From the NCBI RefSeq assembly GCF_028714775.1, contig NZ_JAQTLS010000003.1, positions 186,001 to 250,000 on the forward strand: 64,000 nucleotides of DNA, read 5' to 3'. The number at the start of each line of letters is the position of its first letter. Within the stretch, counting starts at the first letter, position 1. Shown here in pieces: positions 1-64,000 of this stretch. The notes under the pieces are model-generated. The model did not search any database and had not been told where the DNA came from. It worked only from the letters and a program-made list of their open reading frames with translations. This stretch comes from Thiothrix sp. (GTDB taxonomy: Bacteria; Pseudomonadota; Gammaproteobacteria; Thiotrichales; Thiotrichaceae). A program made the position numbers and the translations under genes.

Positions 1-543
1 GATGTGCAAACCATCTTCCAACGCCCGCATGTCCGCTGGGTGCTGCATGATGGTATCACGCAAGGCATTCACGGCGCGGGTATCGGTCTTGCTGCCCAAA
101 AATTGCAGGGCGAAAAAGCGTTTCACCGTACCGAGGTAATCAGTTTGCAGGTTTTGCGCGAACGTGGCGAGAATGTCGGGGGAAAGCGCGTGTTCCCAGC
201 TTGCATCCGCGACAAATTTCGGGGTACTGGCAATCAGGATCAGTGCGGCAACCCGTTCTGGCAAGGCGTGCGCGAGTGCTTGCGCGATCAAGCCGCCGAG
301 TGACCAGCCCACGATAATGGCATTGGGGGGGATGTGATCGGCAAGTTGTGTTACCGCAGTTTCCAATGCGCCTAATGGCAAATGGCTGTTAACGCCATGC
401 CCCGGCAAGTCGATGGCAATGACTTGGGCGCGTTGCGCCAGCGCGGGCAAGATGGGTTGCCAGACGTGGCTATTCATCCCCCAGCCGTGGAGGAGAACGA
501 GGGGTCTGCCCTGCCCTTCAATGTTGGTATACAATGCTTTCAC
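1..543 (-). CDS. bioH: Pimeloyl-ACP methyl ester esterase BioH (3' end outside window)
   Basis: This is an alpha/beta hydrolase whose first 181 codons are visible; the rest lies beyond the left edge. It has the HGWGMN oxyanion motif near residues 19-24 and the nucleophile elbow GWSLGG with Ser81, nearly the position known for E. coli BioH (Ser82). BioH hydrolyses pimeloyl-ACP methyl ester to release pimeloyl-ACP for biotin synthesis. The start is a GTG at 543, because the ATG one base off-frame runs straight into a stop and no in-frame ATG exists nearby. It is divergent from plsY with 30 bp between the two starts, so the promoters must overlap. Another small alpha/beta hydrolase is possible but the HGWGMN/GWSLGG pair is typical of BioH. 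Confidence 0.85.
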   Translation of the reverse strand, partial: MKALYTNIEGQGRPLVLLHGWGMNSHVWQPILPALAQRAQVIAIDLPGHGVNSHLPLGALETAVTQLADHIPPNAIIVGWSLGGLIAQALAHALPERVAALILIASTPKFVADASWEHALSPDILATFAQNLQTDYLGTVKRFFALQFLGSKTDTRAVNALRDTIMQHPADMRALEDGLHI

Positions 544-573
544 ATTTTAACTCGCATAAAAAATGGATACACC

Positions 574-1185
574 ATGGCTTATTTGCTGATCATACTCGCT
601 TACCTGCTCGGCTCGATTTCCACCGCCATCATCACCTGCAAGCTGTTGGGCTTGCCTGACCCACGCACGGTTGGCTCGAACAACCCCGGTGCAACCAATG
701 TGTTGCGTTACGGTGGTAAGAAAGCGGCGGCTGTCACCCTGCTGGGGGATTTGCTCAAAGGCTTGATCCCGGTGCTGATCGGGCAGGCTTGGGGGCTGGA
801 TTATACAGGACTGATCCTGATTGGTATCGCTGCGTTTCTGGGGCATTTATACCCACTTTACTACGGCTTCAAGGGCGGCAAAGGCGTAGCGACAGCGATT
901 GGCGTGTTTCTGGGGGTAAATTTCTGGGGCGGGCTGGCATTCGTGGCAACGTGGATGCTGATGGCTAAGGGCTTCAAGATTTCCTCATTGGCAGCACTGA
1001 TTGCTACTGCACTGTCACCGTTGTATTTCTGGTTGATTACCGGGCATGGCGGCTTAACACTGGGGGTCATATTCATGGCGGTGCTAATCTTTTGGCGGCA
1101 TCAATCCAACATCCGCAAACTGCTGTCAGGGGAAGAAGATAAAATCCAATCGAGGGAAGGTGCGGAACAGGACGGGGATGATTGA
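574..1185 (+). CDS. plsY: Glycerol-3-phosphate acyltransferase PlsY
   Basis: PlsY is an inner-membrane enzyme that acylates glycerol-3-phosphate from acyl-phosphate, the first step of phospholipid synthesis. The 203-residue protein has several hydrophobic segments and the family motifs: GSIS near residues 13-16, GSNNPGATNVLR at 34-45 and GGKGVAT at 101-107. An upstream in-frame extension exists but encodes a charged non-membrane stretch antisense to bioH, so the ATG at 574 directly before the first membrane helix is chosen. The C-terminal 25 residues are charged and probably cytoplasmic. It is convergent with aroB. Confidence 0.95.
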   Translation: MAYLLIILAYLLGSISTAIITCKLLGLPDPRTVGSNNPGATNVLRYGGKKAAAVTLLGDLLKGLIPVLIGQAWGLDYTGLILIGIAAFLGHLYPLYYGFKGGKGVATAIGVFLGVNFWGGLAFVATWMLMAKGFKISSLAALIATALSPLYFWLITGHGGLTLGVIFMAVLIFWRHQSNIRKLLSGEEDKIQSREGAEQDGDD

Positions 1186-1205
1186 GAGGAACGCCCAACG
1201 AAAGA

Positions 1206-1234
1206 CCAGTCAAGCTTATTGAGGGCTTGACTGG
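1206..1234. terminator. Stem-loop between convergent plsY and aroB
   Basis: A perfect 10-bp inverted repeat (CCAGTCAAGC / GCTTGACTGG) with a 9-nt loop lies between the two convergent stop codons. There is only a weak T-rich tail on either side, so it may act as a bidirectional transcription end or mRNA 3' protection structure. Confidence 0.6.
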
Positions 1235-1244
1235 CAAGAGGGTA

Positions 1245-2321
1245 TTACAGGTCGCGGCTCAGCACACGTTTGAGCGCGGCGGTATCAAAATCGGCAGTGA
1301 CGATGGATGCACCCAGCGATTTCATCAGCACCAGCCGTAGTGTGCCATCCAGCACCTTTTTATCGACGGACATATAGCGCATGAAATCTTCACCCGTCAT
1401 CTGTGCAGGTGGATCAACTGGCAGCTTGGCGCGTTGCAGGATATGGCGGGTATAAGCCACATCATCGGCGCTGAGCCAACCCATTTGCTGTGACAACTCC
1501 GCCGCCATCACCATGCCCGTAGCCACGGCTTCCCCGTGCAACCAGTTGCCGTAACCCATTGCCGCTTCAATCGCGTGCCCAAAGGTATGCCCCAAATTCA
1601 GCAGCGCCCGCTGGCCTGATTCGCGCTCATCCGCCGCCACCACTTCCGCCTTGTGTTCGCACGAACGGAAAATTGCATAGGTTAAGGCTTCCGGGTCACG
1701 CGCCAGCAGCTTATCCATGTTCGCATCCAGCCATTGCAGGAATGCAGGGTCACGGATCAGGCCGTATTTCACCACTTCCGCAATCCCCGCACTGAGTTCA
1801 CGGTCTGCCAAGGTATTCAGGCTATCCGTGTCGATCAGCACACATTGTGGCTGGTGGAATGCACCGATCATGTTCTTGCCGAGCGGATGGTTAACACCCG
1901 TTTTACCACCGACGGAAGAATCCACCATTGCCAGCAAAGTAGTGGGAATCTGGATGAAATTAATGCCGCGTTGGTAACTCGCTGCTGCATAGCCAGTCAT
2001 ATCACCAACCACCCCGCCACCCAAGGCAATCAATGTAGTCTTGCGGTCTGCCCGCTGTTCCAGCAAATGGGTGTAAATCTGGTTGAGTACATCCAAATTT
2101 TTGTATTCCTCGCCATCGGGGAGGATCGCGGCGGAATGTTTCAAACCGTCCAACAAACGTTCAGTGGCAGCTAAATATAGCGGGGCAACGGTGGTGTTAG
2201 AAACGACCACGGCGCTTTTGCCTTTAATATGGGGCGTGACCAGTTCGGCCTGTTGCAGTAAACCTTGCCCAATGTGGATCGGGTAACTACGCTCGCCAAG
2301 GTCAAGATTGAGGGTTTGCAT
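1245..2321 (-). CDS. aroB: 3-dehydroquinate synthase AroB
   Basis: AroB converts DAHP to 3-dehydroquinate, the second step of the shikimate pathway, using NAD and a divalent metal. The 358-residue protein has normal family length. It carries [13 protein letters not shown] (NAD binding), the EVVKYG segment, [11 protein letters not shown] and [10 protein letters not shown], which supply metal and active-site residues. Its start overlaps the 3' end of aroK by 20 nt, so the pair is translationally coupled as in many gammaproteobacteria. It is the last gene of the pilMNOPQ-aroK-aroB block. Confidence 0.97.
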
Positions 2322-2847
2322 GAGACGGTTCCTGTCCTGTGTGTTTCAATTTGGTATGGATTTCGCGCAGGATGACATTCACCTTTTGCTTGCCCGTGGG
2401 TACGACTATATCCGCGACCTCCAGATACAAGGGTTCGCGGGTTTTCAGCAGATTGCGTAAGGTTTGCAGCGGGTTTTCGGTCTGCATGAGGGGGCGGTTA
2501 CGGTCATGTTTGATACGCTGGAACAATTGGTCGGCAGCGGCTTTCAGGTAAATGACCGTGCCACCTGCTTTGATGTGTTCCCGGTTGGTTTCACGCAAGA
2601 CGCTGCCGCCGCCCGTTGCCAGCAAAATATTGGGCATGGCGGTGAGTTCCGCAATTGCCTGTTCTTCGCGCTCACGAAAGCCCGCTTCACCTTCGAGTTC
2701 AAAGATGGTGGGGATACTGACACCCGTGCGCTCTTCGATTACCTTGTCGGAATCGTAGAAAGTCAGGTTCAGTTTACGCGCAAGCTGTCGGCCTATGGTG
2801 GATTTTCCCGCGCCCATCAATCCCACCAGAATGATACTGTTCTGCAT
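2302..2847 (-). CDS. aroK: Shikimate kinase AroK
   Basis: Shikimate kinase phosphorylates shikimate with ATP. The 181-residue sequence has a P-loop GLMGAGKST at residues 9-17, the shikimate-binding [11 protein letters not shown] at 33-42, the FRERE segment near 57-61 and ATGGGSV near 78-83. It follows pilQ after about 53 nt and overlaps aroB, so it should be transcribed with the pilus operon. This order (pilQ-aroK-aroB) is conserved in Pseudomonas and relatives. Confidence 0.97.
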
Positions 2848-2900
2848 GTGGGATTTATGCCAGTACTGGGCGCGGGAATCAAGCCGCTTATGGGGATGGT

Positions 2901-5267
2901 TTACGATTTACCGTCCACAATTTTGGGGGTAACGAAAATCAGCAGTTCACGTTTGTTATCACTTTTGCTGTCGGTGCGGAACAACCTGCCCAGCACCGGC
3001 ACATCACCCAATACCGGAACCTTTTTGGTGCTATTGATGTTTTCTTCCTCATGCACACCGCCAAGCACGATGGTTTGACCGTTTTCGACCAAAACCTTGG
3101 TCTGGATTTCGCGGGTGTTGATGCTGGGGATACCGCTGTAAATGCTGCCCACGGTATCCTGGTTGACTTTCAAGTCCATCGAAATGTGTTCATCCGGTGT
3201 GATCTGCGGCGTCACTTCCATACTCAGCACCGCTTTTTTGAACGATGTTGTGCTCGCACCGCTGGAAGACGCTTCTTGGTACGGGATTTCGACACCCTGC
3301 TCAATCAGTGCCTTAGTCTGGTTGGAAGTAATGACTTTCGGGCTGGAAATGATTTCACCCTTACTTTCAGCTTGCAGCGCGGAAAGCTCCATATCCACCA
3401 TGAAATCCTTGCTTAGAAGCGAGAAGCCATAGGTTCCCGCTGCCCCAGCAACCGGCAAATTGACGCTCAGACGGTCATTCAAGCCCGGTAAGGTAATTGC
3501 GGTTTTACCCGTCGGATCAGCAGCAGCCGCTGCAATACTGGTGTAATACTTATCTGACCCTGCCAAATTTCCGATCCCTACGCTGTCTTTATTAATCCAG
3601 CGGGGTGTCACCCCAAAGCGAGCGCCAAGGTCTTTGCCAAACTCATCCGTGGCACTGACAATGCGTGACTCAATCAGCACTTGCTGTACCGGCACATCCA
3701 AGGTTTTCACCAATTCGCGGATCGACTGTACTTGGCTGACGGTATCTTTGACCAACAAGGTATTGGTACGCTCATCCACCGATACCGTGCCGCGTGACGA
3801 CAGTAAGGACTGTTTTTCATCGCCCTTGGCCTTTTCAATCAACGCCGAAAGGTCTACTGCTTTAGCAAAATTGACCGCAATGTATTCGGTAATTAACGGC
3901 TCCAACTCCTGTTTGGCCTTGAGTGATTCCAGTTCCTGCTTTTCTTTGGCTTCCAACTCTGGCGCAGGCGTAACCCAAATAACGTTACCGTTTTCACGCA
4001 TCCCTAGGTTTTTGGATTCCAGCACAATGTCCAACGCCTGATCCCAAGGCACGTCTTTCAGGCGCACAGTGATATTGCCTTGCACCGTGTCGCTGACCAC
4101 GATGTTTTTGTTGGTGAAATCTGCCAACAATTGCAAAACGGCACGCACCTCAATGTCTTGGAAGTTGAGCGAGAGCTTTTCGCCATTGAAATTTTTCTTT
4201 TTCCCTTCCCCGAGTGTCAGCTTTTCTTCTGGCTTTACTTTGATCTTGTTGATAAGCACCACGTACTCGTTGCCATTACGCTCAGTACGGTAGTCAAAGT
4301 TTTCATGCCCAGAAATACGGATACGCGCCCCCATGTCACGCTGGGCAACATCGACCTCACTGGCAGGCGAGCCAAAGTCCATAACATCCATGCGATGTTG
4401 CAGGTTTTTCGGCACATCCACATCAGCGAGGGAAAGCGTCACGGTATTGCCGCGCTTTTCATCACTGACCTTTGTTTCAGCCGATGGCAAAGTAATGACC
4501 ACGCGCCCACCGCCATCCGCTTCACGGCGGAAATCAATGCCCCGCAATGCAGACGCATTGTTAGCCACGGCTGTTACAGGTGGTGGTGGCGGGGCAGAAG
4601 CTGGTGTTGCAACGGCGACCGGAGGCGTTGCAACTGGAGCAGCCTTCGGTGTTTCTTGCGGCTTGGCGGCGGATGGCGTAGCACCTACGGGCGGTACATA
4701 CCATGTATAACTGGGGTCAGGTGTCGACTTTGCCGGAGCAGGCAACACCACCGATGGCGGTAATTCAGGCACAACCGCAGCAGACTGTTTTTTATCATCT
4801 GCCGTAAGGTTGGGTGATGCTTTCGCAGCCCCTGAGCGGATCGGGGTTGACGCAGGCGGCGCACAAGCTGTGCCACAATCACCGTCAAACATCATGACAA
4901 CGGCATTACCTTGGACTTCAACCGTGTAATTGACCAGTTGCTGCATCCGCACCACAACCCGCGTCTTGCCTTTGTTATCGGCAGCTTCAACGGTTTGTAC
5001 CTTGCCGATATTGACCGTTTTTTGGCGGCTATTGGGGTTCACTTCCGTACCGGAAAAATCAAACACCAAGCGCGGGGGATTTTCCAACACCTCACCTTTG
5101 GGCAGGTTGACTGGCGAATCAAATTGCAGCCGCACTTCCGTCTGGTTGGAACCCGCCGCCTGTGCAGTTACTTCCTGTAGCTTATGTCCCGAGGCCAGCA
5201 CAACGCCCGCGACAGAAGCTGAAGACAGGAATATTGCCATCGCAACGGCATGTTTTATTGTTTTCAT
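2901..5267 (-). CDS. pilQ: Type IV pilus outer-membrane secretin PilQ
   Basis: PilQ forms the outer-membrane ring through which type IV pili pass. The 788-residue precursor has a signal peptide (residues 1-25), two AMIN-type peptidoglycan-binding beta domains (about 30-130 and 240-345), a proline/alanine-rich linker between them, a secretin/TonB short N-terminal domain (about 365-430), an N1 domain, and the C-terminal secretin domain with the VPVLGDVPVLGRLF signature. It is the last pil gene of the leftward pilMNOPQ cluster; PilP is encoded just upstream and is its known periplasmic partner. Confidence 0.97.
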   Translation of the reverse strand: MKTIKHAVAMAIFLSSASVAGVVLASGHKLQEVTAQAAGSNQTEVRLQFDSPVNLPKGEVLENPPRLVFDFSGTEVNPNSRQKTVNIGKVQTVEAADNKGKTRVVVRMQQLVNYTVEVQGNAVVMMFDGDCGTACAPPASTPIRSGAAKASPNLTADDKKQSAAVVPELPPSVVLPAPAKSTPDPSYTWYVPPVGATPSAAKPQETPKAAPVATPPVAVATPASAPPPPPVTAVANNASALRGIDFRREADGGGRVVITLPSAETKVSDEKRGNTVTLSLADVDVPKNLQHRMDVMDFGSPASEVDVAQRDMGARIRISGHENFDYRTERNGNEYVVLINKIKVKPEEKLTLGEGKKKNFNGEKLSLNFQDIEVRAVLQLLADFTNKNIVVSDTVQGNITVRLKDVPWDQALDIVLESKNLGMRENGNVIWVTPAPELEAKEKQELESLKAKQELEPLITEYIAVNFAKAVDLSALIEKAKGDEKQSLLSSRGTVSVDERTNTLLVKDTVSQVQSIRELVKTLDVPVQQVLIESRIVSATDEFGKDLGARFGVTPRWINKDSVGIGNLAGSDKYYTSIAAAAADPTGKTAITLPGLNDRLSVNLPVAGAAGTYGFSLLSKDFMVDMELSALQAESKGEIISSPKVITSNQTKALIEQGVEIPYQEASSSGASTTSFKKAVLSMEVTPQITPDEHISMDLKVNQDTVGSIYSGIPSINTREIQTKVLVENGQTIVLGGVHEEENINSTKKVPVLGDVPVLGRLFRTDSKSDNKRELLIFVTPKIVDGKS

Positions 5268-5320
5268 TATGTGCCAATCCTTTATTGATACATCGCAGGG
5301 TACTGTGTAAATTTCATTGC

Positions 5321-5851
5321 TTATTTTTTCTTTTCATCTTTATCGGATAAAGCAATCGAATTTTCCTGTTCTTTGTAACCGCCGAAACCGTTTTCTACCA
5401 ATTCCTGCAACGTCACACTCGTTTCTTCCACTTTAGTAACCTTGCCATTATTTTTACCTAAGTAATTCCCCGCCCGTACCCGGTGTACCGCGCCATCAGG
5501 AATGCGGATCAGCGCCCACAGGTCTTTGCCCTGATTCACCGTGCCGACCATGCGCAAGCCATCCAGCGGGAAACCTTCCAGAAATTCGTGTACCCGGTTG
5601 GGGTCAGGCACAACACCTCCCGCTTGGCTCGCCCCTTTGTCAGGCGCAAGTATTTTGGCATCAAACGGGTCGATTTCATGCCCCGGATAAATAAAACGGA
5701 CGTAGGGTTTTATCTCTGGAATCGGTTCGATGGGGGTCGCAGGCCGTGCCTTGACTGACGCCATGTAGGCATCCAAATCAGCATTATCCTTGCCGCAGGC
5801 TGCCACCGAGAGTAACAAGCCACAAGCAGCCAAGCACTTATGAAGGTTCAT
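5321..5851 (-). CDS. pilP: Type IV pilus inner-membrane lipoprotein PilP
   Basis: PilP connects the PilNO inner-membrane complex to PilQ. The 176-residue precursor has a lipoprotein signal with lipobox SVAAC near residue 19, a disordered Pro-rich linker (about 35-60), and a C-terminal beta domain that includes FPLDGLRMVGT, HRVRAGNYLGKNNGKV and the final LQELV..GFGGYKEQ segment typical of PilP. Its start overlaps the pilO stop by 4 nt (ATGA), which indicates translational coupling. Confidence 0.95.
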   Translation of the reverse strand: MNLHKCLAACGLLLSVAACGKDNADLDAYMASVKARPATPIEPIPEIKPYVRFIYPGHEIDPFDAKILAPDKGASQAGGVVPDPNRVHEFLEGFPLDGLRMVGTVNQGKDLWALIRIPDGAVHRVRAGNYLGKNNGKVTKVEETSVTLQELVENGFGGYKEQENSIALSDKDEKKK

Positions 5852-6507
5852 CCGGCCTTACCCCCCTTCTTGGCGTCCGTGCCTGCGGCGGGCGCTGCAC
5901 CTGCTGCGGATGTTGCCGCAGGCGCATCGACAGAATCATCCAAGTAACGGTATGTCCTGACCATAGCCTCCATCCGCAAGTTGTCGTTTTTCTCGCCCGG
6001 TTTCAGGTCAATGTCATTGATGGTCACAATGCGTGGCAACCCAGCAATATCACTGACAAACGTCGCCAGTTCACGGTAACTGCCGTGGGCAATGATCTTG
6101 ATGGGCTTTTCCGCATAGAAATCCATCATAACGTCACCACCGGGTTCAAATAATTCCAGCTCCAAACCATTGGACAAGCCTTTCTCAGAAATATCCAGAA
6201 TCAGCCCCGGAATCTCCACATCACTCGGCAACTGCCGCAGCAAATCACCGAAAACGCGCTGCATTTCACCCAGTTGTGCCTGATACAGCGGTAACTGGCT
6301 GGCGCGTTTCTGGCGCGTTTCAAAGGTTTGGCGTAATTCCTGCTCTTTTTGCTCAGCGCTAGCCAACGTATCCATTTCATCCACAATCACCAGCTTGTAT
6401 CCCAAGAACAGGATCACCAGCATGATAACTGCCAACGCCAATGACTTGACTGACCATGAAACACTGCCAGGGTCTTCCGCCAAGCCGTTTATTTCATTTA
6501 GGTTCAC
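5848..6507 (-). CDS. pilO: Type IV pilus assembly protein PilO
   Basis: PilO is a bitopic inner-membrane protein that pairs with PilN in the alignment subcomplex. The 219 residues show a short cytoplasmic N terminus, one membrane helix at about 22-42, a coiled coil (about 50-85) and a ferredoxin-like periplasmic domain; ELELFEPGG and the YRELATFVSDIAGLPRIV segment are typical. The C terminus is an Ala/Gly-rich tail ending in lysines. Starts and stops overlap those of pilN and pilP by 4 nt. Confidence 0.95.
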   Translation of the reverse strand: MNLNEINGLAEDPGSVSWSVKSLALAVIMLVILFLGYKLVIVDEMDTLASAEQKEQELRQTFETRQKRASQLPLYQAQLGEMQRVFGDLLRQLPSDVEIPGLILDISEKGLSNGLELELFEPGGDVMMDFYAEKPIKIIAHGSYRELATFVSDIAGLPRIVTINDIDLKPGEKNDNLRMEAMVRTYRYLDDSVDAPAATSAAGAAPAAGTDAKKGGKAG

Positions 6508-7115
6508 GACCCACCCCCCGGTTTGCTTTCGGCTGCCACTTTATTTTCCTCGCCCCCTTGGGTAAGCAACTGGGTAACGTCCAGCTTGAAATCACGCAGC
6601 ATCAACTGCCCATCACTTTCCGCCACCTTGCTGTCGGTGGAAATGATGTTCAGGTTGGAAGAATTCATCCACGGCGACGCATCCAGTTGCTTCATGTAAC
6701 TGGAAACCCGCGCATAAGACTCGGCTTTACCCTCCAGTTGCACCAGCGTGCCTTTCTGTTGCAAGTGCAGCAGGTACATGCCTTTAGGCAGGGCATTCAC
6801 CATTTCATCGAACAAATGCACAATCGCTGGGCGGGTACTTTGCAAGTTCTCAATCACCTTGATCCGATCCAGCAACGCCTGCCGGGTCTTGTCCAGCTCC
6901 TCAATTTTTTTGATTTGCAGGTCTAGCGAGGCGATCTCGGTTTCCAATACTTGGTTGCGGCCTTGCTGGTATTCCTGCGCATACTGCATGTAAAGGTGCG
7001 CCAGAAACACCATCCCGGCAGCACCCAACAACGTAGCGCCGACTAAGGTAAAGAACTGCTTTTTCTTCGCTTCGCGCTCTTTTTCCCGCCAAGGCAGTAA
7101 GTTTAAGCCCGCCAT
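6504..7115 (-). CDS. pilN: Type IV pilus assembly protein PilN
   Basis: PilN has the conserved cytoplasmic N-terminal peptide NLLPWR (residues 5-10) that docks into the groove of PilM, a membrane helix at about 23-43, a coiled coil and a small periplasmic domain. The 203-residue length fits the family. The start codon shares one base with the pilM stop (TAATG), showing tight coupling in the operon. Confidence 0.95.
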   Translation of the reverse strand: MAGLNLLPWREKEREAKKKQFFTLVGATLLGAAGMVFLAHLYMQYAQEYQQGRNQVLETEIASLDLQIKKIEELDKTRQALLDRIKVIENLQSTRPAIVHLFDEMVNALPKGMYLLHLQQKGTLVQLEGKAESYARVSSYMKQLDASPWMNSSNLNIISTDSKVAESDGQLMLRDFKLDVTQLLTQGGEENKVAAESKPGGGS

Positions 7116-8176
7116 TAATCCAGCCCCCGCAGCGACAAACCTGCCGCAATCAGCAGGGCTTGCATGTCATTGGTAAAACGCACCGGACTTACCTTCGTCC
7201 CCAAGGCAACGCGCGTAAACGGGTTCACAATCCGCACTGGCGTTCCGATCACAGACTGGATTTGCTCATCAATCCCCGGAATCCGGGCGCAACCGCCACA
7301 GACCAAAATTTGTGCCACGCTGTCCCGCTGGCTGGAGGCATAGTAGAACTGAAGAAAACGGTGCAACTGGCGCACCATATTGTCTTTAAATGGCTCCAAC
7401 ACTTCCGAAACGTAGTTTTCCGGCAAATTGCCTTCTTTCTTCGCCAAACCCGCCTCCTGCCACGAAAGGCCGTAACGGTGCATGATTTCTTCTGTCAATT
7501 GACGCCCGCCGAAAGCCTGTTCTCGCGAAAAGGTCAACCTGCCCTGCTCGAAAACACTGATGCCGGTCATGGTTGCCCCAAAATCGACGATGGCGAGTGA
7601 CTCATGCTGCTCCAACTCGGTGGTCAGGTAGCGCAAGACCTTTTCCAATGCGTGAGTTTCGGTATCAACGATTTCCACGGTCAAACCCGCCATTTCCGCC
7701 GCCGCAACCCGCACCTCGACGTTTTCTGAGCGCGTTGCTGCCAGCAAGACATCTACCGTGTCTGGCGAATGGGCAGACGGCCCCAGCACTTCAAAGTCGT
7801 AATTGACCTCGTTCATCGGGTAAGGGATATGCTGTTCCGCTTCCATCGCCATCTGTGCTTCCATTTCTGCACGGGGGACAGCGGCGGGCATGGAAATGAT
7901 TTTACTGATCGCCATTGAGGTGGGGACAGCCAAGGCACAGCGTTTCAAACGGGTGCGGCTATCACGTAAGGCTTTGCGGATCGCTTCGCCGACAGGCTCT
8001 GGTTCGACAATATCCTTTTCGTTGGCAACACCTTCCGGCAAGGGAGCCACAGCATAGCTTTCGATCCGGTAGTCACGCCCCTTGCGGGTCATTTCCACCA
8101 ACTTGATCGCAGAGGAACTGATGTCCAGACCAAGCAGCGATTCTTTACGGGGATAAAATGAAAACACAGGCAACAT
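7115..8176 (-). CDS. pilM: Type IV pilus actin-like ATPase PilM
   Basis: PilM is a cytoplasmic actin/FtsA-fold protein that binds ATP and the PilN N-terminal peptide. The 353 residues contain LLGLDISSSAIKLVE (phosphate-1), IVDFGATMTGISVFE (phosphate-2) and the adenosine motif VCGGCARIPGID. As first gene of the operon it is divergent from ponA, with a 279-nt intergenic region between them, the standard arrangement in pseudomonads and relatives. Confidence 0.96.
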   Translation of the reverse strand: MLPVFSFYPRKESLLGLDISSSAIKLVEMTRKGRDYRIESYAVAPLPEGVANEKDIVEPEPVGEAIRKALRDSRTRLKRCALAVPTSMAISKIISMPAAVPRAEMEAQMAMEAEQHIPYPMNEVNYDFEVLGPSAHSPDTVDVLLAATRSENVEVRVAAAEMAGLTVEIVDTETHALEKVLRYLTTELEQHESLAIVDFGATMTGISVFEQGRLTFSREQAFGGRQLTEEIMHRYGLSWQEAGLAKKEGNLPENYVSEVLEPFKDNMVRQLHRFLQFYYASSQRDSVAQILVCGGCARIPGIDEQIQSVIGTPVRIVNPFTRVALGTKVSPVRFTNDMQALLIAAGLSLRGLD

Positions 8177-8455
8177 CCGGGTTATTGTTATTATTAATAG
8201 TTAGGGATCACGTTTTTTTAATCCTATTTGTGGCTCAATGGTAGCGTCGAACCGCAAAATAGTCTACTCTGCCAATCTCGGCGGACACCTTTTCAGACAA
8301 ACGGAATCTGCGCGAAATGAACAAAACGTACTCACAGTACAATACAACAAACGCGATTCCAGACCATGTATCTACTGGCTCGGATATTCCATCAGCTAGG
8401 GGCTTAGCCCGATGGTCAGCTATCGACACTTACACTTTTTGGCTTGAATGTAGTC
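8177..8455. promoter_or_regulatory. Divergent intergenic region pilM / ponA
   Basis: This 279-nt region must carry the promoters for both the leftward pilus operon and the rightward ponA gene. It begins AT-rich next to pilM. I see no convincing gene, and no perfect sigma-54 (GG-N10-GC) or strong sigma-70 element that I would commit to. Confidence 0.5.
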
Positions 8456-11083
8456 ATGCGATTCATTGGTAAATTTATCCAAATTATTTTCGGGTCATTT
8501 TTTGCACTCCTAACTTTAGGGGCAATTGGCCTATTCGCGGTTTATTCTTATTACACTCCGCAACTGCCCAGCGATGCCGATTTGCGCAAAATTGAAGTGC
8601 AAGTCCCATTGCGCATTTATAGCCGTGAAAATCAGTTAATCGCTGAATACGGCGAGAAGCACAGCCGCCCTGTCAAACTCTCAGAAGTCCCCGAAAAGCT
8701 CCAGTTGGCGTTCTTGGACATTGAAGATGCCCGCTTCTACGACCACGGCGGGGTTGACTTCAAAGGTGTTGCCCGCGCCCTGTACAGTGCAGCGTCCACT
8801 GGCGAAACCAGCCAAGGGGCAAGTACGATTACCATGCAGTTGGCACGCAATTCCTTCCTCAATGCCGAAAGGACTTTCGACCGCAAACTTAAGGAAACCC
8901 TGCTAGCCTTTAGGATTGAGCAAGAACTCAACAAGAAAGAAATCCTAGAACTCTACCTAAATAAGATTTATCTGGGAAAAAGTGCCTACGGTGTCGCATC
9001 CGCTGCCGAAACTTATTACGGCAAACCCTTAGGCCAATTGACGCTGGCACAATACGCCATGATCGCTGGCCTGCCGAAAGCACCGTCACGCTACAACCCC
9101 ATCGTCAATCCCGACCGCGCCATGCAACGCCGTAACTACATCCTGCAACGGATGTTGGAATTCAAGCACATCAGCCAATCGGAATACGACACTGCCACCC
9201 ACGAGCCAAACACCGCGACCGTGCACGAGATTGCGATTGAAACCAATGCACCTTATCTGGCGGAAATGGTACGGGCAGAAATCGTCAAGCGTTACGGCAT
9301 TACCAATGCCTATACCCAAGGCTACAACGTTTACACCACCCTAGACTCCAAGCAGCAAGCCAGCGCGGAAGAATCCCTGCGCAGCGCGTTAATGTCCTAT
9401 GACCACCGGCATGGCTACCGGGGCGCAGAAGAGAAACTGGATTTAGGCGATTTCAAAAACGAAGAAGAACTACGTGACAAGCTATCGACCTATCCCACTT
9501 TAGGGGGGCTTGAACCCGCACTGGTATTGCAAGCCAGCGCCAGCTCTGCTGAATTAATGGTGGGCGAAACCAAAATCAACCTGAAGACCAGCGATGTCGC
9601 GTGGGCACGTCCGTTCAAAAGCGCCGACCAACGCGGGGCATCCCCCAGACGGGTCAACGATGTTTTACACGTTGGCGATATTGTCCGTGTCCGCCAAACG
9701 GATAAAGAAAAAAATACGTGGACCTTATCCCAAGTTCCAACGGTTGGTGGGGCACTGGTGGCACTTGACCCCAGCGATGGCGCAATCCGCGCAGTAGTCG
9801 GTGGGTTTGATTTCTACCACTCAAAATTCAACCGCGTCACGCAAGCATCACGCCAGCCCGGTTCCAGCTTCAAACCTGTGATCTATTCTGCGGCATTGGC
9901 AAAAGGCTTCACTCCTAGCAGCGTCGTCAACGATGCGCCCATTACCATTCCGGGCAGCAACTGGCATCCAGAAAACTTTGGCGGTCATTACGTTGGCCCC
10001 ACCACGATAGCGGAAGCTCTTGCCAAGTCACGCAACCTCGTTTCCATCCGACTATTACGCAGCATTGGCATCAATTACGCAGTGGATTTCGCCACCCGCT
10101 TTGGCTTTCCGCGCGAAGACCTGCCCGCCAACCTGACGCTGGCACTCGGCACTGGCATGACCACCCCACTGGGCATGGCAACGGCTTACTCAGCCTTCGC
10201 GAATGGCGGTTACAAAATTGAGCCTTATTTCATCACCAAAATCCAAGATGGCTCCGGCAAACTGATGGATGAAATCAAACCCATCAAAATCTGCGGCGAT
10301 AATGTAGAAACTTGCACGATAACCCCGCCGGAAGACAAAAGCGCAAGCAAAGAAGCAGACACCAACAAAGATAAAAACAAAAAAGATGCGAAAGCTGGAG
10401 AAAGCAAAGCCAAGGACGAAGAGAAAACTAAGGATGCAGGCAAGCCCATCTGGGAAACTGCCGCACTCGGCGCTGGCAACACTACCCCCGTCCAACCCGG
10501 TGCAGTCCAATACCCAGCCGCGAAACGCATTCTGGATAAACGCACCCATTACCAAATTGTCAGCATGTTACAAGGCGTAACCCAGTTTGGAACTGCCGCA
10601 CGCGCAGGCCGCGCCCTTAACCGCAAAGACATTGCAGGCAAAACCGGCACGACCAATGACCAGAAAGATGCATGGTTCTGCGGCTTTACGCCAAACCTCG
10701 TGGCGGTTAGCTGGATGGGCTTCGACGATATGGCTAAGCTCGGCGAAGGTGAAACTGCCACTAACGTTGCCCTGCCCATGTGGATTGATTATATGCACCG
10801 CGTACTGGCAGGCACTCCATCCAAAGAATGGGAACGCCCAGTTGACCTCAAAGAAGCCGACCTCACGCCACCCGACTTAATTGACGGCGTAGATGGGGAA
10901 GGCAACCCTGCAACGGATGAAAACAGGCCAGCGGCTGGCTTCCAGTACCAAAGCGAAGGTGACATTGCCGCCCAACGGCAAGCAGCACAACCGCAGCAAC
11001 CAAACAGCCCAAATCAGCCTGCACGCCCTGCTGCACCGCGCCGTCCACCAGAACGGGTTGAAATTCCCGAACAGCTTTTTTAA
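8456..11083 (+). CDS. mrcA: Bifunctional penicillin-binding protein 1A (PonA/MrcA)
   Basis: This class A PBP polymerises glycan strands and cross-links peptides in the periplasm. The 875-residue protein has an N-terminal membrane anchor (about 10-33), a GT51 transglycosylase domain with the catalytic Glu in IEDARFYDHGG and GASTITMQLARN, an OB-like insertion, and a transpeptidase domain with GSSFKP (Ser470), SRNLVS and KTGTTND (about 729). A Lys/Asp/Glu-rich low-complexity insert sits at about 625-665, between the SxN and KTG motifs, and the C terminus is a Pro/Gln/Arg-rich tail. ATG 8456 is preferred; an in-frame TTG at 8444 would add four residues. The next gene starts immediately after the stop codon. 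Confidence 0.95.
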   Translation: MRFIGKFIQIIFGSFFALLTLGAIGLFAVYSYYTPQLPSDADLRKIEVQVPLRIYSRENQLIAEYGEKHSRPVKLSEVPEKLQLAFLDIEDARFYDHGGVDFKGVARALYSAASTGETSQGASTITMQLARNSFLNAERTFDRKLKETLLAFRIEQELNKKEILELYLNKIYLGKSAYGVASAAETYYGKPLGQLTLAQYAMIAGLPKAPSRYNPIVNPDRAMQRRNYILQRMLEFKHISQSEYDTATHEPNTATVHEIAIETNAPYLAEMVRAEIVKRYGITNAYTQGYNVYTTLDSKQQASAEESLRSALMSYDHRHGYRGAEEKLDLGDFKNEEELRDKLSTYPTLGGLEPALVLQASASSAELMVGETKINLKTSDVAWARPFKSADQRGASPRRVNDVLHVGDIVRVRQTDKEKNTWTLSQVPTVGGALVALDPSDGAIRAVVGGFDFYHSKFNRVTQASRQPGSSFKPVIYSAALAKGFTPSSVVNDAPITIPGSNWHPENFGGHYVGPTTIAEALAKSRNLVSIRLLRSIGINYAVDFATRFGFPREDLPANLTLALGTGMTTPLGMATAYSAFANGGYKIEPYFITKIQDGSGKLMDEIKPIKICGDNVETCTITPPEDKSASKEADTNKDKNKKDAKAGESKAKDEEKTKDAGKPIWETAALGAGNTTPVQPGAVQYPAAKRILDKRTHYQIVSMLQGVTQFGTAARAGRALNRKDIAGKTGTTNDQKDAWFCGFTPNLVAVSWMGFDDMAKLGEGETATNVALPMWIDYMHRVLAGTPSKEWERPVDLKEADLTPPDLIDGVDGEGNPATDENRPAAGFQYQSEGDIAAQRQAAQPQQPNSPNQPARPAAPRRPPERVEIPEQLF

Positions 11084-11689
11084 ATGCGCAATACCCCAGA
11101 TGAACTCCGCAGCTTAGTTGCGGAGGAAGCGGCTCGGCTGATTTACGAGGAAGGTTTCCGTGATTACCGGATTGCCAAGCTACGTGCAGCCGAACAGTTA
11201 GGGGTCGGCGCACAAAGCACCGCACAGCCGACTAATGAAGAAATTGAAGCCGCTATTCACCAACGCATCCGCTTATTCGAGGCCCAAACACACCCCGAAC
11301 TGTTACGCCTGCATCGCCAAGTGGCACTGGAAGCGATGGAATTCCTGCACGCTTACCGCCCTTACCTGACGGGAGCCGCGCTTGAAGGCGTATCCAGCAT
11401 CCATTCTGCCGTTACACTGAACCTGTCAGCATCCAGTATGGAAGAGGTCATGTTTTTTCTGGAAGACCAGCACATCCCTTTCCAGACACATGAGCGGAAA
11501 ATGAAAGTTGGGGGAAAAAAGGCGGAATACTTCCCGCTGCTACGCTTTTACGTCGATGAGGTGGAAGTGGAATTGATGGTGTTTCCCGATGACGACCGTT
11601 TTGCTGGCGCACCGATAAGCCCGGTAACAGGCAAGGCTGTTAAACGGGCTGACCGCAAAAAGGTTGCGGCATTACTGGATCAGACGTGA
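11084..11689 (+). CDS. Conserved hypothetical protein, nucleotidyltransferase-like
   Basis: I recognise a small cytosolic family often found next to cell-envelope genes in gammaproteobacteria, but no proven function. The N-terminal 50 residues are helical and charged ([19 protein letters not shown]), a pattern resembling a short DNA-binding or dimer segment. The second half reads like a minimal nucleotidyltransferase fold: an [10 protein letters not shown] strand, an EDQHIPF segment and ELMVFPDDD. The ATG directly abuts the ponA stop codon, so translation is coupled to ponA. Its last 10 bases overlap the 3' end of the convergent hemE. There are no signal peptide or membrane segments. Confidence 0.7.
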
Positions 11690-12744
11690 TATTGACGGCC
11701 TAAGTCGTGGACTGCATCCACTAAGACGGCAACATTTTCTGGATTGATGTGCTGGTGAATACCATGCCCCAGATTGAAGACATGCCCTGAGCCTTGCCCG
11801 AAGCTTGCCAATACGTTAGCAACCTGCTGACGGATAACATCCGGTGACGCATACAATACGCAAGGATCCATATTCCCCTGCAAGGCCACCCGATCACCAA
11901 CGCGGCTACGTGCGTCGCTAATATTGATCGTCCAGTCCAAACCTAATGCATCACAGCCAGTATCAGCCATCGGCTCCAGCCATTGTGCCCCGCCTTTGGT
12001 GAAAAGGATAACAGGCACGCGACGGCCTTCACTTTCACGCTGCACGCCATCAACAATTTTTTGCATGTAACGCAAGGAGAATTCGCGGTAAGTGGACGGC
12101 GTGAGTGTTCCACCCCACGTGTCGAAGATCATTGCCGCCTGCGCCCCAGCAGCAATTTGTGCATTCAGGTAAAGGATAATACTGTCGGCGAGCTTATCTA
12201 GCAGCAAATGCAATGCAGTGGGATTGCCATAAAGCATCCCCTTGACCTTAGCAAACTCCTTGCTGGAGCCACCTTCAACCATGTAAGTTGCCAGCGTCCA
12301 CGGGCTGCCGGTGAAACCGATCAAGGGTACGCGCCCATCCAAAGCGCGGCGGATAGTGCGCACGGCATCCATCACATAGCGCAACTCACCTTCCGGGTCG
12401 GGAATACCAATCTTTTCGATGTCAGCTTGGGTGCGTACTGGATTAGTGAAGCGCGGGCCCTCGCCTTCCGCAAAATATAAACCCAACCCCATTGCATCAG
12501 GCACGGTCAATATGTCGGAGAAAAGGATGGCAGCGTCCAGCGCGTAGCGTTCCAGCGGCTGCAAAGTGACTTCGCAAGCCAGCTCAGGATTTTTACACAA
12601 ATCCATGAAGCTACCGGCACGCTCACGGGTAGCGCGGTATTCAGGCAAGTAACGCCCAGCCTGACGCATGATCCAAACGGGAGTGGTATCAACTGGCTGT
12701 TTTAGGAGTGCACGAAGAAAACGGTCGTTTTTGAGTTCGGTCAT
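11680..12744 (-). CDS. hemE: Uroporphyrinogen decarboxylase HemE
   Basis: HemE decarboxylates the four acetate side chains of uroporphyrinogen III to give coproporphyrinogen III in haem synthesis. The 354-residue TIM-barrel protein has the N-terminal [14 protein letters not shown] signature, the [14 protein letters not shown] segment containing the catalytic Asp, and [17 protein letters not shown]. The C-terminal [15 protein letters not shown] is also canonical. A good ribosome site (AAGGGG) precedes the ATG. It is convergent with, and overlaps, the preceding unknown gene. Confidence 0.97.
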
Positions 12745-12775
12745 GTCGACACCCCTTGAAAGCGTGATGGTATGC

Positions 12776-13222
12776 TTAGTTGCCGAGGCGGGTTTTGATC
12801 AACCCACTCAGCTTCCCCATATCAGTACGGCCTTGTACTTTCGGCTTGAGCCAGTTCATGACTTTGCCCATATCCCGCACCGAAGCCGCCCCGGTTTCTT
12901 CAATACCTTGCTGGATCAGGGTTGCCAATGCTTCTTCCGCTAACGGTTGAGGCAGATAATCCTGAATAATGCCCAGCTCGAATTCTTCTTGGGCAACGAG
13001 GTCGGTGCGTCCTGCATCCGCATACTGGCGGATTGACTCGCGGCGCTGCTTGGTCATCTTATCCAACACGACCAGCACGGTACTTTCGTCCAACTCAGTG
13101 CGCGTATCCACTTCCAACTGCTTGATTGCAGCCAGCATCAGACGGATAACCCCCAAGCGTGGCTTATCGTGCGCACGCATGGCAGCTTTCATGTCTTCAG
13201 TGATTTGCGCCTTGAGGGTCAT
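12776..13222 (-). CDS. yqeY: GatB/YqeY domain protein
   Basis: This 148-residue helical protein is homologous to the tRNA-binding tail domain of GatB. YqeY proteins are proposed, without firm proof, to act in tRNA or amidotransferase metabolism. Typical features are [18 protein letters not shown] at the N terminus and the C-terminal [19 protein letters not shown]. Its ATG shares one base with the rpsU stop (TAATG). The rpsU-yqeY pair is a widely conserved arrangement; dnaG, which often follows, is absent here and hemE takes its place. Confidence 0.93.
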
Positions 13223-13437
13223 TAGTACAGGCGAACGCGGCGATTCAGATCGCGGGAGATACGCTTCAGATTGCGTTTAACAGCAGCAGCACGCATACGT
13301 TTGCGCACGGAAGTAGGCTTTTCGTAGAATTCACGGCCACGGACTTCGGCTACAACGCCCGCTTTTTCACAGGTGCGCTTGAAACGGCGCAGGGCAACTT
13401 CAAAAGGCTCAGTATCACGTACTTTTACACTTGGCAT
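13222..13437 (-). CDS. rpsU: 30S ribosomal protein S21
   Basis: The 71-residue basic protein matches bS21 over its full length: [21 protein letters not shown] at the start, [11 protein letters not shown] in the middle and a basic helical C terminus. S21 sits near the 16S 3' end and aids initiation. It is the first gene of an rpsU-yqeY unit. Confidence 0.97.
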
Positions 13438-13512
13438 AATAATCCTGTCTCAAATCCACAGTTGAGTAAAGCGCGGGATTATACCGTTATGCCAGCCAAA
13501 TGCAAAAGCCAT

Positions 13513-13932
13513 TCATGCCTTTTCATCATTATTGTCAAGAAATTCCCCGTAAAGAATCAGTGAGTGCCCAGTAATGCGGAAATTGTGCTGGTGGGCAAGC
13601 TCCCGTTGGCGCTGTTCAATGATTTCATCGCAAAACTCCAACACCCTGCCCGTCCTCATGCACACCATGTGGTCGTGATGTTCTTCGGAAGCCAGCTCAA
13701 ACACCGCTTGCCCACCCTCAAAATGGTGGCGGTTAACCAGCCCCGCTGCCTCGAACTGGGTCAAAGCCCGATAAACGGTTGCCAGACCGATTTCATCGCC
13801 ATTGCCCAACAGAATCTTATAAATGTCTTCCGCGCTCAGGTGACGTTCCCGCGTATTTCCTAGCAAATCAAGGATTTTCAGGCGGGGCTGAGTGACCTTT
13901 AATCCGGCTCGTTTAATATCCTGCTCTTCCAC
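13513..13932 (-). CDS. fur: Ferric uptake regulator Fur
   Basis: Fur is the Fe(II)-responsive repressor of iron uptake. The 139-residue protein has an N-terminal winged helix (LKVTQPRLKIL, LATVYRALTQFEAAGLV) and the metal-binding HHDHMVC motif. The second cysteine of the CxxC zinc site seen in E. coli is missing (CMRT), as in Pseudomonas Fur, so this should not be read as loss of function. It is divergent from bamE, 67 bp away, the conserved fur/omlA arrangement, and autoregulation from that shared region is likely. Confidence 0.95.
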   Translation of the reverse strand: MEEQDIKRAGLKVTQPRLKILDLLGNTRERHLSAEDIYKILLGNGDEIGLATVYRALTQFEAAGLVNRHHFEGGQAVFELASEEHHDHMVCMRTGRVLEFCDEIIEQRQRELAHQHNFRITGHSLILYGEFLDNNDEKA

Positions 13933-13999
13933 CCTGCACTCTCCGTCGCGAATAGTCTATTATGGTACGCATGTTTACTTTGGATGGTTCAAGATTAAC

Positions 14000-14314
14000 A
14001 TGATAAAGCATCTCATTTCACTCACCTTAGCGGCTGCGTTGTTAGGTGGTTGCAGTTTTTACAAAATGGAAATTCAGCAAGGCAACCGCATTAGCAGCGA
14101 AGAGCTTGCCATGGTTCACCCCGGTATGGGTGCTGCACAGGTGCAAGCCATTCTTGGCACGCCATTGATGGCTGACGATTTCCACAAAGACCGCTGGGAT
14201 TATGTGTTCTACCTGAAATCCCCGAATGGGAAGGTGGAACGCAACGGTGTTACCGTTTTCTTCCAGAACGGCGTTGTCCGTAACGTCACCCAAGACCCCG
14301 CTCCCACAAACTAA
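14000..14314 (+). CDS. bamE: Outer-membrane assembly lipoprotein BamE (SmpA/OmlA)
   Basis: BamE is the small lipoprotein of the BAM complex that inserts beta-barrel proteins. The 104-residue precursor has a lipoprotein signal with lipobox LLGGC and the SmpA_OmlA fold: GNRISSEELAMVHPGMGAAQV, then LGTPL and the paired strands DRWDYVFYLK and VTVFFQNGVV. Translation starts at ATG 14000, giving an ideal signal peptide; an upstream in-frame extension would overlap fur. It is divergent from fur. Confidence 0.95.
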   Translation: MIKHLISLTLAAALLGGCSFYKMEIQQGNRISSEELAMVHPGMGAAQVQAILGTPLMADDFHKDRWDYVFYLKSPNGKVERNGVTVFFQNGVVRNVTQDPAPTN

Positions 14315-14332
14315 CGGTGATCGCGGCGAGGT

Positions 14333-14665
14333 TTACCCCTCGTCGCTTTCCACATCGCCGCCCCCGCGTTTCATGCGCTTGCCTTCTGCTGCGCGTTGCT
14401 TACGCACGGCCTTAGGGTCAGCAATCAGCGGGCGGTAAATTTCAATACGGTCACGTTCACGCAACGGCTCATCCAACGTAGCCAATTTGCCGAAAATGCC
14501 CGCTTCCAAGGTATCGAGACTCAGTTCGGGGTAACGTGCCAGCACCCCAGAGGCAAGGATTCCTTCACGCAGGCTTGCGCCTTCTGGCACATGGGTCTCC
14601 AACAACAGTTGTTCATGGGGTAAGGGGTAAACCACTTCGATGCGCATCAAATTACTGTTTGCCAT
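14333..14665 (-). CDS. rnfH: RnfH family ubiquitin-like protein
   Basis: RnfH (also called RatB) is a small beta-grasp protein of uncertain role encoded beside ratA in many proteobacteria. The 110-residue reading has a beta-grasp body (MRIEVVYPLPHEQLLLETHVPEGASLREGI segments) and the family-typical RERDRIEIYRPL.ADPK with a basic KQRAAEGKR tail. The ATG at 14665 is preferred because GGAAGG precedes it; a second ATG at 14647 would give 104 residues. It overlaps the ratA 3' end by 14 nt, so the two are coupled. Confidence 0.9.
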   Translation of the reverse strand: MANSNLMRIEVVYPLPHEQLLLETHVPEGASLREGILASGVLARYPELSLDTLEAGIFGKLATLDEPLRERDRIEIYRPLIADPKAVRKQRAAEGKRMKRGGGDVESDEG

Positions 14666-15089
14666 AGACCTTCCGTGCACGCTCGACAAAAGAATCCACC
14701 AGCGTATTGGCAACTTGGTTGAACACCGGGCCAACCGCAATGCTCAACAGTTTGTTGGAAAATTCAAAATCAAGGTCAAGCGAGACCTTACACGCGCCCT
14801 GCCCCAATTCATCAAAACGCCAAAAACCGTGCAGGTGACGGAAAGGCCCATCAACCAAACGCATCTCAATGGTTTTGTTGACCTGTAAGCGGTTCAGGGT
14901 GGTGAAGCGCTTGTTCACCGCACCTTTGGCAATTTCGATACTGGCTTTAACTTGGTCTTCGTCACGGGCGTGCTCAACAGCCGTCCGACACCACGGCAGA
15001 AATTGCGGATACAAGGGGATACAATCGACCAGCCGGTACATCTGTTCCGGGCTGTAGGGTACTAACGCGCTACGGCTGATATGCGCCAT
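14652..15089 (-). CDS. ratA: RatA/Coq10 START-domain protein
   Basis: The 145-residue protein belongs to the polyketide cyclase/COQ10 family. E. coli RatA was described as a toxin that blocks 70S assembly, while the eukaryotic Coq10 homologue binds ubiquinone; which role applies here cannot be told from sequence. Seen features are YSPEQMYRLVDCIPLYPQFLPWC, the MRLVDGPFRHLHGFWRF strand pair and the C-terminal helix FNQVANTLVDSFVERARKVYG. The usual divergent smpB neighbour is missing. Confidence 0.93.
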   Translation of the reverse strand: MAHISRSALVPYSPEQMYRLVDCIPLYPQFLPWCRTAVEHARDEDQVKASIEIAKGAVNKRFTTLNRLQVNKTIEMRLVDGPFRHLHGFWRFDELGQGACKVSLDLDFEFSNKLLSIAVGPVFNQVANTLVDSFVERARKVYGKQ

Positions 15090-15170
15090 GCCTGTTCCTA
15101 AGCTTGCCTGAAAGCGGGAAGTATCCCATATCTGTTGGGAAGAATCTGCCTGCTGATGCGGACACTGGCA

Positions 15171-15692
15171 TTACTGGCGGATGACGATGGTTCCTGCCAA
15201 CTTATCGTGCCAACCTTGGGACTTGCGCTTATCAAAAATACCGACCAAGCCCAACCCTAGCGAACAGATATTTAACAAATAACCAAAGTAACGCACCAGA
15301 CATTGCGCACCCGTTAATGGCTCATAGGTTTTCGCATCAACGATATGCAGTGATAACAACATCTTACCGGGGGAAGAATCCGATAAACACCAGAACCCGA
15401 CAAAATACAGAAAAGGCACACACACCAATAGCACGGTAACATCTGCCAGCAATATCCGCTCTTCCTCACCCACCTGCCATGTACTGCCTTCCACCAGCAG
15501 CAAGGTAAACATAATCAGCAACCCCACCAACATCCAGTCGAATAGGGTCGCTAACAGCCGCATCCGCACATCGGCGCAAACGGGGTAGGCTTTGGAAAAA
15601 CGATGATGAGAGGGCAAGGGCATCCGCCCTGCACATCCGCCTGAGTAGCCCACTTCCGCAGCAGGCGCATTTACTGTTTCGTTACCTTTCAT
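15171..15692 (-). CDS. RDD family membrane protein
   Basis: This 173-residue protein has an N-terminal soluble stretch with four cysteines or prolines of no known motif, then three membrane helices (about 48-70, 80-100 and 130-150). The RDD arginine-aspartate signature is present in modified form (CADVRMRLLATLFDWML), along with SDSSPGKMLLSLHIVD, which is typical of the family. RDD proteins are poorly characterised; some are ion/H+ antiporters. The ATG at 15692 is chosen because AAGGAG lies 9 nt before it. Confidence 0.8.
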   Translation of the reverse strand: MKGNETVNAPAAEVGYSGGCAGRMPLPSHHRFSKAYPVCADVRMRLLATLFDWMLVGLLIMFTLLLVEGSTWQVGEEERILLADVTVLLVCVPFLYFVGFWCLSDSSPGKMLLSLHIVDAKTYEPLTGAQCLVRYFGYLLNICSLGLGLVGIFDKRKSQGWHDKLAGTIVIRQ

Positions 15693-15762
15693 GTAACGAC
15701 ACTCCTTGTCATAGTGAAACATTCGCTACACCAAAGTATAGACAAACGCGCCAAGGTTGCCG

Positions 15763-17217
15763 TTAAATTCCGCCCATATTGAGGTATTTCAACTCCATGT
15801 ACTCATCCAACCCGTATTTAGAACCCTCACGCCCCAGCCCGGAACTTTTCACCCCGCCAAACGGTGCAACTTCCGTCGACACAATGCCGGTATTGATCCC
15901 GACCATACCGTATTCCAGCGCCTCAGCAACACGCCACACCCGTCCAATGTCACGCGCATAAAAATACGAAGCCAAGCCGTACTCGGTATCATTCGCCATC
16001 TGAATGGCTTCAGCTTCGTCCTTAAACTTGAACAACGGCGCAACCGGGCCGAAAATTTCCTCTTTCGCCACCCGCATGGTCGGCAATACGTTGGTCAACA
16101 CAGTGGGCTGGTAAAATGTACCACCCAATTCGTGCCTACGCCCCCCACCGACCACCATTGCGCCAGCGGAAACCGCATCTGCCACCAAGGCTTCTACCTT
16201 GCACACTGCCGCTTCATCAATCAGCGGCCCTTGGCTTACTCCAGCATCCAAACCGTTGCCGACTTTCAAACTAGCTACGGCTGCTGCCAATTTTTCGGCG
16301 AAAGCATCATACACACCGGCTTGCACCAAAAAACGGTTGGCGCACACACAGGTCTGCCCCGCATTACGGTATTTGGAAACGATAGCCCCTTCGACCGCTG
16401 CATCCAAATCGGCGTCGTCAAACACCATGAAAGGCGCATTACCACCCAATTCCAAGGACAGCTTTTTCAAGGTCGGCGCACACTGCTGCATGAGCAACTT
16501 GCCCACTTCGGTGGAACCCGTAAAGGACAGCTTGCGCACTACCGGGCTAGCCGTCAATTCGCCACCGATAGCCACTGGGTTGCCTGTTACCACGTTGAAT
16601 ACACCGGCAGGAAGCCCCGCCTGCTCACCCAAGACAGCCAAGGCCAATGCCGTCAGCGGGGTTTGTTCTGCCGGTTTACAGACCATCGTGCAACCCGCCG
16701 CCATTGCAGGCCCCAGCTTGCGGGTAATCATTGCTGCCGGAAAATTCCACGGGGTAATTGCCGCGCACACCCCAATCGGCTGTTTGATGACCAACAGACG
16801 CTTACCTGCCTGCGGGGAGGGAATGACATCGCCATACGCCCGCTTACCCTCTTCCGCAAACCAGTCGAGAAAAGCCGCTGCGTAAGCAATCTCGCCCCGT
16901 GCTTCCGCCAAGGGCTTGCCCTGCTCAGAAGTCATCAGCAGCGCCAAATCATCCTGATGTGCCAACATCAATTCTGCCCAGCGTCGCAAAATACGTCCGC
17001 GTTCTGCTGCCGTTATCGCACGCCACGCAGGGAGAGCTGTTTCCGCTGCGGCAATGGCTTGACGGGTTTCCTCTGCCCCACAATTCGGTACAGTCGCCAG
17101 CACCTCCCCGGTTGCCGGGTTACGCACGGCTAAGGTTTTACCCGTTTCAGCAGCTACCCACTGACCGTTGATGTAGCACTGGGAACGGAATAGTTCCGTG
17201 GCTTGCAGTTTCAGCAT
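15763..17217 (-). CDS. gabD: NAD(P)-dependent succinate-semialdehyde dehydrogenase
   Basis: This aldehyde dehydrogenase oxidises succinate semialdehyde to succinate, the last step of GABA degradation. The 484-residue protein has the family length. It includes TPWNFPAAMITRK (cofactor), FTGSTEVGK, the general-base Glu in SLELGGNAPF and the catalytic Cys in NAGQTCVCANRF; the EVAPFGGVKSSGLGREG signature near the C terminus is specific for the GabD group. ATG 17217 has AAGGAG 7 nt upstream; a longer in-frame reading would overlap truA. No gabT is visible in the window. Confidence 0.9.
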   Translation of the reverse strand: MLKLQATELFRSQCYINGQWVAAETGKTLAVRNPATGEVLATVPNCGAEETRQAIAAAETALPAWRAITAAERGRILRRWAELMLAHQDDLALLMTSEQGKPLAEARGEIAYAAAFLDWFAEEGKRAYGDVIPSPQAGKRLLVIKQPIGVCAAITPWNFPAAMITRKLGPAMAAGCTMVCKPAEQTPLTALALAVLGEQAGLPAGVFNVVTGNPVAIGGELTASPVVRKLSFTGSTEVGKLLMQQCAPTLKKLSLELGGNAPFMVFDDADLDAAVEGAIVSKYRNAGQTCVCANRFLVQAGVYDAFAEKLAAAVASLKVGNGLDAGVSQGPLIDEAAVCKVEALVADAVSAGAMVVGGGRRHELGGTFYQPTVLTNVLPTMRVAKEEIFGPVAPLFKFKDEAEAIQMANDTEYGLASYFYARDIGRVWRVAEALEYGMVGINTGIVSTEVAPFGGVKSSGLGREGSKYGLDEYMELKYLNMGGI

Positions 17218-17230
17218 GGCAAACTCCTTT

Positions 17231-18013
17231 TCACAGATGGAAGGCAGGTAAAGTGTAAGTGTCCGGCAAGCCAAACGCTTCCGGGTAATTGACATGGACG
17301 AAATACAACCCGGCAGCAGGCGCTGTCACCCCCGCAACACTACGGTCACGCAAGGCCAACAGTTCCGTCATCCATGCTATAGGCCGTTCCCCTGCACCAA
17401 CTTTCAGCAGTGAGCCGACAATATTCCTGACCATGTGGTGCAAAAACGCATTCGCCACAATGTCCACGTACACATAATCCTGTTCGCGCTGCACCTGCAA
17501 TTCGATGATCTCGCGCACGGCATGGCGTGCTTGGCAACCGGCAGCGCGGAAGCTGGAAAAATCCTGCTCACCTACCAACACTTGCGTGGCTTCATGCATG
17601 GCCTCCGCATCCAGCGGATTGTGTTGCCAGCACACCCGTTTCTGCAACAACGCTGGGCGAGCTGCCCGATTGAGAATGATGTAACGGTAACGGCGCGAAC
17701 GGGCAGAAAAACGTGCATGGAAATCATCCGCCACGGGTTTTATCCAGCGCATGGCAATCCCATCCGGCAGATTGACGTTCGTACCGAACAGCCACCCCCG
17801 TTCGGGGCGCTGCGCCGTGGTTTCAAAGTGAATCACTTGCCCAATGCCGTGAACGCCCGTGTCAGTACGTCCTGCGCACACCACGCTGACAGGTTGCGCA
17901 GCCACCTTGGAAAGTGCTTGCTCCACATGCTCCTGCACGGTGGGTGCATGGCTGAGGCGCTGCCAACCATAGAAGGGGGTTCCATCGTATTCGATACAGG
18001 CTGCAAATTTCAT
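17231..18013 (-). CDS. truA: tRNA pseudouridine(38-40) synthase TruA
   Basis: TruA isomerises uridines 38-40 in the tRNA anticodon stem. The 260-residue protein has the catalytic Asp51 in AGRTDTGVHG, preceded by FYGWQ and VQEHVEQAL, and the conserved FLHHMVRNIVG in the C-terminal half. It lies between fimV and gabD; the fimV-truA neighbourhood is conserved in Pseudomonas. Confidence 0.97.
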   Translation of the reverse strand: MKFAACIEYDGTPFYGWQRLSHAPTVQEHVEQALSKVAAQPVSVVCAGRTDTGVHGIGQVIHFETTAQRPERGWLFGTNVNLPDGIAMRWIKPVADDFHARFSARSRRYRYIILNRAARPALLQKRVCWQHNPLDAEAMHEATQVLVGEQDFSSFRAAGCQARHAVREIIELQVQREQDYVYVDIVANAFLHHMVRNIVGSLLKVGAGERPIAWMTELLALRDRSVAGVTAPAAGLYFVHVNYPEAFGLPDTYTLPAFHL

Positions 18014-18035
18014 CGGTTCGGGTTCGCGGTTACAA

Positions 18036-18063
18036 ATAAAAAAGGCCGGGTAGACCGGCCTTT
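18036..18063 (-). terminator. Rho-independent terminator of fimV
   Basis: On the minus strand AAAGGCCGG, a 5-nt loop and CCGGCCTTT are followed by a run of T. The hairpin lies 23 nt beyond the fimV stop codon and just before truA, so truA probably has its own promoter or relies on read-through. Confidence 0.85.
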
Positions 18064-18085
18064 ATAGCGGGAAAGCAGCGATTCC

Positions 18086-21000
18086 TCAACCTGTCTGATG
18101 CAACAGGACTTCGGCTTCGCGGCGTTGGTCGTCATTACCCTCGACCATAACCTCTTCCAGTGTACTGCGTGCGCCTTCGATGTCACCCATGTCCAGATAG
18201 GCACGCGCCAAATCCAGCTTGGTGCTGATGTGCGCTTCGTGCAGATCAATTTCCTCATCCGGGAAATCGAGGAACGACAATGCATCATCAATATCACCCA
18301 ACCAATCCTGACCTTCATCACCCACGGCTGGGGCGTAGAAGGTATCTTTCGGCAGGATGCGGTTAACATTGGCGCTATCCAGATGCAGATTCAGGTTAGT
18401 TGCAGGCGCTGTGCTGGCAGCTTTAACAGGAGCGGCCTCTGGCATATTGGCAGCTACACCGGAAGCGATAGCAGCACTATGATCTTCCATGTCGTCGGTG
18501 ATGAAGTCCAACAGGTTGTCATCATCCTGCACCCCTGCGTGGCTATCAGCGACTGCCGCACTGGGCACAGCAGGCTTGGCCTCGGTTTCGTCCATATCCA
18601 GATCAAATGGATAATCCATGTCCAGATCAAAGTCATGGGCATCATCCACACTGTTATCTACAGCAGCAAGGTCAGCACTTGGCACTGGTGGCGCAGAAAC
18701 AGCCGGTTGCGCAGCAGGACGCTCGTCATCCCGTAACAGTTTATCGAGGTCAATGTCGTCAAAATCTAACTCACCAAGGTCAAGATCGCCGAGATCGTCC
18801 ATTGCCGACAATGGAGTTTCTGTTGCTGTCGTATCAAGCTGGTTGAGACCTGCATCGAACGCATTTGTTTTGGCAACAGGATCAGGCTTGTTGTCATCAG
18901 CAAGTGCTACAGATGCCGCAACAGCAGCAGCGACACCGCCCAAAGCAGTGGCGGCGGCAGCCGTCCCAGTGCCGACGAAGCTCTTTCCATCCCGATACAG
19001 CACGTTATCTGGACTGATCTTGCGCCCCCATTCGAGGATACCTTTCCACAGGTTTTCCTTACCCTTGCCATCCATAACCGCGAATTGTTCTGCCTGACGG
19101 TCAAACGCTTCACGGTTATTGGCAACGAAATAGCATTCCAGCAACTTGTGGCGGTATTCCAATTTTTCAGGGTTACGCTCAATGCCTTTCTTCAGCTCAC
19201 TTTCGGCCTGTTGGTACAAACCATAAGCAATGTAGACGTTTGCTTCCGTCAGCAAATCATCTTCTTCGGGATGCTCAGCCGCTCCCGTCAAACGCTGCCC
19301 ACCTGCCGCAGTTGGAGTATTCCCGGTGTTGCTTGCAGGAGTTTTAGGTGTTTCACCCCAAGCACTGCCGCCGTCCAGACCGAACGGGTCAGTCTCAGGC
19401 TCTGCGGTGTAACGTTCGCCTTTGGCATCGGCTTTGCCCAGCTCGCTTTCCAGTGAAACCAGATCAAAATCATCGCCCGCTATGTCGTGATCGACAGGTG
19501 GATCCATCCCCGCCGATAAATTGCTCTTTTTACCACGCGCAGTGCCATCATCCGTGGATTTGCGGCGACGCCCCAACAACCACAGCAACAACAACAGTGC
19601 CAAAGAACCTGCGCCAATCTTAAGCGCCAATGGAGAAGTTAACAGCCCCAGAAGGTCATTATCATCTTGCTGGTCGGCAAAGACAGGAGATGGCGCCTTG
19701 CTTCCTTTACCCGCATCACTGACAACGGGCGCAACAGGCACAACAGGAGGTGTCGGCGGTGTGGATTTTACTACCGGCGGAGCCAACGGTGTAGGAGGCG
19801 TAGGCACTGGTGGAGTAGCAGGCGGCGTACTGCCTACAACTGGCGTAGGCTGCCCTGTCGTGGCGGATGGTGGCGTACTGGTTGCAGGGGTTGTTGGAAC
19901 CGCTGGCGCGGGCTTTGAACCATTCGCATTCGGGCTGCTAGGCTGTTGCTGACCGCGCAATACTTCATCTGCCGTTTTACCGGCAACATTAGCCATGTGC
20001 GTCTGAATGTCTTTGCCCTGATCCGTTGGCGCAGGCGTCACCGCAGGTATGTTAGGCTGTACGGTTTGCGTCCCCATACCACTGCTTGGCTCAGCCACAT
20101 CCCCTAAGGCTTCCGTCTTGATGCCATTATCTGCCAGTTGCTTTTGCAACCCGGCAAGCTGCTCATTACGCAAGTCAATCAGGCGGTTTTTCTTGCTCAT
20201 CATGGACTCAAGGTCAGTAACCCGTGACTTGAGTTCATCATTCTCTTTCTGGCGAGTAGCGAGTGATTCGCGTGCCAAGGAAAGTTGTTTTTCGAGGTCG
20301 GTCAGCTTCGCATTGCCTGCTGCAACCGCTGCACTGCTAGCCACTGGCTGGTCTTTCTTGGAACCCAATACTTCCAACCGCGCTTTATCAGACTGCGCTG
20401 GCGTCACTGGGGTAGCCTTGTCAGCAGGTTTAGCGGCTGTAGCCTGTGTTTTAGCCGCAGGCGCTGTAGCTGTTGACTTCTGCGGAACCGTATTTTTCGC
20501 TAAGGTCTTACGGAATTCACGCCATTCGGCATTTTGTTGGCGAATTTGGCGACGTGCCTCAGCCCGCGTCGTAGACCCAACATCACCGGCTGATGGCGCT
20601 TTGAGGTTCACGCCAGAACGCAGGTTATTGATGTTGCGGCTAATGAAAGCGCCCGGATTGGCACGGAACAGCGCCATCATCATCTGCTCATTGCTAAGCC
20701 CCGGACGCTGGAGGCGCGAAGCCACCCTGAACAAGGTATCACCTGGCTTGACGCGGTAAGTGTTACGCCCGCTGGCTGCTGACGCAGCCTGTTGCGCGGG
20801 TGCTGCACTTGCTTGGGCGTCTGGTGCTGACGGACGGCGTACTGTCCCGGCAGATTTTGGCTCTGCCCGCACTGCCGCTTCGCCACCTGCCACGGTATTA
20901 CCCGGTTGCAGCATCACAGGTGGGTCGAGCATGACCGTATATTCTTTTAGCAACTGACCTTGGGGCCAGCTTACTTCCAACAGGAAATTGACGAACGGCT

Positions 21001-21304
21001 CCTGCATTGGTGAATCAGATGTCACCAAAATAACTGGCTTACCGCCCTGCACTGTCGGGGTAAAATGCAAATTAGCCAGAAAATCGGGGCGCGCAACACC
21101 GACCCGGTTAAATACATCCGGGGAAGCGAGGCGTACCTGAATTTGGCTGGCATCCGCTGGGGCTGATGATAGCAGCTCAATTCTGGCGCGAAGTGGTTGG
21201 TTAAGGTGAGAACTGGACTCAATGTCTCCAAGCCCTAAGGCACTGGAGGCCGCAGGATAAGCTCCAGCGATAAATACAGCTAAGCTCAATGCCTGTTTAT
21301 TCAC
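18086..21304 (-). CDS. fimV: Pilus assembly / polar hub protein FimV
   Basis: FimV is an inner-membrane peptidoglycan-binding hub needed for type IV pili and twitching. The 1072-residue protein has a signal peptide, the conserved N-terminal FimV domain (LGLGDIESSSHLNQPLRARI onward), a LysM domain (YRVKPGDTLFRVA), coiled coil (about 330-400), a Pro/Thr-rich linker, a membrane helix near 561-583 ending in GRRRK, an acidic cytoplasmic region with a TPR segment, and the C-terminal FimV domain (LARAYLDMGDIEGARSTLEE). The GTG at 21304 is chosen because AAGGGG precedes it and it starts exactly at the signal peptide; a reading from 21349 adds an unlikely 15 residues. Confidence 0.92.
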   Translation of the reverse strand: MNKQALSLAVFIAGAYPAASSALGLGDIESSSHLNQPLRARIELLSSAPADASQIQVRLASPDVFNRVGVARPDFLANLHFTPTVQGGKPVILVTSDSPMQEPFVNFLLEVSWPQGQLLKEYTVMLDPPVMLQPGNTVAGGEAAVRAEPKSAGTVRRPSAPDAQASAAPAQQAASAASGRNTYRVKPGDTLFRVASRLQRPGLSNEQMMMALFRANPGAFISRNINNLRSGVNLKAPSAGDVGSTTRAEARRQIRQQNAEWREFRKTLAKNTVPQKSTATAPAAKTQATAAKPADKATPVTPAQSDKARLEVLGSKKDQPVASSAAVAAGNAKLTDLEKQLSLARESLATRQKENDELKSRVTDLESMMSKKNRLIDLRNEQLAGLQKQLADNGIKTEALGDVAEPSSGMGTQTVQPNIPAVTPAPTDQGKDIQTHMANVAGKTADEVLRGQQQPSSPNANGSKPAPAVPTTPATSTPPSATTGQPTPVVGSTPPATPPVPTPPTPLAPPVVKSTPPTPPVVPVAPVVSDAGKGSKAPSPVFADQQDDNDLLGLLTSPLALKIGAGSLALLLLLWLLGRRRKSTDDGTARGKKSNLSAGMDPPVDHDIAGDDFDLVSLESELGKADAKGERYTAEPETDPFGLDGGSAWGETPKTPASNTGNTPTAAGGQRLTGAAEHPEEDDLLTEANVYIAYGLYQQAESELKKGIERNPEKLEYRHKLLECYFVANNREAFDRQAEQFAVMDGKGKENLWKGILEWGRKISPDNVLYRDGKSFVGTGTAAAATALGGVAAAVAASVALADDNKPDPVAKTNAFDAGLNQLDTTATETPLSAMDDLGDLDLGELDFDDIDLDKLLRDDERPAAQPAVSAPPVPSADLAAVDNSVDDAHDFDLDMDYPFDLDMDETEAKPAVPSAAVADSHAGVQDDDNLLDFITDDMEDHSAAIASGVAANMPEAAPVKAASTAPATNLNLHLDSANVNRILPKDTFYAPAVGDEGQDWLGDIDDALSFLDFPDEEIDLHEAHISTKLDLARAYLDMGDIEGARSTLEEVMVEGNDDQRREAEVLLHQTG

Positions 21305-21548
21305 TGCAATTCCCCTTGTATCGGTACGATAGTGGCATCCCTGATTCATCCTGTCTGATCATATTTTAGTAAGCCCTTTTTATTATGGATGAACAGTGGT
21401 TCTGGTTCTTGTTTCTTGGTTGGAACTATATATCAGTACGTTATGGCACGCAATCTTGCACCAAGCTTAGCCCCGGACACTGGGTAAAAGTACTTCATGT
21501 CCAGGTACATTGTCAGCAATAGCGAATTAATTCCCGCTTAACCGTATT
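21305..21548. promoter_or_regulatory. fimV upstream region
   Basis: This 244-nt non-coding stretch separates the asd-like gene from fimV and should hold the fimV promoter and possibly the leu operon terminator. I see no strong hairpin with a T run and no open frame of note. Confidence 0.4.
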
Positions 21549-22571
21549 TTATAGATAATCGCGGATTAATACTTCAGCTATCTGGACACTGTTCAGCGCA
21601 GCGCCCCTACGTACATTGTCTGCCACCACCCATAAGTTCAGGCCAGCCGGACAAGAAATATCCTCACGGATCCGCCCGACGTACACAGCATCATTCCTCA
21701 CTGCGTCTGTCACAGGTGTCGGATAGCCCCCTGGCACATGTTCATCCATTACAATTATGCCGGGCGTACTACCCAAGATTCTGCGTGCTTCCACCGCCGT
21801 CAGTTGGCTTTCAGTCTCGATATGAACCGCTTCCGAATGCCCGAAAAAGACTGGCACACGCACGGCGGTCGGGTTCACCTGAATACCGGGAAGCCCCATC
21901 ACCTTGCGGGTTTCCCACACCATTTTCATCTCTTCCTTGGTATAGCCGTTCTCTAAGAAAACATCAATGTGAGGAAGCAAATTAAAGGCGATTTGTTTAG
22001 GATAAACTTTGGCCTCAACGGGGCGGGCATTCAATAACTGTGCTGCCTGCTGCGCCAATTCTTCAACACCTGCCCTGCCAGAGCCAGAAACAGACTGATA
22101 AGTGGCTACATTTATCCGAGTAATGGTGGCAACGTCATGCAGGGGCTTGAGGACAATCAACATTTGCGTCACACCACTGCCGGGGTTAGCAATGATGCCT
22201 CGCTGCGTGTATTGCGCAATGGCTTGCGGGTTGACTTCCGGCACGACTAACGGCACGTCGTCGTCGTAACGGAAGCAAGTACTGTCGTCAATCACCACGC
22301 AACCCGCCGCAACCGCTAGCGGCACGTATTCAGCAGCAATCTCTTCGCTGGCAGCAAACAAGGCAATTTGCACACTGGAGAAGTCGAAGCCTGCCAGTTC
22401 TTCGACATCCAGCGATTTATTGCCAAAATCGACATCCTGTTCGCCATCGGTTTGATATTCCAGCGCGTAAACCTTACCGAACGGGAACTTGCGTTTTGCC
22501 AGCACGTCCAGAATGGCTTCACCCACCAAACTGGTCGCGCCGACCACCGCGATATTGTAAGTCTTGGTCAT
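21549..22571 (-). CDS. Aspartate-semialdehyde dehydrogenase-like protein lacking the catalytic Cys
   Basis: The 340-residue protein is closely similar in pattern to aspartate-semialdehyde dehydrogenase: NAD(P)-binding VVGATSLVGEAILDVL, the TYQSVSG glutamine (Q159), RVPVFFGHSEAV with R238 and H245, and the C-terminal NLWVVADNVRRGAALNSVQIAE. The active-site motif that should read NPNCSTIQ reads NPGSGVTQ, so the nucleophilic cysteine is replaced by Ser132. The open frame is intact. It lies 3 nt after leuB, in the slot where Pseudomonas has asd and its Usg-like paralogue. A non-catalytic or altered-function paralogue is the best reading; a true Asd would then be encoded elsewhere. Confidence 0.85.
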   Translation of the reverse strand: MTKTYNIAVVGATSLVGEAILDVLAKRKFPFGKVYALEYQTDGEQDVDFGNKSLDVEELAGFDFSSVQIALFAASEEIAAEYVPLAVAAGCVVIDDSTCFRYDDDVPLVVPEVNPQAIAQYTQRGIIANPGSGVTQMLIVLKPLHDVATITRINVATYQSVSGSGRAGVEELAQQAAQLLNARPVEAKVYPKQIAFNLLPHIDVFLENGYTKEEMKMVWETRKVMGLPGIQVNPTAVRVPVFFGHSEAVHIETESQLTAVEARRILGSTPGIIVMDEHVPGGYPTPVTDAVRNDAVYVGRIREDISCPAGLNLWVVADNVRRGAALNSVQIAEVLIRDYL

Positions 22572-22574
22572 TAT

Positions 22575-23654
22575 TTAACCTTGCAAGGCGGCAACAACAG
22601 CATCACCCATTTCCACCGTGCCTACCTTGCGGCAACCTTCGGTGTAAATGTCGCCAGTACGCACGCCAGATGCCAGTACCTGTTTCACTGCCCGCTCAAC
22701 GCGCTCAGCCAGTTCTGGACGATGGAGGCTGTAACGCAGCAACATGGCTACGGACAGGATGGTTGCCAGCGGATTAGCAATGCCTCGGCCTGCGATGTCA
22801 GGCGCAGAACCGTGGATAGGCTCGTACAGGCCGCACGCAGAGGAATTCAACGACGCAGACGGCAACATGCCGATAGAGCCGGTCAGCATCGCCGCAGCGT
22901 CAGATAGCACGTCACCGAACAAGTTACTGGTCACGATCACATCAAATTGCTTAGGTGCGCGTACCAATTGCATTGCAGCGTTATCGACGTACATGTGGCT
23001 GAGTTCGACTTCGGGGTATTCCTTGCCGACTTTTTCAACGATTTCGCGCCACAGTTCGCACACTTCCAGCACGTTAGCTTTGTCGACGGAACACAGGCGC
23101 TTGTTGCGCTTCATCGCGGTTTCAAAACCGACGCGGGCAATGCGTTCGATTTCGGATTCGGTGTAAGTGGCAGAGTTGAAACCTTGGCGCTCACCGTTTT
23201 CCAGCACACGGATACCACGCGGCTGACCGAAATAGATACCGCCGGTCAGTTCGCGCACGATCATGATGTCCAACCCTGCAACCACTTCAGGCTTGAGGGT
23301 GGAAGCGGAAGCCAGTTCTTCGTACAAGATTGCCGGACGCAGGTTAGCAAACAGGCCGAGGTCAGCACGGATGGCAAGCAGGCCGCGTTCTGGACGCAAT
23401 GGGCGGTCGAGTGTGTCGTATTGCGGGCCGCCAACAGCGCCGAGCAGAATGGCGTCAGCTTTTTGTGCCAACGCACGGGTGGAATCCGGGTACGGCTGGC
23501 CTTCTTTGTCGTAGGCAATGCCGCCGATATTGGCGTATTCCAACTCTAGGGACAGGTTGCCTTCTGCGGTGAAGACGTTCAGTACTTTAACGGCTTCCGC
23601 CACGATTTCAGGGCCGATGCCGTCACCGGGCAATACCAGAATTTTGTGTGTCAT
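22575..23654 (-). CDS. leuB: 3-isopropylmalate dehydrogenase LeuB
   Basis: LeuB oxidatively decarboxylates 3-isopropylmalate in leucine synthesis. The 359-residue protein begins at [18 protein letters not shown] and carries the substrate-binding [33 protein letters not shown] and the NAD motif [15 protein letters not shown]. Upstream in-frame codons (from 23732) would overlap leuD and are rejected. The gap to leuD is 31 nt and to the asd-like gene 3 nt, consistent with one operon. Confidence 0.96.
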
Positions 23655-23685
23655 AATTTTCAAACCAACCAAATCATAAATAATT

Positions 23686-24321
23686 TTAGAATAACCAAGG
23701 CGCTGCTTGCTTACGCTTCGTTTCATACGCACGGATGTCGTCGGCGTGTTGCAGCGTCAAGCCAATGTCGTCCAAACCGTTCAGCAGGCAATATTTGCGG
23801 AATTCGTCAATGCTGAAACCAAACGCTTCACCACTGGGTGTTACCACTTGCTGTTCCGCCAGATTGACAGTCAACTGGTAGCCTTCGGTCGCTTGGGCTT
23901 CGCGGAACAATTGGTCGATGGTTTCAGCAGGCAAAGTCAACGGCAGCAAGCCATTCTTGAAGCTGTTATTGAAGAAAATGTCCGCGTAACTGGGGGCAAT
24001 CACCGCACGGATACCGTAATCGGTCAGCGCCCACACTGCATGTTCACGGGAAGAGCCGCAGCCGAAGTTTTCACGCCCCAATAATACCGAAGCACCTGCA
24101 TAACGCGGGAAATTCAGCACGAAATCGGGGTTGGGGGTACGCTTGCTATGATCCATCCCCGGTTCGCCCGGTTCGAGGTAACGCCAGTCATCAAACAGCG
24201 TGGGGCCGAAGCCAATACGCTGAATAGATTTCAGGTATTGTTTGGGAATAATCGCATCTGTATCGACGTTGGAACGGTCGAGCGGGACTACCAAACCCGT
24301 GTGTACAGTAAACTTTTCCAT
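23686..24321 (-). CDS. leuD: 3-isopropylmalate dehydratase small subunit LeuD
   Basis: LeuD is the swivel-domain subunit that with LeuC isomerises 2-isopropylmalate to 3-isopropylmalate. The 211-residue protein shows [17 protein letters not shown] near the start and the signature [19 protein letters not shown]. The start shares a base with the leuC stop (TAATG), so the two subunits are coupled. Confidence 0.97.
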
Positions 24322-25724
24322 TAGAGCGCCCTCACGTCTGCGAAGTGACCAGTAACCGCCGCAGCGGCTGCCATTGCTGGGCTGACCAAATGGGTACGTC
24401 CGCCCTGCCCTTGCCGCCCTTCAAAGTTGCGGTTGGAAGTCGAGGCGCAACGTTCGCCCGGTTCTAGACGGTCAGCATTCATGGCGAGGCACATGGAACA
24501 GCCCGGCGCACGCCATTCAAACCCAGCTTCGATGAAGATTTTGTCCAGACCTTCGCTTTCCGCCTGTTGTTTCACCAAACCAGAGCCGGGAACCACCATC
24601 GCCAATTTGACATTGGCAGCGACTTTGCGGCCTTTGGCAACTTCAGCGGCGGCGCGGATGTCTTCGATACGCGAGTTGGTGCAGGAACCGATGAACACTT
24701 TATCCACCTGCACCTCGGTAATCGGCATATTCGCTTCCAGCCCCATGTATTTGAGCGCGGCGCGAATGGCGTTGGCCTTGACCGGATCAGCTTCATTAGC
24801 GGGATCAGGGGTTTTGCCATCGACAGGCAATACCATTTCAGGGGAAGTCCCCCACGTCACTTGCGGTTGGATGCTGGCGGCATCAAGGCGCACTACGCGG
24901 TCAAACACGGCATCCGCGTCGGAATGCAGGTCTTGCCATGCAGCCACGGCTGCGTCCCAATCTTGCGCTTGCGGGGCGTAAGGGCGGCCTTTGACGTAAT
25001 TGATGGTGGTATCGTCCACTGCAATCATGCCAGCGCGTGCGCCGCCTTCGATTGCCATATTGCACACGGTCATGCGCCCTTCCATCGACAAATCGCGGAT
25101 GGCTTCGCCGCCGAACTCGATGGCGTAGCCAGTGCCGCCCGCCGTGCCGATTTCACCGATGATGGCGAGCACGATGTCTTTGGCGGTTACGCCTGCGCCA
25201 ACTTTGCCATCGACGCTCACCAGCATGTTTTTCATCTTTTTCTGGATGAGGCATTGGGTCGCCATGACGTGCTCGACTTCGGAAGTACCGATGCCGTGCG
25301 CCAGTGCGCCGAATGCGCCGTGGGTAGATGTGTGGGAATCGCCGCAAACCACCGTCATACCGGGTAAGGTAGCACCCTGCTCAGGGCCGATGACGTGGAC
25401 AATGCCTTGGCGGATGTCGCCGATATTGAATTCGGTGATGCCGAAATCACGGCAGTTGGCATCCAGCGTTTCGACTTGCAAACGGGCTACCGGATCGGTA
25501 ATGCCGTGTTCCAAGCCGATAGTCGGAACATTGTGGTCGGGAACTGCCAACATCGACGTACTGCGCCACGGTTGACGATTGGCGATTTTCAGCCCTTCAA
25601 ACGCTTGCGGGGAAGTGACTTCGTGAACTAAGTGACGGTCAATGTAGAGCAAACCTGTGCCATCGGCTTCTTGCCGCACCACATGCGCATCCCAGACCTT
25701 ATCGTAAAGTGTTTTGCCTGCCAC
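24321..25724 (-). CDS. leuC: 3-isopropylmalate dehydratase large subunit LeuC
   Basis: LeuC is the aconitase-type [4Fe-4S] subunit. Cluster ligands Cys348 ([10 protein letters not shown]), Cys409 and Cys412 (GCSMC) are present, and [13 protein letters not shown] supplies active-site residues. The 467-residue length from GTG 25724 matches the family (E. coli 466), and AGAGG lies just upstream; an in-frame ATG at 25808 would add 28 atypical residues across the promoter. It is the first gene of leuC-leuD-leuB-asd-like and is divergent from a LysR gene. Confidence 0.96.
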
Positions 25725-25785
25725 AAAAAACGCCTCTGAAATGATAGATTGGCGGAGGATAGCACCACCGCATGAATAAATAAAA

Positions 25786-25813
25786 TTCATAATTTTCATA
25801 TCCTGCATTCCAA
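25786..25813 (-). promoter_or_regulatory. Candidate sigma-70 promoter of the leuC operon
   Basis: Read on the minus strand, TTGGAA and TATGAA are separated by 16 nt, about 60-90 nt before the leuC start. The -35 element lies inside the LysR-type palindrome described at 25805-25823. Both hexamers match the consensus at four of six positions. Confidence 0.45.
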
Positions 25814-25823
25814 CGTAGAATGC
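25805..25823. promoter_or_regulatory. LysR-type operator palindrome (T-N11-A)
   Basis: A perfect inverted repeat GCATTC-N7-GAATGC contains the T-N11-A pattern of LysR-type regulator sites. It overlaps the putative -35 of leuC and the first ATG (25820) of the divergent LysR gene, so it is well placed for autoregulation and leu control. A second, looser repeat, ATGAAT-N7-ATTCAT, lies at 25772-25790. Confidence 0.55.
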
Positions 25824-25828
25824 AAAAC

Positions 25829-26701
25829 ATGGACATCAATAACCTCAACGCTTTCATCGAAGTTGCCCGCCGCCAATCCTTTTCCTTGGCAGCCGAAGCC
25901 TTATTTATCACCCAGCCCGCCATCAGCAAGCGTATTACCTCGCTGGAGAATGAGCTGGGAACACTGCTTTTCAACCGCATCAACCGCAAAGTGACGTTAA
26001 CGGAAGCGGGGCATACGCTGTTGCCGCGAGTGCATGTATTGCGCAATGAACTGGAAGACATCCGCCGCATTGCCTCCAACCTGTCGGGTAATCTTCACGG
26101 TGAGTTGGTGATGGGCACGAGCCATCACATTGGCTTGCACCGCTTGCCGCCCGTGCTAAGCCATTTCAACCTGCACCACCCCGAAGTACGGCTAGATTTA
26201 CGGTTTGTCGATTCAGAACTGGCTTGCCAATCGGTTGAACGCGGCGATTTGGAAATTGCTGTCGTAACACTGCCCAGCGAACTGCCCGAACAGTTACAAA
26301 CGCAAAGCATTTGGACAGACCAACTGCACATTGTAACCAGCTGTGACCATCCGCTCCGCCAATTGCCCGAGGTTTCACTGGAAACACTGGTGCAGCACCG
26401 TTGCGTGTTACCGGGTAAAGATACCTATACCTACCAGATTATCAGCCAAGCACTTGCCCCTTTCGACAAGCAAATCAATGTCTATCTGACCACCAATTAC
26501 CTAGAAACCTTGAAAATGCTCGTAACTGCTGGCTTTGGCTGGTCATTGCTGCCGCACACACTGCTGGATGAGGGATTGGTAATCGTAAACACACCACTGC
26601 ATTTACAACGCCAACTTGGGGTCATATTCCACCGCAAACGCACCTTGTCGAATGCCGCGAAAACTCTGTTAGCCATCCTGCACCAATTTAGCGACACCTA
26701 A
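25829..26701 (+). CDS. LysR family transcriptional regulator
   Basis: A 290-residue LysR-type regulator with an N-terminal helix-turn-helix ([29 protein letters not shown]) and a periplasmic-binding-like effector domain (about 90-290). The start at 25829 gives the family-typical MDINNL beginning; an ATG at 25820 lies inside the operator palindrome. Neither has a good ribosome site. Because it diverges from leuC, control of leucine synthesis in response to a pathway intermediate is a reasonable inference, but the effector is not known. Confidence 0.9.
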
Positions 26702-26706
26702 AAAGC

Positions 26707-26735
26707 AAAAGGCCAGCACAAGGCTGGCCTTTTTT
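26707..26735. terminator. Bidirectional terminator lysR / giant surface gene
   Basis: AAAAGGCCAGC, loop ACAAG and GCTGGCCTTTT with further T give a strong rho-independent terminator for the LysR gene. The mirrored T-rich flank on the minus strand makes it usable also for the convergent 2488-codon gene that stops at 26755. Confidence 0.88.
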
Positions 26736-26754
26736 ACCGGGACACTGAATCCAA

Positions 26755-29700
26755 TCAGTCTTCCCGACGGCGGCGGAAGAATGCGGCTGTTGCCAGCAAC
26801 ATGCTCATGATCGCCACACCCCATTCGCTCAAGGTCGGGATTTGCAGGTTCGGTATGAAACCGAAACCAACCGTGATGTTGCTTGCACCACCACCTTGCG
26901 GTTCCTCACCCCACTTGAGGTCAATTGGGTTACTGATCACGCTACCGTCCGTTTGCGGCACGCCATTGCTGTCAGTGTTATCGTTATTGTTCGGATCAGA
27001 AACAACCATGGTAGGCGCGTAGCCCGGTGGCGGTGTCACTTTGATCAGATACGAACCTTCACTCAAGCTACCGAACAGGTAGTTACCATCCGCGTCCGTG
27101 GTTTGTGGCGCAACAACCTTACCGTAGAGGTCAGTGGCAGGCTTACCGCTGGCATCCAACAAGGTAACTGTTGCACCCGGTACGCCCGGTTCCCCAGCAT
27201 CCTGCTTACCGTTGGCATCAAGGTCGATCCACACCCGCTGACCGAGGGAAACGGCGCGGAAGAAACCACAGTCAAGCGTGCTGTTGCGGCTTTCGTCATC
27301 ACCGTCCACTTTTGTCCCCGGTTCGGAACCCGGTGACAAGGTAACAGCCGGTGTCATGAATTCACTTCCCGCGACTTTACAGTTGCTGTCCTTGTCGGAA
27401 GTGTCATCATCCGCGTCTGCGCCGCCTTTGGTCAGTGAGTAACCATCTTGCGGTTTCACTTTGACAACGTAGTCACCCGGTTTCAGGTTGTCGAACAGGT
27501 AGTTGCCGGTAACGTCCGTGGTTACTGGCGCTACCGCTTTCCCGTTGATGTCGGTTGCTGGTGTCGTGCCATCCGCATCGAACAAGGTAATCACTGCACC
27601 TTCGATACCTGCTTCCGCGCTGTCTTGCTGCCCATCGGCGTCCGAATCCAGCCAGATTTTGTTACCCAGTGAAACAGGACCGTAGAAGCCGCAGTCAACC
27701 GTCATGTCACCGTTGGCATCATCACCGTCAGTGCCCGGTTCCGTACCTGCTGTGAGCGTGAACGGATGGGTTTCGATGGTGCTGTTGAGCGGGTTGACCC
27801 GGCAGTTGCTGTCCGTGTCGCTGGCGTCATCATCCACGTCGATACCACCCAACGTCAGGTAGTAGCCTGCCGGTGGTTCCACGGTCACGATGTAGTCACC
27901 GTCGTTGAGGTTGGTAAACTTGTATGCACCATCCGCCGCTGTCGTTTGCGCCGCAACAGGTTGACCATCCTTGTCGTTGACGGCATGACCGGCACTGTCA
28001 GTCAGTGTGATTTTGGCAGCAGCAAGCCCTTTTTCGGTTCCATCTTGGATGCCATCGCCGTTGGTATCTACCCAGATGCGGTTCCCAACCGCAACAGGTG
28101 TACCCGGTTCAACAGGGGCTGGTGGCAGCACACCGAAGTCAACAGTCAGGTTGGAACGTGCATCTTCAGTACCTGCGCCATCATCACCTGCGTTGCCGCT
28201 GGCGGTTGGCAATTCACCGGCTGGCTCTTTGTCATCCAGAATGATGTTGTTGGAACACAGGCCATCTTGCAGGTCGTTTTCACCGTTGTCGTTGTTGTCA
28301 CCATCGGCATTGGCGTCAACTTCATCGCCGCCCGCGCTGGCGGTGTAACCTTTCAGCAAGCCGAGGTCAAAGTTGCCGTGTGCTACGCAGACGCTGTACT
28401 CACCAGCAGCAAGGCCGCTGAACACGTAGTAACCTTTGTCGGTCGGCGTTTCGCTAAGGACAATACCATCCTTATCACGCAGTTCCATGACTACGCCGTC
28501 TGGCACTGCCATTTCCCCAGCGTCACGCTTGCCGTTGTTGGCGTTGGCGGCAGTACCTGCACCATCGTCAACCCAGACCATGTTGCCGACACTATGGGTA
28601 GGTTCAGGCACTGGTTTGTAGAAGCCGCAGTCAACTGAGAGGTTGCTGGAAGTGTTATCGCCGTCATCAGCGGTATCAGGTTCCCCAGCAATGCTCAGGT
28701 TGAACGGCGCAGTTTTGCCATCCGCAGCGCAGTTGCTATCGTTATTGGCTGGCACGTCATCAACACCACCCGCGTTAGGTGATGGCTGATAACCTGCTGG
28801 CGGTGCAACACTGACGATGTAATCGCCTTCTGGCAGGCCGCTGAACAAGTACTTGCCATCTACATCAGTAATAACAGGCCCGACAGCGATGTCACCCAAT
28901 ACCACAGGGCTGCCATCTTTGGTTAGCAGGGTAACAGTAGCGCCTGCCAATGCCGGTTCGCCCACATCCTGCTTGCCATCCTTATTGGTGTCATCCCAGA
29001 TGTAATCGCCCACAGAAACGGATGTTGGCGGTGGCGTTGCTTCCTTGTAGAAGCCGCAGTCAACGCTGAGGTTACTGTTGGCGTCAGTGTCGCCGTCGTC
29101 AACGGGTTCGCCGCCAACGCTCAGGCTGAACAGGGAGGTTTTGCCGTCCGCCGCGCAGTTGCTGTCGTCGTTGGCTGGTGTGCCGTCGATGTCGCTGACG
29201 GCGGTGGTGGCGACGTAACCTGTTGGTGGGACGAATACAACTTGATATTGGCCTTCTGGCAGGTTGCTGAACAGGTATTTGCCGGTGGCGTCGGTGGTGA
29301 CGGCGGCTACAGCCGTGCCTGTCAGGTCTTTGGCGGGGTTGCCGTCCTTGTCCAGCAGGGTGACTTGTGCGCCTGCCAGTGGGGTTTCGCTTGCGCCTTG
29401 CTTGCCATCTTTGTCGGTGTCTTCCCAGATGATGTCGCCAACAGAAACAGGTACTGCCGGTGGTGGGGTGATGCCGAAGTCGATGGTGAGGTTGGAGCGG
29501 GCGTCTTCCGTGCCCGTGCCGTCGTTGCCGTCAGCGCCAGTGGCGGTGGCTTCGAGGGTGGGTTCTTTGTCGTCTAAGACGATGGCATTGGAGCAGAGAC
29601 CTTTGGCGGTGTCGTCACTGCCGTTGTCGTTGCCGTCAACGTCGAGGTTGGCGTCGGCTTCGTTGCCACCAGTGCTGGCTCCATAGCCTTCCAGTATTGC

Positions 29701-32700
29701 GCCTTTGTCGAAGTTGCTGGCGACGACACAAACGGTGTAGCTGCCTGCGGCGAGGCCGTTGAACAGGTAACGTCCGTCAGCGTCGGTGGTGGCGTTACCC
29801 ACTACTGCGTTGGTGCTGTCTTGGAGTTCCAGTTTGACGCCCATGGCAGCGGGGAGTTCGCCCACGTCGGCGAGGCCGTTGTTGTCGGTGTCAATCCAGA
29901 CGCGGTTGCCGAGGCTGTGGGTGGGGGCTGCGGGTTTGTAGAAGCCGCAGTCGACGGTCATGTTGCCGTCCGTGCCGTCGCCGTCAGCAGCGGTATCGGG
30001 TTCGCCGCCTGCACTGAGAGTGAATGGCAGGGTGGTGTTGCCGGAGGCGCTGGCGGAGCAGTTGCTGTCAGTGTCAGAGGCATTGGTGTCAACGTCTGCG
30101 TCTGCGCCAGTTTTGGTGGCGATGTAGCCTGCTGGGGCAGCGACGGTGATGCTGTAGTCACCTTCTGGCAGGTTGCTGAACAGGTATTTGCCGTCCACGC
30201 CGGTGGTGATGGGGTCGATGGCCTTGCCGTCAAGGTCAACGGCTGGTTTGCCATCTTTGTCGAGCAGGGTGACAGTAGCACCTTCTAGGGCTTTTTCACC
30301 GGCGTCTTGTGTGCCGTTGTTGTCGGCATCTTCCCAGATGTAGTTGCCGACGCTGACCGGAATTATTGGTTTGGGCGGAATGACGGCGAAGTCGACGGTG
30401 AGGTTGGAGAGGGCGTCGCCAGTGCCTGCGCCGTCGTCGCCTGCCGTGCCGCTGGCAGTGTCGGTTTCGCCAGTGGGTTCGTCTGCACCCAAGGTGATGA
30501 GGTTGGAGCAGAGGCCGTCAGCGGTGGTGTCAGTGCCGTTGTCGTTGCTGTCAACGTTGCTGTTGGCGTCAGCTTCGTTGCCGCCGGTGCTGGCGCTGTA
30601 GCCTGCGAGGGTTGCGCCTGCGGCGAAATTGCTGGCTACCACGCAGACTTGGTAGTCACCGGCTGCGAGGCCGCTGAACAGGTAGTAGCCGTCTTTGGTG
30701 GTGGTGCTGGTGATGGCAGCGCCTGCCTTGTCACGCAGTTCGAGGGTGACACCATCGGCGACAACTTTTTCACCGGCATCCAGTGTCCCGTTGTTGGCGT
30801 TGGCGGCAGTGCCTGCGCCGTCGTCAACCCAGACTTTGTTGCCGAGGCTATGGGTGGGTTCGGTGGGCTTGTAGAAGCCGCAGTCGACGGTCAGGTTGCC
30901 GTTGGTGTCGTCGCCGTCGGCGGCGGCGTCGGGTTCGGCTCCAGCAGTCAGGGTGAAGAGCTGCGTTTGTACCGTCCCGGACAGGGAGGCAGCCATGCAA
31001 TTGTTATCGGTGTCGGAAGCGTCAAGATCAACATCCACACCACCTTTGGTAAGAACGTAATCTGCCGGTTGCTCAACAAAAATACGGTAATCGCCTTCTG
31101 GCAGGTTGCTGAACAGGTATTTGCCATCTGCACCCACGGTAATAGGTGCAAGGACTTTGCCATCCACATCCGTTGCTGGGCGGTCTGCTCCATCGACTAG
31201 CGAAACTATTGCACCTTCCAGACCCTTTTCACCAGCGTCTTGTTGTCCATTTTTGTCAGCATCGTCCCAGATATAATTACCAACGCTGACGGGAACTACG
31301 GGTTTTGGTGGAGGTGGGATGACGGCGAAGTCGACCGTGAGGTTGGAGAGGGCGTCACCAGTGCCTGCGCCGTCGTCGCCTGCCGTACCGCTGGCTGTGT
31401 CGGTTTCGCCAGTGGGTTCGTCTGCACCCAAGGTGATGAGGTTGGAGCACAGGCCATCGGCAGTGGTGTCAGTGCCATTGTCGTTGCTGTCGACGTTGAG
31501 ATTGGCGTCGGCTTCGTTGCCGCCAGTGCTGGCGCCGTAACCGGCGAGGGTTGCGCCTGCGGCGAAGTTGCTGGCAACCACGCAGACTTGGTAGTCACCG
31601 GCTGCGAGGCCACTGAACAGGTAGTAACCGTCTTTGGTGGTGGTGCTGGTGATGGCAGCGCCTGCCTTGTCACGCAGTTCGAGGGTGACGCCATCGGCGA
31701 CAACTTTTTCACCGGCATCCAGTGTCCCGTTGTTGGCGTTGGCGGCAGTGCCTGCGCCGTCGTCAACCCAGACTTTGTTGCCAAGGCTGTGGGTGGGTTC
31801 TGTAGGTTTGTAGAAGCCACAGTCGACGCTGAGGTTGCTATTCGCGTCAGTGTCGCCGTCGTCAACGGGTTCACCGCCAACGCTCAGGCTGAACAAGGAG
31901 GTCTTGCCGTCTGCCGCACAGTTGCTGTCGTCGTTGGCTGGTGTGCCGTCGATGTCGCTGACTGCGGTGGTGGCGACGTAACCTGTTGGTGGGACGAATA
32001 CAACTTGATATTGGCCTTCTGGCAGGTTGCTGAACAGGTATTTGCCGGTGGCGTCGGTGGTGACGGCGGCTACAGCCGTGCCTGTCAGGTCTTTGGCGGG
32101 GTTGCCGTCCTTGTCCAGCAGGGTGACTTGTGCGCCTGCCAGTGGGGTTTCGCTTGCGCCTTGCTTGCCATCTTTGTCGGTGTCTTCCCAGATGATGTCG
32201 CCAACAGAAACAGGTACTGCCGGTGGTGGGGTGATGCCGAAGTCGATGGTGAGGTTGGAGCGGGCGTCTTCCGTGCCAGTGCCGTCGTTGCCGTCAGCGC
32301 CAGTGGCGGTGGCTTCGAGGGTGGGTTCTTTGTCGTCTAAGACGATGGCATTGGAGCAGAGACCTTTGGAGGTGTCGTCACTACCGTTGTCGTTGCCGTC
32401 AACGTCGAGGTTGGCGTCAGCTTCATTGCCGCCAGTGCTGGCACCATAGCCTTCCAGTATTGCGCCTTTGTCGAAGTTGCTGGCTACGACGCAGACGGTG
32501 TAGCTGCCTGCGGCGAGGCCGTTGAACAGGTAACGTCCGTCAGCGTCGGTGGTGGCGTTACCCACTACTGCGTTGGTGCTGTCTTGGAGTTCCAGTTTGA
32601 CGCCCATGGCGGCGGGGAGTTCGCCCACGTCGGCGAAGCCGTTGTTGTCGGTGTCAATCCAGACGCGGTTGCCGAGGCTGTGGGTGGGGGCTGCGGGTTT

Positions 32701-34221
32701 GTAGAAGCCGCAGTCGACGGTCATGTTGCCGTCAGTGCCATCGCCGTCAGCAGCGGTGTCGGGTTCGCCGCCTGCGCTGAGGGTGAATGGCAGGCTGGTG
32801 TTGCCGGAGGCGCTGGCGGAGCAGTTGCTGTCAGTGTCAGAGGCATTGGTGTCAACGTCGGCGTCTGCGCCAGTTTTGGTGGCGATGTAGCCTGCTGGGG
32901 CAGCGACGGTGATGCTGTAGTCACCTTCTGGCAGGTTGCTGAACAGGTATTTGCCGTCCGCGCCGGTGGTGATGGGGTCGATGGCCTTGCCGTCAAGGTC
33001 AACGGCTGGTTTGCCGTCTTTGTCGAGCAGGGTGACAGTAGCACCTTCTAGGGCTTTTTCACCGGCGTCTTGTGTACCGTTGTTGTCGGCATCTTCCCAG
33101 ATGTAGTTGCCGACGCTGACCGGGATTATTGGTTTGGGCGGAATGACGGCGAAGTCGACGGTGAGGTTGGAGAGGGCGTCGCCAGTGCCTGCGCCGTCGT
33201 CGCCTGCCGTGCCGCTGGCAGTGTCGGTTTCGCCTGTGGGTTCGTCTGCACCCAAGGTGATGAGGTTGGAACAGAGGCCGTCAGCAGTGGTGTCAGTGCC
33301 GTTGTCGTTGCTGTCAACGTTGAGGTTGGCGTCAGCTTCGTTGCCGCCAGTGCTGGCGCTGTAACCGGCGAGGGTTGCGCCTGCGGCGAAGTTGCTGGCT
33401 ACCACACAGACTTGGTAGTCACCGGCTGCTAGGCCGCTGAACAGGTAGTAGCCGTCTTTGGTGGTGGTGCTGGTAATGGCAGCACCTGCCTTGTCACGCA
33501 GTTCGAGGGTGACGCCATCGGCGACAACTTTTTCACCGGCATCCAGCACCCCGTTGTTGGCGTTTGCGGCAGTGCCTGCGCCATCGTCAACCCAGACTTT
33601 GTTGCCGAGGCTGTGGGTAGGTTCGGTGGGTTTGTAGAAGCCGCAGTCGACGGTCAGGTTGCCGTTGGTGTCGTCGCCGTCGGCGGCGGTGTCGGGTTCG
33701 GCTCCGCCAGTTAAGTTGAACAGGGCTGTCCTGATATTGCCATCAGCCTGGGCTGAGCAGTTATTGTCGTCGTTGGCAGGGACATCATTTACACCACCCG
33801 CATTCAGGGTGGGGATGTAGCCTTTGGGTGGGACAACATTGACGATGTAATCGCCTTCCGGCAAGTTGCTGAACAAGTATTTGCCGGTGGAATCCGTGGT
33901 GACGGCTGCAACAACAGTGCCCGTCAGGTCTTTGGCAGGGTTGCCATCTTTGTCCAGCAGGGTAACGGTAGCACCGACTAAGGCTAGTTCACCTGCGGTT
34001 TGTTTGCCGTCTTGGTCGGTGTCTTCCCAGATGTAATCGCCCACAGAAACGGGGGTAGGAACAACATTAATGTCGACGCAGGATTTGTCATTGGCTGGGT
34101 TTTCATCACCCGTAGCGGCAACCTGCGCACAGTTAGTAATAGCGTCGGCGGCATACGCTGCGGGCAATGCTGCCAACAAACCGACCATGGAAATGCACAA
34201 AGAGAGCTTTCTTATTTTCAT
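26755..34221 (-). CDS. Giant SdrD_B-repeat surface protein with IPTL-CTERM sorting tail
   Basis: This 2488-residue exported protein has a signal peptide (1-24), a short conserved segment, then about 16 SdrD_B-like beta-sandwich repeats of roughly 150 residues. Each repeat opens with a (V/L)GN.(I/V)W.D motif and carries Asp/Asn/Gly-rich calcium-type loops. Two repeat types largely alternate: one with NC...VDCGFY cysteines, the other with CVVASNF...LCSN. The C terminus reads IPTLSEWG, a membrane helix and four arginines: the IPTL-CTERM sorting signal, known to pair with exosortase H. The product is very acidic. It is last in a run of six leftward genes for exported proteins. A surface fibre, sheath or adhesin role is inferred; no enzyme domain is seen. 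Confidence 0.92.
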   Translation of the reverse strand: MKIRKLSLCISMVGLLAALPAAYAADAITNCAQVAATGDENPANDKSCVDINVVPTPVSVGDYIWEDTDQDGKQTAGELALVGATVTLLDKDGNPAKDLTGTVVAAVTTDSTGKYLFSNLPEGDYIVNVVPPKGYIPTLNAGGVNDVPANDDNNCSAQADGNIRTALFNLTGGAEPDTAADGDDTNGNLTVDCGFYKPTEPTHSLGNKVWVDDGAGTAANANNGVLDAGEKVVADGVTLELRDKAGAAITSTTTKDGYYLFSGLAAGDYQVCVVASNFAAGATLAGYSASTGGNEADANLNVDSNDNGTDTTADGLCSNLITLGADEPTGETDTASGTAGDDGAGTGDALSNLTVDFAVIPPKPIIPVSVGNYIWEDADNNGTQDAGEKALEGATVTLLDKDGKPAVDLDGKAIDPITTGADGKYLFSNLPEGDYSITVAAPAGYIATKTGADADVDTNASDTDSNCSASASGNTSLPFTLSAGGEPDTAADGDGTDGNMTVDCGFYKPAAPTHSLGNRVWIDTDNNGFADVGELPAAMGVKLELQDSTNAVVGNATTDADGRYLFNGLAAGSYTVCVVASNFDKGAILEGYGASTGGNEADANLDVDGNDNGSDDTSKGLCSNAIVLDDKEPTLEATATGADGNDGTGTEDARSNLTIDFGITPPPAVPVSVGDIIWEDTDKDGKQGASETPLAGAQVTLLDKDGNPAKDLTGTAVAAVTTDATGKYLFSNLPEGQYQVVFVPPTGYVATTAVSDIDGTPANDDSNCAADGKTSLFSLSVGGEPVDDGDTDANSNLSVDCGFYKPTEPTHSLGNKVWVDDGAGTAANANNGTLDAGEKVVADGVTLELRDKAGAAITSTTTKDGYYLFSGLAAGDYQVCVVASNFAAGATLAGYGASTGGNEADANLNVDSNDNGTDTTADGLCSNLITLGADEPTGETDTASGTAGDDGAGTGDALSNLTVDFAVIPPPPKPVVPVSVGNYIWDDADKNGQQDAGEKGLEGAIVSLVDGADRPATDVDGKVLAPITVGADGKYLFSNLPEGDYRIFVEQPADYVLTKGGVDVDLDASDTDNNCMAASLSGTVQTQLFTLTAGAEPDAAADGDDTNGNLTVDCGFYKPTEPTHSLGNKVWVDDGAGTAANANNGTLDAGEKVVADGVTLELRDKAGAAITSTTTKDGYYLFSGLAAGDYQVCVVASNFAAGATLAGYSASTGGNEADANSNVDSNDNGTDTTADGLCSNLITLGADEPTGETDTASGTAGDDGAGTGDALSNLTVDFAVIPPKPIIPVSVGNYIWEDADNNGTQDAGEKALEGATVTLLDKDGKPAVDLDGKAIDPITTGVDGKYLFSNLPEGDYSITVAAPAGYIATKTGADADVDTNASDTDSNCSASASGNTTLPFTLSAGGEPDTAADGDGTDGNMTVDCGFYKPAAPTHSLGNRVWIDTDNNGLADVGELPAAMGVKLELQDSTNAVVGNATTDADGRYLFNGLAAGSYTVCVVASNFDKGAILEGYGASTGGNEADANLDVDGNDNGSDDTAKGLCSNAIVLDDKEPTLEATATGADGNDGTGTEDARSNLTIDFGITPPPAVPVSVGDIIWEDTDKDGKQGASETPLAGAQVTLLDKDGNPAKDLTGTAVAAVTTDATGKYLFSNLPEGQYQVVFVPPTGYVATTAVSDIDGTPANDDSNCAADGKTSLFSLSVGGEPVDDGDTDANSNLSVDCGFYKEATPPPTSVSVGDYIWDDTNKDGKQDVGEPALAGATVTLLTKDGSPVVLGDIAVGPVITDVDGKYLFSGLPEGDYIVSVAPPAGYQPSPNAGGVDDVPANNDSNCAADGKTAPFNLSIAGEPDTADDGDNTSSNLSVDCGFYKPVPEPTHSVGNMVWVDDGAGTAANANNGKRDAGEMAVPDGVVMELRDKDGIVLSETPTDKGYYVFSGLAAGEYSVCVAHGNFDLGLLKGYTASAGGDEVDANADGDNNDNGENDLQDGLCSNNIILDDKEPAGELPTASGNAGDDGAGTEDARSNLTVDFGVLPPAPVEPGTPVAVGNRIWVDTNGDGIQDGTEKGLAAAKITLTDSAGHAVNDKDGQPVAAQTTAADGAYKFTNLNDGDYIVTVEPPAGYYLTLGGIDVDDDASDTDSNCRVNPLNSTIETHPFTLTAGTEPGTDGDDANGDMTVDCGFYGPVSLGNKIWLDSDADGQQDSAEAGIEGAVITLFDADGTTPATDINGKAVAPVTTDVTGNYLFDNLKPGDYVVKVKPQDGYSLTKGGADADDDTSDKDSNCKVAGSEFMTPAVTLSPGSEPGTKVDGDDESRNSTLDCGFFRAVSLGQRVWIDLDANGKQDAGEPGVPGATVTLLDASGKPATDLYGKVVAPQTTDADGNYLFGSLSEGSYLIKVTPPPGYAPTMVVSDPNNNDNTDSNGVPQTDGSVISNPIDLKWGEEPQGGGASNITVGFGFIPNLQIPTLSEWGVAIMSMLLATAAFFRRRRED
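29047..30941 (-). repeat. Long internal duplication, copy 1 (SdrD_B repeats 8-11)
   Basis: This 1.9-kb segment of the giant gene is nearly identical to 31810-33704, at an offset of exactly 2763 nt (921 codons). The offset is seen repeatedly, for example at 29264/32027, 29821/32584 and 30344/33107. Divergence appears only near the edges. It covers four domains in the order LGNKVW, VGNYIW, LGNRVW, VGDIIW. Confidence 0.85.
31320..31815 (-). repeat. Third copy of the LGNKVW-type SdrD_B unit
   Basis: This single-domain unit (SdrD_B repeat 6) closely matches 30370-30880 (offset about 975 nt in its core, minor differences near the edges) and 33133-33643. It lies between the two long duplication copies and suggests that domains were copied singly as well as in blocks. 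Confidence 0.75.
31810..33704 (-). repeat. Long internal duplication, copy 2 (SdrD_B repeats 2-5)
   Basis: Partner of the 29047-30941 copy. Near identity at the nucleotide level points to recent duplication or ongoing gene conversion and makes this locus prone to expansion, contraction and assembly collapse. Confidence 0.85.
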
Positions 34222-34333
34222 CGCACTGCCCTAATTAGTTAAAATTCTTGAGGCTAATTGTTATTAATTGTCCAAGGATAACGGCTTGCAAACCACTCGT
34301 CAGCAAAAAGCCGCCGAGTGGTCATATACCGAT
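34222..34333. other. Intergenic region with stem-loop upstream of the giant gene
   Basis: The 112-nt gap holds an 8-bp inverted repeat ACCACTCG (34292-34299) / CGAGTGGT (34315-34322) just after the upstream gene's stop codon. It could be a terminator or attenuator that sets the giant gene apart from the upstream genes. There is no long T run. Confidence 0.5.
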
Positions 34334-37300
34334 TTAATCCACCTTGGCGGTAATTTTTAGTATTTTGTTTTCGCTGACCGCCAAAGCGCCCACTGTCCAC
34401 ACACCTGTTGCTGAGTCGTAGGTCATTCCGTTACTGCTGGCATCATCCGACACGTAAGTAACCCCTGTCGGCAACTTGTCTGAAACCACGGCATCGGTGG
34501 CGGCATCTGGCCCGGCGTTAGTCACCGTCAGGGTGTAAACCACGGTATCGCCATGATGGACATCGGTTTTATCCACGGTTTTGATCACGCTAACGTCAAC
34601 TTTAGGCGCAGCAGGTGCGGTAACAAACCCAAAGTCCACGGTTTTGTTGGAAGCAATATCAGGCCACGCATCGTTGTCGTCGTCTGAACCATCAGTACGC
34701 AACACTTCATTTTCCGGCTCTGCGGGGGTTGCATCCACCGTCACTTCGCCAGAAACCAAGCCCAAAGCAGGGTCAATGCTGACGCCATTATCGTTGTTGT
34801 CCACGTTAGCATCAGGGGAAGCCTCTTCACCCGTACCGGAAGATTTCAAACCTACCAATGCCGCCTGTGTGGTAGGCGTTGGAATTACCACACGGTACTT
34901 ACCCGCTACCAAGCCCTCAAACAGGTAGTTCCCATTGGCATCCGTTTTGGTGGTTGCCACTTTAGCATTGGTACTGTCGTACAGTTCCACATCCACGTTA
35001 GCAATTCCGGCTTCACCAGCATCAGCAATACCGTTGCCGTTGTCGTCTTTCCACACCAAGTTACCCAAACGGTATTTTAGAGTTGGAACGATAATACCGA
35101 CTTGGCGTGGTTCCGCCGTATCCAAACGCTGAGCATTGGATTGCTGGGTAACACGGTGTGCCAGTGAGTTCCACGCTGGGCTGAAGTAACGGGTATTACC
35201 CACGATACTCGGTGGCGCGTCTTCAGGCGCTTGCATCGGCACATTGAAAGTCAAGGTTTTCAACGGCTCCCAATAAGGGGCTGAAGCAAACGCTGCCTTG
35301 ATGCGAAAAGCCGTTACTTTGGAAAAGTCGGCAGGCGCTGCCGTCCAATCATCCGTACAGCCGGATTGCCAATGGTCGGCAGGGGTTTCTGTGGCGGAAG
35401 ATGAAACTTCCGGGCGGCAAGGGTTCGCAGCCGTGGAATATTCAAACACTGCACTGGCGGCTTTAGTATCCGCATCCGCCGCTGTAATTGCCCCAGTCAT
35501 GACCGGATGCCATTTACTGCCACGTTGCAGGCCGGAAACAGGCTGACCAACCCCGGTATCACCCAGCGCAGGCAACACGTCGTACAGGATGTAGTTGATC
35601 AAGGCTTCATTACCCTTGTTGCTTACCACCAATTTGTAATCAAATGCACCGCCATGTTTTACCTGCGCCACGCATGGGAAGCGGGTATAACCGTCACCAT
35701 TCAATGGGCACTTGTCACTGGTCACACTCGGGCTAGTCAGTGGGTCATCCACGTTTGGCAACGTCGGGTATTCACCTTTTACCCACTTTTCTGCCGCGAT
35801 GACTGCCGCAGAAACCACGGGCACGCTAGTTTCACCGTAGCAAACTTGCTCAGTCTTGTTGGCGTCACCGTCAACATCGTTAGCATCCACATCGGTTTTG
35901 CTGTTCCACAAACACGTAGCACGCGGGCTATTGTCAATCACCGTAGCTTGGTTGGTATAAGAACCGGGAATTGTCCCCGCCTTGACTTTGGCAGTCAGGG
36001 TGATTTCCGCCCTGCCATTAATCGGCAAACTGCCTGCATTGGCAACACCGGCGGAACCATCCATACGTACAGCACCTGCCGCCGGGGTCGCTGACCAAGT
36101 GAAGCGCACGAGGGTACGACCTGTGCCATTGTAATCCGGGATAGTTTCCAAATTAGGTTGCGGGAAAGCAGGCGCGGCATCATTGACGCTAAAGTTATCC
36201 CAACTGGCGAACTCCAGCTCTTTAGGCAATAAGTCTGCCAGTACCGGGTTAACGACTTCGCCTGTTGAGTCACCCCACGGGTTTTCGAGAGTCAGCTTGA
36301 ATTGGACATCCGCATCCGGCGCGAAAGCACTCCCATTGACCACCGCTTTAGTGATACCTATGGCAGGTGTTGCATCCTCAATGTTTGGCGCATGGCAGGA
36401 AGACCCCGCTTCCCCAGTGCTTCCATCAAACTTGGTGAACGTTGCGGACATACAGTTGTTCGCCTGAACTGGGAACGGCCCAGCAACACCGGATGTGTCC
36501 ACGAAAACATTCTGTGCCCAGTAAGGGTTATACGCCCAACCACGCGGTACTGCCGGGCCATCTGGCCCCATGTCCTTGAACTTCCAACGCAAGCATTTGG
36601 TCGCGGGATCAAGGTCATAACTGGTATCCGCCGATTTGGCGTCCACTACTAAATCGGTATAGGTAGCCGTCTTACAATCGCTGCTATCCGTTGCATAGCT
36701 CAGCGTCGCACGCACATCACTGCCATCCGGCGCATGAGTTGTCGCGGGTGAAGGCCAATACCCCAAGAGCACACGCTTAGGAACCAAGCCAGCCGGAGCC
36801 GTCGGTAAAGCGTCATACACGATCAAATCAGGTACGGGCGCGTTGGAGCTATCCACATTCGCCACCACGCCCCAGTTCAAGCTACCACCTGCCCCTGACA
36901 AAGTGTCGGCTGACCATTTCCCCAAATTTGCCCCCGGCGTCGGCTCACCAATCTTTTCATTAATGGTGACAGGCGAACCCACAGGGCCTTCGCTACTGCC
37001 TTCTGGTGTACCCGTTGCTGACAGCGTATTAACAATATCTGTCCCAATCGGGAACGTACCCAGCGGATAACGCAGGGTGTAAATCTTGACCGTGCAATAT
37101 TGGGAGTTGTAATCCCGGCCTGCATACAGGGTTGCTAAATCTTGGTTGCCCAAATCCCAAACCAGATCACTGCCGCCAGCCGTTGCCCCGCCGTTGTTTA
37201 CCACGGTTGCACCTGCTGGGAACGCATCCGTCAGTTTGACCCCTGCCAAACTCACGTTGCCCACCGCACCATCCGCACAGAATTTAACCTGATAGCTGAC

Positions 37301-37861
37301 ATCCGTACCCGGCGCTGGCAGTAAACTGGTATTAGGGGAAATGCGCTCTTTAACAAGACTCCAATGCGGGGAAACACTATCCACAGTCACATTACTGGCA
37401 GTGGATGGCAAGCTGCCATTATCTGGCGCATCGGGCGAAGTAATAACGGAAGTCGCGGTATTCGCCAGCACTGTACCGGCTGCCGTACCCAGCTTGACGC
37501 GGGTAGCCACATCAATCGTGAAGCTATCTCCTCCGTTAAACAGATCATTTTTAGTTATTTTGATCGTTGGATTAGAAGAGTCACAGGACACCGCCGTAAA
37601 CCCACTGGGGACAGAGCAGTTAAGTGCCTCAAGCCCATCCGGCAAGGTATCGTTAACCGTCAGATTACCGCAGTCCGAAGTCAAGCTAGAACAGGCCAGC
37701 TTGAAACGGTAGGTAACGGTTTCACCCGGCTTAGCGGTTGCCCCCGTCAGCAGTTCTTTGGTGAACGTTTGCGTACCTGTTGCATACGACGGCGCTGCTA
37801 TCAGTAACAACACCCCCGCACCCAGCCCAGCCACAAGAGAGGAAGCCCTTTGTTTATGCAT
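34334..37861 (-). CDS. DUF11/SdrD_B exported adhesin-like protein
   Basis: This 1175-residue protein has a signal peptide (1-27), a series of DUF11-like or related beta-sandwich domains (for example TKELLTGATAKPGETVTYRF near the start and ITKAVVNGSAF in the middle), one SdrD_B domain (YRLGNLVWKDDNGNG) and a final DUF11 domain that ends the protein at KITAKVD. No LPXTG, IPTL-CTERM, PEP-CTERM or membrane tail is seen, so how it is held at the surface is unclear. It starts 26 nt after the stop of the upstream gene, and its last 90 residues closely resemble those of the two genes upstream. Function unknown; extracellular scaffold is inferred. Confidence 0.85.
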   Translation of the reverse strand: MHKQRASSLVAGLGAGVLLLIAAPSYATGTQTFTKELLTGATAKPGETVTYRFKLACSSLTSDCGNLTVNDTLPDGLEALNCSVPSGFTAVSCDSSNPTIKITKNDLFNGGDSFTIDVATRVKLGTAAGTVLANTATSVITSPDAPDNGSLPSTASNVTVDSVSPHWSLVKERISPNTSLLPAPGTDVSYQVKFCADGAVGNVSLAGVKLTDAFPAGATVVNNGGATAGGSDLVWDLGNQDLATLYAGRDYNSQYCTVKIYTLRYPLGTFPIGTDIVNTLSATGTPEGSSEGPVGSPVTINEKIGEPTPGANLGKWSADTLSGAGGSLNWGVVANVDSSNAPVPDLIVYDALPTAPAGLVPKRVLLGYWPSPATTHAPDGSDVRATLSYATDSSDCKTATYTDLVVDAKSADTSYDLDPATKCLRWKFKDMGPDGPAVPRGWAYNPYWAQNVFVDTSGVAGPFPVQANNCMSATFTKFDGSTGEAGSSCHAPNIEDATPAIGITKAVVNGSAFAPDADVQFKLTLENPWGDSTGEVVNPVLADLLPKELEFASWDNFSVNDAAPAFPQPNLETIPDYNGTGRTLVRFTWSATPAAGAVRMDGSAGVANAGSLPINGRAEITLTAKVKAGTIPGSYTNQATVIDNSPRATCLWNSKTDVDANDVDGDANKTEQVCYGETSVPVVSAAVIAAEKWVKGEYPTLPNVDDPLTSPSVTSDKCPLNGDGYTRFPCVAQVKHGGAFDYKLVVSNKGNEALINYILYDVLPALGDTGVGQPVSGLQRGSKWHPVMTGAITAADADTKAASAVFEYSTAANPCRPEVSSSATETPADHWQSGCTDDWTAAPADFSKVTAFRIKAAFASAPYWEPLKTLTFNVPMQAPEDAPPSIVGNTRYFSPAWNSLAHRVTQQSNAQRLDTAEPRQVGIIVPTLKYRLGNLVWKDDNGNGIADAGEAGIANVDVELYDSTNAKVATTKTDANGNYLFEGLVAGKYRVVIPTPTTQAALVGLKSSGTGEEASPDANVDNNDNGVSIDPALGLVSGEVTVDATPAEPENEVLRTDGSDDDNDAWPDIASNKTVDFGFVTAPAAPKVDVSVIKTVDKTDVHHGDTVVYTLTVTNAGPDAATDAVVSDKLPTGVTYVSDDASSNGMTYDSATGVWTVGALAVSENKILKITAKVD

Positions 37862-37887
37862 CTCAACTTACCCAATTTTTATAATTT

Positions 37888-40464
37888 TTAATTTACTGTC
37901 GCCGTAATGCTTAAGACTTTCTTATCATCTTTGGCTAAAGCCCCAACAGCCCATATTCCCGTTGCCTTGTCATAAGCACCTGCGCCGTCATCACTGACAT
38001 AGGTAATGCCTGCTGGCAATACATCGGTGACATTGACAGCCGTTGCCGCATCTGGCCCTTGGTTAGTGACAGTCAGGGTATACACCACTGTGTCACCGTG
38101 TTTAGGGTTGGCGTTATCCACGGCTTTGATAATGGAAAGGTCAGATTTAGGTGGCGGCGGTTGGTAGCCAATGTCCAGCGTGTGATTATTTTCACCCGCA
38201 TTGCCTACGGTAAACGTAATTTCCGCCATTCCCGTATTATCTTTGGCATCCGAATCACGCAGGTCAGTTACGGGATTATTGTCAGTTACCGTATCCGCAT
38301 CTTGCTTAGTTAGGGTATAAGTCTTAAGCGCAGCTTGGCTGCTATCCACCTGAATGGTGCAGCTTTCGCCGGACTTCATGGATGCAGCATTGCCGCCCGT
38401 GGCATTGGAGAAGACGTATTGCCCACCGTTTGCGGTTGTCGCGGTAACATTGCCAGAAACGCACACCAGTTTCACGTCTACGCCGTCAATGCCTACCTCA
38501 TCAGCGTCTTGGATACCATTGTTATTTTTGTCCAACCACACGCGGTTGCCGACTTCGACTGGCGGTGTATCACTGAGTAGCTCAATGTCACCAAAGCCCG
38601 TGCCTTTACCCATGTAACCATCACTACCGGCATTGTTCAAGGTGTACCAATTGCTGACCTTACCATCGTTCAGGCTATACGTGATCACACCTTGGGTACT
38701 CCAGTATGGCTCGCCTGTATCACCTTGAGGATGGGGATCCATCAGCACGCCGTTTAATTCTTGCGAACCACGCAGCATAGCAATCGCCCCCGCAGCACTT
38801 TCCACCCGCCCATCACCTGCGGTGTCGTCGAAGAACTCGCCTGCCCCATTCGGCCCCGCACTACTGGCTGTATTCACCGGGCAATCAGCACTCCCTTCAA
38901 GACTAAAACCTGCCGCTGTTTTACAGGCTTTCAGCACATCCCCGTTGTCGATGCCATTGACCCAACTATTGTCCCCGGTAAATGGCAGGTGGTTGTAATT
39001 GCCTGTCTGGTGCGCAAACAAATCCATGACTTCCAGATACAAATTGCCGCGTTCATCAAAGTCGATGTCGGACAGGATGCCGTGAGGGAAATCAATCTGG
39101 CCTCCAGCACCGGGCAATTTGCTATTAGCTGCCGCTACCGTCATCCACGGCTCGAATGGCTTATCGGAATCACGCGCATAATTCAGAGGGAAATCCAGCA
39201 CTGGCGTCAAACCAGCCGCCACATTTGCTGGGTTAAACGACATAACATAAGCGTGTAAATCTTTAGCATCTTGGCTATCAACCGCATCACAGCTCAGGCC
39301 AACATAGCCCTTGCCTTCAAAAAAGCCCAGCGCCCACGGGTGCAATTGCCCACCTGTACATGAAGGTGCGCCAGTCAGTGTTGCCAATGGATATTGGTTA
39401 ACCCCTGTTCCCGGCAATAACGCCACATCCGCCGCACTGGCATCTACACTGATCAGGGCTTTCTGGTTAGCGTTCACCAACCACAAGGTGTTAGTACCCG
39501 GCTGCACATCAATGTCACCAAAACCCACTGTACCGACTTTGTAGAAAGCATCCATGTCGATGCTAGGATCACCAATGGAATCCGGTAATACGTAATCAGC
39601 CGCATTGCCCGTATTGCCTGCTTGCGAAGCACATGTCGCGTCACGGCAAACCGACCCCAAATCAATGGCAGCACCGCCATTCGCAGGCGTCACCCCTTGC
39701 AGGTTAAACTTGCCCACCAACTTGCCCGGTGCTGTCGTTTCATCAAAGGCATACACATAACCCAAACCGTCACGCACACCTACATGCCGCTTGAGGAATG
39801 CCGATGCAAACACCCGTTTTTTGTTTGCTTGCCAACCAATCCCCCACAAGCTGCCGACATCATTGACTGACGCCTCTGCATCTGGGATTGGCCCCGTACC
39901 TTGTGTGCCCGGATAGTTCTTAAACTCTTTGTTCAAGCCTTGACTGGAGCGCAGGAATGAAAATACCCCACCATCGGCTAAACCAATCCCTGTACCGTTG
40001 CGGTAGCCGGGAATCACCATACGTGGATCAGGTTGGGAATAATCTTCCGGGCGTTGGAAGCCCATATTGGTATCGCAAGCCGTTGCATCGACAAAACGCA
40101 CGGAGGATTTCGATTGGCTCCCCACAGCACCGCTTTGCAAGCCTGTGGTCGGTGCAAACTCAACCCGCAGCGGAAAGGCCGGGGCAGCAACTGACCAGTC
40201 GCCATTGGCATCGGTAGTAACACTTTGTTCCTTGCCCGTACTGTCAGTCACTTTGACCGTAATACCTGTCAGCCCCGGCTCATTGGCTTCACGTTGCCCG
40301 TAAATGTTAGCTGCTGCGCCACCCGGCGCGACAGGCAATTCGAGGTACGCGGCTCCACCCACATCGCCCGCGTTACAAGCTGCGTGGGAGATGACCGGAA
40401 ACAATGAAAAAGCTAATGGGAAGACCAGTTTAAGACAATGCCACAGAGGTGTTTTTTTATACAT
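37888..40464 (-). CDS. Beta-propeller / SdrD_B / DUF11 exported protein A
   Basis: An 858-residue protein with a signal peptide (1-28, ending SHA), a carboxypeptidase-regulatory-like N-terminal domain (TGITVKVTDSTGKEQ, DANGDWSV), a 400-residue region that reads like a beta-propeller (KRVFASAFLKRHVGV, GYVYAFD, NTLWLVN), one SdrD_B domain (VGNRVWLDKNNNGIQDADE) and a terminal DUF11 domain ending at SITATVN. It is a paralogue of the next gene upstream, with the same domain order and shared motifs such as SAF(L/M)KRH. No known enzymatic signature is visible. The arrangement implies a secreted or surface complex. Confidence 0.85.
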   Translation of the reverse strand: MYKKTPLWHCLKLVFPLAFSLFPVISHAACNAGDVGGAAYLELPVAPGGAAANIYGQREANEPGLTGITVKVTDSTGKEQSVTTDANGDWSVAAPAFPLRVEFAPTTGLQSGAVGSQSKSSVRFVDATACDTNMGFQRPEDYSQPDPRMVIPGYRNGTGIGLADGGVFSFLRSSQGLNKEFKNYPGTQGTGPIPDAEASVNDVGSLWGIGWQANKKRVFASAFLKRHVGVRDGLGYVYAFDETTAPGKLVGKFNLQGVTPANGGAAIDLGSVCRDATCASQAGNTGNAADYVLPDSIGDPSIDMDAFYKVGTVGFGDIDVQPGTNTLWLVNANQKALISVDASAADVALLPGTGVNQYPLATLTGAPSCTGGQLHPWALGFFEGKGYVGLSCDAVDSQDAKDLHAYVMSFNPANVAAGLTPVLDFPLNYARDSDKPFEPWMTVAAANSKLPGAGGQIDFPHGILSDIDFDERGNLYLEVMDLFAHQTGNYNHLPFTGDNSWVNGIDNGDVLKACKTAAGFSLEGSADCPVNTASSAGPNGAGEFFDDTAGDGRVESAAGAIAMLRGSQELNGVLMDPHPQGDTGEPYWSTQGVITYSLNDGKVSNWYTLNNAGSDGYMGKGTGFGDIELLSDTPPVEVGNRVWLDKNNNGIQDADEVGIDGVDVKLVCVSGNVTATTANGGQYVFSNATGGNAASMKSGESCTIQVDSSQAALKTYTLTKQDADTVTDNNPVTDLRDSDAKDNTGMAEITFTVGNAGENNHTLDIGYQPPPPKSDLSIIKAVDNANPKHGDTVVYTLTVTNQGPDAATAVNVTDVLPAGITYVSDDGAGAYDKATGIWAVGALAKDDKKVLSITATVN

Positions 40465-40511
40465 TTTCCCGAATCCATTATTATTTTATTTGAGAACTGG
40501 TAATTTGTTGC

Positions 40512-43043
40512 TCAATTGACCTTCGCAGTAATTTTTAAGGTCTTGCTGGCATCTTTCGCCATATCACCCGCCGTCCAAATACCCGTGGCGGAATCGTAAC
40601 TGCCCGCACCATCATCACTGACGTAAGTGATACCGGCTGGCAATACATCGGTCACTTTTGCTGCGGGCGCAGTATCTGGCCCTGCATTAGTGACAACAAG
40701 GGTATACACCACCGTGTCGCCATGGTTGGGGTTGGCATTGTCCACTGTTTTGTTGATGCTTAAGTCAAACGCTGGCAGATAACCAAAATCCAAGGAATGG
40801 TTGTTCTCGCCGGGATTGCCCACCGTAAAGGCGACTTCTGCCGTCGTACCATTCGGCTTGGCATCTGAGTCGTGGATGTCAGTCTGGATAGCATTGTCTG
40901 TTTGCCCGCCTGCATCGGTTGGACTCATACTGCGGTTGGCAATCGCGGTTTGTTTATTATCAACGCTCAAGGTGCAGCTTTCCCCGGCATCCATGAAGGT
41001 TGCATTTCCGCCCGCAACATTGGTGAAATAATACTGACCGCCATTGGCTGTTTGGATTGTCTTTTCATCCGTGCCACATTTCAGGGTGACATCCACACCG
41101 TCAAGACCCGCTTCATTGCCATCTTGAATGCCGTCTTTATTCACATCCAACCAGACGCGGTTGCCAATTTCGATGGATGGGACGATTTCAACCGTTTCCA
41201 AATCCCCCAATCCAGCAGCCTTACCAAAGTTGGCAGGGCCAGGGTTTGTACCGCCCGCACTGTAGAAAACTTCATAGCCAGTATCGCCGTGTACCCGCGA
41301 ACCGTCTTTGTTGTTGTACAGATGCACACCTGCCGACCAAATATCTACCGGATCCATAAAGGTTGACATCACTTGGTCGCTGGCAGCGGTATGGTGTACC
41401 GCCAATGCGCCTTGGGAGCTTTCCGCGTGTTTAAGGTTATCGTTATAAAACTCAGGCGTGGTTTGGATATTGTACTTACAGGCTTTTACCGACGTATCAC
41501 GGGCGGCACGCAAGGTTTCCCCGGTAGTGGCAATGCTGATAAAGCTAGTACCCGACAAATTATAGTTATTGTGACCAAGGCGATGACCGCGCACGTCCAT
41601 GACACCAATGATGAAGTTGCCACCGTTGTCAAACTCAATATCGGACACTAATGGCTCACCGCGTTCCCAATCCCCAGTCCATGCGGTCGAAGACCACGGA
41701 TGCCACGGCACGGTTCCCCACGGATCAACCCCACCCACTTCACGGTAGTCGAAGGGGAAACTCACCAACGGTGTGCTGTTCCACGTTTGGGCTTTCAAAT
41801 CAAATTCAAAAATATCCCCGGTCATGTCCGCCGTTGCACCTGTTACCGCCCCAGAAGCATCTTCACCGGAACACGTTACCCCAACATACGCCTTACCACG
41901 GGCTATTTTCAGACCAAACGGACGGGCTTCGCCGCCTTTAGCCGAACAAGCATTGGGGACAGCAAACCCTTTGGCTTTTGCCGCTGTAGGAGCAACAGGT
42001 TTAGCGGGGTCAGTCAAATCCAACTCGTATAACTTGCGGTCATACAGGTTCACGACATAGAGGTAACGCCCATCCTCGGAAATGTCCATGTCACCCAAAG
42101 ACACTTTGCCCACTTGGGAATACGCCACCGGGTCAGCGTTCGGGCTGCCCTTCGAGGAAGGCAAACCCCGTTCCGTATTCGTACCGATCACTGCATTGTA
42201 TTGGACAGTTAGGCTATCAGGGCTAACAACCGCGCTATATGCACCAGACTCATCGCTAGTAGCTACCCCGATGGCACCCAAATCCACAAAGCTCACGTTA
42301 GCGGCAGTGTCAAACGGTGGTTCGGCGTTTAGCATGTAAATGCCGCCGCCGCCCAACGGCCCCATACCGGAATGCCGTTTCATAAAGGCCGAAACGAACA
42401 CTTTCTTAGCCTGACGCGAGTAAGCCGTACCGTAAACGGAACCCACTTGCTTTTGGATAGCAGCCACATCATACGCAGGCGCTGCACCTCCCCCACGCTC
42501 AGAGTTTGCCGCAACCCCAGAATCTTGGTAATGGAAGCTCATAACTGCTGGAAAATCAGCAACATCACCACCCGCCAGCGGGTCGCCATTCGCCATCCGG
42601 GTCAAAAATACCCGTGGGTTATCATCGGTGGAAAAATCGGCAGGGTAGTTGAAAATAAAGTTATGCACTTCCCCATCCGCACTCGCAAACTGCGTGGACG
42701 TGCCATACTTATCGCCATTGGTCGCGGGGAAATCTAAAGTTGGGTCTAACCCACAGGTATCGGTTGGGAATGAAAACTCCACACGTACTGGGTAAGCTGG
42801 TGGTTTTAAGGTGTATTGACCAGAAGCATCGGTCACGGCACTGGCTGTTTCAACCGGATTGCCCGCTTGGAACGCCTTGACGATGATCCCCGCACGCCCC
42901 ACTTCCCCAGCTTGCTGGACACCATCACCGTTGAAATCGCTGAAAGCAGTGCCGGTCATATCCGCATAAGCAGCCACTGAAGACAATAGCAAGATGCTTA
43001 CACCAGCCCTACCCCATGCCCATGAAGATTTCTTTTTATACAT
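40512..43043 (-). CDS. Beta-propeller / SdrD_B / DUF11 exported protein B
   Basis: An 843-residue paralogue of protein A. It starts at ATG 43043, giving MYKKKSSWAWG, which matches the MYKK start of protein A; the in-frame codons back to 43106 are rejected. It has a signal peptide, an N-terminal SdrD_B-like domain (MTGTAFSDFNGDGVQQAGE), a propeller-like middle with VFVSAFMKRHSGMG and GRYLYVVNLYDRKLYELD, an SdrD_B domain (IGNRVWLDVNKDGIQDGNE) and a final DUF11 domain ending at KITAKVN. It is separated from gene A by 47 nt. It appears to be the first large gene of the surface set. Confidence 0.85.
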   Translation of the reverse strand: MYKKKSSWAWGRAGVSILLLSSVAAYADMTGTAFSDFNGDGVQQAGEVGRAGIIVKAFQAGNPVETASAVTDASGQYTLKPPAYPVRVEFSFPTDTCGLDPTLDFPATNGDKYGTSTQFASADGEVHNFIFNYPADFSTDDNPRVFLTRMANGDPLAGGDVADFPAVMSFHYQDSGVAANSERGGGAAPAYDVAAIQKQVGSVYGTAYSRQAKKVFVSAFMKRHSGMGPLGGGGIYMLNAEPPFDTAANVSFVDLGAIGVATSDESGAYSAVVSPDSLTVQYNAVIGTNTERGLPSSKGSPNADPVAYSQVGKVSLGDMDISEDGRYLYVVNLYDRKLYELDLTDPAKPVAPTAAKAKGFAVPNACSAKGGEARPFGLKIARGKAYVGVTCSGEDASGAVTGATADMTGDIFEFDLKAQTWNSTPLVSFPFDYREVGGVDPWGTVPWHPWSSTAWTGDWERGEPLVSDIEFDNGGNFIIGVMDVRGHRLGHNNYNLSGTSFISIATTGETLRAARDTSVKACKYNIQTTPEFYNDNLKHAESSQGALAVHHTAASDQVMSTFMDPVDIWSAGVHLYNNKDGSRVHGDTGYEVFYSAGGTNPGPANFGKAAGLGDLETVEIVPSIEIGNRVWLDVNKDGIQDGNEAGLDGVDVTLKCGTDEKTIQTANGGQYYFTNVAGGNATFMDAGESCTLSVDNKQTAIANRSMSPTDAGGQTDNAIQTDIHDSDAKPNGTTAEVAFTVGNPGENNHSLDFGYLPAFDLSINKTVDNANPNHGDTVVYTLVVTNAGPDTAPAAKVTDVLPAGITYVSDDGAGSYDSATGIWTAGDMAKDASKTLKITAKVN

Positions 43044-43169
43044 TTTTGCCGCGCCCATTATTATCGTTGTTGGGATGGTCGAATATTTACGGTCGATAAA
43101 TATCACTAATCGTCAAAAGCATACCACTGATCGACTGGAGGGCAAACCAGAAACCGAAGAGCGGTCGTT
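43044..43169. other. Leader region of the surface-protein set
   Basis: The 126-nt gap before propeller gene B contains a 7-bp inverted repeat ATATTTA-N7-TAAATAT at 43083-43103. It is a candidate operator or transcript structure; a promoter for the downstream surface genes probably lies here but no clear hexamers are claimed. Confidence 0.4.
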
Positions 43170-44096
43170 TTATTCACCAGCCTCCGGCGTCGCCCCCGCG
43201 AACTGCCAGCTATCTTGCACTGCCTGATAAACGAACCGATACATGCGTTTGTGCGGGTTATTTTCCGCCATCAGCCGGAAGCCGAACTCCGCCTCCTTCA
43301 CTTGCATCAGGAACTGCCCCTGCTGATCCTGCCCGAAACTGAACTTACGCACACTCGTGCTATTGCCATCCGGCAAACTTGCCAGCGCGAACTCGTGGCG
43401 CAAGTCGTCTGTAAAATCCCCCTTCGCATCCAAAGCTACTGAGTACACATCCGACGAACGTGCCGCCCCGAAATACAGGCGCTTCTGGGTTGCCCCATTG
43501 AATACCCCGACCCCCAAGGCATCGGTATTATCCAACTGGTTCACCACCGTTTTCGTTGCCATATCAATGCGGTAAATCCGCCCCAATACCTGCCGCGCCC
43601 CCGACCCCGCCAACGAACTGGCGTACAAGCTATGGGTATCGCAATCGTAAAACAGCCCCATCACCCCGAATGGGTTAGACGATGACGCTGGTGCTGCCGC
43701 AGGCAATTCCAACCACTGCGCCATTTCCCCGGTTTTGGCATCAATCCGGTAAATGCGGTTTTGCAGTGCGGGCGGATTTTCCGCAAGGCTGACTTCCGGC
43801 GTTGGTGCAACGTAAATATTCCCTTCCCGGTCACGCGCAAACGCCCCCACATGCCCCGCATCATCCCACGTCGGATGCTGCCAAGCCTGCCCCGATTCCG
43901 GTTGCAGTAAGCGCAATCCGACATACCCCTGCTGCTGGGTATCAATCGCCACCCGCGAACCCAAGCCGGTTTTGGCAATGAACGCAGGCATCGCCCGGCA
44001 AGCATCCGCCACACCCGGCTTAAAATTACCCACATCCGGTTTGCCGCAGCCTGCCAGCAGCACCATCAAACCCAGCACAACATAGCGTTTTTGCAT
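43170..44096 (-). CDS. Lipoprotein with propeller-like repeats
   Basis: A 308-residue lipoprotein with lipobox VLLAGC at residues 12-17. The body has repeated strand patterns typical of a beta-propeller (GNIYVAPTPEVS, NRIYRIDAKTGEM, GRIYRIDMATKTVV, KRLYFGAARSSDVYSV). No specific family is recognised. It begins 1 nt after the stop of the upstream lipoprotein, so the two are co-translated, and it precedes the two propeller/DUF11 proteins; it may anchor or assist their export. Confidence 0.75.
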   Translation of the reverse strand: MQKRYVVLGLMVLLAGCGKPDVGNFKPGVADACRAMPAFIAKTGLGSRVAIDTQQQGYVGLRLLQPESGQAWQHPTWDDAGHVGAFARDREGNIYVAPTPEVSLAENPPALQNRIYRIDAKTGEMAQWLELPAAAPASSSNPFGVMGLFYDCDTHSLYASSLAGSGARQVLGRIYRIDMATKTVVNQLDNTDALGVGVFNGATQKRLYFGAARSSDVYSVALDAKGDFTDDLRHEFALASLPDGNSTSVRKFSFGQDQQGQFLMQVKEAEFGFRLMAENNPHKRMYRFVYQAVQDSWQFAGATPEAGE

Positions 44097-44097
44097 A

Positions 44098-45876
44098 TCA
44101 TTTCACCGGCACAAACATAGGCCCCGACCAGCAAGGCCAGACCTCGATATTCTGCACGCCATCCTTGACCCGCGTATCTGCCCAGCAATATTCACTACCC
44201 GGATTACCGTCATTTTTCATTTGCGGCACATACCACAGTACCAGATTCTTATCCTGCAACGGCTCCGCTGGCTCGATGAAGTGTTCCGGCCCCTGCTTGT
44301 AATCTTTGTTGCAGCACGAACCCAGCGTCACCGTATCCTGCTCACCCTCTTCCGGCTTGTAGGCACTGAAATAGGTAAACGCATGGTCGCCGCGCCCACC
44401 ATCGCCAAACTGGGCATTACCCGGCTCGACGTAGAAACCTTTGCCATCTTTGCCCGTTACCCGGTATTGGTAGCCTTCAGGGGTAACTTTGGCATCATCT
44501 TGCAAACGCCATTGCTCTTTATCCCACGCCGTCCAATCCGTGCCATTCCATTCCGCCACCGTTTCGGCGCTGCCCGCCCCCGCTGCATCCAAATCAATCC
44601 GTGCCACCGGGCGATACATCCCATCCGTCCCACAACCGCGCCCGAAATCAGCCTGCGCCACCCGGAAACGCCCATCCTTGTAAAATTCAAAGCGCTGCAC
44701 ATAACGGTAATTGCACGGCGTAGGCCAGGGCGGTTGGCGGAAATCCTGCACCACCGCAAACCCCACTTCCTGCCCATCTTTCATAATCGGCTCGGTTTTT
44801 GGCCCGTTGTAAGCAATCACCACCGCCGCGCTGAACAGCGGGCAACCAATCGCATCGCTATACCCAAAGCCTTCCCGCGTCGAATAGCTCACATGCCAAT
44901 CCAGCACTTTGGCGCTTTTCATCACCTGCTTGCCATTGAATTGCACATTGGAAAGCTGCAAACCATCCGACCCCGTGATCACATAATCCATCTTCCAGCC
45001 GTCCTGCGACAGGCTGTTCACCTTTTCACAGAAGTTGCGGAAGGTACTTTCATTTTCCAAACTGCGTTCTGTCACCACGGTTTTGGGGCCGCTTGAACCC
45101 AAATCCGTCCAGCGCGTCCCCACCAGCTTGCCGTCGGTCAAATCCACAATCGCCCACAAGGCATCGTTTTCAAACACATAGGTTGGAGCAACACACAGGT
45201 GGTGCGAACGTTCGCACATCGAATCCTGCAAGGCAGTCTTGAACTCTTTCTTATCCGGCTGACGGTTCCTGTCCTGCAAAATGGCTTGCACTTCCGGTGC
45301 TGCCCCGGCAATTGCCGACGCCAATTCCACCAAACGCGGCGGCAAATCGGGCTGTGCGTAATTCTGACGGCTAACACCCAGCACTTGCTGCTGCGCCACA
45401 TCCACAAACGCCAGCGTGGAAGCATTATGGAAATGGCTATACATCTCCACCCTCCAGCATTCGGCCTGCGCACACGGCCCTGCTGAACCGTTGAAATCCG
45501 CCGGTAACGCCTTGCGTACCGTCATGATTTCATTACGTAACGGTTCGTGGGTCTTTTCATCGCGGGTAAATTTGAGGAAATCGGGGTTGGCGACTGCCAG
45601 TTTCTGTGCCAATTGGGCTTTGGCATTGGGCAATTCCTGCGCCGTCAACTGCAATACCGGCGGGTCAGCCTGCAACGCCTGTTGCACGCGCTGCCAGTAA
45701 TCTGCCAATGGCGGGATTTTGGAATTCAGTTGCTCGCGCGGCACGGCTTGCGCCAAGGCGCTGGTGTCAGCGAACTTATCAACCGCAGGCAACATCACAC
45801 TTTTCGGTTTCTCATCCCCACAGCCCCCAAGCCACAGGGATAAAAGGCATAGGATAATGCCTGCATGGAATTTCAT
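44098..45876 (-). CDS. Large hypothetical lipoprotein
   Basis: A 592-residue lipoprotein precursor with lipobox WLGGC ending at Cys19. I do not recognise a domain. The sequence is rich in Trp and paired Cys (GPCAQAECWR, CERSHHLC, GSCCNKDYK, EYCWAD), suggesting several disulfides in an extracytoplasmic protein. It begins 28 nt after hinT and is followed at once by the 308-residue lipoprotein, so it could share a transcript with the dnaX-ybaB-recR-hinT block. Confidence 0.75.
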   Translation of the reverse strand: MKFHAGIILCLLSLWLGGCGDEKPKSVMLPAVDKFADTSALAQAVPREQLNSKIPPLADYWQRVQQALQADPPVLQLTAQELPNAKAQLAQKLAVANPDFLKFTRDEKTHEPLRNEIMTVRKALPADFNGSAGPCAQAECWRVEMYSHFHNASTLAFVDVAQQQVLGVSRQNYAQPDLPPRLVELASAIAGAAPEVQAILQDRNRQPDKKEFKTALQDSMCERSHHLCVAPTYVFENDALWAIVDLTDGKLVGTRWTDLGSSGPKTVVTERSLENESTFRNFCEKVNSLSQDGWKMDYVITGSDGLQLSNVQFNGKQVMKSAKVLDWHVSYSTREGFGYSDAIGCPLFSAAVVIAYNGPKTEPIMKDGQEVGFAVVQDFRQPPWPTPCNYRYVQRFEFYKDGRFRVAQADFGRGCGTDGMYRPVARIDLDAAGAGSAETVAEWNGTDWTAWDKEQWRLQDDAKVTPEGYQYRVTGKDGKGFYVEPGNAQFGDGGRGDHAFTYFSAYKPEEGEQDTVTLGSCCNKDYKQGPEHFIEPAEPLQDKNLVLWYVPQMKNDGNPGSEYCWADTRVKDGVQNIEVWPCWSGPMFVPVK

Positions 45877-45904
45877 GGTTTAGCCCTTATCGAGAGAGAA
45901 GCGT

Positions 45905-46249
45905 TTAGCCCGGTGGCCAGCTCAAATGCCGTCCTGCCAGCAAATGCAAATGAATGTGGAACACACTTTGCCCCGCATCTTCCCCGCAATTCATCACCAC
46001 GCGGTAGCCCTCATCCGCATACCCGGCATCACCGGCAATCTTTTGGGCTGCCAAATACAACTTGCCGACCAATTCCGCATCGGCTGGTTGCAGGTCATTA
46101 ATGGTGGCAATGTGCTTACGCGGGATAATCAGCACATGCAAGGGCGCTTGTGGATTAATGTCGTAAAACGCGATGACTGACTCATCTTGGTAGGCCAACT
46201 TCGCTGGGATTTCACCTGCCACGATACGGCAGAACAGGCAGTTGCTCAT
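45905..46249 (-). CDS. hinT: HIT-family purine nucleoside phosphoramidase
   Basis: The 114-residue protein has the histidine triad HIHLHLL near the C terminus and the N-terminal CLFCRIVAGEIPAK zinc-type segment of HinT proteins, which hydrolyse nucleoside phosphoramidates. Its start shares one base with the recR stop (TAATG). Confidence 0.93.
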   Translation of the reverse strand: MSNCLFCRIVAGEIPAKLAYQDESVIAFYDINPQAPLHVLIIPRKHIATINDLQPADAELVGKLYLAAQKIAGDAGYADEGYRVVMNCGEDAGQSVFHIHLHLLAGRHLSWPPG

Positions 46250-46845
46250 TAGTATTTTCTCCGTCCTTCAAAGGCGTGGGAAAGGGTTCCACTATCGACG
46301 TATTCCAATTCGCTACCCATCGGTACGCCGTGGGCAATGCGCGAAGCCGGGATATTGCGTTTCGCCGCCAGTTCGCTGATGTAATGCGCGGTCACTTCGC
46401 CTTCCACCGTCGGGTTGGTGGCAAGGATCAATTCTTGCACTTCACCTTCATCCAAGCGGGCTTCCAGCAAATCAAGGCCAATGTCTTCGGGGCCGATGCC
46501 ATCCAGCGGTGACAAACGCCCACCGAGGACGAAATAGTAACCGCGATACCCTGTTGCCTGTTCCACCGCCACCACGTCGGAGGGGTGTTCCACCACACAC
46601 AGCAGTTCTTTTTGCCGCGCTGGGTTAGCGCAGATGCGGCAAGTTTCATGCTCAGTAAGGGTGCGGCAACGGCTGCAATGGCGGATGTCACTCATCGCCT
46701 GCGCCATGACCTTTGCCAAACGTTCACCGCTGCGCCGGTCATTTTCCAGTAGGTGAAATGCCATGCGTTGTGCCGTGCGTGCCCCCACGCCCGGCAAGCA
46801 ACGCAAGGCATCCACCAATTCTTTCAGCAGCGATGTTTCGCTCAT
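46249..46845 (-). CDS. recR: Recombination protein RecR
   Basis: RecR works with RecFO to load RecA on gapped DNA. The 198-residue protein has an N-terminal HhH region ([20 protein letters not shown]), a C4 zinc finger ([16 protein letters not shown]) and a TOPRIM domain ([15 protein letters not shown]...). It is in the conserved dnaX-ybaB-recR order. Confidence 0.97.
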
Positions 46846-46847
46846 GT

Positions 46848-47177
46848 TTAGAATGGCATCTTGAAACCGGGAGGCATCGGCATACCGGCGGTCACGCCTG
46901 CCATGCGGTCGCGGGAAACTTCATCAACCTTGTGGACGGCATCATTGATCGCGGCTGTCACCAAGTCTTCGATCATGTCTTTGTCGTCTTCAAACAAGCT
47001 GGGGTCAATGCTGACGCGCTTGCATTCGTGCTTGCCATTGATCACCACGGAAACCAGCCCGCCGCCGGATTGCCCGGTCACTTCCATCGCGGCAATTTCT
47101 GCCTGCGCTTTCTGCATGTTTTCCTGCATTTTTTGCGCCTGCTTCATCAGACCGCCAATTCCGCCTTTACCCATCAT
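46848..47177 (-). CDS. ybaB: YbaB/EbfC nucleoid-associated protein
   Basis: The 109-residue protein fits the YbaB DNA-binding family: a [18 protein letters not shown] helix, a central strand region [22 protein letters not shown] and [18 protein letters not shown] at the end. It lies between dnaX and recR, its usual place. Confidence 0.96.
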
Positions 47178-47222
47178 GGTATTTATTTCCTCATTTTGTT
47201 CAATGGTGTGAAGTTTACTACA

Positions 47223-48827
47223 CTAATCGCTTTTCGTGTGCGGACGGATGCTTCCCGGCACAATTACCGCGCCAAACGTTTCCTGCAATTGCCGCACGAA
47301 AGGGTCATTCCTGATCGCTGCTTCCGCCGCCGCCTGCTTTTCCGCCTGTTCCCGCAAACCCCGCTTTTCGGGCGTTTCCTCGCTCAAAACCGCCGTCTTG
47401 AACTGGAGTTTCAGCTCACGCCCGAAATGTTTCGCCAGCGCTTCCCCCAATTGGGCTTCGGCGCGGGGGCTTTGCAGGTTAGAACCGCTTTCATCCAGCA
47501 ACAGCGTAATTTGGTCATCCGTAACACTTTCCAGCAGGCAATGTTGCGCTAGCGGCAAGGCCATGCCAGAAAGGTTGAGTTGGGGAAAGATGGTGTGCCA
47601 GTCATTGGTTGTTTGCGGGGGAGTAACGGAAGGACGTGGTTTTTCTTGCCGAACAACAACCGCTTCCTTGCTCTCTGACTCAACTACAATTTTTTTTTTC
47701 TCAACTGGCGTTGAGTACGTGGAATCCTGTTGCGCTGCCTTGCCATCATCCAGCCGGAACGCCAGCATCCGCAGCATCAGCATTTCAAACCCACTGCGCG
47801 GGTCAGGGGCAAGTGGCAAATCGCGCCGTCCGTGCAAGGCCATCTGGTAGTAAAGTTGCACGTCCGCCGCTGCTAGCGTTTTCGCCAAAGCAGCCACGTC
47901 GGCATCAACGTCATCAGCCACCACCACTTGCTGTACGGCAACACTGTGCAGTAAGGCAATCAAGCTATCCGCTGCGGCAATAAAGTCCGTAGTCAGTTGT
48001 GCCATCTGCGCCACGATACCCAACATGCGCATACCATCATCATCCGCCACCGACTGCAACAGGCCGATCAGGTGCTCATGTGGCAACAGGCCGAGCATGT
48101 CTTGCACATCCTCTTCGCGCACTGCCCCACCGCCTGCGACAATCGCTTGGTCGGTCAGGCTCAGCGCATCGCGCATACTGCCATCTGCCGCCCGTGCCAA
48201 AATGCGTAAGGCATTGTCGTTAAAATGGATATTTTCCTTTTGCAACACAGTCGCCAGATGCCCGCTGATCATGTCCACCGGCATCCGTTTGAGGTTGAAT
48301 TGCAGGCAACGCGACAGGATCGTGACCGGCAGCTTCTGCGGATCAGTGGTGGCAAATAGGAATTTGACGTGCGGCGGCGGCTCTTCCAGCGTTTTCAACA
48401 GCGCATTGAAACTGTGCCCGGAAAGCATATGCACTTCGTCAATCAGATAAATTTTGAAGCGTCCGCGTGTGGGTGCGTATTGCACATTATCCAACAGCTC
48501 GCGGGTATCTTCGACTTTAGTGCGGGAAGCCGCATCGACTTCGATCAAGTCTACGTGACGGCCTTCGGCGATTTCGCGGCAACTACGGCATTCCCCACAC
48601 GGTTTGGAGGTAACACCCGTTTCACAGTTAAGGCATTTGGCGAAAATACGTGCCAGTGTGGTCTTGCCCACCCCGCGAGTGCCCGAAAACAGGTAAGCGT
48701 GGTGTAAGCGTTGCTGACCGTCATTACCATCCAGCGCGTTCATTAGGGCACGCAATACATGCGCCTGACCTACCATTTGCTGGAAGTCTTGAGGCCGCCA
48801 TTTTCGTGCAAGAACCTGATAACTCAT
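47223..48827 (-). CDS. dnaX: DNA polymerase III subunits tau and gamma (DnaX)
   Basis: DnaX is the clamp-loader ATPase. The 534-residue full-length (tau) frame has Walker A GTRGVGKTTLARIFAK, the zinc site CLNCETGVTSKPCGECRSC, DEVHMLSGHSFNALLKTLEEPP (Walker B) and the sensor-1 segment. Tau is shorter than the 643 residues of E. coli. An A10 tract at codons 377-380 offers slippage: both alternative frames stop within a few codons, so gamma-like proteins of about 380-382 residues, ending just after the clamp-loader collar, are predicted. It heads the dnaX-ybaB-recR-hinT unit. Confidence 0.96.
   Translation of the reverse strand: MSYQVLARKWRPQDFQQMVGQAHVLRALMNALDGNDGQQRLHHAYLFSGTRGVGKTTLARIFAKCLNCETGVTSKPCGECRSCREIAEGRHVDLIEVDAASRTKVEDTRELLDNVQYAPTRGRFKIYLIDEVHMLSGHSFNALLKTLEEPPPHVKFLFATTDPQKLPVTILSRCLQFNLKRMPVDMISGHLATVLQKENIHFNDNALRILARAADGSMRDALSLTDQAIVAGGGAVREEDVQDMLGLLPHEHLIGLLQSVADDDGMRMLGIVAQMAQLTTDFIAAADSLIALLHSVAVQQVVVADDVDADVAALAKTLAAADVQLYYQMALHGRRDLPLAPDPRSGFEMLMLRMLAFRLDDGKAAQQDSTYSTPVEKKKIVVESESKEAVVVRQEKPRPSVTPPQTTNDWHTIFPQLNLSGMALPLAQHCLLESVTDDQITLLLDESGSNLQSPRAEAQLGEALAKHFGRELKLQFKTAVLSEETPEKRGLREQAEKQAAAEAAIRNDPFVRQLQETFGAVIVPGSIRPHTKSD
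47690..47715 (-). promoter_or_regulatory. A10 slippage site with upstream hairpin in dnaX
   Basis: In the dnaX mRNA sense, CTCAAC-GCCA-GTTGAG (6-bp stem) is followed directly by ten A residues covering the Lys377-Lys379 codons and the first base of Ile380. Slippage by one base in either direction leads to a stop: TGA after six codons in one frame, TAG after four in the other. Known precedents for dnaX frameshifting are E. coli (ribosomal -1) and Thermus (transcriptional slippage on an A9 run). Confidence 0.7.
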
Positions 48828-48857
48828 TGGATGATTTATAGATAGTGTAAGAGTGGA

Positions 48858-48969
48858 GGCAGCCTACACCAGCCACATCCCGGCGCCCGAATCAATGGCT
48901 GTTGCTGCTCCCTTCCGGGCCTGACAAGGTTCACCACCTATCGTCGCGGGAGAACCAATGCAGGCCACC
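48858..48969 (-). ncRNA. ffs: Signal recognition particle 4.5S RNA
   Basis: The minus strand contains the diagnostic apical domain GGTCAG-like...GGAAGGGAGCAGC (here GTCAGGCCCGGAAGGGAGCAGC) and the conserved TTCTCCCGCGA helix found in bacterial small SRP RNAs. The ends GGTGGCCTGCA and TGTAGGCTGCC pair to close the long hairpin, which gives about 112 nt. Upstream of dnaX on the same strand is a common place for ffs. Confidence 0.93.
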
Positions 48970-48985
48970 ATTGCGAAGAGTGCCG

Positions 48986-49014
48986 ATTATGACGAAATTG
49001 CCGGGCAGCTACAA
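48986..49014 (-). promoter_or_regulatory. Candidate sigma-70 promoter of ffs
   Basis: On the minus strand TTGTAG and CATAAT are separated by 17 nt and would place the start of transcription about 10-15 nt before the mature RNA 5' end. Confidence 0.5.
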
Positions 49015-49183
49015 GCTTTTGCGCATTCATCGGCAATATCTGTCATTCACTAACAAATTAGTTTGCTTAATGCCATTTGATTGACTATAAACACTGTTGA
49101 CGATTATTTACCCTGACCCCACAGGGTGATGCTCAAGCGAGGCAAGGGATATTGACTACCAAAAGGCCAAAGGGAAATCCATA

Positions 49184-49567
49184 TTGAGTGCACAGAACCA
49201 TGCATCCGCCATCCGTAAGATACTGATCGCAGATGACTCCAACACCGAACGCCTGAATTTGTCACGCATTCTGGAAGCGGCTGGCTATCAAGTCATTGCG
49301 GCTCATTCCGGCAATGAGGCGAAAGCATTGGCAGAAAGCCAGCATCCCGACCTGATCATGCTCGACATCATCATGGACGATGGCGATGGCTACCAAGCCT
49401 GCCGGGCGCTAAAGCGCAACCCCCTGACCCAAGCGATCCCGATCATTATGATTTCCAGCAAATCTAATGCGGTTGACCAACAGTGGGCGGAAAAGCTGGG
49501 TGCAAATGCTTACATCATCAAACCTTACAAGGATGAGGACATCTTGCAGCAGATCGCCACCTTGTAG
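49184..49567 (+). CDS. PilH/PilG-like single-domain response regulator
   Basis: A 127-residue CheY-like receiver with the acidic pocket DD near residue 18, phospho-acceptor Asp61 (LIMLDIIMDDGDGYQ) and the Lys-Pro of IIKPYK. It heads the Pil-Chp chemosensory cluster, so it probably relays ChpA signals to pilus motors. The only usable start is a TTG at 49184, with AGGG about 9 nt upstream; no in-frame ATG precedes the receiver core. PilH and PilG cannot be separated from sequence alone. Confidence 0.9.
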   Translation: MSAQNHASAIRKILIADDSNTERLNLSRILEAAGYQVIAAHSGNEAKALAESQHPDLIMLDIIMDDGDGYQACRALKRNPLTQAIPIIMISSKSNAVDQQWAEKLGANAYIIKPYKDEDILQQIATL

Positions 49568-49628
49568 ACCCTTGACCCCATTTATCCTAGAACAATAAAA
49601 ACCAACCCTTCTGGCAGAGGAGGCCAGC

Positions 49629-50111
49629 ATGGGAACACAAAAATACGCGAGGAGTGAAGAAGTGTCAGCTTCGTCTACATCATTTGCCAGCAGCCGGTTT
49701 TGTTACCGTATCGGAACGTATTCGATCCTGCTGGAACCCAACCTGAAAGCGGAAGTGCTTACCGCCCATACGGTTTATCCGTTACCTTTTGCCCCTGCTT
49801 GGTGTGGCGGGCTGGTTAGCCTGCGTGGCGACTTATTCCCCGTCATGGATATGCACAAAATTGTGCATGGCAAAGCCGCACCAGCGCAGACCCAACTGCT
49901 CTTGATCCAGCACCCCCAATTCCCCCCGGTCATCTTGACCTGTGATGGGCTTCCGTACCAACTCAAGCTATCAGCGGAAGACCTGACCGAACAAGAGGGT
50001 GAAAACTTACCAAGTTGGATTCCCCACACCCTACTCCATAACGGGCAAACCCTGTTGGCCGCCGACCATGGCAGGCTGTTACGGCAAATCCAACGAACTT
50101 CAGGGAAATAA
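49629..50111 (+). CDS. pilI: CheW-like adaptor PilI
   Basis: A 160-residue CheW domain protein (FCYRIGTYSILLEP, AWCGGLVSLRGDLFPVMDM) that should couple PilJ to the ChpA kinase. A well-placed AGGAGG precedes the ATG. It lies between the response regulator and pilJ, as in Pseudomonas. Confidence 0.88.
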   Translation: MGTQKYARSEEVSASSTSFASSRFCYRIGTYSILLEPNLKAEVLTAHTVYPLPFAPAWCGGLVSLRGDLFPVMDMHKIVHGKAAPAQTQLLLIQHPQFPPVILTCDGLPYQLKLSAEDLTEQEGENLPSWIPHTLLHNGQTLLAADHGRLLRQIQRTSGK

Positions 50112-50148
50112 GCGAACAATGTTAACGACATCTCATAGGGAGACCAGC

Positions 50149-51987
50149 ATGATGGAAACCAAAGCAACGCGATTCACCGACTTTCTCAGCAACCAGTCGG
50201 TTGCACGCCGTATCTACATGTTGATCCTCGTTCCCCTGATCATCCTTTTCGTTACCGGCATTTTCGCCGTTATCGCCCTAAACCAAAGCCGTGCCTCACT
50301 CGCCGACATCAACCACCGCGTAACGGCCATCGACAAAGGCAACAAAATCATCCGTCGGATGCAGCGGGACTACATCGCCTTGCTTTACGAAGTACACCTT
50401 GGAACCCGCACACCACAGGAAGGCGTAGCAATCATTGACAAGCTCGAAGCCGATGTTAAAGGCAGCATCTTGCCACGCTACAAGGAAGTCAAAGACGCAG
50501 ACATTCAGGCGCAAGACGCACAAACCCTGAGCGCATTCAAAGAAACCGATAAGCTGCTTGAGGCCATCAAACAAACCAAGGATGTCCTCAAAACCGGCGA
50601 CAAATCCATCCTTGAGTTTTACCTCAAGAACGCCTTGGCGAATGACACCAAACCACTGCGTGACAACCTCCACAAAGAAGTGGAGCGCGACATCCAATCC
50701 GTGGAAGACGCCTTCCTCTCCGCCCAAAATAACTTAAAAAGCTTCCTCGTCATCGGCGTCATCCTGATTTTAGCCGGTACGCTCATTGCCGCCGCACTGG
50801 GTTACTTCATCTACCAATCCATTGCTGACGCCATCGACAAACTCACCGGCACGGTACGCCAGATTTCCGCTGGCGACCTCAACGCACGGGTAGAACTGCG
50901 CGGCAAAAACGAACTGGCGGAACTCGGTGAAAACTTCGACCGCATGGTAGAAGAGCGTATTGCCACCCAAAACAAGATCGACAGCGAACACCGCCAATTG
51001 AACCAATCGGTCGGTTCCCTGCTGAATGCGGTATTTGAACTCAGCGAACGTGACCTCACCGTCCGCGCAAAAGTTACCGAAGATGCCACCGGACCACTAG
51101 CGGACGCGATCAACCAATTGGCGGAAGACACCTCCGACGTACTCAAACAGGTACGCCAAGTTGCCTCATCCGTCGAAAGCACATCACAAGACGTAAACCG
51201 TTATGCCCTCTCGGTCAACGAACTCGCCCACCTAGAACAAACCGAAGCGGAAGAAACCACCACCCAGCTCGAAACCATCTTGCAACGGCTGGACAGCATC
51301 GCCGCTTCCGCCCAACAAGCGAACCGCGTTGCTGACACCACCTCCACCACCACCCGCAACGCGCAAGAAACTGTATCCCGAAGCATGGAAAACATGACCA
51401 GCATCCGTGATACAGTACAAGAAACCGGCAAACGCCTGAAGCGTCTCGGTGAACGTTCGCAAGAAATCAGCCAGATTATCGACGTAATCAACAACCTCTC
51501 CGAACGCACCACCATCCTCGCCCTTAACGCCAGTATGCAAGCCACCGCCGCAGGCGACGCAGGGCGCGGCTTCTCCATGATCGCGGAAGAAATCCAACGG
51601 CTGGCGGAAAACTCACGGGATTCCACCAACCAAATTTCCACCTTGGTACGCAACATCCAGCAGGAAGCCAACACCACCATCGCCACGATGGATCACACCA
51701 TTGAGCAGGTTGTTAACGGTTCCACCCTTGCCGAAGAAGCGGCTGAGCAGATGCAAGCCACCCTTGACGCCACCAACCAACTGGTTGCCTCGGTGGAACA
51801 AATTGCCAACTCCTCTGCCGAACAGGTTTCCATCAGTAAAGACCTGCAAGTCCGCGCTGAACGCATCCTTGAAGCCACCCAGACCACAGGTAAAGAACTG
51901 CTATCCCTCACTGGCCTGACCCAACACATGGCGGAATACGGGCAGCAGTTAGTGAAATCGGTCAACGTCTTCAAACTGGAAGCGTAA
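50149..51987 (+). CDS. pilJ: Methyl-accepting chemotaxis protein PilJ
   Basis: The receptor of the Pil-Chp system. The 612-residue protein has a membrane helix at about 23-45, a helical periplasmic domain (about 46-196), a second membrane helix near 197-221, a HAMP-like linker, and a long cytoplasmic signalling coil with the tip motif IIDVINNLSERTTILALNASMQATAAGDAGRGFS. ATG 50149, preceded by AGGGAGA, is preferred over upstream ATGs that overlap pilI. It is followed by the kinase gene after 4 nt. Confidence 0.93.
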   Translation: MMETKATRFTDFLSNQSVARRIYMLILVPLIILFVTGIFAVIALNQSRASLADINHRVTAIDKGNKIIRRMQRDYIALLYEVHLGTRTPQEGVAIIDKLEADVKGSILPRYKEVKDADIQAQDAQTLSAFKETDKLLEAIKQTKDVLKTGDKSILEFYLKNALANDTKPLRDNLHKEVERDIQSVEDAFLSAQNNLKSFLVIGVILILAGTLIAAALGYFIYQSIADAIDKLTGTVRQISAGDLNARVELRGKNELAELGENFDRMVEERIATQNKIDSEHRQLNQSVGSLLNAVFELSERDLTVRAKVTEDATGPLADAINQLAEDTSDVLKQVRQVASSVESTSQDVNRYALSVNELAHLEQTEAEETTTQLETILQRLDSIAASAQQANRVADTTSTTTRNAQETVSRSMENMTSIRDTVQETGKRLKRLGERSQEISQIIDVINNLSERTTILALNASMQATAAGDAGRGFSMIAEEIQRLAENSRDSTNQISTLVRNIQQEANTTIATMDHTIEQVVNGSTLAEEAAEQMQATLDATNQLVASVEQIANSSAEQVSISKDLQVRAERILEATQTTGKELLSLTGLTQHMAEYGQQLVKSVNVFKLEA

Positions 51988-51991
51988 GCCT

Positions 51992-54862
51992 ATGGACGAC
52001 GCCATCGCCTTTGCCGAAGAGCTGGAAGAAGTTGCCCTGCAACTCTCCAGCCTTAACCCCCTGGCAGAAGAACCCGACGAAATCGCTGACACTGCTGCCA
52101 GCGCCCTTGCCGAGTACGAACGCCTCAGCATGACTGCCGCCATGTTCGGTATGGAGGGCATCCAGCAAACCACCGACTGGATACACCAACAACTTGCCAC
52201 TTTTCAGGCTAACCTACCGGAAGCCATCCTCGAACTGCTGCAAGGCGGGCAACTCTTCGGCTGGATCGAACTCACCGCCATCGCCCTGCGCGAACCGGAA
52301 GAGCTTTCGCACCTGCCCCTGATTAGTGCCGAACTGATGAGTGATGCATGGCCGGAACCCATTCCACCAGAAATCCTGCAAACACTCCTCATCTCGCTAC
52401 GCACCGCCCCGTCATCCGCTGAAACCCAAGCTACTGAGCAGGATGACGAAACATCCGACGGAAATACCCCGTTGGCATGGGACGCTGACATTCACCCCGA
52501 ATTGCTTGATGCTTACCTGCAAGAAACACCGGGGCAAATCGCCGAAGCTGCCCGCCTGATTCACTTGATCGCCAAAGGTAACAGCACCGCAGAGCAACGC
52601 CGCCAAGCATCAAGGCTGGCACACACTGTCAAAGGTGCGAGCGGGGTCGTCGGGGTCGAAGCCATTGCTGCCTTCACCCACCGGCTCGAAGACATCCTTG
52701 ACCTTAATATCAGCAAACACCTCAGCGAGGGGCTGGGCGAAACACTCGCTGCTTCCGCCGACTGTTTGGAAGCCTTGTTTGAACACCTGCAAGAAAATAA
52801 AGCGCTGCCTGCCGAATACGCCACCTTGCTGGCAGACATGGATGCATGGGAACTGCGCCTTGCCAACGAACCCGAAGTGCAAGCGACCGATGACCCCGCT
52901 GACACTATCGGTTTGTTGCCAGAAACCCCGATCACCTTGCCCGATTTCATCACCCAATCTGCAATGCTGGCGGATGATGGCAGCGATGAAGATACTCCGG
53001 CAGCTAACATACCGCGCAGCAGCGCCACCCACCTTAGCGTTCCGATAGAAACGATCCAGCGCCTGCTAAACCTTGCAGGGGAACTCATCACTTCCACCAG
53101 CCAAATTGCTGACCATGCGCAGCAAACCCTCAGTTTCGGCAAGCAACTGCAACAACAGGATGAACATATCCGCCAGATGCTGGATGAACTCGGCGAAACC
53201 ATCAGCCAGCAATCCACCAAACTCACCCGCCAACCCGCGCTACGGGTCGTCAACGCTAGCACTACCAAGGGCGGTAATTTCGACCAACTGGAACTCGAAG
53301 CCTACAATGACCTGTACAGCACCTCCAGCCTGCTGACCGAATCCATTGCTGACAGCCGCGAAATAACCTACAGCCTGCAACAGCAAGTGCGCCAAGTTTC
53401 CGAGCACATTTACCAGCAGCAACGTTTACAACGCCAGCTCAGCGAAACCATCCTGCGCACCCGTTTGATTCCGGTGCAATCCATCGCCGCCCGCATGGAA
53501 CGCACCGTGCGCGAAACCTGCCGCCGTACTGACAAACAGGCCAACATCGCTATCCTTGGGCAAAACCTACAAGTGGATACCGACATCCTGCAAGGGCTGA
53601 CCGCCCCGCTGTTACACATGCTGCGCAACGCGGTTGACCACGGCATCGAATCCCCTGCGCAACGCAAAGCAGCAGGTAAAAGCGAAGACGGGCACATTGA
53701 ATTACGCTTTGAACAAAAGGGTAGCCACATCCACATGACCCTGAGCGACGATGGGCAAGGGCTGGATACCGTGCGCATCCGTAACCGCGCCATCGAACGC
53801 GGCTTGCTCAAAGCAGACGAGGAACTCAGCGAAGAAGAAACGTTACGCCTGATCCTGCAACCCGGTTTCACCACCCGTGATCAGGTTAGTGAAATCTCTG
53901 GGCGCGGCGTCGGCATGGACGTTGTGCAAAGTGCCGTCGAGAACCTGCAAGGCTTACTGCATCTCAGCAGCAAACCGGGGCACGGCACAACCGTCCATAT
54001 TCAAGTCCCGCTCACCCTGATTGCCACCAACGCCTTGCTGGTACGCACGGGCGGCAACCTCCTCGCTATTCCGGGCAGCACCATCCAACAATTGTTGTAC
54101 GTTTCTGCCGACGAACATATCCGTGAGGGTGGCAACTGGTACATCCAACACCAAACCCACAAATTGGAAGTCATACAACTTGCCCATTTGCTGGGCTGGC
54201 AAACAGACCCGCCCGACTTGCGTAAAGGCCACTCGCTGTTATTGGTCGCCAGCGAACACAAGTTACACGCGCTACATGTTGATGCCATCCTGCAACCCCG
54301 CGACATCGTAGTCAAAAGCCTTGCCCCGTGGCTCAACCTCACCCAAGGGGTTAGCGGTGCTTGCATCCTCGCCAACGGCGCGGTTGCCCCGGTACTTGAT
54401 ACCTTGCGCCTGCTGCGTAGCTACGAACACGGCGTCATACAGCTCGGCAATGCCAACCAGACCAAAACTGAAAAAGCGGCTGTCCGCGCACCGATCCTGA
54501 TTGTTGATGACTCACTCAGCAACCGCAAATCACTCAGCTTGATGGTCGAGCAAATGGGTTATCAGGCCATCACCGCTGTGGACGGTTTGGATGCCTTGCA
54601 ACGCCTGCATGACCAACCCGTCGAACTGATCCTCACGGATTTGGAAATGCCACGCATGAATGGTCTGGAAATGACGCAAGCTATCCGTATATGGCCGGAA
54701 AAACGTCACCTTCCCATCATCATGATCACATCCCGGAGCACCCAGAAACACAGGCAAATGGCGCAACAAGCGGGGGTAGATGACTACCTCACCAAACCTG
54801 TTGACAATGAAACGCTGAAAACACACACACAGAAGTGGCTCAGAACGCAACTCGCAGCCTGA
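51992..54862 (+). CDS. chpA: ChpA-type hybrid chemotaxis histidine kinase
   Basis: A 956-residue hybrid kinase that should phosphorylate the pilus response regulators. Domains in order: an N-terminal helical region (1-150), one HPt domain with His211 in AHTVKGASG, a linker, a dimerisation and HATPase module with N-box Asn546 (LRNAVDHGIES) and the GRGVGMDVV glycine box near 637, a CheW domain (about 665-800) and a C-terminal receiver with Asp883 (TDLEMP). The Pseudomonas ChpA has many HPt/SPt/TPt domains and is about 2500 residues, so this is a compact form. No pilK methyltransferase or chpB methylesterase is present. Confidence 0.9.
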   Translation: MDDAIAFAEELEEVALQLSSLNPLAEEPDEIADTAASALAEYERLSMTAAMFGMEGIQQTTDWIHQQLATFQANLPEAILELLQGGQLFGWIELTAIALREPEELSHLPLISAELMSDAWPEPIPPEILQTLLISLRTAPSSAETQATEQDDETSDGNTPLAWDADIHPELLDAYLQETPGQIAEAARLIHLIAKGNSTAEQRRQASRLAHTVKGASGVVGVEAIAAFTHRLEDILDLNISKHLSEGLGETLAASADCLEALFEHLQENKALPAEYATLLADMDAWELRLANEPEVQATDDPADTIGLLPETPITLPDFITQSAMLADDGSDEDTPAANIPRSSATHLSVPIETIQRLLNLAGELITSTSQIADHAQQTLSFGKQLQQQDEHIRQMLDELGETISQQSTKLTRQPALRVVNASTTKGGNFDQLELEAYNDLYSTSSLLTESIADSREITYSLQQQVRQVSEHIYQQQRLQRQLSETILRTRLIPVQSIAARMERTVRETCRRTDKQANIAILGQNLQVDTDILQGLTAPLLHMLRNAVDHGIESPAQRKAAGKSEDGHIELRFEQKGSHIHMTLSDDGQGLDTVRIRNRAIERGLLKADEELSEEETLRLILQPGFTTRDQVSEISGRGVGMDVVQSAVENLQGLLHLSSKPGHGTTVHIQVPLTLIATNALLVRTGGNLLAIPGSTIQQLLYVSADEHIREGGNWYIQHQTHKLEVIQLAHLLGWQTDPPDLRKGHSLLLVASEHKLHALHVDAILQPRDIVVKSLAPWLNLTQGVSGACILANGAVAPVLDTLRLLRSYEHGVIQLGNANQTKTEKAAVRAPILIVDDSLSNRKSLSLMVEQMGYQAITAVDGLDALQRLHDQPVELILTDLEMPRMNGLEMTQAIRIWPEKRHLPIIMITSRSTQKHRQMAQQAGVDDYLTKPVDNETLKTHTQKWLRTQLAA

Positions 54863-54884
54863 ACTGACGGAGAGAAGACCCTTT

Positions 54885-55904
54885 ATGCTTACGACAACAC
54901 CAGAAACAATCGGCATTTGTTTATTCGGCTTACCTGAAAAAGATCAGGCTGTCATCCAGCGGGTCGTCACATTCGGCGCGTCCCAAGGCAAACACTACGC
55001 CCTTCAGCCAGCCATAGATTGCGCCCAGATCATCATTGCTTCCGACAATACCGCGCTACCCGGCAATACCGCATTGGTCATCCGCATTGGCGATGATGAT
55101 TCCCTACCCTGCGACTTGGTTTTAGCACGCCCCCTGCTCGTCACCCGCGTTATGCGCACCCTTGATGACGCAGCCCACACCCTCAAAACCCGCCCAAAAT
55201 CCGAAGCAGCGCCCCAACAAGCAGCACCAACACCAGAACCTATTGCAGAAGACGTGGCAGCAGAACCGCAAGCCGAAGTAGAAACCGCACCATCGGAAGC
55301 AGTAGCAGTAGCCGCACCACCAGAAGTCCCGGCAAGTACACCAACGGAAACAATCACAGAAGAAACAGTGGTTGCAATTATTGCACCACCTAAACCCGAA
55401 CCAATCGCAGAACCAGAAGCCTCTACGGAAGAAACGCCTCCTCCCGCCCCCGTGACAGAGGCAGAAACACCAACAGCGGCCCCAGAAACACCTGCTGAAG
55501 TTCCGGCAGAAGCTCATTACACCTACACCGCACTCGTGGTGGACGACAGCGCCGCTATCCGCAAGCAACTGGAAATTGAGCTGCGCAACGCCCAAATCAA
55601 AGCAGAATTTGCCGAAACAGGTGAAGAAGCGCTGGAAAAGTCAGGGCAAAAACAATACGACCTCGTATTCCTCGACATCATTATGCCGGGCATCGACGGT
55701 TATGAAGTGTGCCGCCAAATGCGTTCGCGCAAGACCATGAAGAAAACTCCCATCATCATGCTCAGTGGCAAAACCTCGCCACTGGATGAAGTGCAAGGGG
55801 TAATCGCTGGTGCGTCAACTTACCTGACTAAGCCAGTCAAGCACGAACAATTCCAAGAAACCCTGAAACGGGTCTCGAAATGGTTAACCAATTTCGCCCG
55901 CTGA
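54885..55904 (+). CDS. Response regulator with N-terminal receiver-like domain and Pro/Ala/Glu linker
   Basis: A 339-residue protein. Residues 1-100 have the strand/helix pattern of a receiver (ICLFGLP, IIIASDN, LVIRIGDDD, CDLVLARPLLVTRVM) but no Asp in the phospho-acceptor position. Residues 105-215 are a low-complexity Ala/Pro/Glu/Thr linker. Residues 215-339 form a canonical receiver with Asp264 (FLDIIMPGIDG) and Lys-Pro (TKPVKHEQF). It follows the kinase gene by 22 nt and has a good ribosome site. It is probably the second output regulator of the Pil-Chp operon. Confidence 0.85.
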   Translation: MLTTTPETIGICLFGLPEKDQAVIQRVVTFGASQGKHYALQPAIDCAQIIIASDNTALPGNTALVIRIGDDDSLPCDLVLARPLLVTRVMRTLDDAAHTLKTRPKSEAAPQQAAPTPEPIAEDVAAEPQAEVETAPSEAVAVAAPPEVPASTPTETITEETVVAIIAPPKPEPIAEPEASTEETPPPAPVTEAETPTAAPETPAEVPAEAHYTYTALVVDDSAAIRKQLEIELRNAQIKAEFAETGEEALEKSGQKQYDLVFLDIIMPGIDGYEVCRQMRSRKTMKKTPIIMLSGKTSPLDEVQGVIAGASTYLTKPVKHEQFQETLKRVSKWLTNFAR

Positions 55905-55916
55905 TGCGGGCTTTTT
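55896..55916 (+). terminator. Rho-independent terminator of the Pil-Chp operon
   Basis: GCCCGC, loop TGAT and GCGGGC followed by five T. The stop codon TGA of the last response regulator forms the loop of the hairpin, so terminator and coding region overlap. Confidence 0.85.
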
Positions 55917-55998
55917 AGGCTTTCCGTAGGCGTGGCATCCCCTCAGTGAAAATGCGACAATGCGTGCTTTTCTTGCTCCCAATGCTCACGGAAATGTC

Positions 55999-56856
55999 AT
56001 GACTGCCCAAATTATTGATGGAAAAAAAGTAGCCGCCCAAGTCCGCGCCGAAGTCAAACAGCGCGTGGCAGAACGCTTGGAACACGGCAAACGCCGCCCC
56101 GGTTTGGCGGTCATCCTGATTGGTTCCGACCCAGCCTCACAGGTGTATGTCAGCCACAAACGCAAAGCCTGCGAAGAAGTCGGCATCTTATCGCGCTCTT
56201 ACGACTTGCCCCCGCAAACCACCCAACATGAACTGGTCGAACTGGTCAACGAACTCAACCACGACCCACTGATCGACGGTATTCTGGTGCAATTGCCCTT
56301 ACCCGCCCACTTGGATTCTTCGCTAGTCATCGAACAGATCAACCCCAGCAAAGACGTGGACGGCTTCCACCCGACCAATATCGGCAGGTTAGCCTTGCGC
56401 ATCCCCGGCCTGCGCCCTTGCACCCCGTATGGCGTCATGCGTTTGCTCGACAGCACAGGGGAAGTTTACAAAGGCCGCCACGCGGTGATCGTCGGCGCAT
56501 CCAATATTGTAGGTCGCCCAATGGCACTGGAATTGTTACTGGCGGGCGCTACCGTCAGCGTTACCCACCGTTTCAGTGGCAGCATGACCCCAGAACTGGT
56601 GCGCCAAGCTGACATCGTGGTAGCCGCCGCAGGCAAACCGGGCTTGGTGAAAGGAGAGTGGATCAAACCGGGCGCAACGGTGATTGACGTAGGCATCAAC
56701 CGCACCGCAGAAGGACGCTTGGTCGGCGATGTGGACTTTGATTCAGCGGTTGAACGTGCAGCATGGATTACCCCGGTTCCCGGTGGCGTTGGCCCCATGA
56801 CGGTAGCCATGTTGATGCAAAATACCTTGGAAGCGTGTGAAAAACATCCATTCTGA
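55999..56856 (+). CDS. folD: Bifunctional methylenetetrahydrofolate dehydrogenase/cyclohydrolase FolD
   Basis: FolD interconverts methylene-, methenyl- and formyl-tetrahydrofolate. The 285-residue protein (E. coli 288) has [14 protein letters not shown] with the catalytic Lys, [10 protein letters not shown], the NADP-binding [17 protein letters not shown] and the C-terminal [14 protein letters not shown]. The start at 55999 is chosen because it begins the family's IIDGKKVA segment; an in-frame ATG at 55960 would be an unusual extension. Confidence 0.96.
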
Positions 56857-56886
56857 TTTTTAATTACACACCTCCTAAAAACAAAC

Positions 56887-56915
56887 AAGGCATCCATAAG
56901 GATGCCTTAAATTTT
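56887..56915 (+). terminator. Terminator of folD
   Basis: AAGGCATCC, loop ATAA and GGATGCCTT followed by AAATTTT form a 9-bp stem 30 nt after the folD stop codon. Confidence 0.8.
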
Positions 56916-57013
56916 CTGATTATTTAATAACATCTGCGCGTAATTATTGTAGCTCTACACGCGATGCCAGACCTTTAATTTTATGATTGGCTTTACTGAC
57001 CAATAGTCTGGTA

Positions 57014-57036
57014 CATAAAAATGGCTTACGCCATTT
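57014..57036 (-). terminator. Terminator of the SH3-domain gene
   Basis: On the minus strand AAATGGC, loop GTAA, GCCATTT and a T-rich tail lie directly after the stop codon at 57041. Confidence 0.7.
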
Positions 57037-57040
57037 AGTA

Positions 57041-57868
57041 TTATTTATTGCCTTCGGCTTTTAACTTATCAACAGTTGCTGCATCCAACGCGCCCGACTC
57101 TTGCAAACGGCGGATAACTGGCGCTGGCAGACAAACAACGTCTGATTTACGGAAATCGACTTCCCCTGTGGTCATCCCACCGCACTTCTGGCGTTTACGG
57201 TCGCCTTCTTTAGTGGTGTCAGGGTCAAACTTCAAGTTTGCTGCATTAACCCAGCCATTCTGACCAGCCCAACGGACACGTTCCAGTGACAGCTTGCCTG
57301 CTTTACCCATTTTCCCCAGCTTAGCAACCCACGTTGCATTGTGTGGGATTTCAACGGCGATGGCGTCATTACCCTGGTCAACGTACATCATCAGGCTTTC
57401 ACCGGGAGTCAGTTCTTGCACAGAATAAATAGGTACGGAACGGAAGACACCGCCTTTCGCCGCTTCAGGATAGCCGCAGCATTCCTTGTCCTGTACTTTT
57501 GGGTCAGCCATGCACTGACGGCGGGCGTTAGCAACATCAGTCGCTTCAGGGTCATGCACCAGTGCGTCGGAAACGACCCAACCTGTCTGGTCATCCCAAC
57601 TGACTTTTTCCCAAACAACCTTATCTACGGTCTTCTGCCCATTGCGGCGCACAATCCACGTGGCATTATGGGGAATATTCACGATCACATTCTTGCCCGG
57701 CTCCTGATACATTTTCAGGACATTACCAGCACTCATCCCTTGCACACGATAAATCAGCTTGCTATCAGCAGGCATGGAAAGTGCGGCATGGGACATCAAG
57801 GGTGCAGCGAACAGCAGGACACCTGCCGCCAAAGCCAACACTGGCTTTATTGTCATTCCTTTTTTCAT
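57041..57868 (-). CDS. Exported protein with two SH3-like domains
   Basis: A 275-residue protein with a signal peptide (about 1-29, ending SHA) and two similar SH3-like beta domains, roughly 40-105 and 135-210; each contains the repeated pattern IPHNATW(I/V) and a WDDQTGWV or WAGQNGWV segment. It carries several Cys (QCMADPK, ECCGYPE, KCGGM, DVVCLP) that may form disulfides. SH3-like domains in exported bacterial proteins often bind peptidoglycan or peptides. The ATG at 57868 follows GGAGG by 10 nt; an in-frame TTG at 57874 is less likely. No neighbour hints at a specific role. Confidence 0.8.
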   Translation of the reverse strand: MKKGMTIKPVLALAAGVLLFAAPLMSHAALSMPADSKLIYRVQGMSAGNVLKMYQEPGKNVIVNIPHNATWIVRRNGQKTVDKVVWEKVSWDDQTGWVVSDALVHDPEATDVANARRQCMADPKVQDKECCGYPEAAKGGVFRSVPIYSVQELTPGESLMMYVDQGNDAIAVEIPHNATWVAKLGKMGKAGKLSLERVRWAGQNGWVNAANLKFDPDTTKEGDRKRQKCGGMTTGEVDFRKSDVVCLPAPVIRRLQESGALDAATVDKLKAEGNK

Positions 57869-58093
57869 AATCAATCAACCTCCGACAATAGTCCCGTCTG
57901 ACTACGGGGCATCACCTTACAAAGCTAAAAAAGACGCTTATCAGGAGCGGGGGCTCCTCATTACGCCACATTCCGGTTTAAGTGTAGATAAAAACGCGCT
58001 ATCTTTCACGGCAGAAGCGGGGTGCACCGTAATAATTGTCGCGTTCTGTACCAAAAGTTGTAAAAATGTCACATTGGATTATAGTCAGTGAAA

Positions 58094-59131
58094 CTAACAA
58101 TTGTTTCGCCGTTGAGCAAGAAACATAGCATCACCGTAACTAAAAAAGCGATAACCTCGACAAACGGCATGTTTGTAACTATTTAAGATCGTGTCGTACC
58201 CCGCAAACGCCGATACCAACATCAATAACGTTGATTCTGGCAAGTGGAAATTAGTAATCATCGCATCCACCACCCTGAACTGATAACCGGGCGTAATGAA
58301 CAAACGGGTATCTCCTTGAAAAGGCGCTAGAACCCCACTACGGGCAGCACTTTCAAGACTACGCACCGAGGTCGTACCGACTGCCACTACCCGTCCACCC
58401 CGTGCCCGACACCCCGCAACCGCTTCACAGACTTGCGCGGAAACTTCCACATATTCAGCGTGCATGACATGCTGGGACAAATCTTGCACCCTGACTGGCT
58501 GGAACGTCCCCGCACCCACGTGCAAGGTAACAGCCGCCGTTTCCACCCCTTTCTGGCGCAATGCCGACAACAGTGCGTCATCGAAATGCAACCCTGCCGT
58601 AGGCGCTGCCACCGCGCCCGGTTTCTGGGCAAAAACCGTCTGATAACGTTCGCGGTCGGCAGGCGTATCTTGGCGCTCAATATACGGGGGCAACGGCACA
58701 TGCCCGTAGCACTCAAGCAATTCCAGCACGGTTTCCGCGTGCAGGAAACGCACCTCGAACAAATCGCTCTGCCTCCCGCTCACCTCTGCATCTATGGCAT
58801 TTTCCAGCCGCAAACGGGTTCCCGCTTTGGGTGATTTACTGGCACGGATATGCGCAAGCACGGAATGTGCGTCCACCACCCGCTCGACCAGCACCTCTAC
58901 TTTACCGCCTGATATTTTTTGCCCATGCAGACGCGCCGGAATCACGCGGGTGTTGTTGAACACCAGCAAATCACCGGGCTGGATCAAATCCTGCACGTCA
59001 GTAAATTGCCCGTCACGGCATGAACCCGTTGCACCGTCCACGATCAACATCCGGCTAGCCGTGCGTTGTGCCAAGGGTTCGGAAGCAATTAGCTCCGGGG
59101 GAAGCTCATAATGAAAGTCACTCAGTTGCAT
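58094..59131 (-). CDS. queA: S-adenosylmethionine:tRNA ribosyltransferase-isomerase QueA
   Basis: QueA transfers the ribosyl moiety of SAM to preQ1 in tRNA, giving epoxyqueuosine. The 345-residue protein has the full family pattern: [45 protein letters not shown] and the C-terminal [19 protein letters not shown]. tgt, a frequent partner, is not adjacent. Confidence 0.97.
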
Positions 59132-59214
59132 GGGAACGAATCTTACCAGTTTGTAAAATTTCTTTCGACAAATGCAAAAAATCTTTGTAGAATACGCAAC
59201 CTCAACATCCTAGC

Positions 59215-59299
59215 CGGGATGGCGGAATCGGTAGACGCAGCGGATTCAAAATCCGCCGATGGTAACATTGTGCGAGTTCGAGTCTCGCTCCCGGCACCA
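59215..59299 (+). tRNA. tRNA-Leu (anticodon CAA)
   Basis: An 85-nt tRNA with acceptor GCCGGGA / TCCCGGC, D-arm GGCGGAATCGGTAGACGC, anticodon stem GCGGA / TCCGC with loop TTCAAAA (anticodon CAA), a long leucine-type variable arm, T-arm GAGTTCGAGTCTC and an encoded CCA end. It reads UUG codons. Confidence 0.95.
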
Positions 59300-59521
59300 A
59301 ATTTTCCCTCCTTGACATTCGTCAACACCCAAAACACCTTCTCAAGCAAACACTTATCCATTCAGTTGTTCGTACTTCTTCGCCAAAATTCGCCTATAGC
59401 CACTGTAAACAGGTACATGAAAAGGTACATGGCAATTGTACGCAGACATAGGCGTGGGGCTTGGATCAGCATTTCAACCTTGAAATAATAGGGATACCTG
59501 CTTGCACTGAGGTTCCCGAAA
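59300..59521. other. Region between tRNA-Leu and the membrane protein
   Basis: This 222-nt stretch has no clear gene. It holds two direct copies of AGGTACATG (59411-59419 and 59423-59431) close to a short open frame beginning MAIVRRHRRGAW at 59429, which stops after 20 codons. The region after a tRNA gene is a classic integration site, but no integrase is present. Confidence 0.4.
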
Positions 59522-61516
59522 ATGGTCAATGAATCACCCCAAACTGCCCATTTTTTCTGGTCAGCAGCACTATCGCTGCTGCTGGTAGGACTTTTCCTGA
59601 CGCCGTTGCGCACGGTTGACTTGTGGTGGCAACTCGATAGTGGTCGCTGGGTGCTGGAACACGAGCAGTATCTGGGTCGAGAAGTGAATTCCTTCAGTAT
59701 GCCCGGCGCGGCTTGGCCTAATTTCTCTTGGCTGTTTCAGGTGCTGATTGCTAGCGTAGAATGGGTGGGTGGTCTCTGGGGTCTATTGCTATTCAAAGCT
59801 GCCGCATGGTGGCTGATCCTTTTTCTGCTGCTACGCAGCGCTAGGGTGGATACCCCCATGGCGATGCTGCTCGCGCCACTGCTGTTTTCTTGGCAGATAT
59901 TTCCACTCATGTACTTGCGCCCGCACTTGTTCGAGGGTGTCTTTCTTGCCTGTGCCGTCTGGTTGTTCCATCGCCAACGCAATTCACGTGACCCACTCTG
60001 GTATGGCCTGCTTATTCTCATCTGGGCTAATTGTCATGCCTCGGTGATGGTAGGCGCGGCGGCACTGGTGCTGCACTATGTCTGGGGGGCGGATTTCAGG
60101 CCACCGGCACTGCGGGAACTGTTACGGCGTTTGCCGGTTGGCTTGTTGCTGGGGATGCTGGTTTTTGCCACCCCCAATGGTTTCGGGATTCTGAAAGTGC
60201 TACTCGCACATGCCGATGGTGAATACCTGCACGCTTATATCCGGGAATGGTTCAGCCCAGAAATGATGCCGCCATTGATGTTCGTGGCACTGCTCGCCAT
60301 TGCCACAGGCGCTTTGGTGCGGCGTGATTTGCTGACCCCGGCAGAGTTATTGTTGATTGGGATTTTCCTGATCATCGGCGGTAGCAGTAAGCGCTTTCTG
60401 TATGAACTCGGCCTGCTGCTGATTCGACCTTCGGCTGTCTTGCTCGGCTTGCTGTTTGCGCGTCTTGTTAACCGGCAATGGTTGTACGGGGGATTACTCA
60501 TCACCCTGCTGACGGCAATTTATTGGCCTCCATTCGTTTGGGGCAAGTTACACACAGCAGATTACCCCGTAATGAAAGGGCAGTTTCCGCATGTCGCAAT
60601 GGCAGTACTACAGCCGGTGTTGAAGGGCGAACCGGAACTGCGGGTTTGGAATGACTATGGCTGGGGTGGTTATCTGGAGTGGCACGGGCGAGGACGCCTG
60701 AAGGTTTACATTGATGGCAGGACACCGACCGTGTTTACCGAAGAAATGATGCTCAATGAGAAACTAGCCAGCTCCCGCCCACAAATGCTCCGTTCCCTGT
60801 TGAATCACTGGAAGGTGGATGCCATCGTGCAGCGGCGGGAAGCTTCTTTGCCAATTCCACCCGGAGACCCTACTTGGACGCTGGTTGGCTTCGACAGCAT
60901 CTCAGTCATCTATCTGCGTGCTGATTTAGCGCAACGTTACGGTTTGTCTGGCATCGGGTTTGATCCTTTCCGCCCGTGGCCTTCAGTCGATGCCTGGCAT
61001 GTCGGGCAGGCGGTGCAAAATGTTCGCAGCCTGTTGGCATTGGATGCAGATAATGATCTGGCTTGGCAGCAGCTTGGTCAGTTACTGGGCTGGAGTTGGG
61101 CGGGAAGTGATGAAAACGTCCGGGCGCGGGCGATGGAGGCATTCCAACGTGCGATTGACCTCAACCCCCAGAATGGCTCCGCACGCTTGGGGCTAGCGTG
61201 GTTGCGCAAAAGTGCGGGGCAAACACCGCAGCAAGTGGCGCAACCTGTGCTGGAATTGCTTGATGATTCAGGCACAAACGGGTTCATGGGGCTTGAAGTA
61301 GAGCTGGCATCGCTGCTGTTGGATACCGGGCATCCACAACAGGCCATCAAGGTTTTGTCGCCGGATGACTGGCGCTATCACCAGCAATTGGATATGAATT
61401 TCAACGTGTGGTCGCTGCGCATGAAAGCCCATTCAGCCTTGGGTGAACGGGAGGCGGCGGAGTTTGACAAGCGCATGGCGGAACAACTGGCGCTGGATGC
61501 GGGGCATCGCCCCTGA
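59522..61516 (+). CDS. Polytopic membrane protein with C-terminal TPR-like domain
   Basis: A 664-residue protein with about ten membrane helices in residues 12-345 (early VDLWWQLDSGRWVLEHEQ lies on the periplasmic side), then a soluble segment with VWNDYGWGGYLEWHGRGRLKVYIDGRTP, a pattern often found in GT-C-type glycosyltransferase or oligosaccharyltransferase-like membrane proteins, and a TPR-like helical tail (ALDADNDLAWQQLGQLL, AFQRAIDLNPQNGSARLGLAWL). A role in transferring sugars to a surface polymer or protein is inferred only. The start ATG has GAGGT about 9 nt upstream. It is convergent with the efflux adaptor. Confidence 0.8.
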   Translation: MVNESPQTAHFFWSAALSLLLVGLFLTPLRTVDLWWQLDSGRWVLEHEQYLGREVNSFSMPGAAWPNFSWLFQVLIASVEWVGGLWGLLLFKAAAWWLILFLLLRSARVDTPMAMLLAPLLFSWQIFPLMYLRPHLFEGVFLACAVWLFHRQRNSRDPLWYGLLILIWANCHASVMVGAAALVLHYVWGADFRPPALRELLRRLPVGLLLGMLVFATPNGFGILKVLLAHADGEYLHAYIREWFSPEMMPPLMFVALLAIATGALVRRDLLTPAELLLIGIFLIIGGSSKRFLYELGLLLIRPSAVLLGLLFARLVNRQWLYGGLLITLLTAIYWPPFVWGKLHTADYPVMKGQFPHVAMAVLQPVLKGEPELRVWNDYGWGGYLEWHGRGRLKVYIDGRTPTVFTEEMMLNEKLASSRPQMLRSLLNHWKVDAIVQRREASLPIPPGDPTWTLVGFDSISVIYLRADLAQRYGLSGIGFDPFRPWPSVDAWHVGQAVQNVRSLLALDADNDLAWQQLGQLLGWSWAGSDENVRARAMEAFQRAIDLNPQNGSARLGLAWLRKSAGQTPQQVAQPVLELLDDSGTNGFMGLEVELASLLLDTGHPQQAIKVLSPDDWRYHQQLDMNFNVWSLRMKAHSALGEREAAEFDKRMAEQLALDAGHRP

Positions 61517-61582
61517 TAACGTAGCCCAACCAAGCAGCCTGTCCGCATCTAGCTTTCAGGCTACGTCAGTTGGTTTTTGTCA

Positions 61583-62758
61583 TTACTTAGCTGGCGCGGC
61601 AGCAGGAGCAGGAGCCGCAGCAACCGGCGGCATCCAACCAGAAACAACACCTGCTGGCGGCTGGTCAATTACCCGTTCGCCTGCATTCAAGCCAGACACT
61701 ACTTCTACCTTGCCATTGCCTTGGTCAGCGCCTAAACGCACCAGACGCAGTTCCGAGGTATTATCCGCTTTCACCACCAATAAGCTCGGCAAACTGGTTC
61801 CTTTCATCAAGGCGGTGGCGGGGATGGTCATAATCTGGGAATCGCCCGCTTTACCTTCCGGCAAATAGATTTCAGCATACATACCGGGCGCGGCGGTCAC
61901 TTCCACCGGCACATCAAACTTGACAGTCACGGTATGGCGGGCGGGGTCAGCAATGGGGTAAATTTCTGCAACACGCACGGAAGTTTGCACACTGCCATCA
62001 ATCCGCGCGGCGACCACCATGTCTTTGCTGAGATTACCCACCAAACCTGACGGCACATCGGCTTGCAAACGCTTGTACTTCACGTAACCGAATTTAACCA
62101 ACGGTTGCCCCGGTTGCACGGTATCGCCGACTTCCACCATCTTTTCCATGATGATGCCTTCAAACGGCGCGTAAGCACTGGCATCACGCAACGCAGAATC
62201 AATTTCCTGCAATTGCGACATGGCTTGCTGGAGGCCACCTTGCGCTTGTGATACGCCCGACGCGGTATTCGCCAAATCCGCCTGACGTCCCGCTTTGGAG
62301 TCGTAACTGCCCAGCATGGAATTGGCGAAAGGGCGCACTGCCATCATGTCAAACATGGCAGGCATCCCAAAACCCGGCATTGCCCCCACGTCCTTACTGC
62401 GCGGTGAAACCAATTCGCGGTTATATTGCGCTTGGGCATTTTGCACACCCGATTGGGCAATCTGGATTTGCGCCAACACCGCATTACGTTTCGCCGTTAA
62501 CTGGGTGTCATCCACCTGAAAAACCACTGCGCCCTGTTGCAGGGCAGTACCTACCCCACCCGCAACCTGTTTCACCACGCCGGGAATTTGCGCTGCCAGC
62601 GTCACCTCTTTATAAGGCACAACCGTACTGCCCAGCACCGAGCGTGAATGGGAACCTGTCATTTCAATCGGAACGATTTCAGCAGCGTGTAAGGCGGGAA
62701 GTGAGCAGGCAACCAACACCGTTGCCAGCCAACCTGATACCTGTTTCCTTGTAGCCAT
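61583..62758 (-). CDS. RND-type efflux periplasmic adaptor (HlyD/MFP family)
   Basis: A 391-residue membrane fusion protein with an N-terminal signal peptide (about 1-26), a split lipoyl domain (AAQIPGVVKQV... and SAYAPFEGIIMEKMVEVGDTVQPGQPL), an alpha-hairpin (86-195), and the beta-barrel and membrane-proximal domains (DVPVEVTAAPGMYAEIYLP, LVRLGADQGNGKVEVVSGLNAGERV). The hairpin turn at 124-150 is methionine-rich (six Met in 27 residues). The C terminus is an Ala/Pro tail. No RND pump or outer-membrane channel gene lies nearby in the window, so the pump partner is unknown. Confidence 0.87.
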   Translation of the reverse strand: MATRKQVSGWLATVLVACSLPALHAAEIVPIEMTGSHSRSVLGSTVVPYKEVTLAAQIPGVVKQVAGGVGTALQQGAVVFQVDDTQLTAKRNAVLAQIQIAQSGVQNAQAQYNRELVSPRSKDVGAMPGFGMPAMFDMMAVRPFANSMLGSYDSKAGRQADLANTASGVSQAQGGLQQAMSQLQEIDSALRDASAYAPFEGIIMEKMVEVGDTVQPGQPLVKFGYVKYKRLQADVPSGLVGNLSKDMVVAARIDGSVQTSVRVAEIYPIADPARHTVTVKFDVPVEVTAAPGMYAEIYLPEGKAGDSQIMTIPATALMKGTSLPSLLVVKADNTSELRLVRLGADQGNGKVEVVSGLNAGERVIDQPPAGVVSGWMPPVAAAPAPAAAPAK

Positions 62759-62873
62759 CTGGCGTATTTCCTCAAAGCGTCATGTATTATTAACCGCAGG
62801 AATCCCTGCGAATTTTCAAGGAAGTTACCACCATCAGGTGGTTAACACCAGTAAAAGTATAGCGCAACCCGCC

Positions 62874-63566
62874 TTAGGCAGACGCGCCGAATACCTCACG
62901 CTGCAAGCCACTCAATTGCACCAGCCGCGCATTCAGGTTGAGGTTAATACCCCGCCACAGCGACTCTTGCCCTTCGCGGGTTTCCAGATACGGCATTATC
63001 GCCTGCTCCACGATATGGGAATGGTGGATGTCCAACTCGATATGCCCGATAAATAATTCCAGCGCGTCGTCATCCAGGCCCGGCACGGTACGCAAACCTT
63101 TCAGCAACATGCGGTAATATGGCGGGATCGGCCATTCGCCCGCAATGCCCGCCACGCCAATCGCCGCCAGCCAATCCGTGCCTTGGGTGATGCGCATCAT
63201 GGTGTCGATGTAACCCTGCTGTTCCGGGGTAATCGGTGGATTGGCAATCTCTTCCTCGCTGATGTCCAACGCCCGCATGAATTTGCGGTAGATTTCCATG
63301 TGTGAACGCTTGGAATTACCGTTACCGTATTCGTCGTACAGGATTTCCGTCATGACCGCCTGAATGTTCTCATCCGGCGTTACCCCCAAAGCACACGCCT
63401 GATACAAGCGGGTACGCAAAATATGCGGGTAATACAGCAACGCAAACGTCCGCGCCTGTTGGCGTGAAACCGGCTGGGTGGAAACCATTTGCAAGAAGGG
63501 ATGGCGCAAAAACGGGTGTTCCGCCACGCGGGTTTTCAACTCTTCAAGAAAAACAGGTGCGTTCAC
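62874..63566 (-). CDS. Heme-oxygenase-like iron oxidase (PqqC/CADD-type fold)
   Basis: A 230-residue all-helical protein of the iron-containing redox enzyme family. Candidate metal ligands fall in the expected places: Glu79 (LYDEYGNG), His89 (KRSHMEIY), Glu144 (AGEWPIP) and the late His175/Asp179/His182 group (GHIELDIHHSH). Family members act as non-haem di-iron oxidases or in cofactor synthesis; the substrate here is unknown. GTG 63566 is chosen as start because TAGGAGGT lies about 9 nt upstream, while an ATG at 63602 is on the far side of that ribosome site. It is 115 nt upstream of the efflux adaptor on the same strand. Confidence 0.85.
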   Translation of the reverse strand: MNAPVFLEELKTRVAEHPFLRHPFLQMVSTQPVSRQQARTFALLYYPHILRTRLYQACALGVTPDENIQAVMTEILYDEYGNGNSKRSHMEIYRKFMRALDISEEEIANPPITPEQQGYIDTMMRITQGTDWLAAIGVAGIAGEWPIPPYYRMLLKGLRTVPGLDDDALELFIGHIELDIHHSHIVEQAIMPYLETREGQESLWRGINLNLNARLVQLSGLQREVFGASA

Positions 63567-63665
63567 GTAAGGATACCTCCTAAAATGGGCTAGGGTCGCC
63601 AATGTAACAAGAACAGATTATGAACCCAAATTGTCCATAAGTTTCCGCTGGTATACTACTGAAAT

Positions 63666-64000
63666 ATGTTCCATAAAACTTTACGATTCATCAAAGCATT
63701 GCTGCTGGCACTCTTCCATGATATGCATCAGGGCAATATTACGTTGCGGGCAATGGGGCTGGTATACACCACCCTGCTGTCGCTCGTGCCGCTGCTGGCC
63801 TTGAGCTTTTCCGTGCTGAAAGGTTTTGGCGTCCACAACCAGATGGAACCGCTGCTGCTGCGCCTGCTCGCGCCGATGGGGGAAAAAGCGGCTGAACTGA
63901 CCCAACAAGTGCTGGGCTTCGTCGATAATGTGCAAGTCGGCGTATTGGGCTTCGCGGGTCTGGCAATCTTGCTTTACACCGTGGTATCGCTGATGGAAAA
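63666..64000 (+). CDS. YihY/BrkB family inner-membrane protein (3' end outside window)
   Basis: The first 111 codons of a polytopic membrane protein cut by the right edge. The start FHKTLRFIKALLLALFHD followed by the LRAMGLVYTTLLSLVPLLALSFSVLKGFGVHN segment is the hallmark of the YihY/BrkB (formerly RNase BN-like) family, whose function is unsettled. A second membrane helix (VGVLGFAGLAILLYTVVSLME) is starting as the window ends. It is divergent from the iron oxidase gene. Confidence 0.9.
   Translation, partial: MFHKTLRFIKALLLALFHDMHQGNITLRAMGLVYTTLLSLVPLLALSFSVLKGFGVHNQMEPLLLRLLAPMGEKAAELTQQVLGFVDNVQVGVLGFAGLAILLYTVVSLME

What the first reader, a model, noticed from the sequence alone, without database searches (positions are those of the whole stretch)
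21549..22571. Aspartate-semialdehyde dehydrogenase with Ser in place of the catalytic Cys
The reading frame is intact and the other active-site residues are kept (Q159, R238, H245), but the NPNC motif is NPGS, so residue 132 is Ser (codon at 22176-22178). All surrounding family blocks, including the MKMVWET segment and the C-terminal NLWVVADN block, match true Asd rather than the more divergent Usg/PA3116 paralogue. A dehydrogenase of this family needs a thiolate for acyl-enzyme formation, so this copy is probably inactive in that reaction or does something else. Its fixed place between leuB and fimV suggests that it is kept for a purpose.
Basis: partly seen in the sequence, partly recalled or inferred. 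Interest (0 to 1): 0.7.

Follow-up and report, generated by a model that had tools for sequence, protein, structure and literature searches.

The report
Dead Asd copy kept beside fimV
In this Thiothrix bacterium a gene that looks like an essential amino-acid enzyme has lost its key cysteine and several cofactor contacts, while a second gene elsewhere in the genome appears able to do the original job; the altered copy is intact in all sixteen genomes of the genus that were examined, so it probably has a new, non-catalytic role.

Summary
ORF 21549-22571(-) is an intact 340-aa ASADH homologue with Ser132 (AGT, 22176-22178) in place of the nucleophile Cys. It is no read error: 16 of 16 genomes of the genus (Thiothrix) have Ser there, and no other Cys takes over. 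The coenzyme side is changed too: G14, R41, S42, G44 and S73, usual in Cys-bearing homologues, are absent in 16 of 16. Six active-site residues (R101, Q159, E214, K216, R238, H245) are kept in 16 of 16; a seventh, Asn131, is lost. The genome has a second Asd with Cys, of asd_gamma type.

A wider pattern: Cys is kept in 174 of 174 readable genomes without asd_gamma and lost in 39 of 48 with it. The number of independent losses is small. The gene is under purifying selection (median dN/dS 0.068). In G001/G015 its history follows fimV, not leuB.

Best reading: a pseudoenzyme of the Usg kind, dead as a dehydrogenase, with most of the aspartyl pocket kept; probably a ligand-binding or partner protein. 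That role is inferred, not shown.

The parts
21549..22571 (-). asd*: ASADH-family protein of 340 aa lacking the catalytic Cys
22176..22178 (-). codon AGT = Ser132 in place of the nucleophile Cys; the preceding codon (22179-22181) is Gly131 in place of Asn
   Evidence: Ser in 16 of 16 genus members
22530..22532 (-). Ser14, replacing the middle Gly of the GxxGxxG loop (Ser 14, Thr 2 of 16); role of this loop in dinucleotide binding recalled
22440..22460 (-). residues 38-44 (E-Y-Q-T-D-G-E) in place of the usual A-S-x-R-S-x-G coenzyme loop; E/D38, D42 and E44 in 16 of 16, Arg41 absent in 16 of 16
   Evidence: spASADH Ser37 and Arg39 (our 39 and 41 by the alignment) anchor the adenine ring, PMC3276109, passage
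22269..22271 (-). Arg101 (phosphate-binding Arg of ASADH), kept
22095..22097 (-). Gln159, kept
21924..21932 (-). Glu214 and Lys216 (substrate amino group; phosphate), kept
   Evidence: matched to the published residues by motif
21858..21860 (-). Arg238 (substrate carboxylate), kept
21837..21839 (-). His245 (acid-base), kept
22575..23657 (-). leuB; its stop lies 3 bp before the asd* start codon (listed ORF begins at 23732; the Met before [10 protein letters not shown] is at about 23657)
18086..21349 (-). fimV, 3' neighbour of asd*, same strand
17231..18013 (-). truA-like gene downstream of fimV
   Evidence: name recalled from the sequence

Best explanation
The gene is the former asd (asd_B type) of the leuB-fimV locus, turned into a pseudoenzyme. 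Step 1 (shown): the genome has a second Asd of asd_gamma type, with the Cys, at another locus. Step 2 (shown): the fimV-side copy lost the Cys nucleophile and Asn131, and its coenzyme-side residues G14, R41, S42, G44 and S73 were replaced, with acidic residues in the loop. Step 3 (inferred from published C136S data): it cannot form the thioester intermediate and is dead or nearly dead as a dehydrogenase. Step 4 (shown): it has been kept under purifying selection in 16 of 16 genomes, with six of seven named active-site residues for the aspartyl part, phosphate and acid-base step unchanged. Step 5 (inferred, less certain): it works as a non-catalytic protein that binds an aspartate-pathway or similar ligand, or a partner protein, through the kept pocket and dimerisation domain. 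It stays next to fimV, so a role near FimV is possible but not shown.
For: Second Asd: asd_gamma at G000:C4:16868-17959, 592.9 bits as a protein, with GGNC. Ser132 in 16 of 16 genus members. Coenzyme-side residues lost and six active-site residues kept in 16 of 16, against six kept in 4 of 24 other Cys-less rows and 260 of 264 Cys-bearing rows. Survey: Cys in 174 of 174 readable genomes without asd_gamma, lost in 39 of 48 with it. Purifying selection: median dN/dS 0.068 in the 32 of 120 pairs with dS<1.5 (leuB 0.044, 102 pairs; asd_gamma 0.044, 77 pairs); Cys-bearing homologues 0.057 (108 pairs). Fold predicted as ASADH (mean pLDDT 81.6; best PDB match 2r00, TM 0.89). C136S: <0.01% activity, substrate binding still allowed (PMC3276109, passages).
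Against: No assay. Ligand binding is only inferred from residue retention; such residues may be kept for folding. Asn131, whose V. cholerae counterpart (Asn133) contacts a substrate analogue (PMC9385607, passage), is lost, so the pocket is not wholly intact. The model is weak (pLDDT under 60) at 161-170, 191-210 and 281-290. Cys is kept in 9 of 48 genomes that do have asd_gamma, so its presence does not force the loss. Rows are related by descent: the best tree needs only 4 changes of the trait, and the independent-pairs test has 3 to 4 pairs and cannot reach significance.
Confidence: 0.58

Rival explanations
1. A new enzyme: Ser132 with His245 acts as a nucleophile on an aspartyl or other acyl substrate (for example a hydrolase), or the remodelled loop now binds NAD for another reaction.
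For: Ser132 and His245 are invariant in 16 of 16 although the protein diverges to 56% identity between the most distant pair printed (G003-G010); the 17 Cys-less class rows have A, S, P, G, D or T there. An acidic residue at position 38, after strand 2, in 16 of 16 is a recalled hallmark of NAD-binding Rossmann folds, and 10 of 16 read GxGSxxG.
Against: All 16 Ser codons are AGY, so one founding change would do; 127 of 340 columns are invariant in the genus, so invariance of Ser is not special. In the C136S enzyme the Ser hydroxyl rotates away from the nucleophile position (PMC3276109, passage). Ser73 is absent in every readable Cys-less row (its coenzyme role is recalled).
Confidence: 0.2
2. 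A remnant without a function of its own, kept because it sits between co-directional genes.
For: Relative to leuB it diverges faster than Cys-bearing homologues do (summed distance ratio 4.29 against 0.93); other Cys-less lineages have lost more active-site residues.
Against: Open frames in 16 of 16 and dN/dS of 0.05-0.16 in the 25 pairs listed of 32. The rate ratio is inflated, because leuB has a different history in at least G001/G015.
Confidence: 0.1
3. A weakly active Asd with Ser as nucleophile.
For: Six active-site residues and the SGxG motif are kept (one Thiothrix row has an unread residue at Gly165).
Against: C136S gives <0.01%; Asn131 and coenzyme-side residues are lost too; a second Asd with Cys is present.
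Confidence: 0.04
4. Sequencing error or assembly artefact at the codon.
For: None found.
Against: Ser in 16 of 16 genomes of the genus, with changed neighbours at 131, 133 and 134.
Confidence: 0.005

Closest known systems
V. cholerae aspartate-semialdehyde dehydrogenase II (2qz9, 2r00)
   Same: Closest solved relative by sequence (388 bits) and by fold (TM 0.89); same length within a few residues.
   Different: It reads NPNC and LASERSEG where the window protein reads NPGS and LEYQTDGE (alignment). A paper title in a reference list calls it a redundant second isoform (Viola et al. 2008, seen; not read).
P. aeruginosa USG-1 homologue (2hjs; recalled to be PA3116)
   Same: ASADH fold (TM 0.88); no Cys at aligned position 132 (Ala there; a Cys stands one position before); LLNARP...QIAFNLL block shared; beside fimV in Pseudomonas (recalled).
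   Different: More diverged (224 bits); the FR and EEMK blocks that Thiothrix keeps are not conserved in it.
E. coli Usg (b2319)
   Same: Cys-less ASADH homologue; an E. coli control genome has asd_gamma; Usg lies next to truA.
   Different: Has A-I-E-R-Q-H at the six active-site positions, so only E214 and H245 are kept; keeps G14 and S42; lies between pdxB and truA.
asd_gamma protein of the same genome (L002)
   Same: Same two Pfam domains.
   Different: Has the Cys in GGNC; 28-32% identical over the matched parts.

Membership tests
asd_B, aspartate-semialdehyde dehydrogenase (TIGR01296) | profile score over the curated cut-off | tested here: met
   382.6 bits, cut-off 324.2
asd_B, aspartate-semialdehyde dehydrogenase (TIGR01296) | catalytic Cys in NPNC | tested here: not met
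   Ser132, 16 of 16 in the genus; Cys in all other readable rows from genomes without asd_gamma
asd_B, aspartate-semialdehyde dehydrogenase (TIGR01296) | coenzyme-side residues (GxxG loop, A-S-x-R-S-x-G loop, Ser73) | tested here: not met
   G14, R41, S42, G44, S73 absent in 16 of 16; roles partly from PMC3276109, partly recalled
asd_B, aspartate-semialdehyde dehydrogenase (TIGR01296) | substrate, phosphate and acid-base residues R101, Q159, E214, K216, R238, H245 | tested here: met
   16 of 16; Asn131 of the same pocket is lost
asd_B, aspartate-semialdehyde dehydrogenase (TIGR01296) | ASADH activity | not testable with these tools
   needs an assay
Usg / PA3116-like Cys-less ASADH homologues (PRK08040, PRK05671) | profile score over the curated cut-off | tested here: met
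   318.5 (cut-off 273) and 330.7 (cut-off 284), below the asd_B score; link of the model names to Usg/PA3116 recalled
Usg / PA3116-like Cys-less ASADH homologues (PRK08040, PRK05671) | no catalytic Cys, and asd_gamma elsewhere in the genome | tested here: met
Usg / PA3116-like Cys-less ASADH homologues (PRK08040, PRK05671) | groups with them in a tree | tested here: inconclusive
   Thiothrix is one group (97*), its place among the other rows is unresolved; E. coli Usg and PA3116 were not in that tree

The most novel reading that the evidence does not exclude
Presence of asd_gamma frees the asd of the leuB-fimV locus, and in several lineages the freed gene becomes a non-catalytic partner or sensor that belongs with FimV. 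In Thiothrix it keeps most of the aspartyl/phosphate pocket, drops the NADP contacts, and has been exchanged between species together with fimV: a module that could link the state of the aspartate pathway to FimV-dependent polar or pilus functions.
Probability: 0.11. Interest if true: 0.72.

Novelty: new variant of a known kind. Interest (0 to 1): 0.48.

Why it matters
To my knowledge Usg-like proteins have no established function. The NCBIfam models that this Cys-less protein passes all name it aspartate-semialdehyde dehydrogenase, so a genome may be credited with two Asd enzymes where it has one. The survey gives a simple one-sided rule (in the genomes read, Cys is lost only where asd_gamma is present) and a set of genomes at different stages: both Asd types with Cys (G021, G032, G037), a loss in the same genus code (G026), a genus-wide state with six active-site residues kept (Thiothrix), and further change (G036, G041, G017). 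That makes the question of what a dead Asd does directly testable.

Tried and rejected
Read error at the codon: rejected, Ser in 16 of 16 genus members.

Another Cys as nucleophile: rejected. The window protein has Cys91, 99 and 307. Cys91 is kept in all 16 genus rows and is invariant in a 27-row alignment of which 25 rows are Cys-bearing homologues, so it is not specific to this protein; 99 and 307 vary in the genus.

Fixed place as evidence for purpose: rejected as an argument, since Cys-bearing homologues are found in the same place.

Faster divergence than leuB as a sign of relaxed constraint: weakened, because leuB and asd* have different histories in part of the genus.

Independent-pairs test of Cys loss against asd_gamma: uninformative, 3 to 4 pairs, median p 0.5.

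Tandem repeats in the large repeat protein at 26755-34221: none reported at the default score.

Literature: full-text searches for ASADH with usg, fimV or leuB, ASADH with pseudoenzyme, usg-1, ASADH with active site cysteine and isoform, Thiothrix with semialdehyde dehydrogenase and PA3116 listed no paper whose title or abstract start describes this pattern; the library lacks most subscription papers. Seen: PMC3276109 (passages and Table 1), PMC6358828 (passages), PMC9385607 (passages); all others as search listings only.

Full report
What is there. The ORF at 21549-22571 on the - strand is intact, 340 aa, with 3 bp between it and the end of leuB. Codon 132 is AGT (Ser) at 22176-22178 and codon 131 is GGC (Gly), so NPNC reads NPGS. 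The protein passes the asd_B model TIGR01296 at 382.6 bits (cut-off 324.2), and also PRK05671 at 330.7 and PRK08040 at 318.5; that those two stand for PA3116-like and Usg-like proteins is recalled. The nearest solved structure is V. cholerae Asd II. An AlphaFold2 model from a 27-row alignment has mean pLDDT 81.6, with blocks under 60 at 161-170, 191-210 and 281-290; it matches 2r00 with TM 0.89 and the Pseudomonas USG-1 homologue 2hjs with TM 0.88.

A second Asd exists. A search of the own genome with the Pfam dimerisation domain finds three places: this gene, an ArgC, and a 384-aa Asd that passes asd_gamma with 592.9 bits and carries GGNC.

The genus. All 16 genomes searched in the genus have a full-length or nearly full-length copy without stops. 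L118, Candidatus Thiothrix singaporensis, has the contig length and coordinates of G010, so the genus is Thiothrix. Residue 132 is Ser in 16 of 16, and Q159, R238 and H245 are kept in 16 of 16. All Ser codons are AGY. Against 145 Cys-bearing rows, 56 of the 70 positions that are at least 97% invariant there are kept in at least 15 of 16 Thiothrix rows; the positions changed in all 16 are G14, S42, G44, N131, C132 and S133, with T134 kept in one. In the enlarged set (264 Cys-bearing rows, some genomes twice because named and unnamed records overlap), Arg41 is present in 238 and absent in 16 of 16 Thiothrix rows; position 38 is A in 254 and E or D in 16 of 16 Thiothrix rows; Ser73 is present in 251 and is A in 16 of 16 Thiothrix rows. 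PMC3276109 (passages) gives roles: a C136S mutant of H. influenzae ASADH has <0.01% activity but still allows substrate binding; in the S. pneumoniae enzyme Ser37 and Arg39 (our positions 39 and 41 by the alignment), with Thr76, anchor the adenine ring; Arg103 and Lys246 bind phosphate, Glu243 and Arg270 the substrate amino and carboxyl groups, His277 is the acid-base. PMC9385607 (passages) lists Asn133, Gln161, Glu240 and Arg267 of V. cholerae ASADH as contacts of a substrate analogue. The counterparts here, matched by motif and spacing, are R101, K216, E214, R238, H245 and Q159, kept in 16 of 16, and Asn131, lost in 16 of 16. The six are kept in 260 of 264 Cys-bearing rows and in 4 of 24 other Cys-less rows, G113, G169, G172 and G275 (the list there has 25 because L118 repeats a Thiothrix genome; E. 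coli Usg is one of the 24). The roles of G14 and Ser73 in coenzyme binding are recalled.

The wider pattern. In the order, 63 genomes were searched for this protein and for asd_gamma. Of 36 without asd_gamma, 34 had a gene that was read (two incomplete genomes had no match), and 34 of 34 have Cys; of 27 with it, 26 were read (G051 had no match), of which 22 lack Cys and 4 have it (G021, G032, G037, G054). In a class-wide draw of 223 genomes at least 90% complete, 175 have a match at E up to 1e-20, 64 have asd_gamma at E up to 1e-60, and 25 have both, two of these being G000 and G019 of the order set. Of the other 23, G119 is unreadable at the site, 17 lack Cys and 5 have it (G131, G142, G146, G199, G245). 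G117 and G138 among the 17 are very diverged, so their aligned residue is less sure. Of 150 class genomes with a match but without asd_gamma, 141 were fetched (9 were not), one is unreadable (G127), and 140 of 140 have Cys. Together: 174 of 174 without asd_gamma keep Cys; 39 of 48 with it have lost it. The 39 class genomes with asd_gamma but no match at that threshold may lack the gene or hold a more diverged one; this was not followed. Among 80 named loci of the GTDB scan, 79 have Cys and the one Ser is Thiothrix; that scan returns close relatives only.

How often it happened. A quick tree of 95 rows, with the trait's own columns left out, needs 4 changes between Cys and no Cys; with Thiothrix set apart, the other Cys-less rows need 5 changes, at least 3 forced by starred branches. 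G026 (Ser) groups with five Cys-bearing rows of its own genus code (99*, inner order open), which makes a separate loss likely. Many Cys-less rows are long branches and their joins are unsure. The independent-pairs test has too few pairs to be significant. The association is one-sided and striking in counts but rests on a small number of independent events.

Neighbours. leuB lies 6-19 bp upstream (BLAST edges) and fimV downstream on the same strand in 16 of 16 Thiothrix; fimV follows the Cys-less gene in all 39 Cys-less genomes of the two sets. Of the 39 Cys-bearing rows of the order, fimV was found downstream in 31, leuB upstream in 27, both in 20; several stretches end at contig ends. The simplest view is that the gene is the ancestral asd of the locus. 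In E. coli usg sits between pdxB and truA. In Salmonella, deletion of usg lowered growth under oxidative conditions and survival in macrophages, and a truA plasmid brought the usg mutant to near wild type (PMC6358828, passages), so that phenotype may be polar.

Selection and history. dN/dS (NG86) for asd* in Thiothrix has a median of 0.068 over 32 of 120 pairs with dS<1.5; leuB 0.044 (102 of 120 pairs), asd_gamma 0.044 (77 of 91 pairs from 14 loci); Cys-bearing homologues 0.057 over 108 pairs. asd* differs more between species than leuB (median identity 0.732 against 0.925). Part of this is history: for G001 and G013, dS is 0.27 in leuB and 0.23 in asd_gamma, but 3.76 in asd* and 2.68 in the fimV start (values above about 1.5 are saturated). 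For G012 and G001, nucleotide identity drops from about 0.9 to about 0.7 at the leuB/asd* junction. G001 and G015 sit inside the G002/G004/G009/G012-G014 group in leuB and asd_gamma trees, but outside it in asd* and fimV trees. Distances of asd* follow fimV (rho 0.84) more than leuB (0.56) or asd_gamma (0.52) in 14 genomes, though asd* and fimV are both fast genes, which can by itself raise that figure. The simplest reading of the G001/G015 conflict is exchange of an asd*-fimV stretch between Thiothrix species.

Interpretation. Shown: loss of the nucleophile and of coenzyme-side residues, a second Asd with Cys, retention under purifying selection, six of seven active-site residues kept, shared history with fimV in part of the genus. 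Inferred: no Asd activity; ligand or partner binding as the kept role; any tie to FimV. The kind of thing (a Cys-less ASADH homologue, as Usg and 2hjs) is known; the Thiothrix form and the one-sided dependence on asd_gamma did not appear in the listings of the searches made.

Noticed in passing
L079, L086, L087 (7 kb each) and window 18549-25571: asd* and the start of fimV have a different history from leuB and asd_gamma in Thiothrix G001/G015: identity drop at the leuB/asd* junction and conflicting trees, which suggests exchange of an asd*-fimV stretch between species.
   Followed up: partly
26755-34221 (-): A 2488-aa protein of repeated units (VSVGDYIWEDTDKDGKQ and the like; recalled as SdrD B-like) ending in IPTLSEWG...RRRR; near-identical units recur over long distances; no tandem array reported by TRF.
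   Followed up: no
15763-17295 (-): An aldehyde-dehydrogenase-like ORF (name recalled) whose listed start overlaps the truA-like ORF (17231-18013); a Met 26 codons in would remove the overlap.
   Followed up: no
L193-L205 (class set; coordinates): In many asd_gamma-bearing genomes asd_gamma lies directly between leuB and the asd* position (for example G131, G134, G169, G172, G243, G245, G275); two of these (G131, G245) still have Cys, in the form NPSC.
   Followed up: partly
L069, L071, L073 (genus code g7); L036, L038 (g5): leuD, not leuB, lies directly upstream of the asd gene (54-171 bp), with no leuB match in the stretch.
   Followed up: no
G054 (L034): A genome 81% complete with both a Cys-bearing asd_B and an asd_gamma of lower score (533 bits); the asd_gamma contig may be foreign to the bin.
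   Followed up: no
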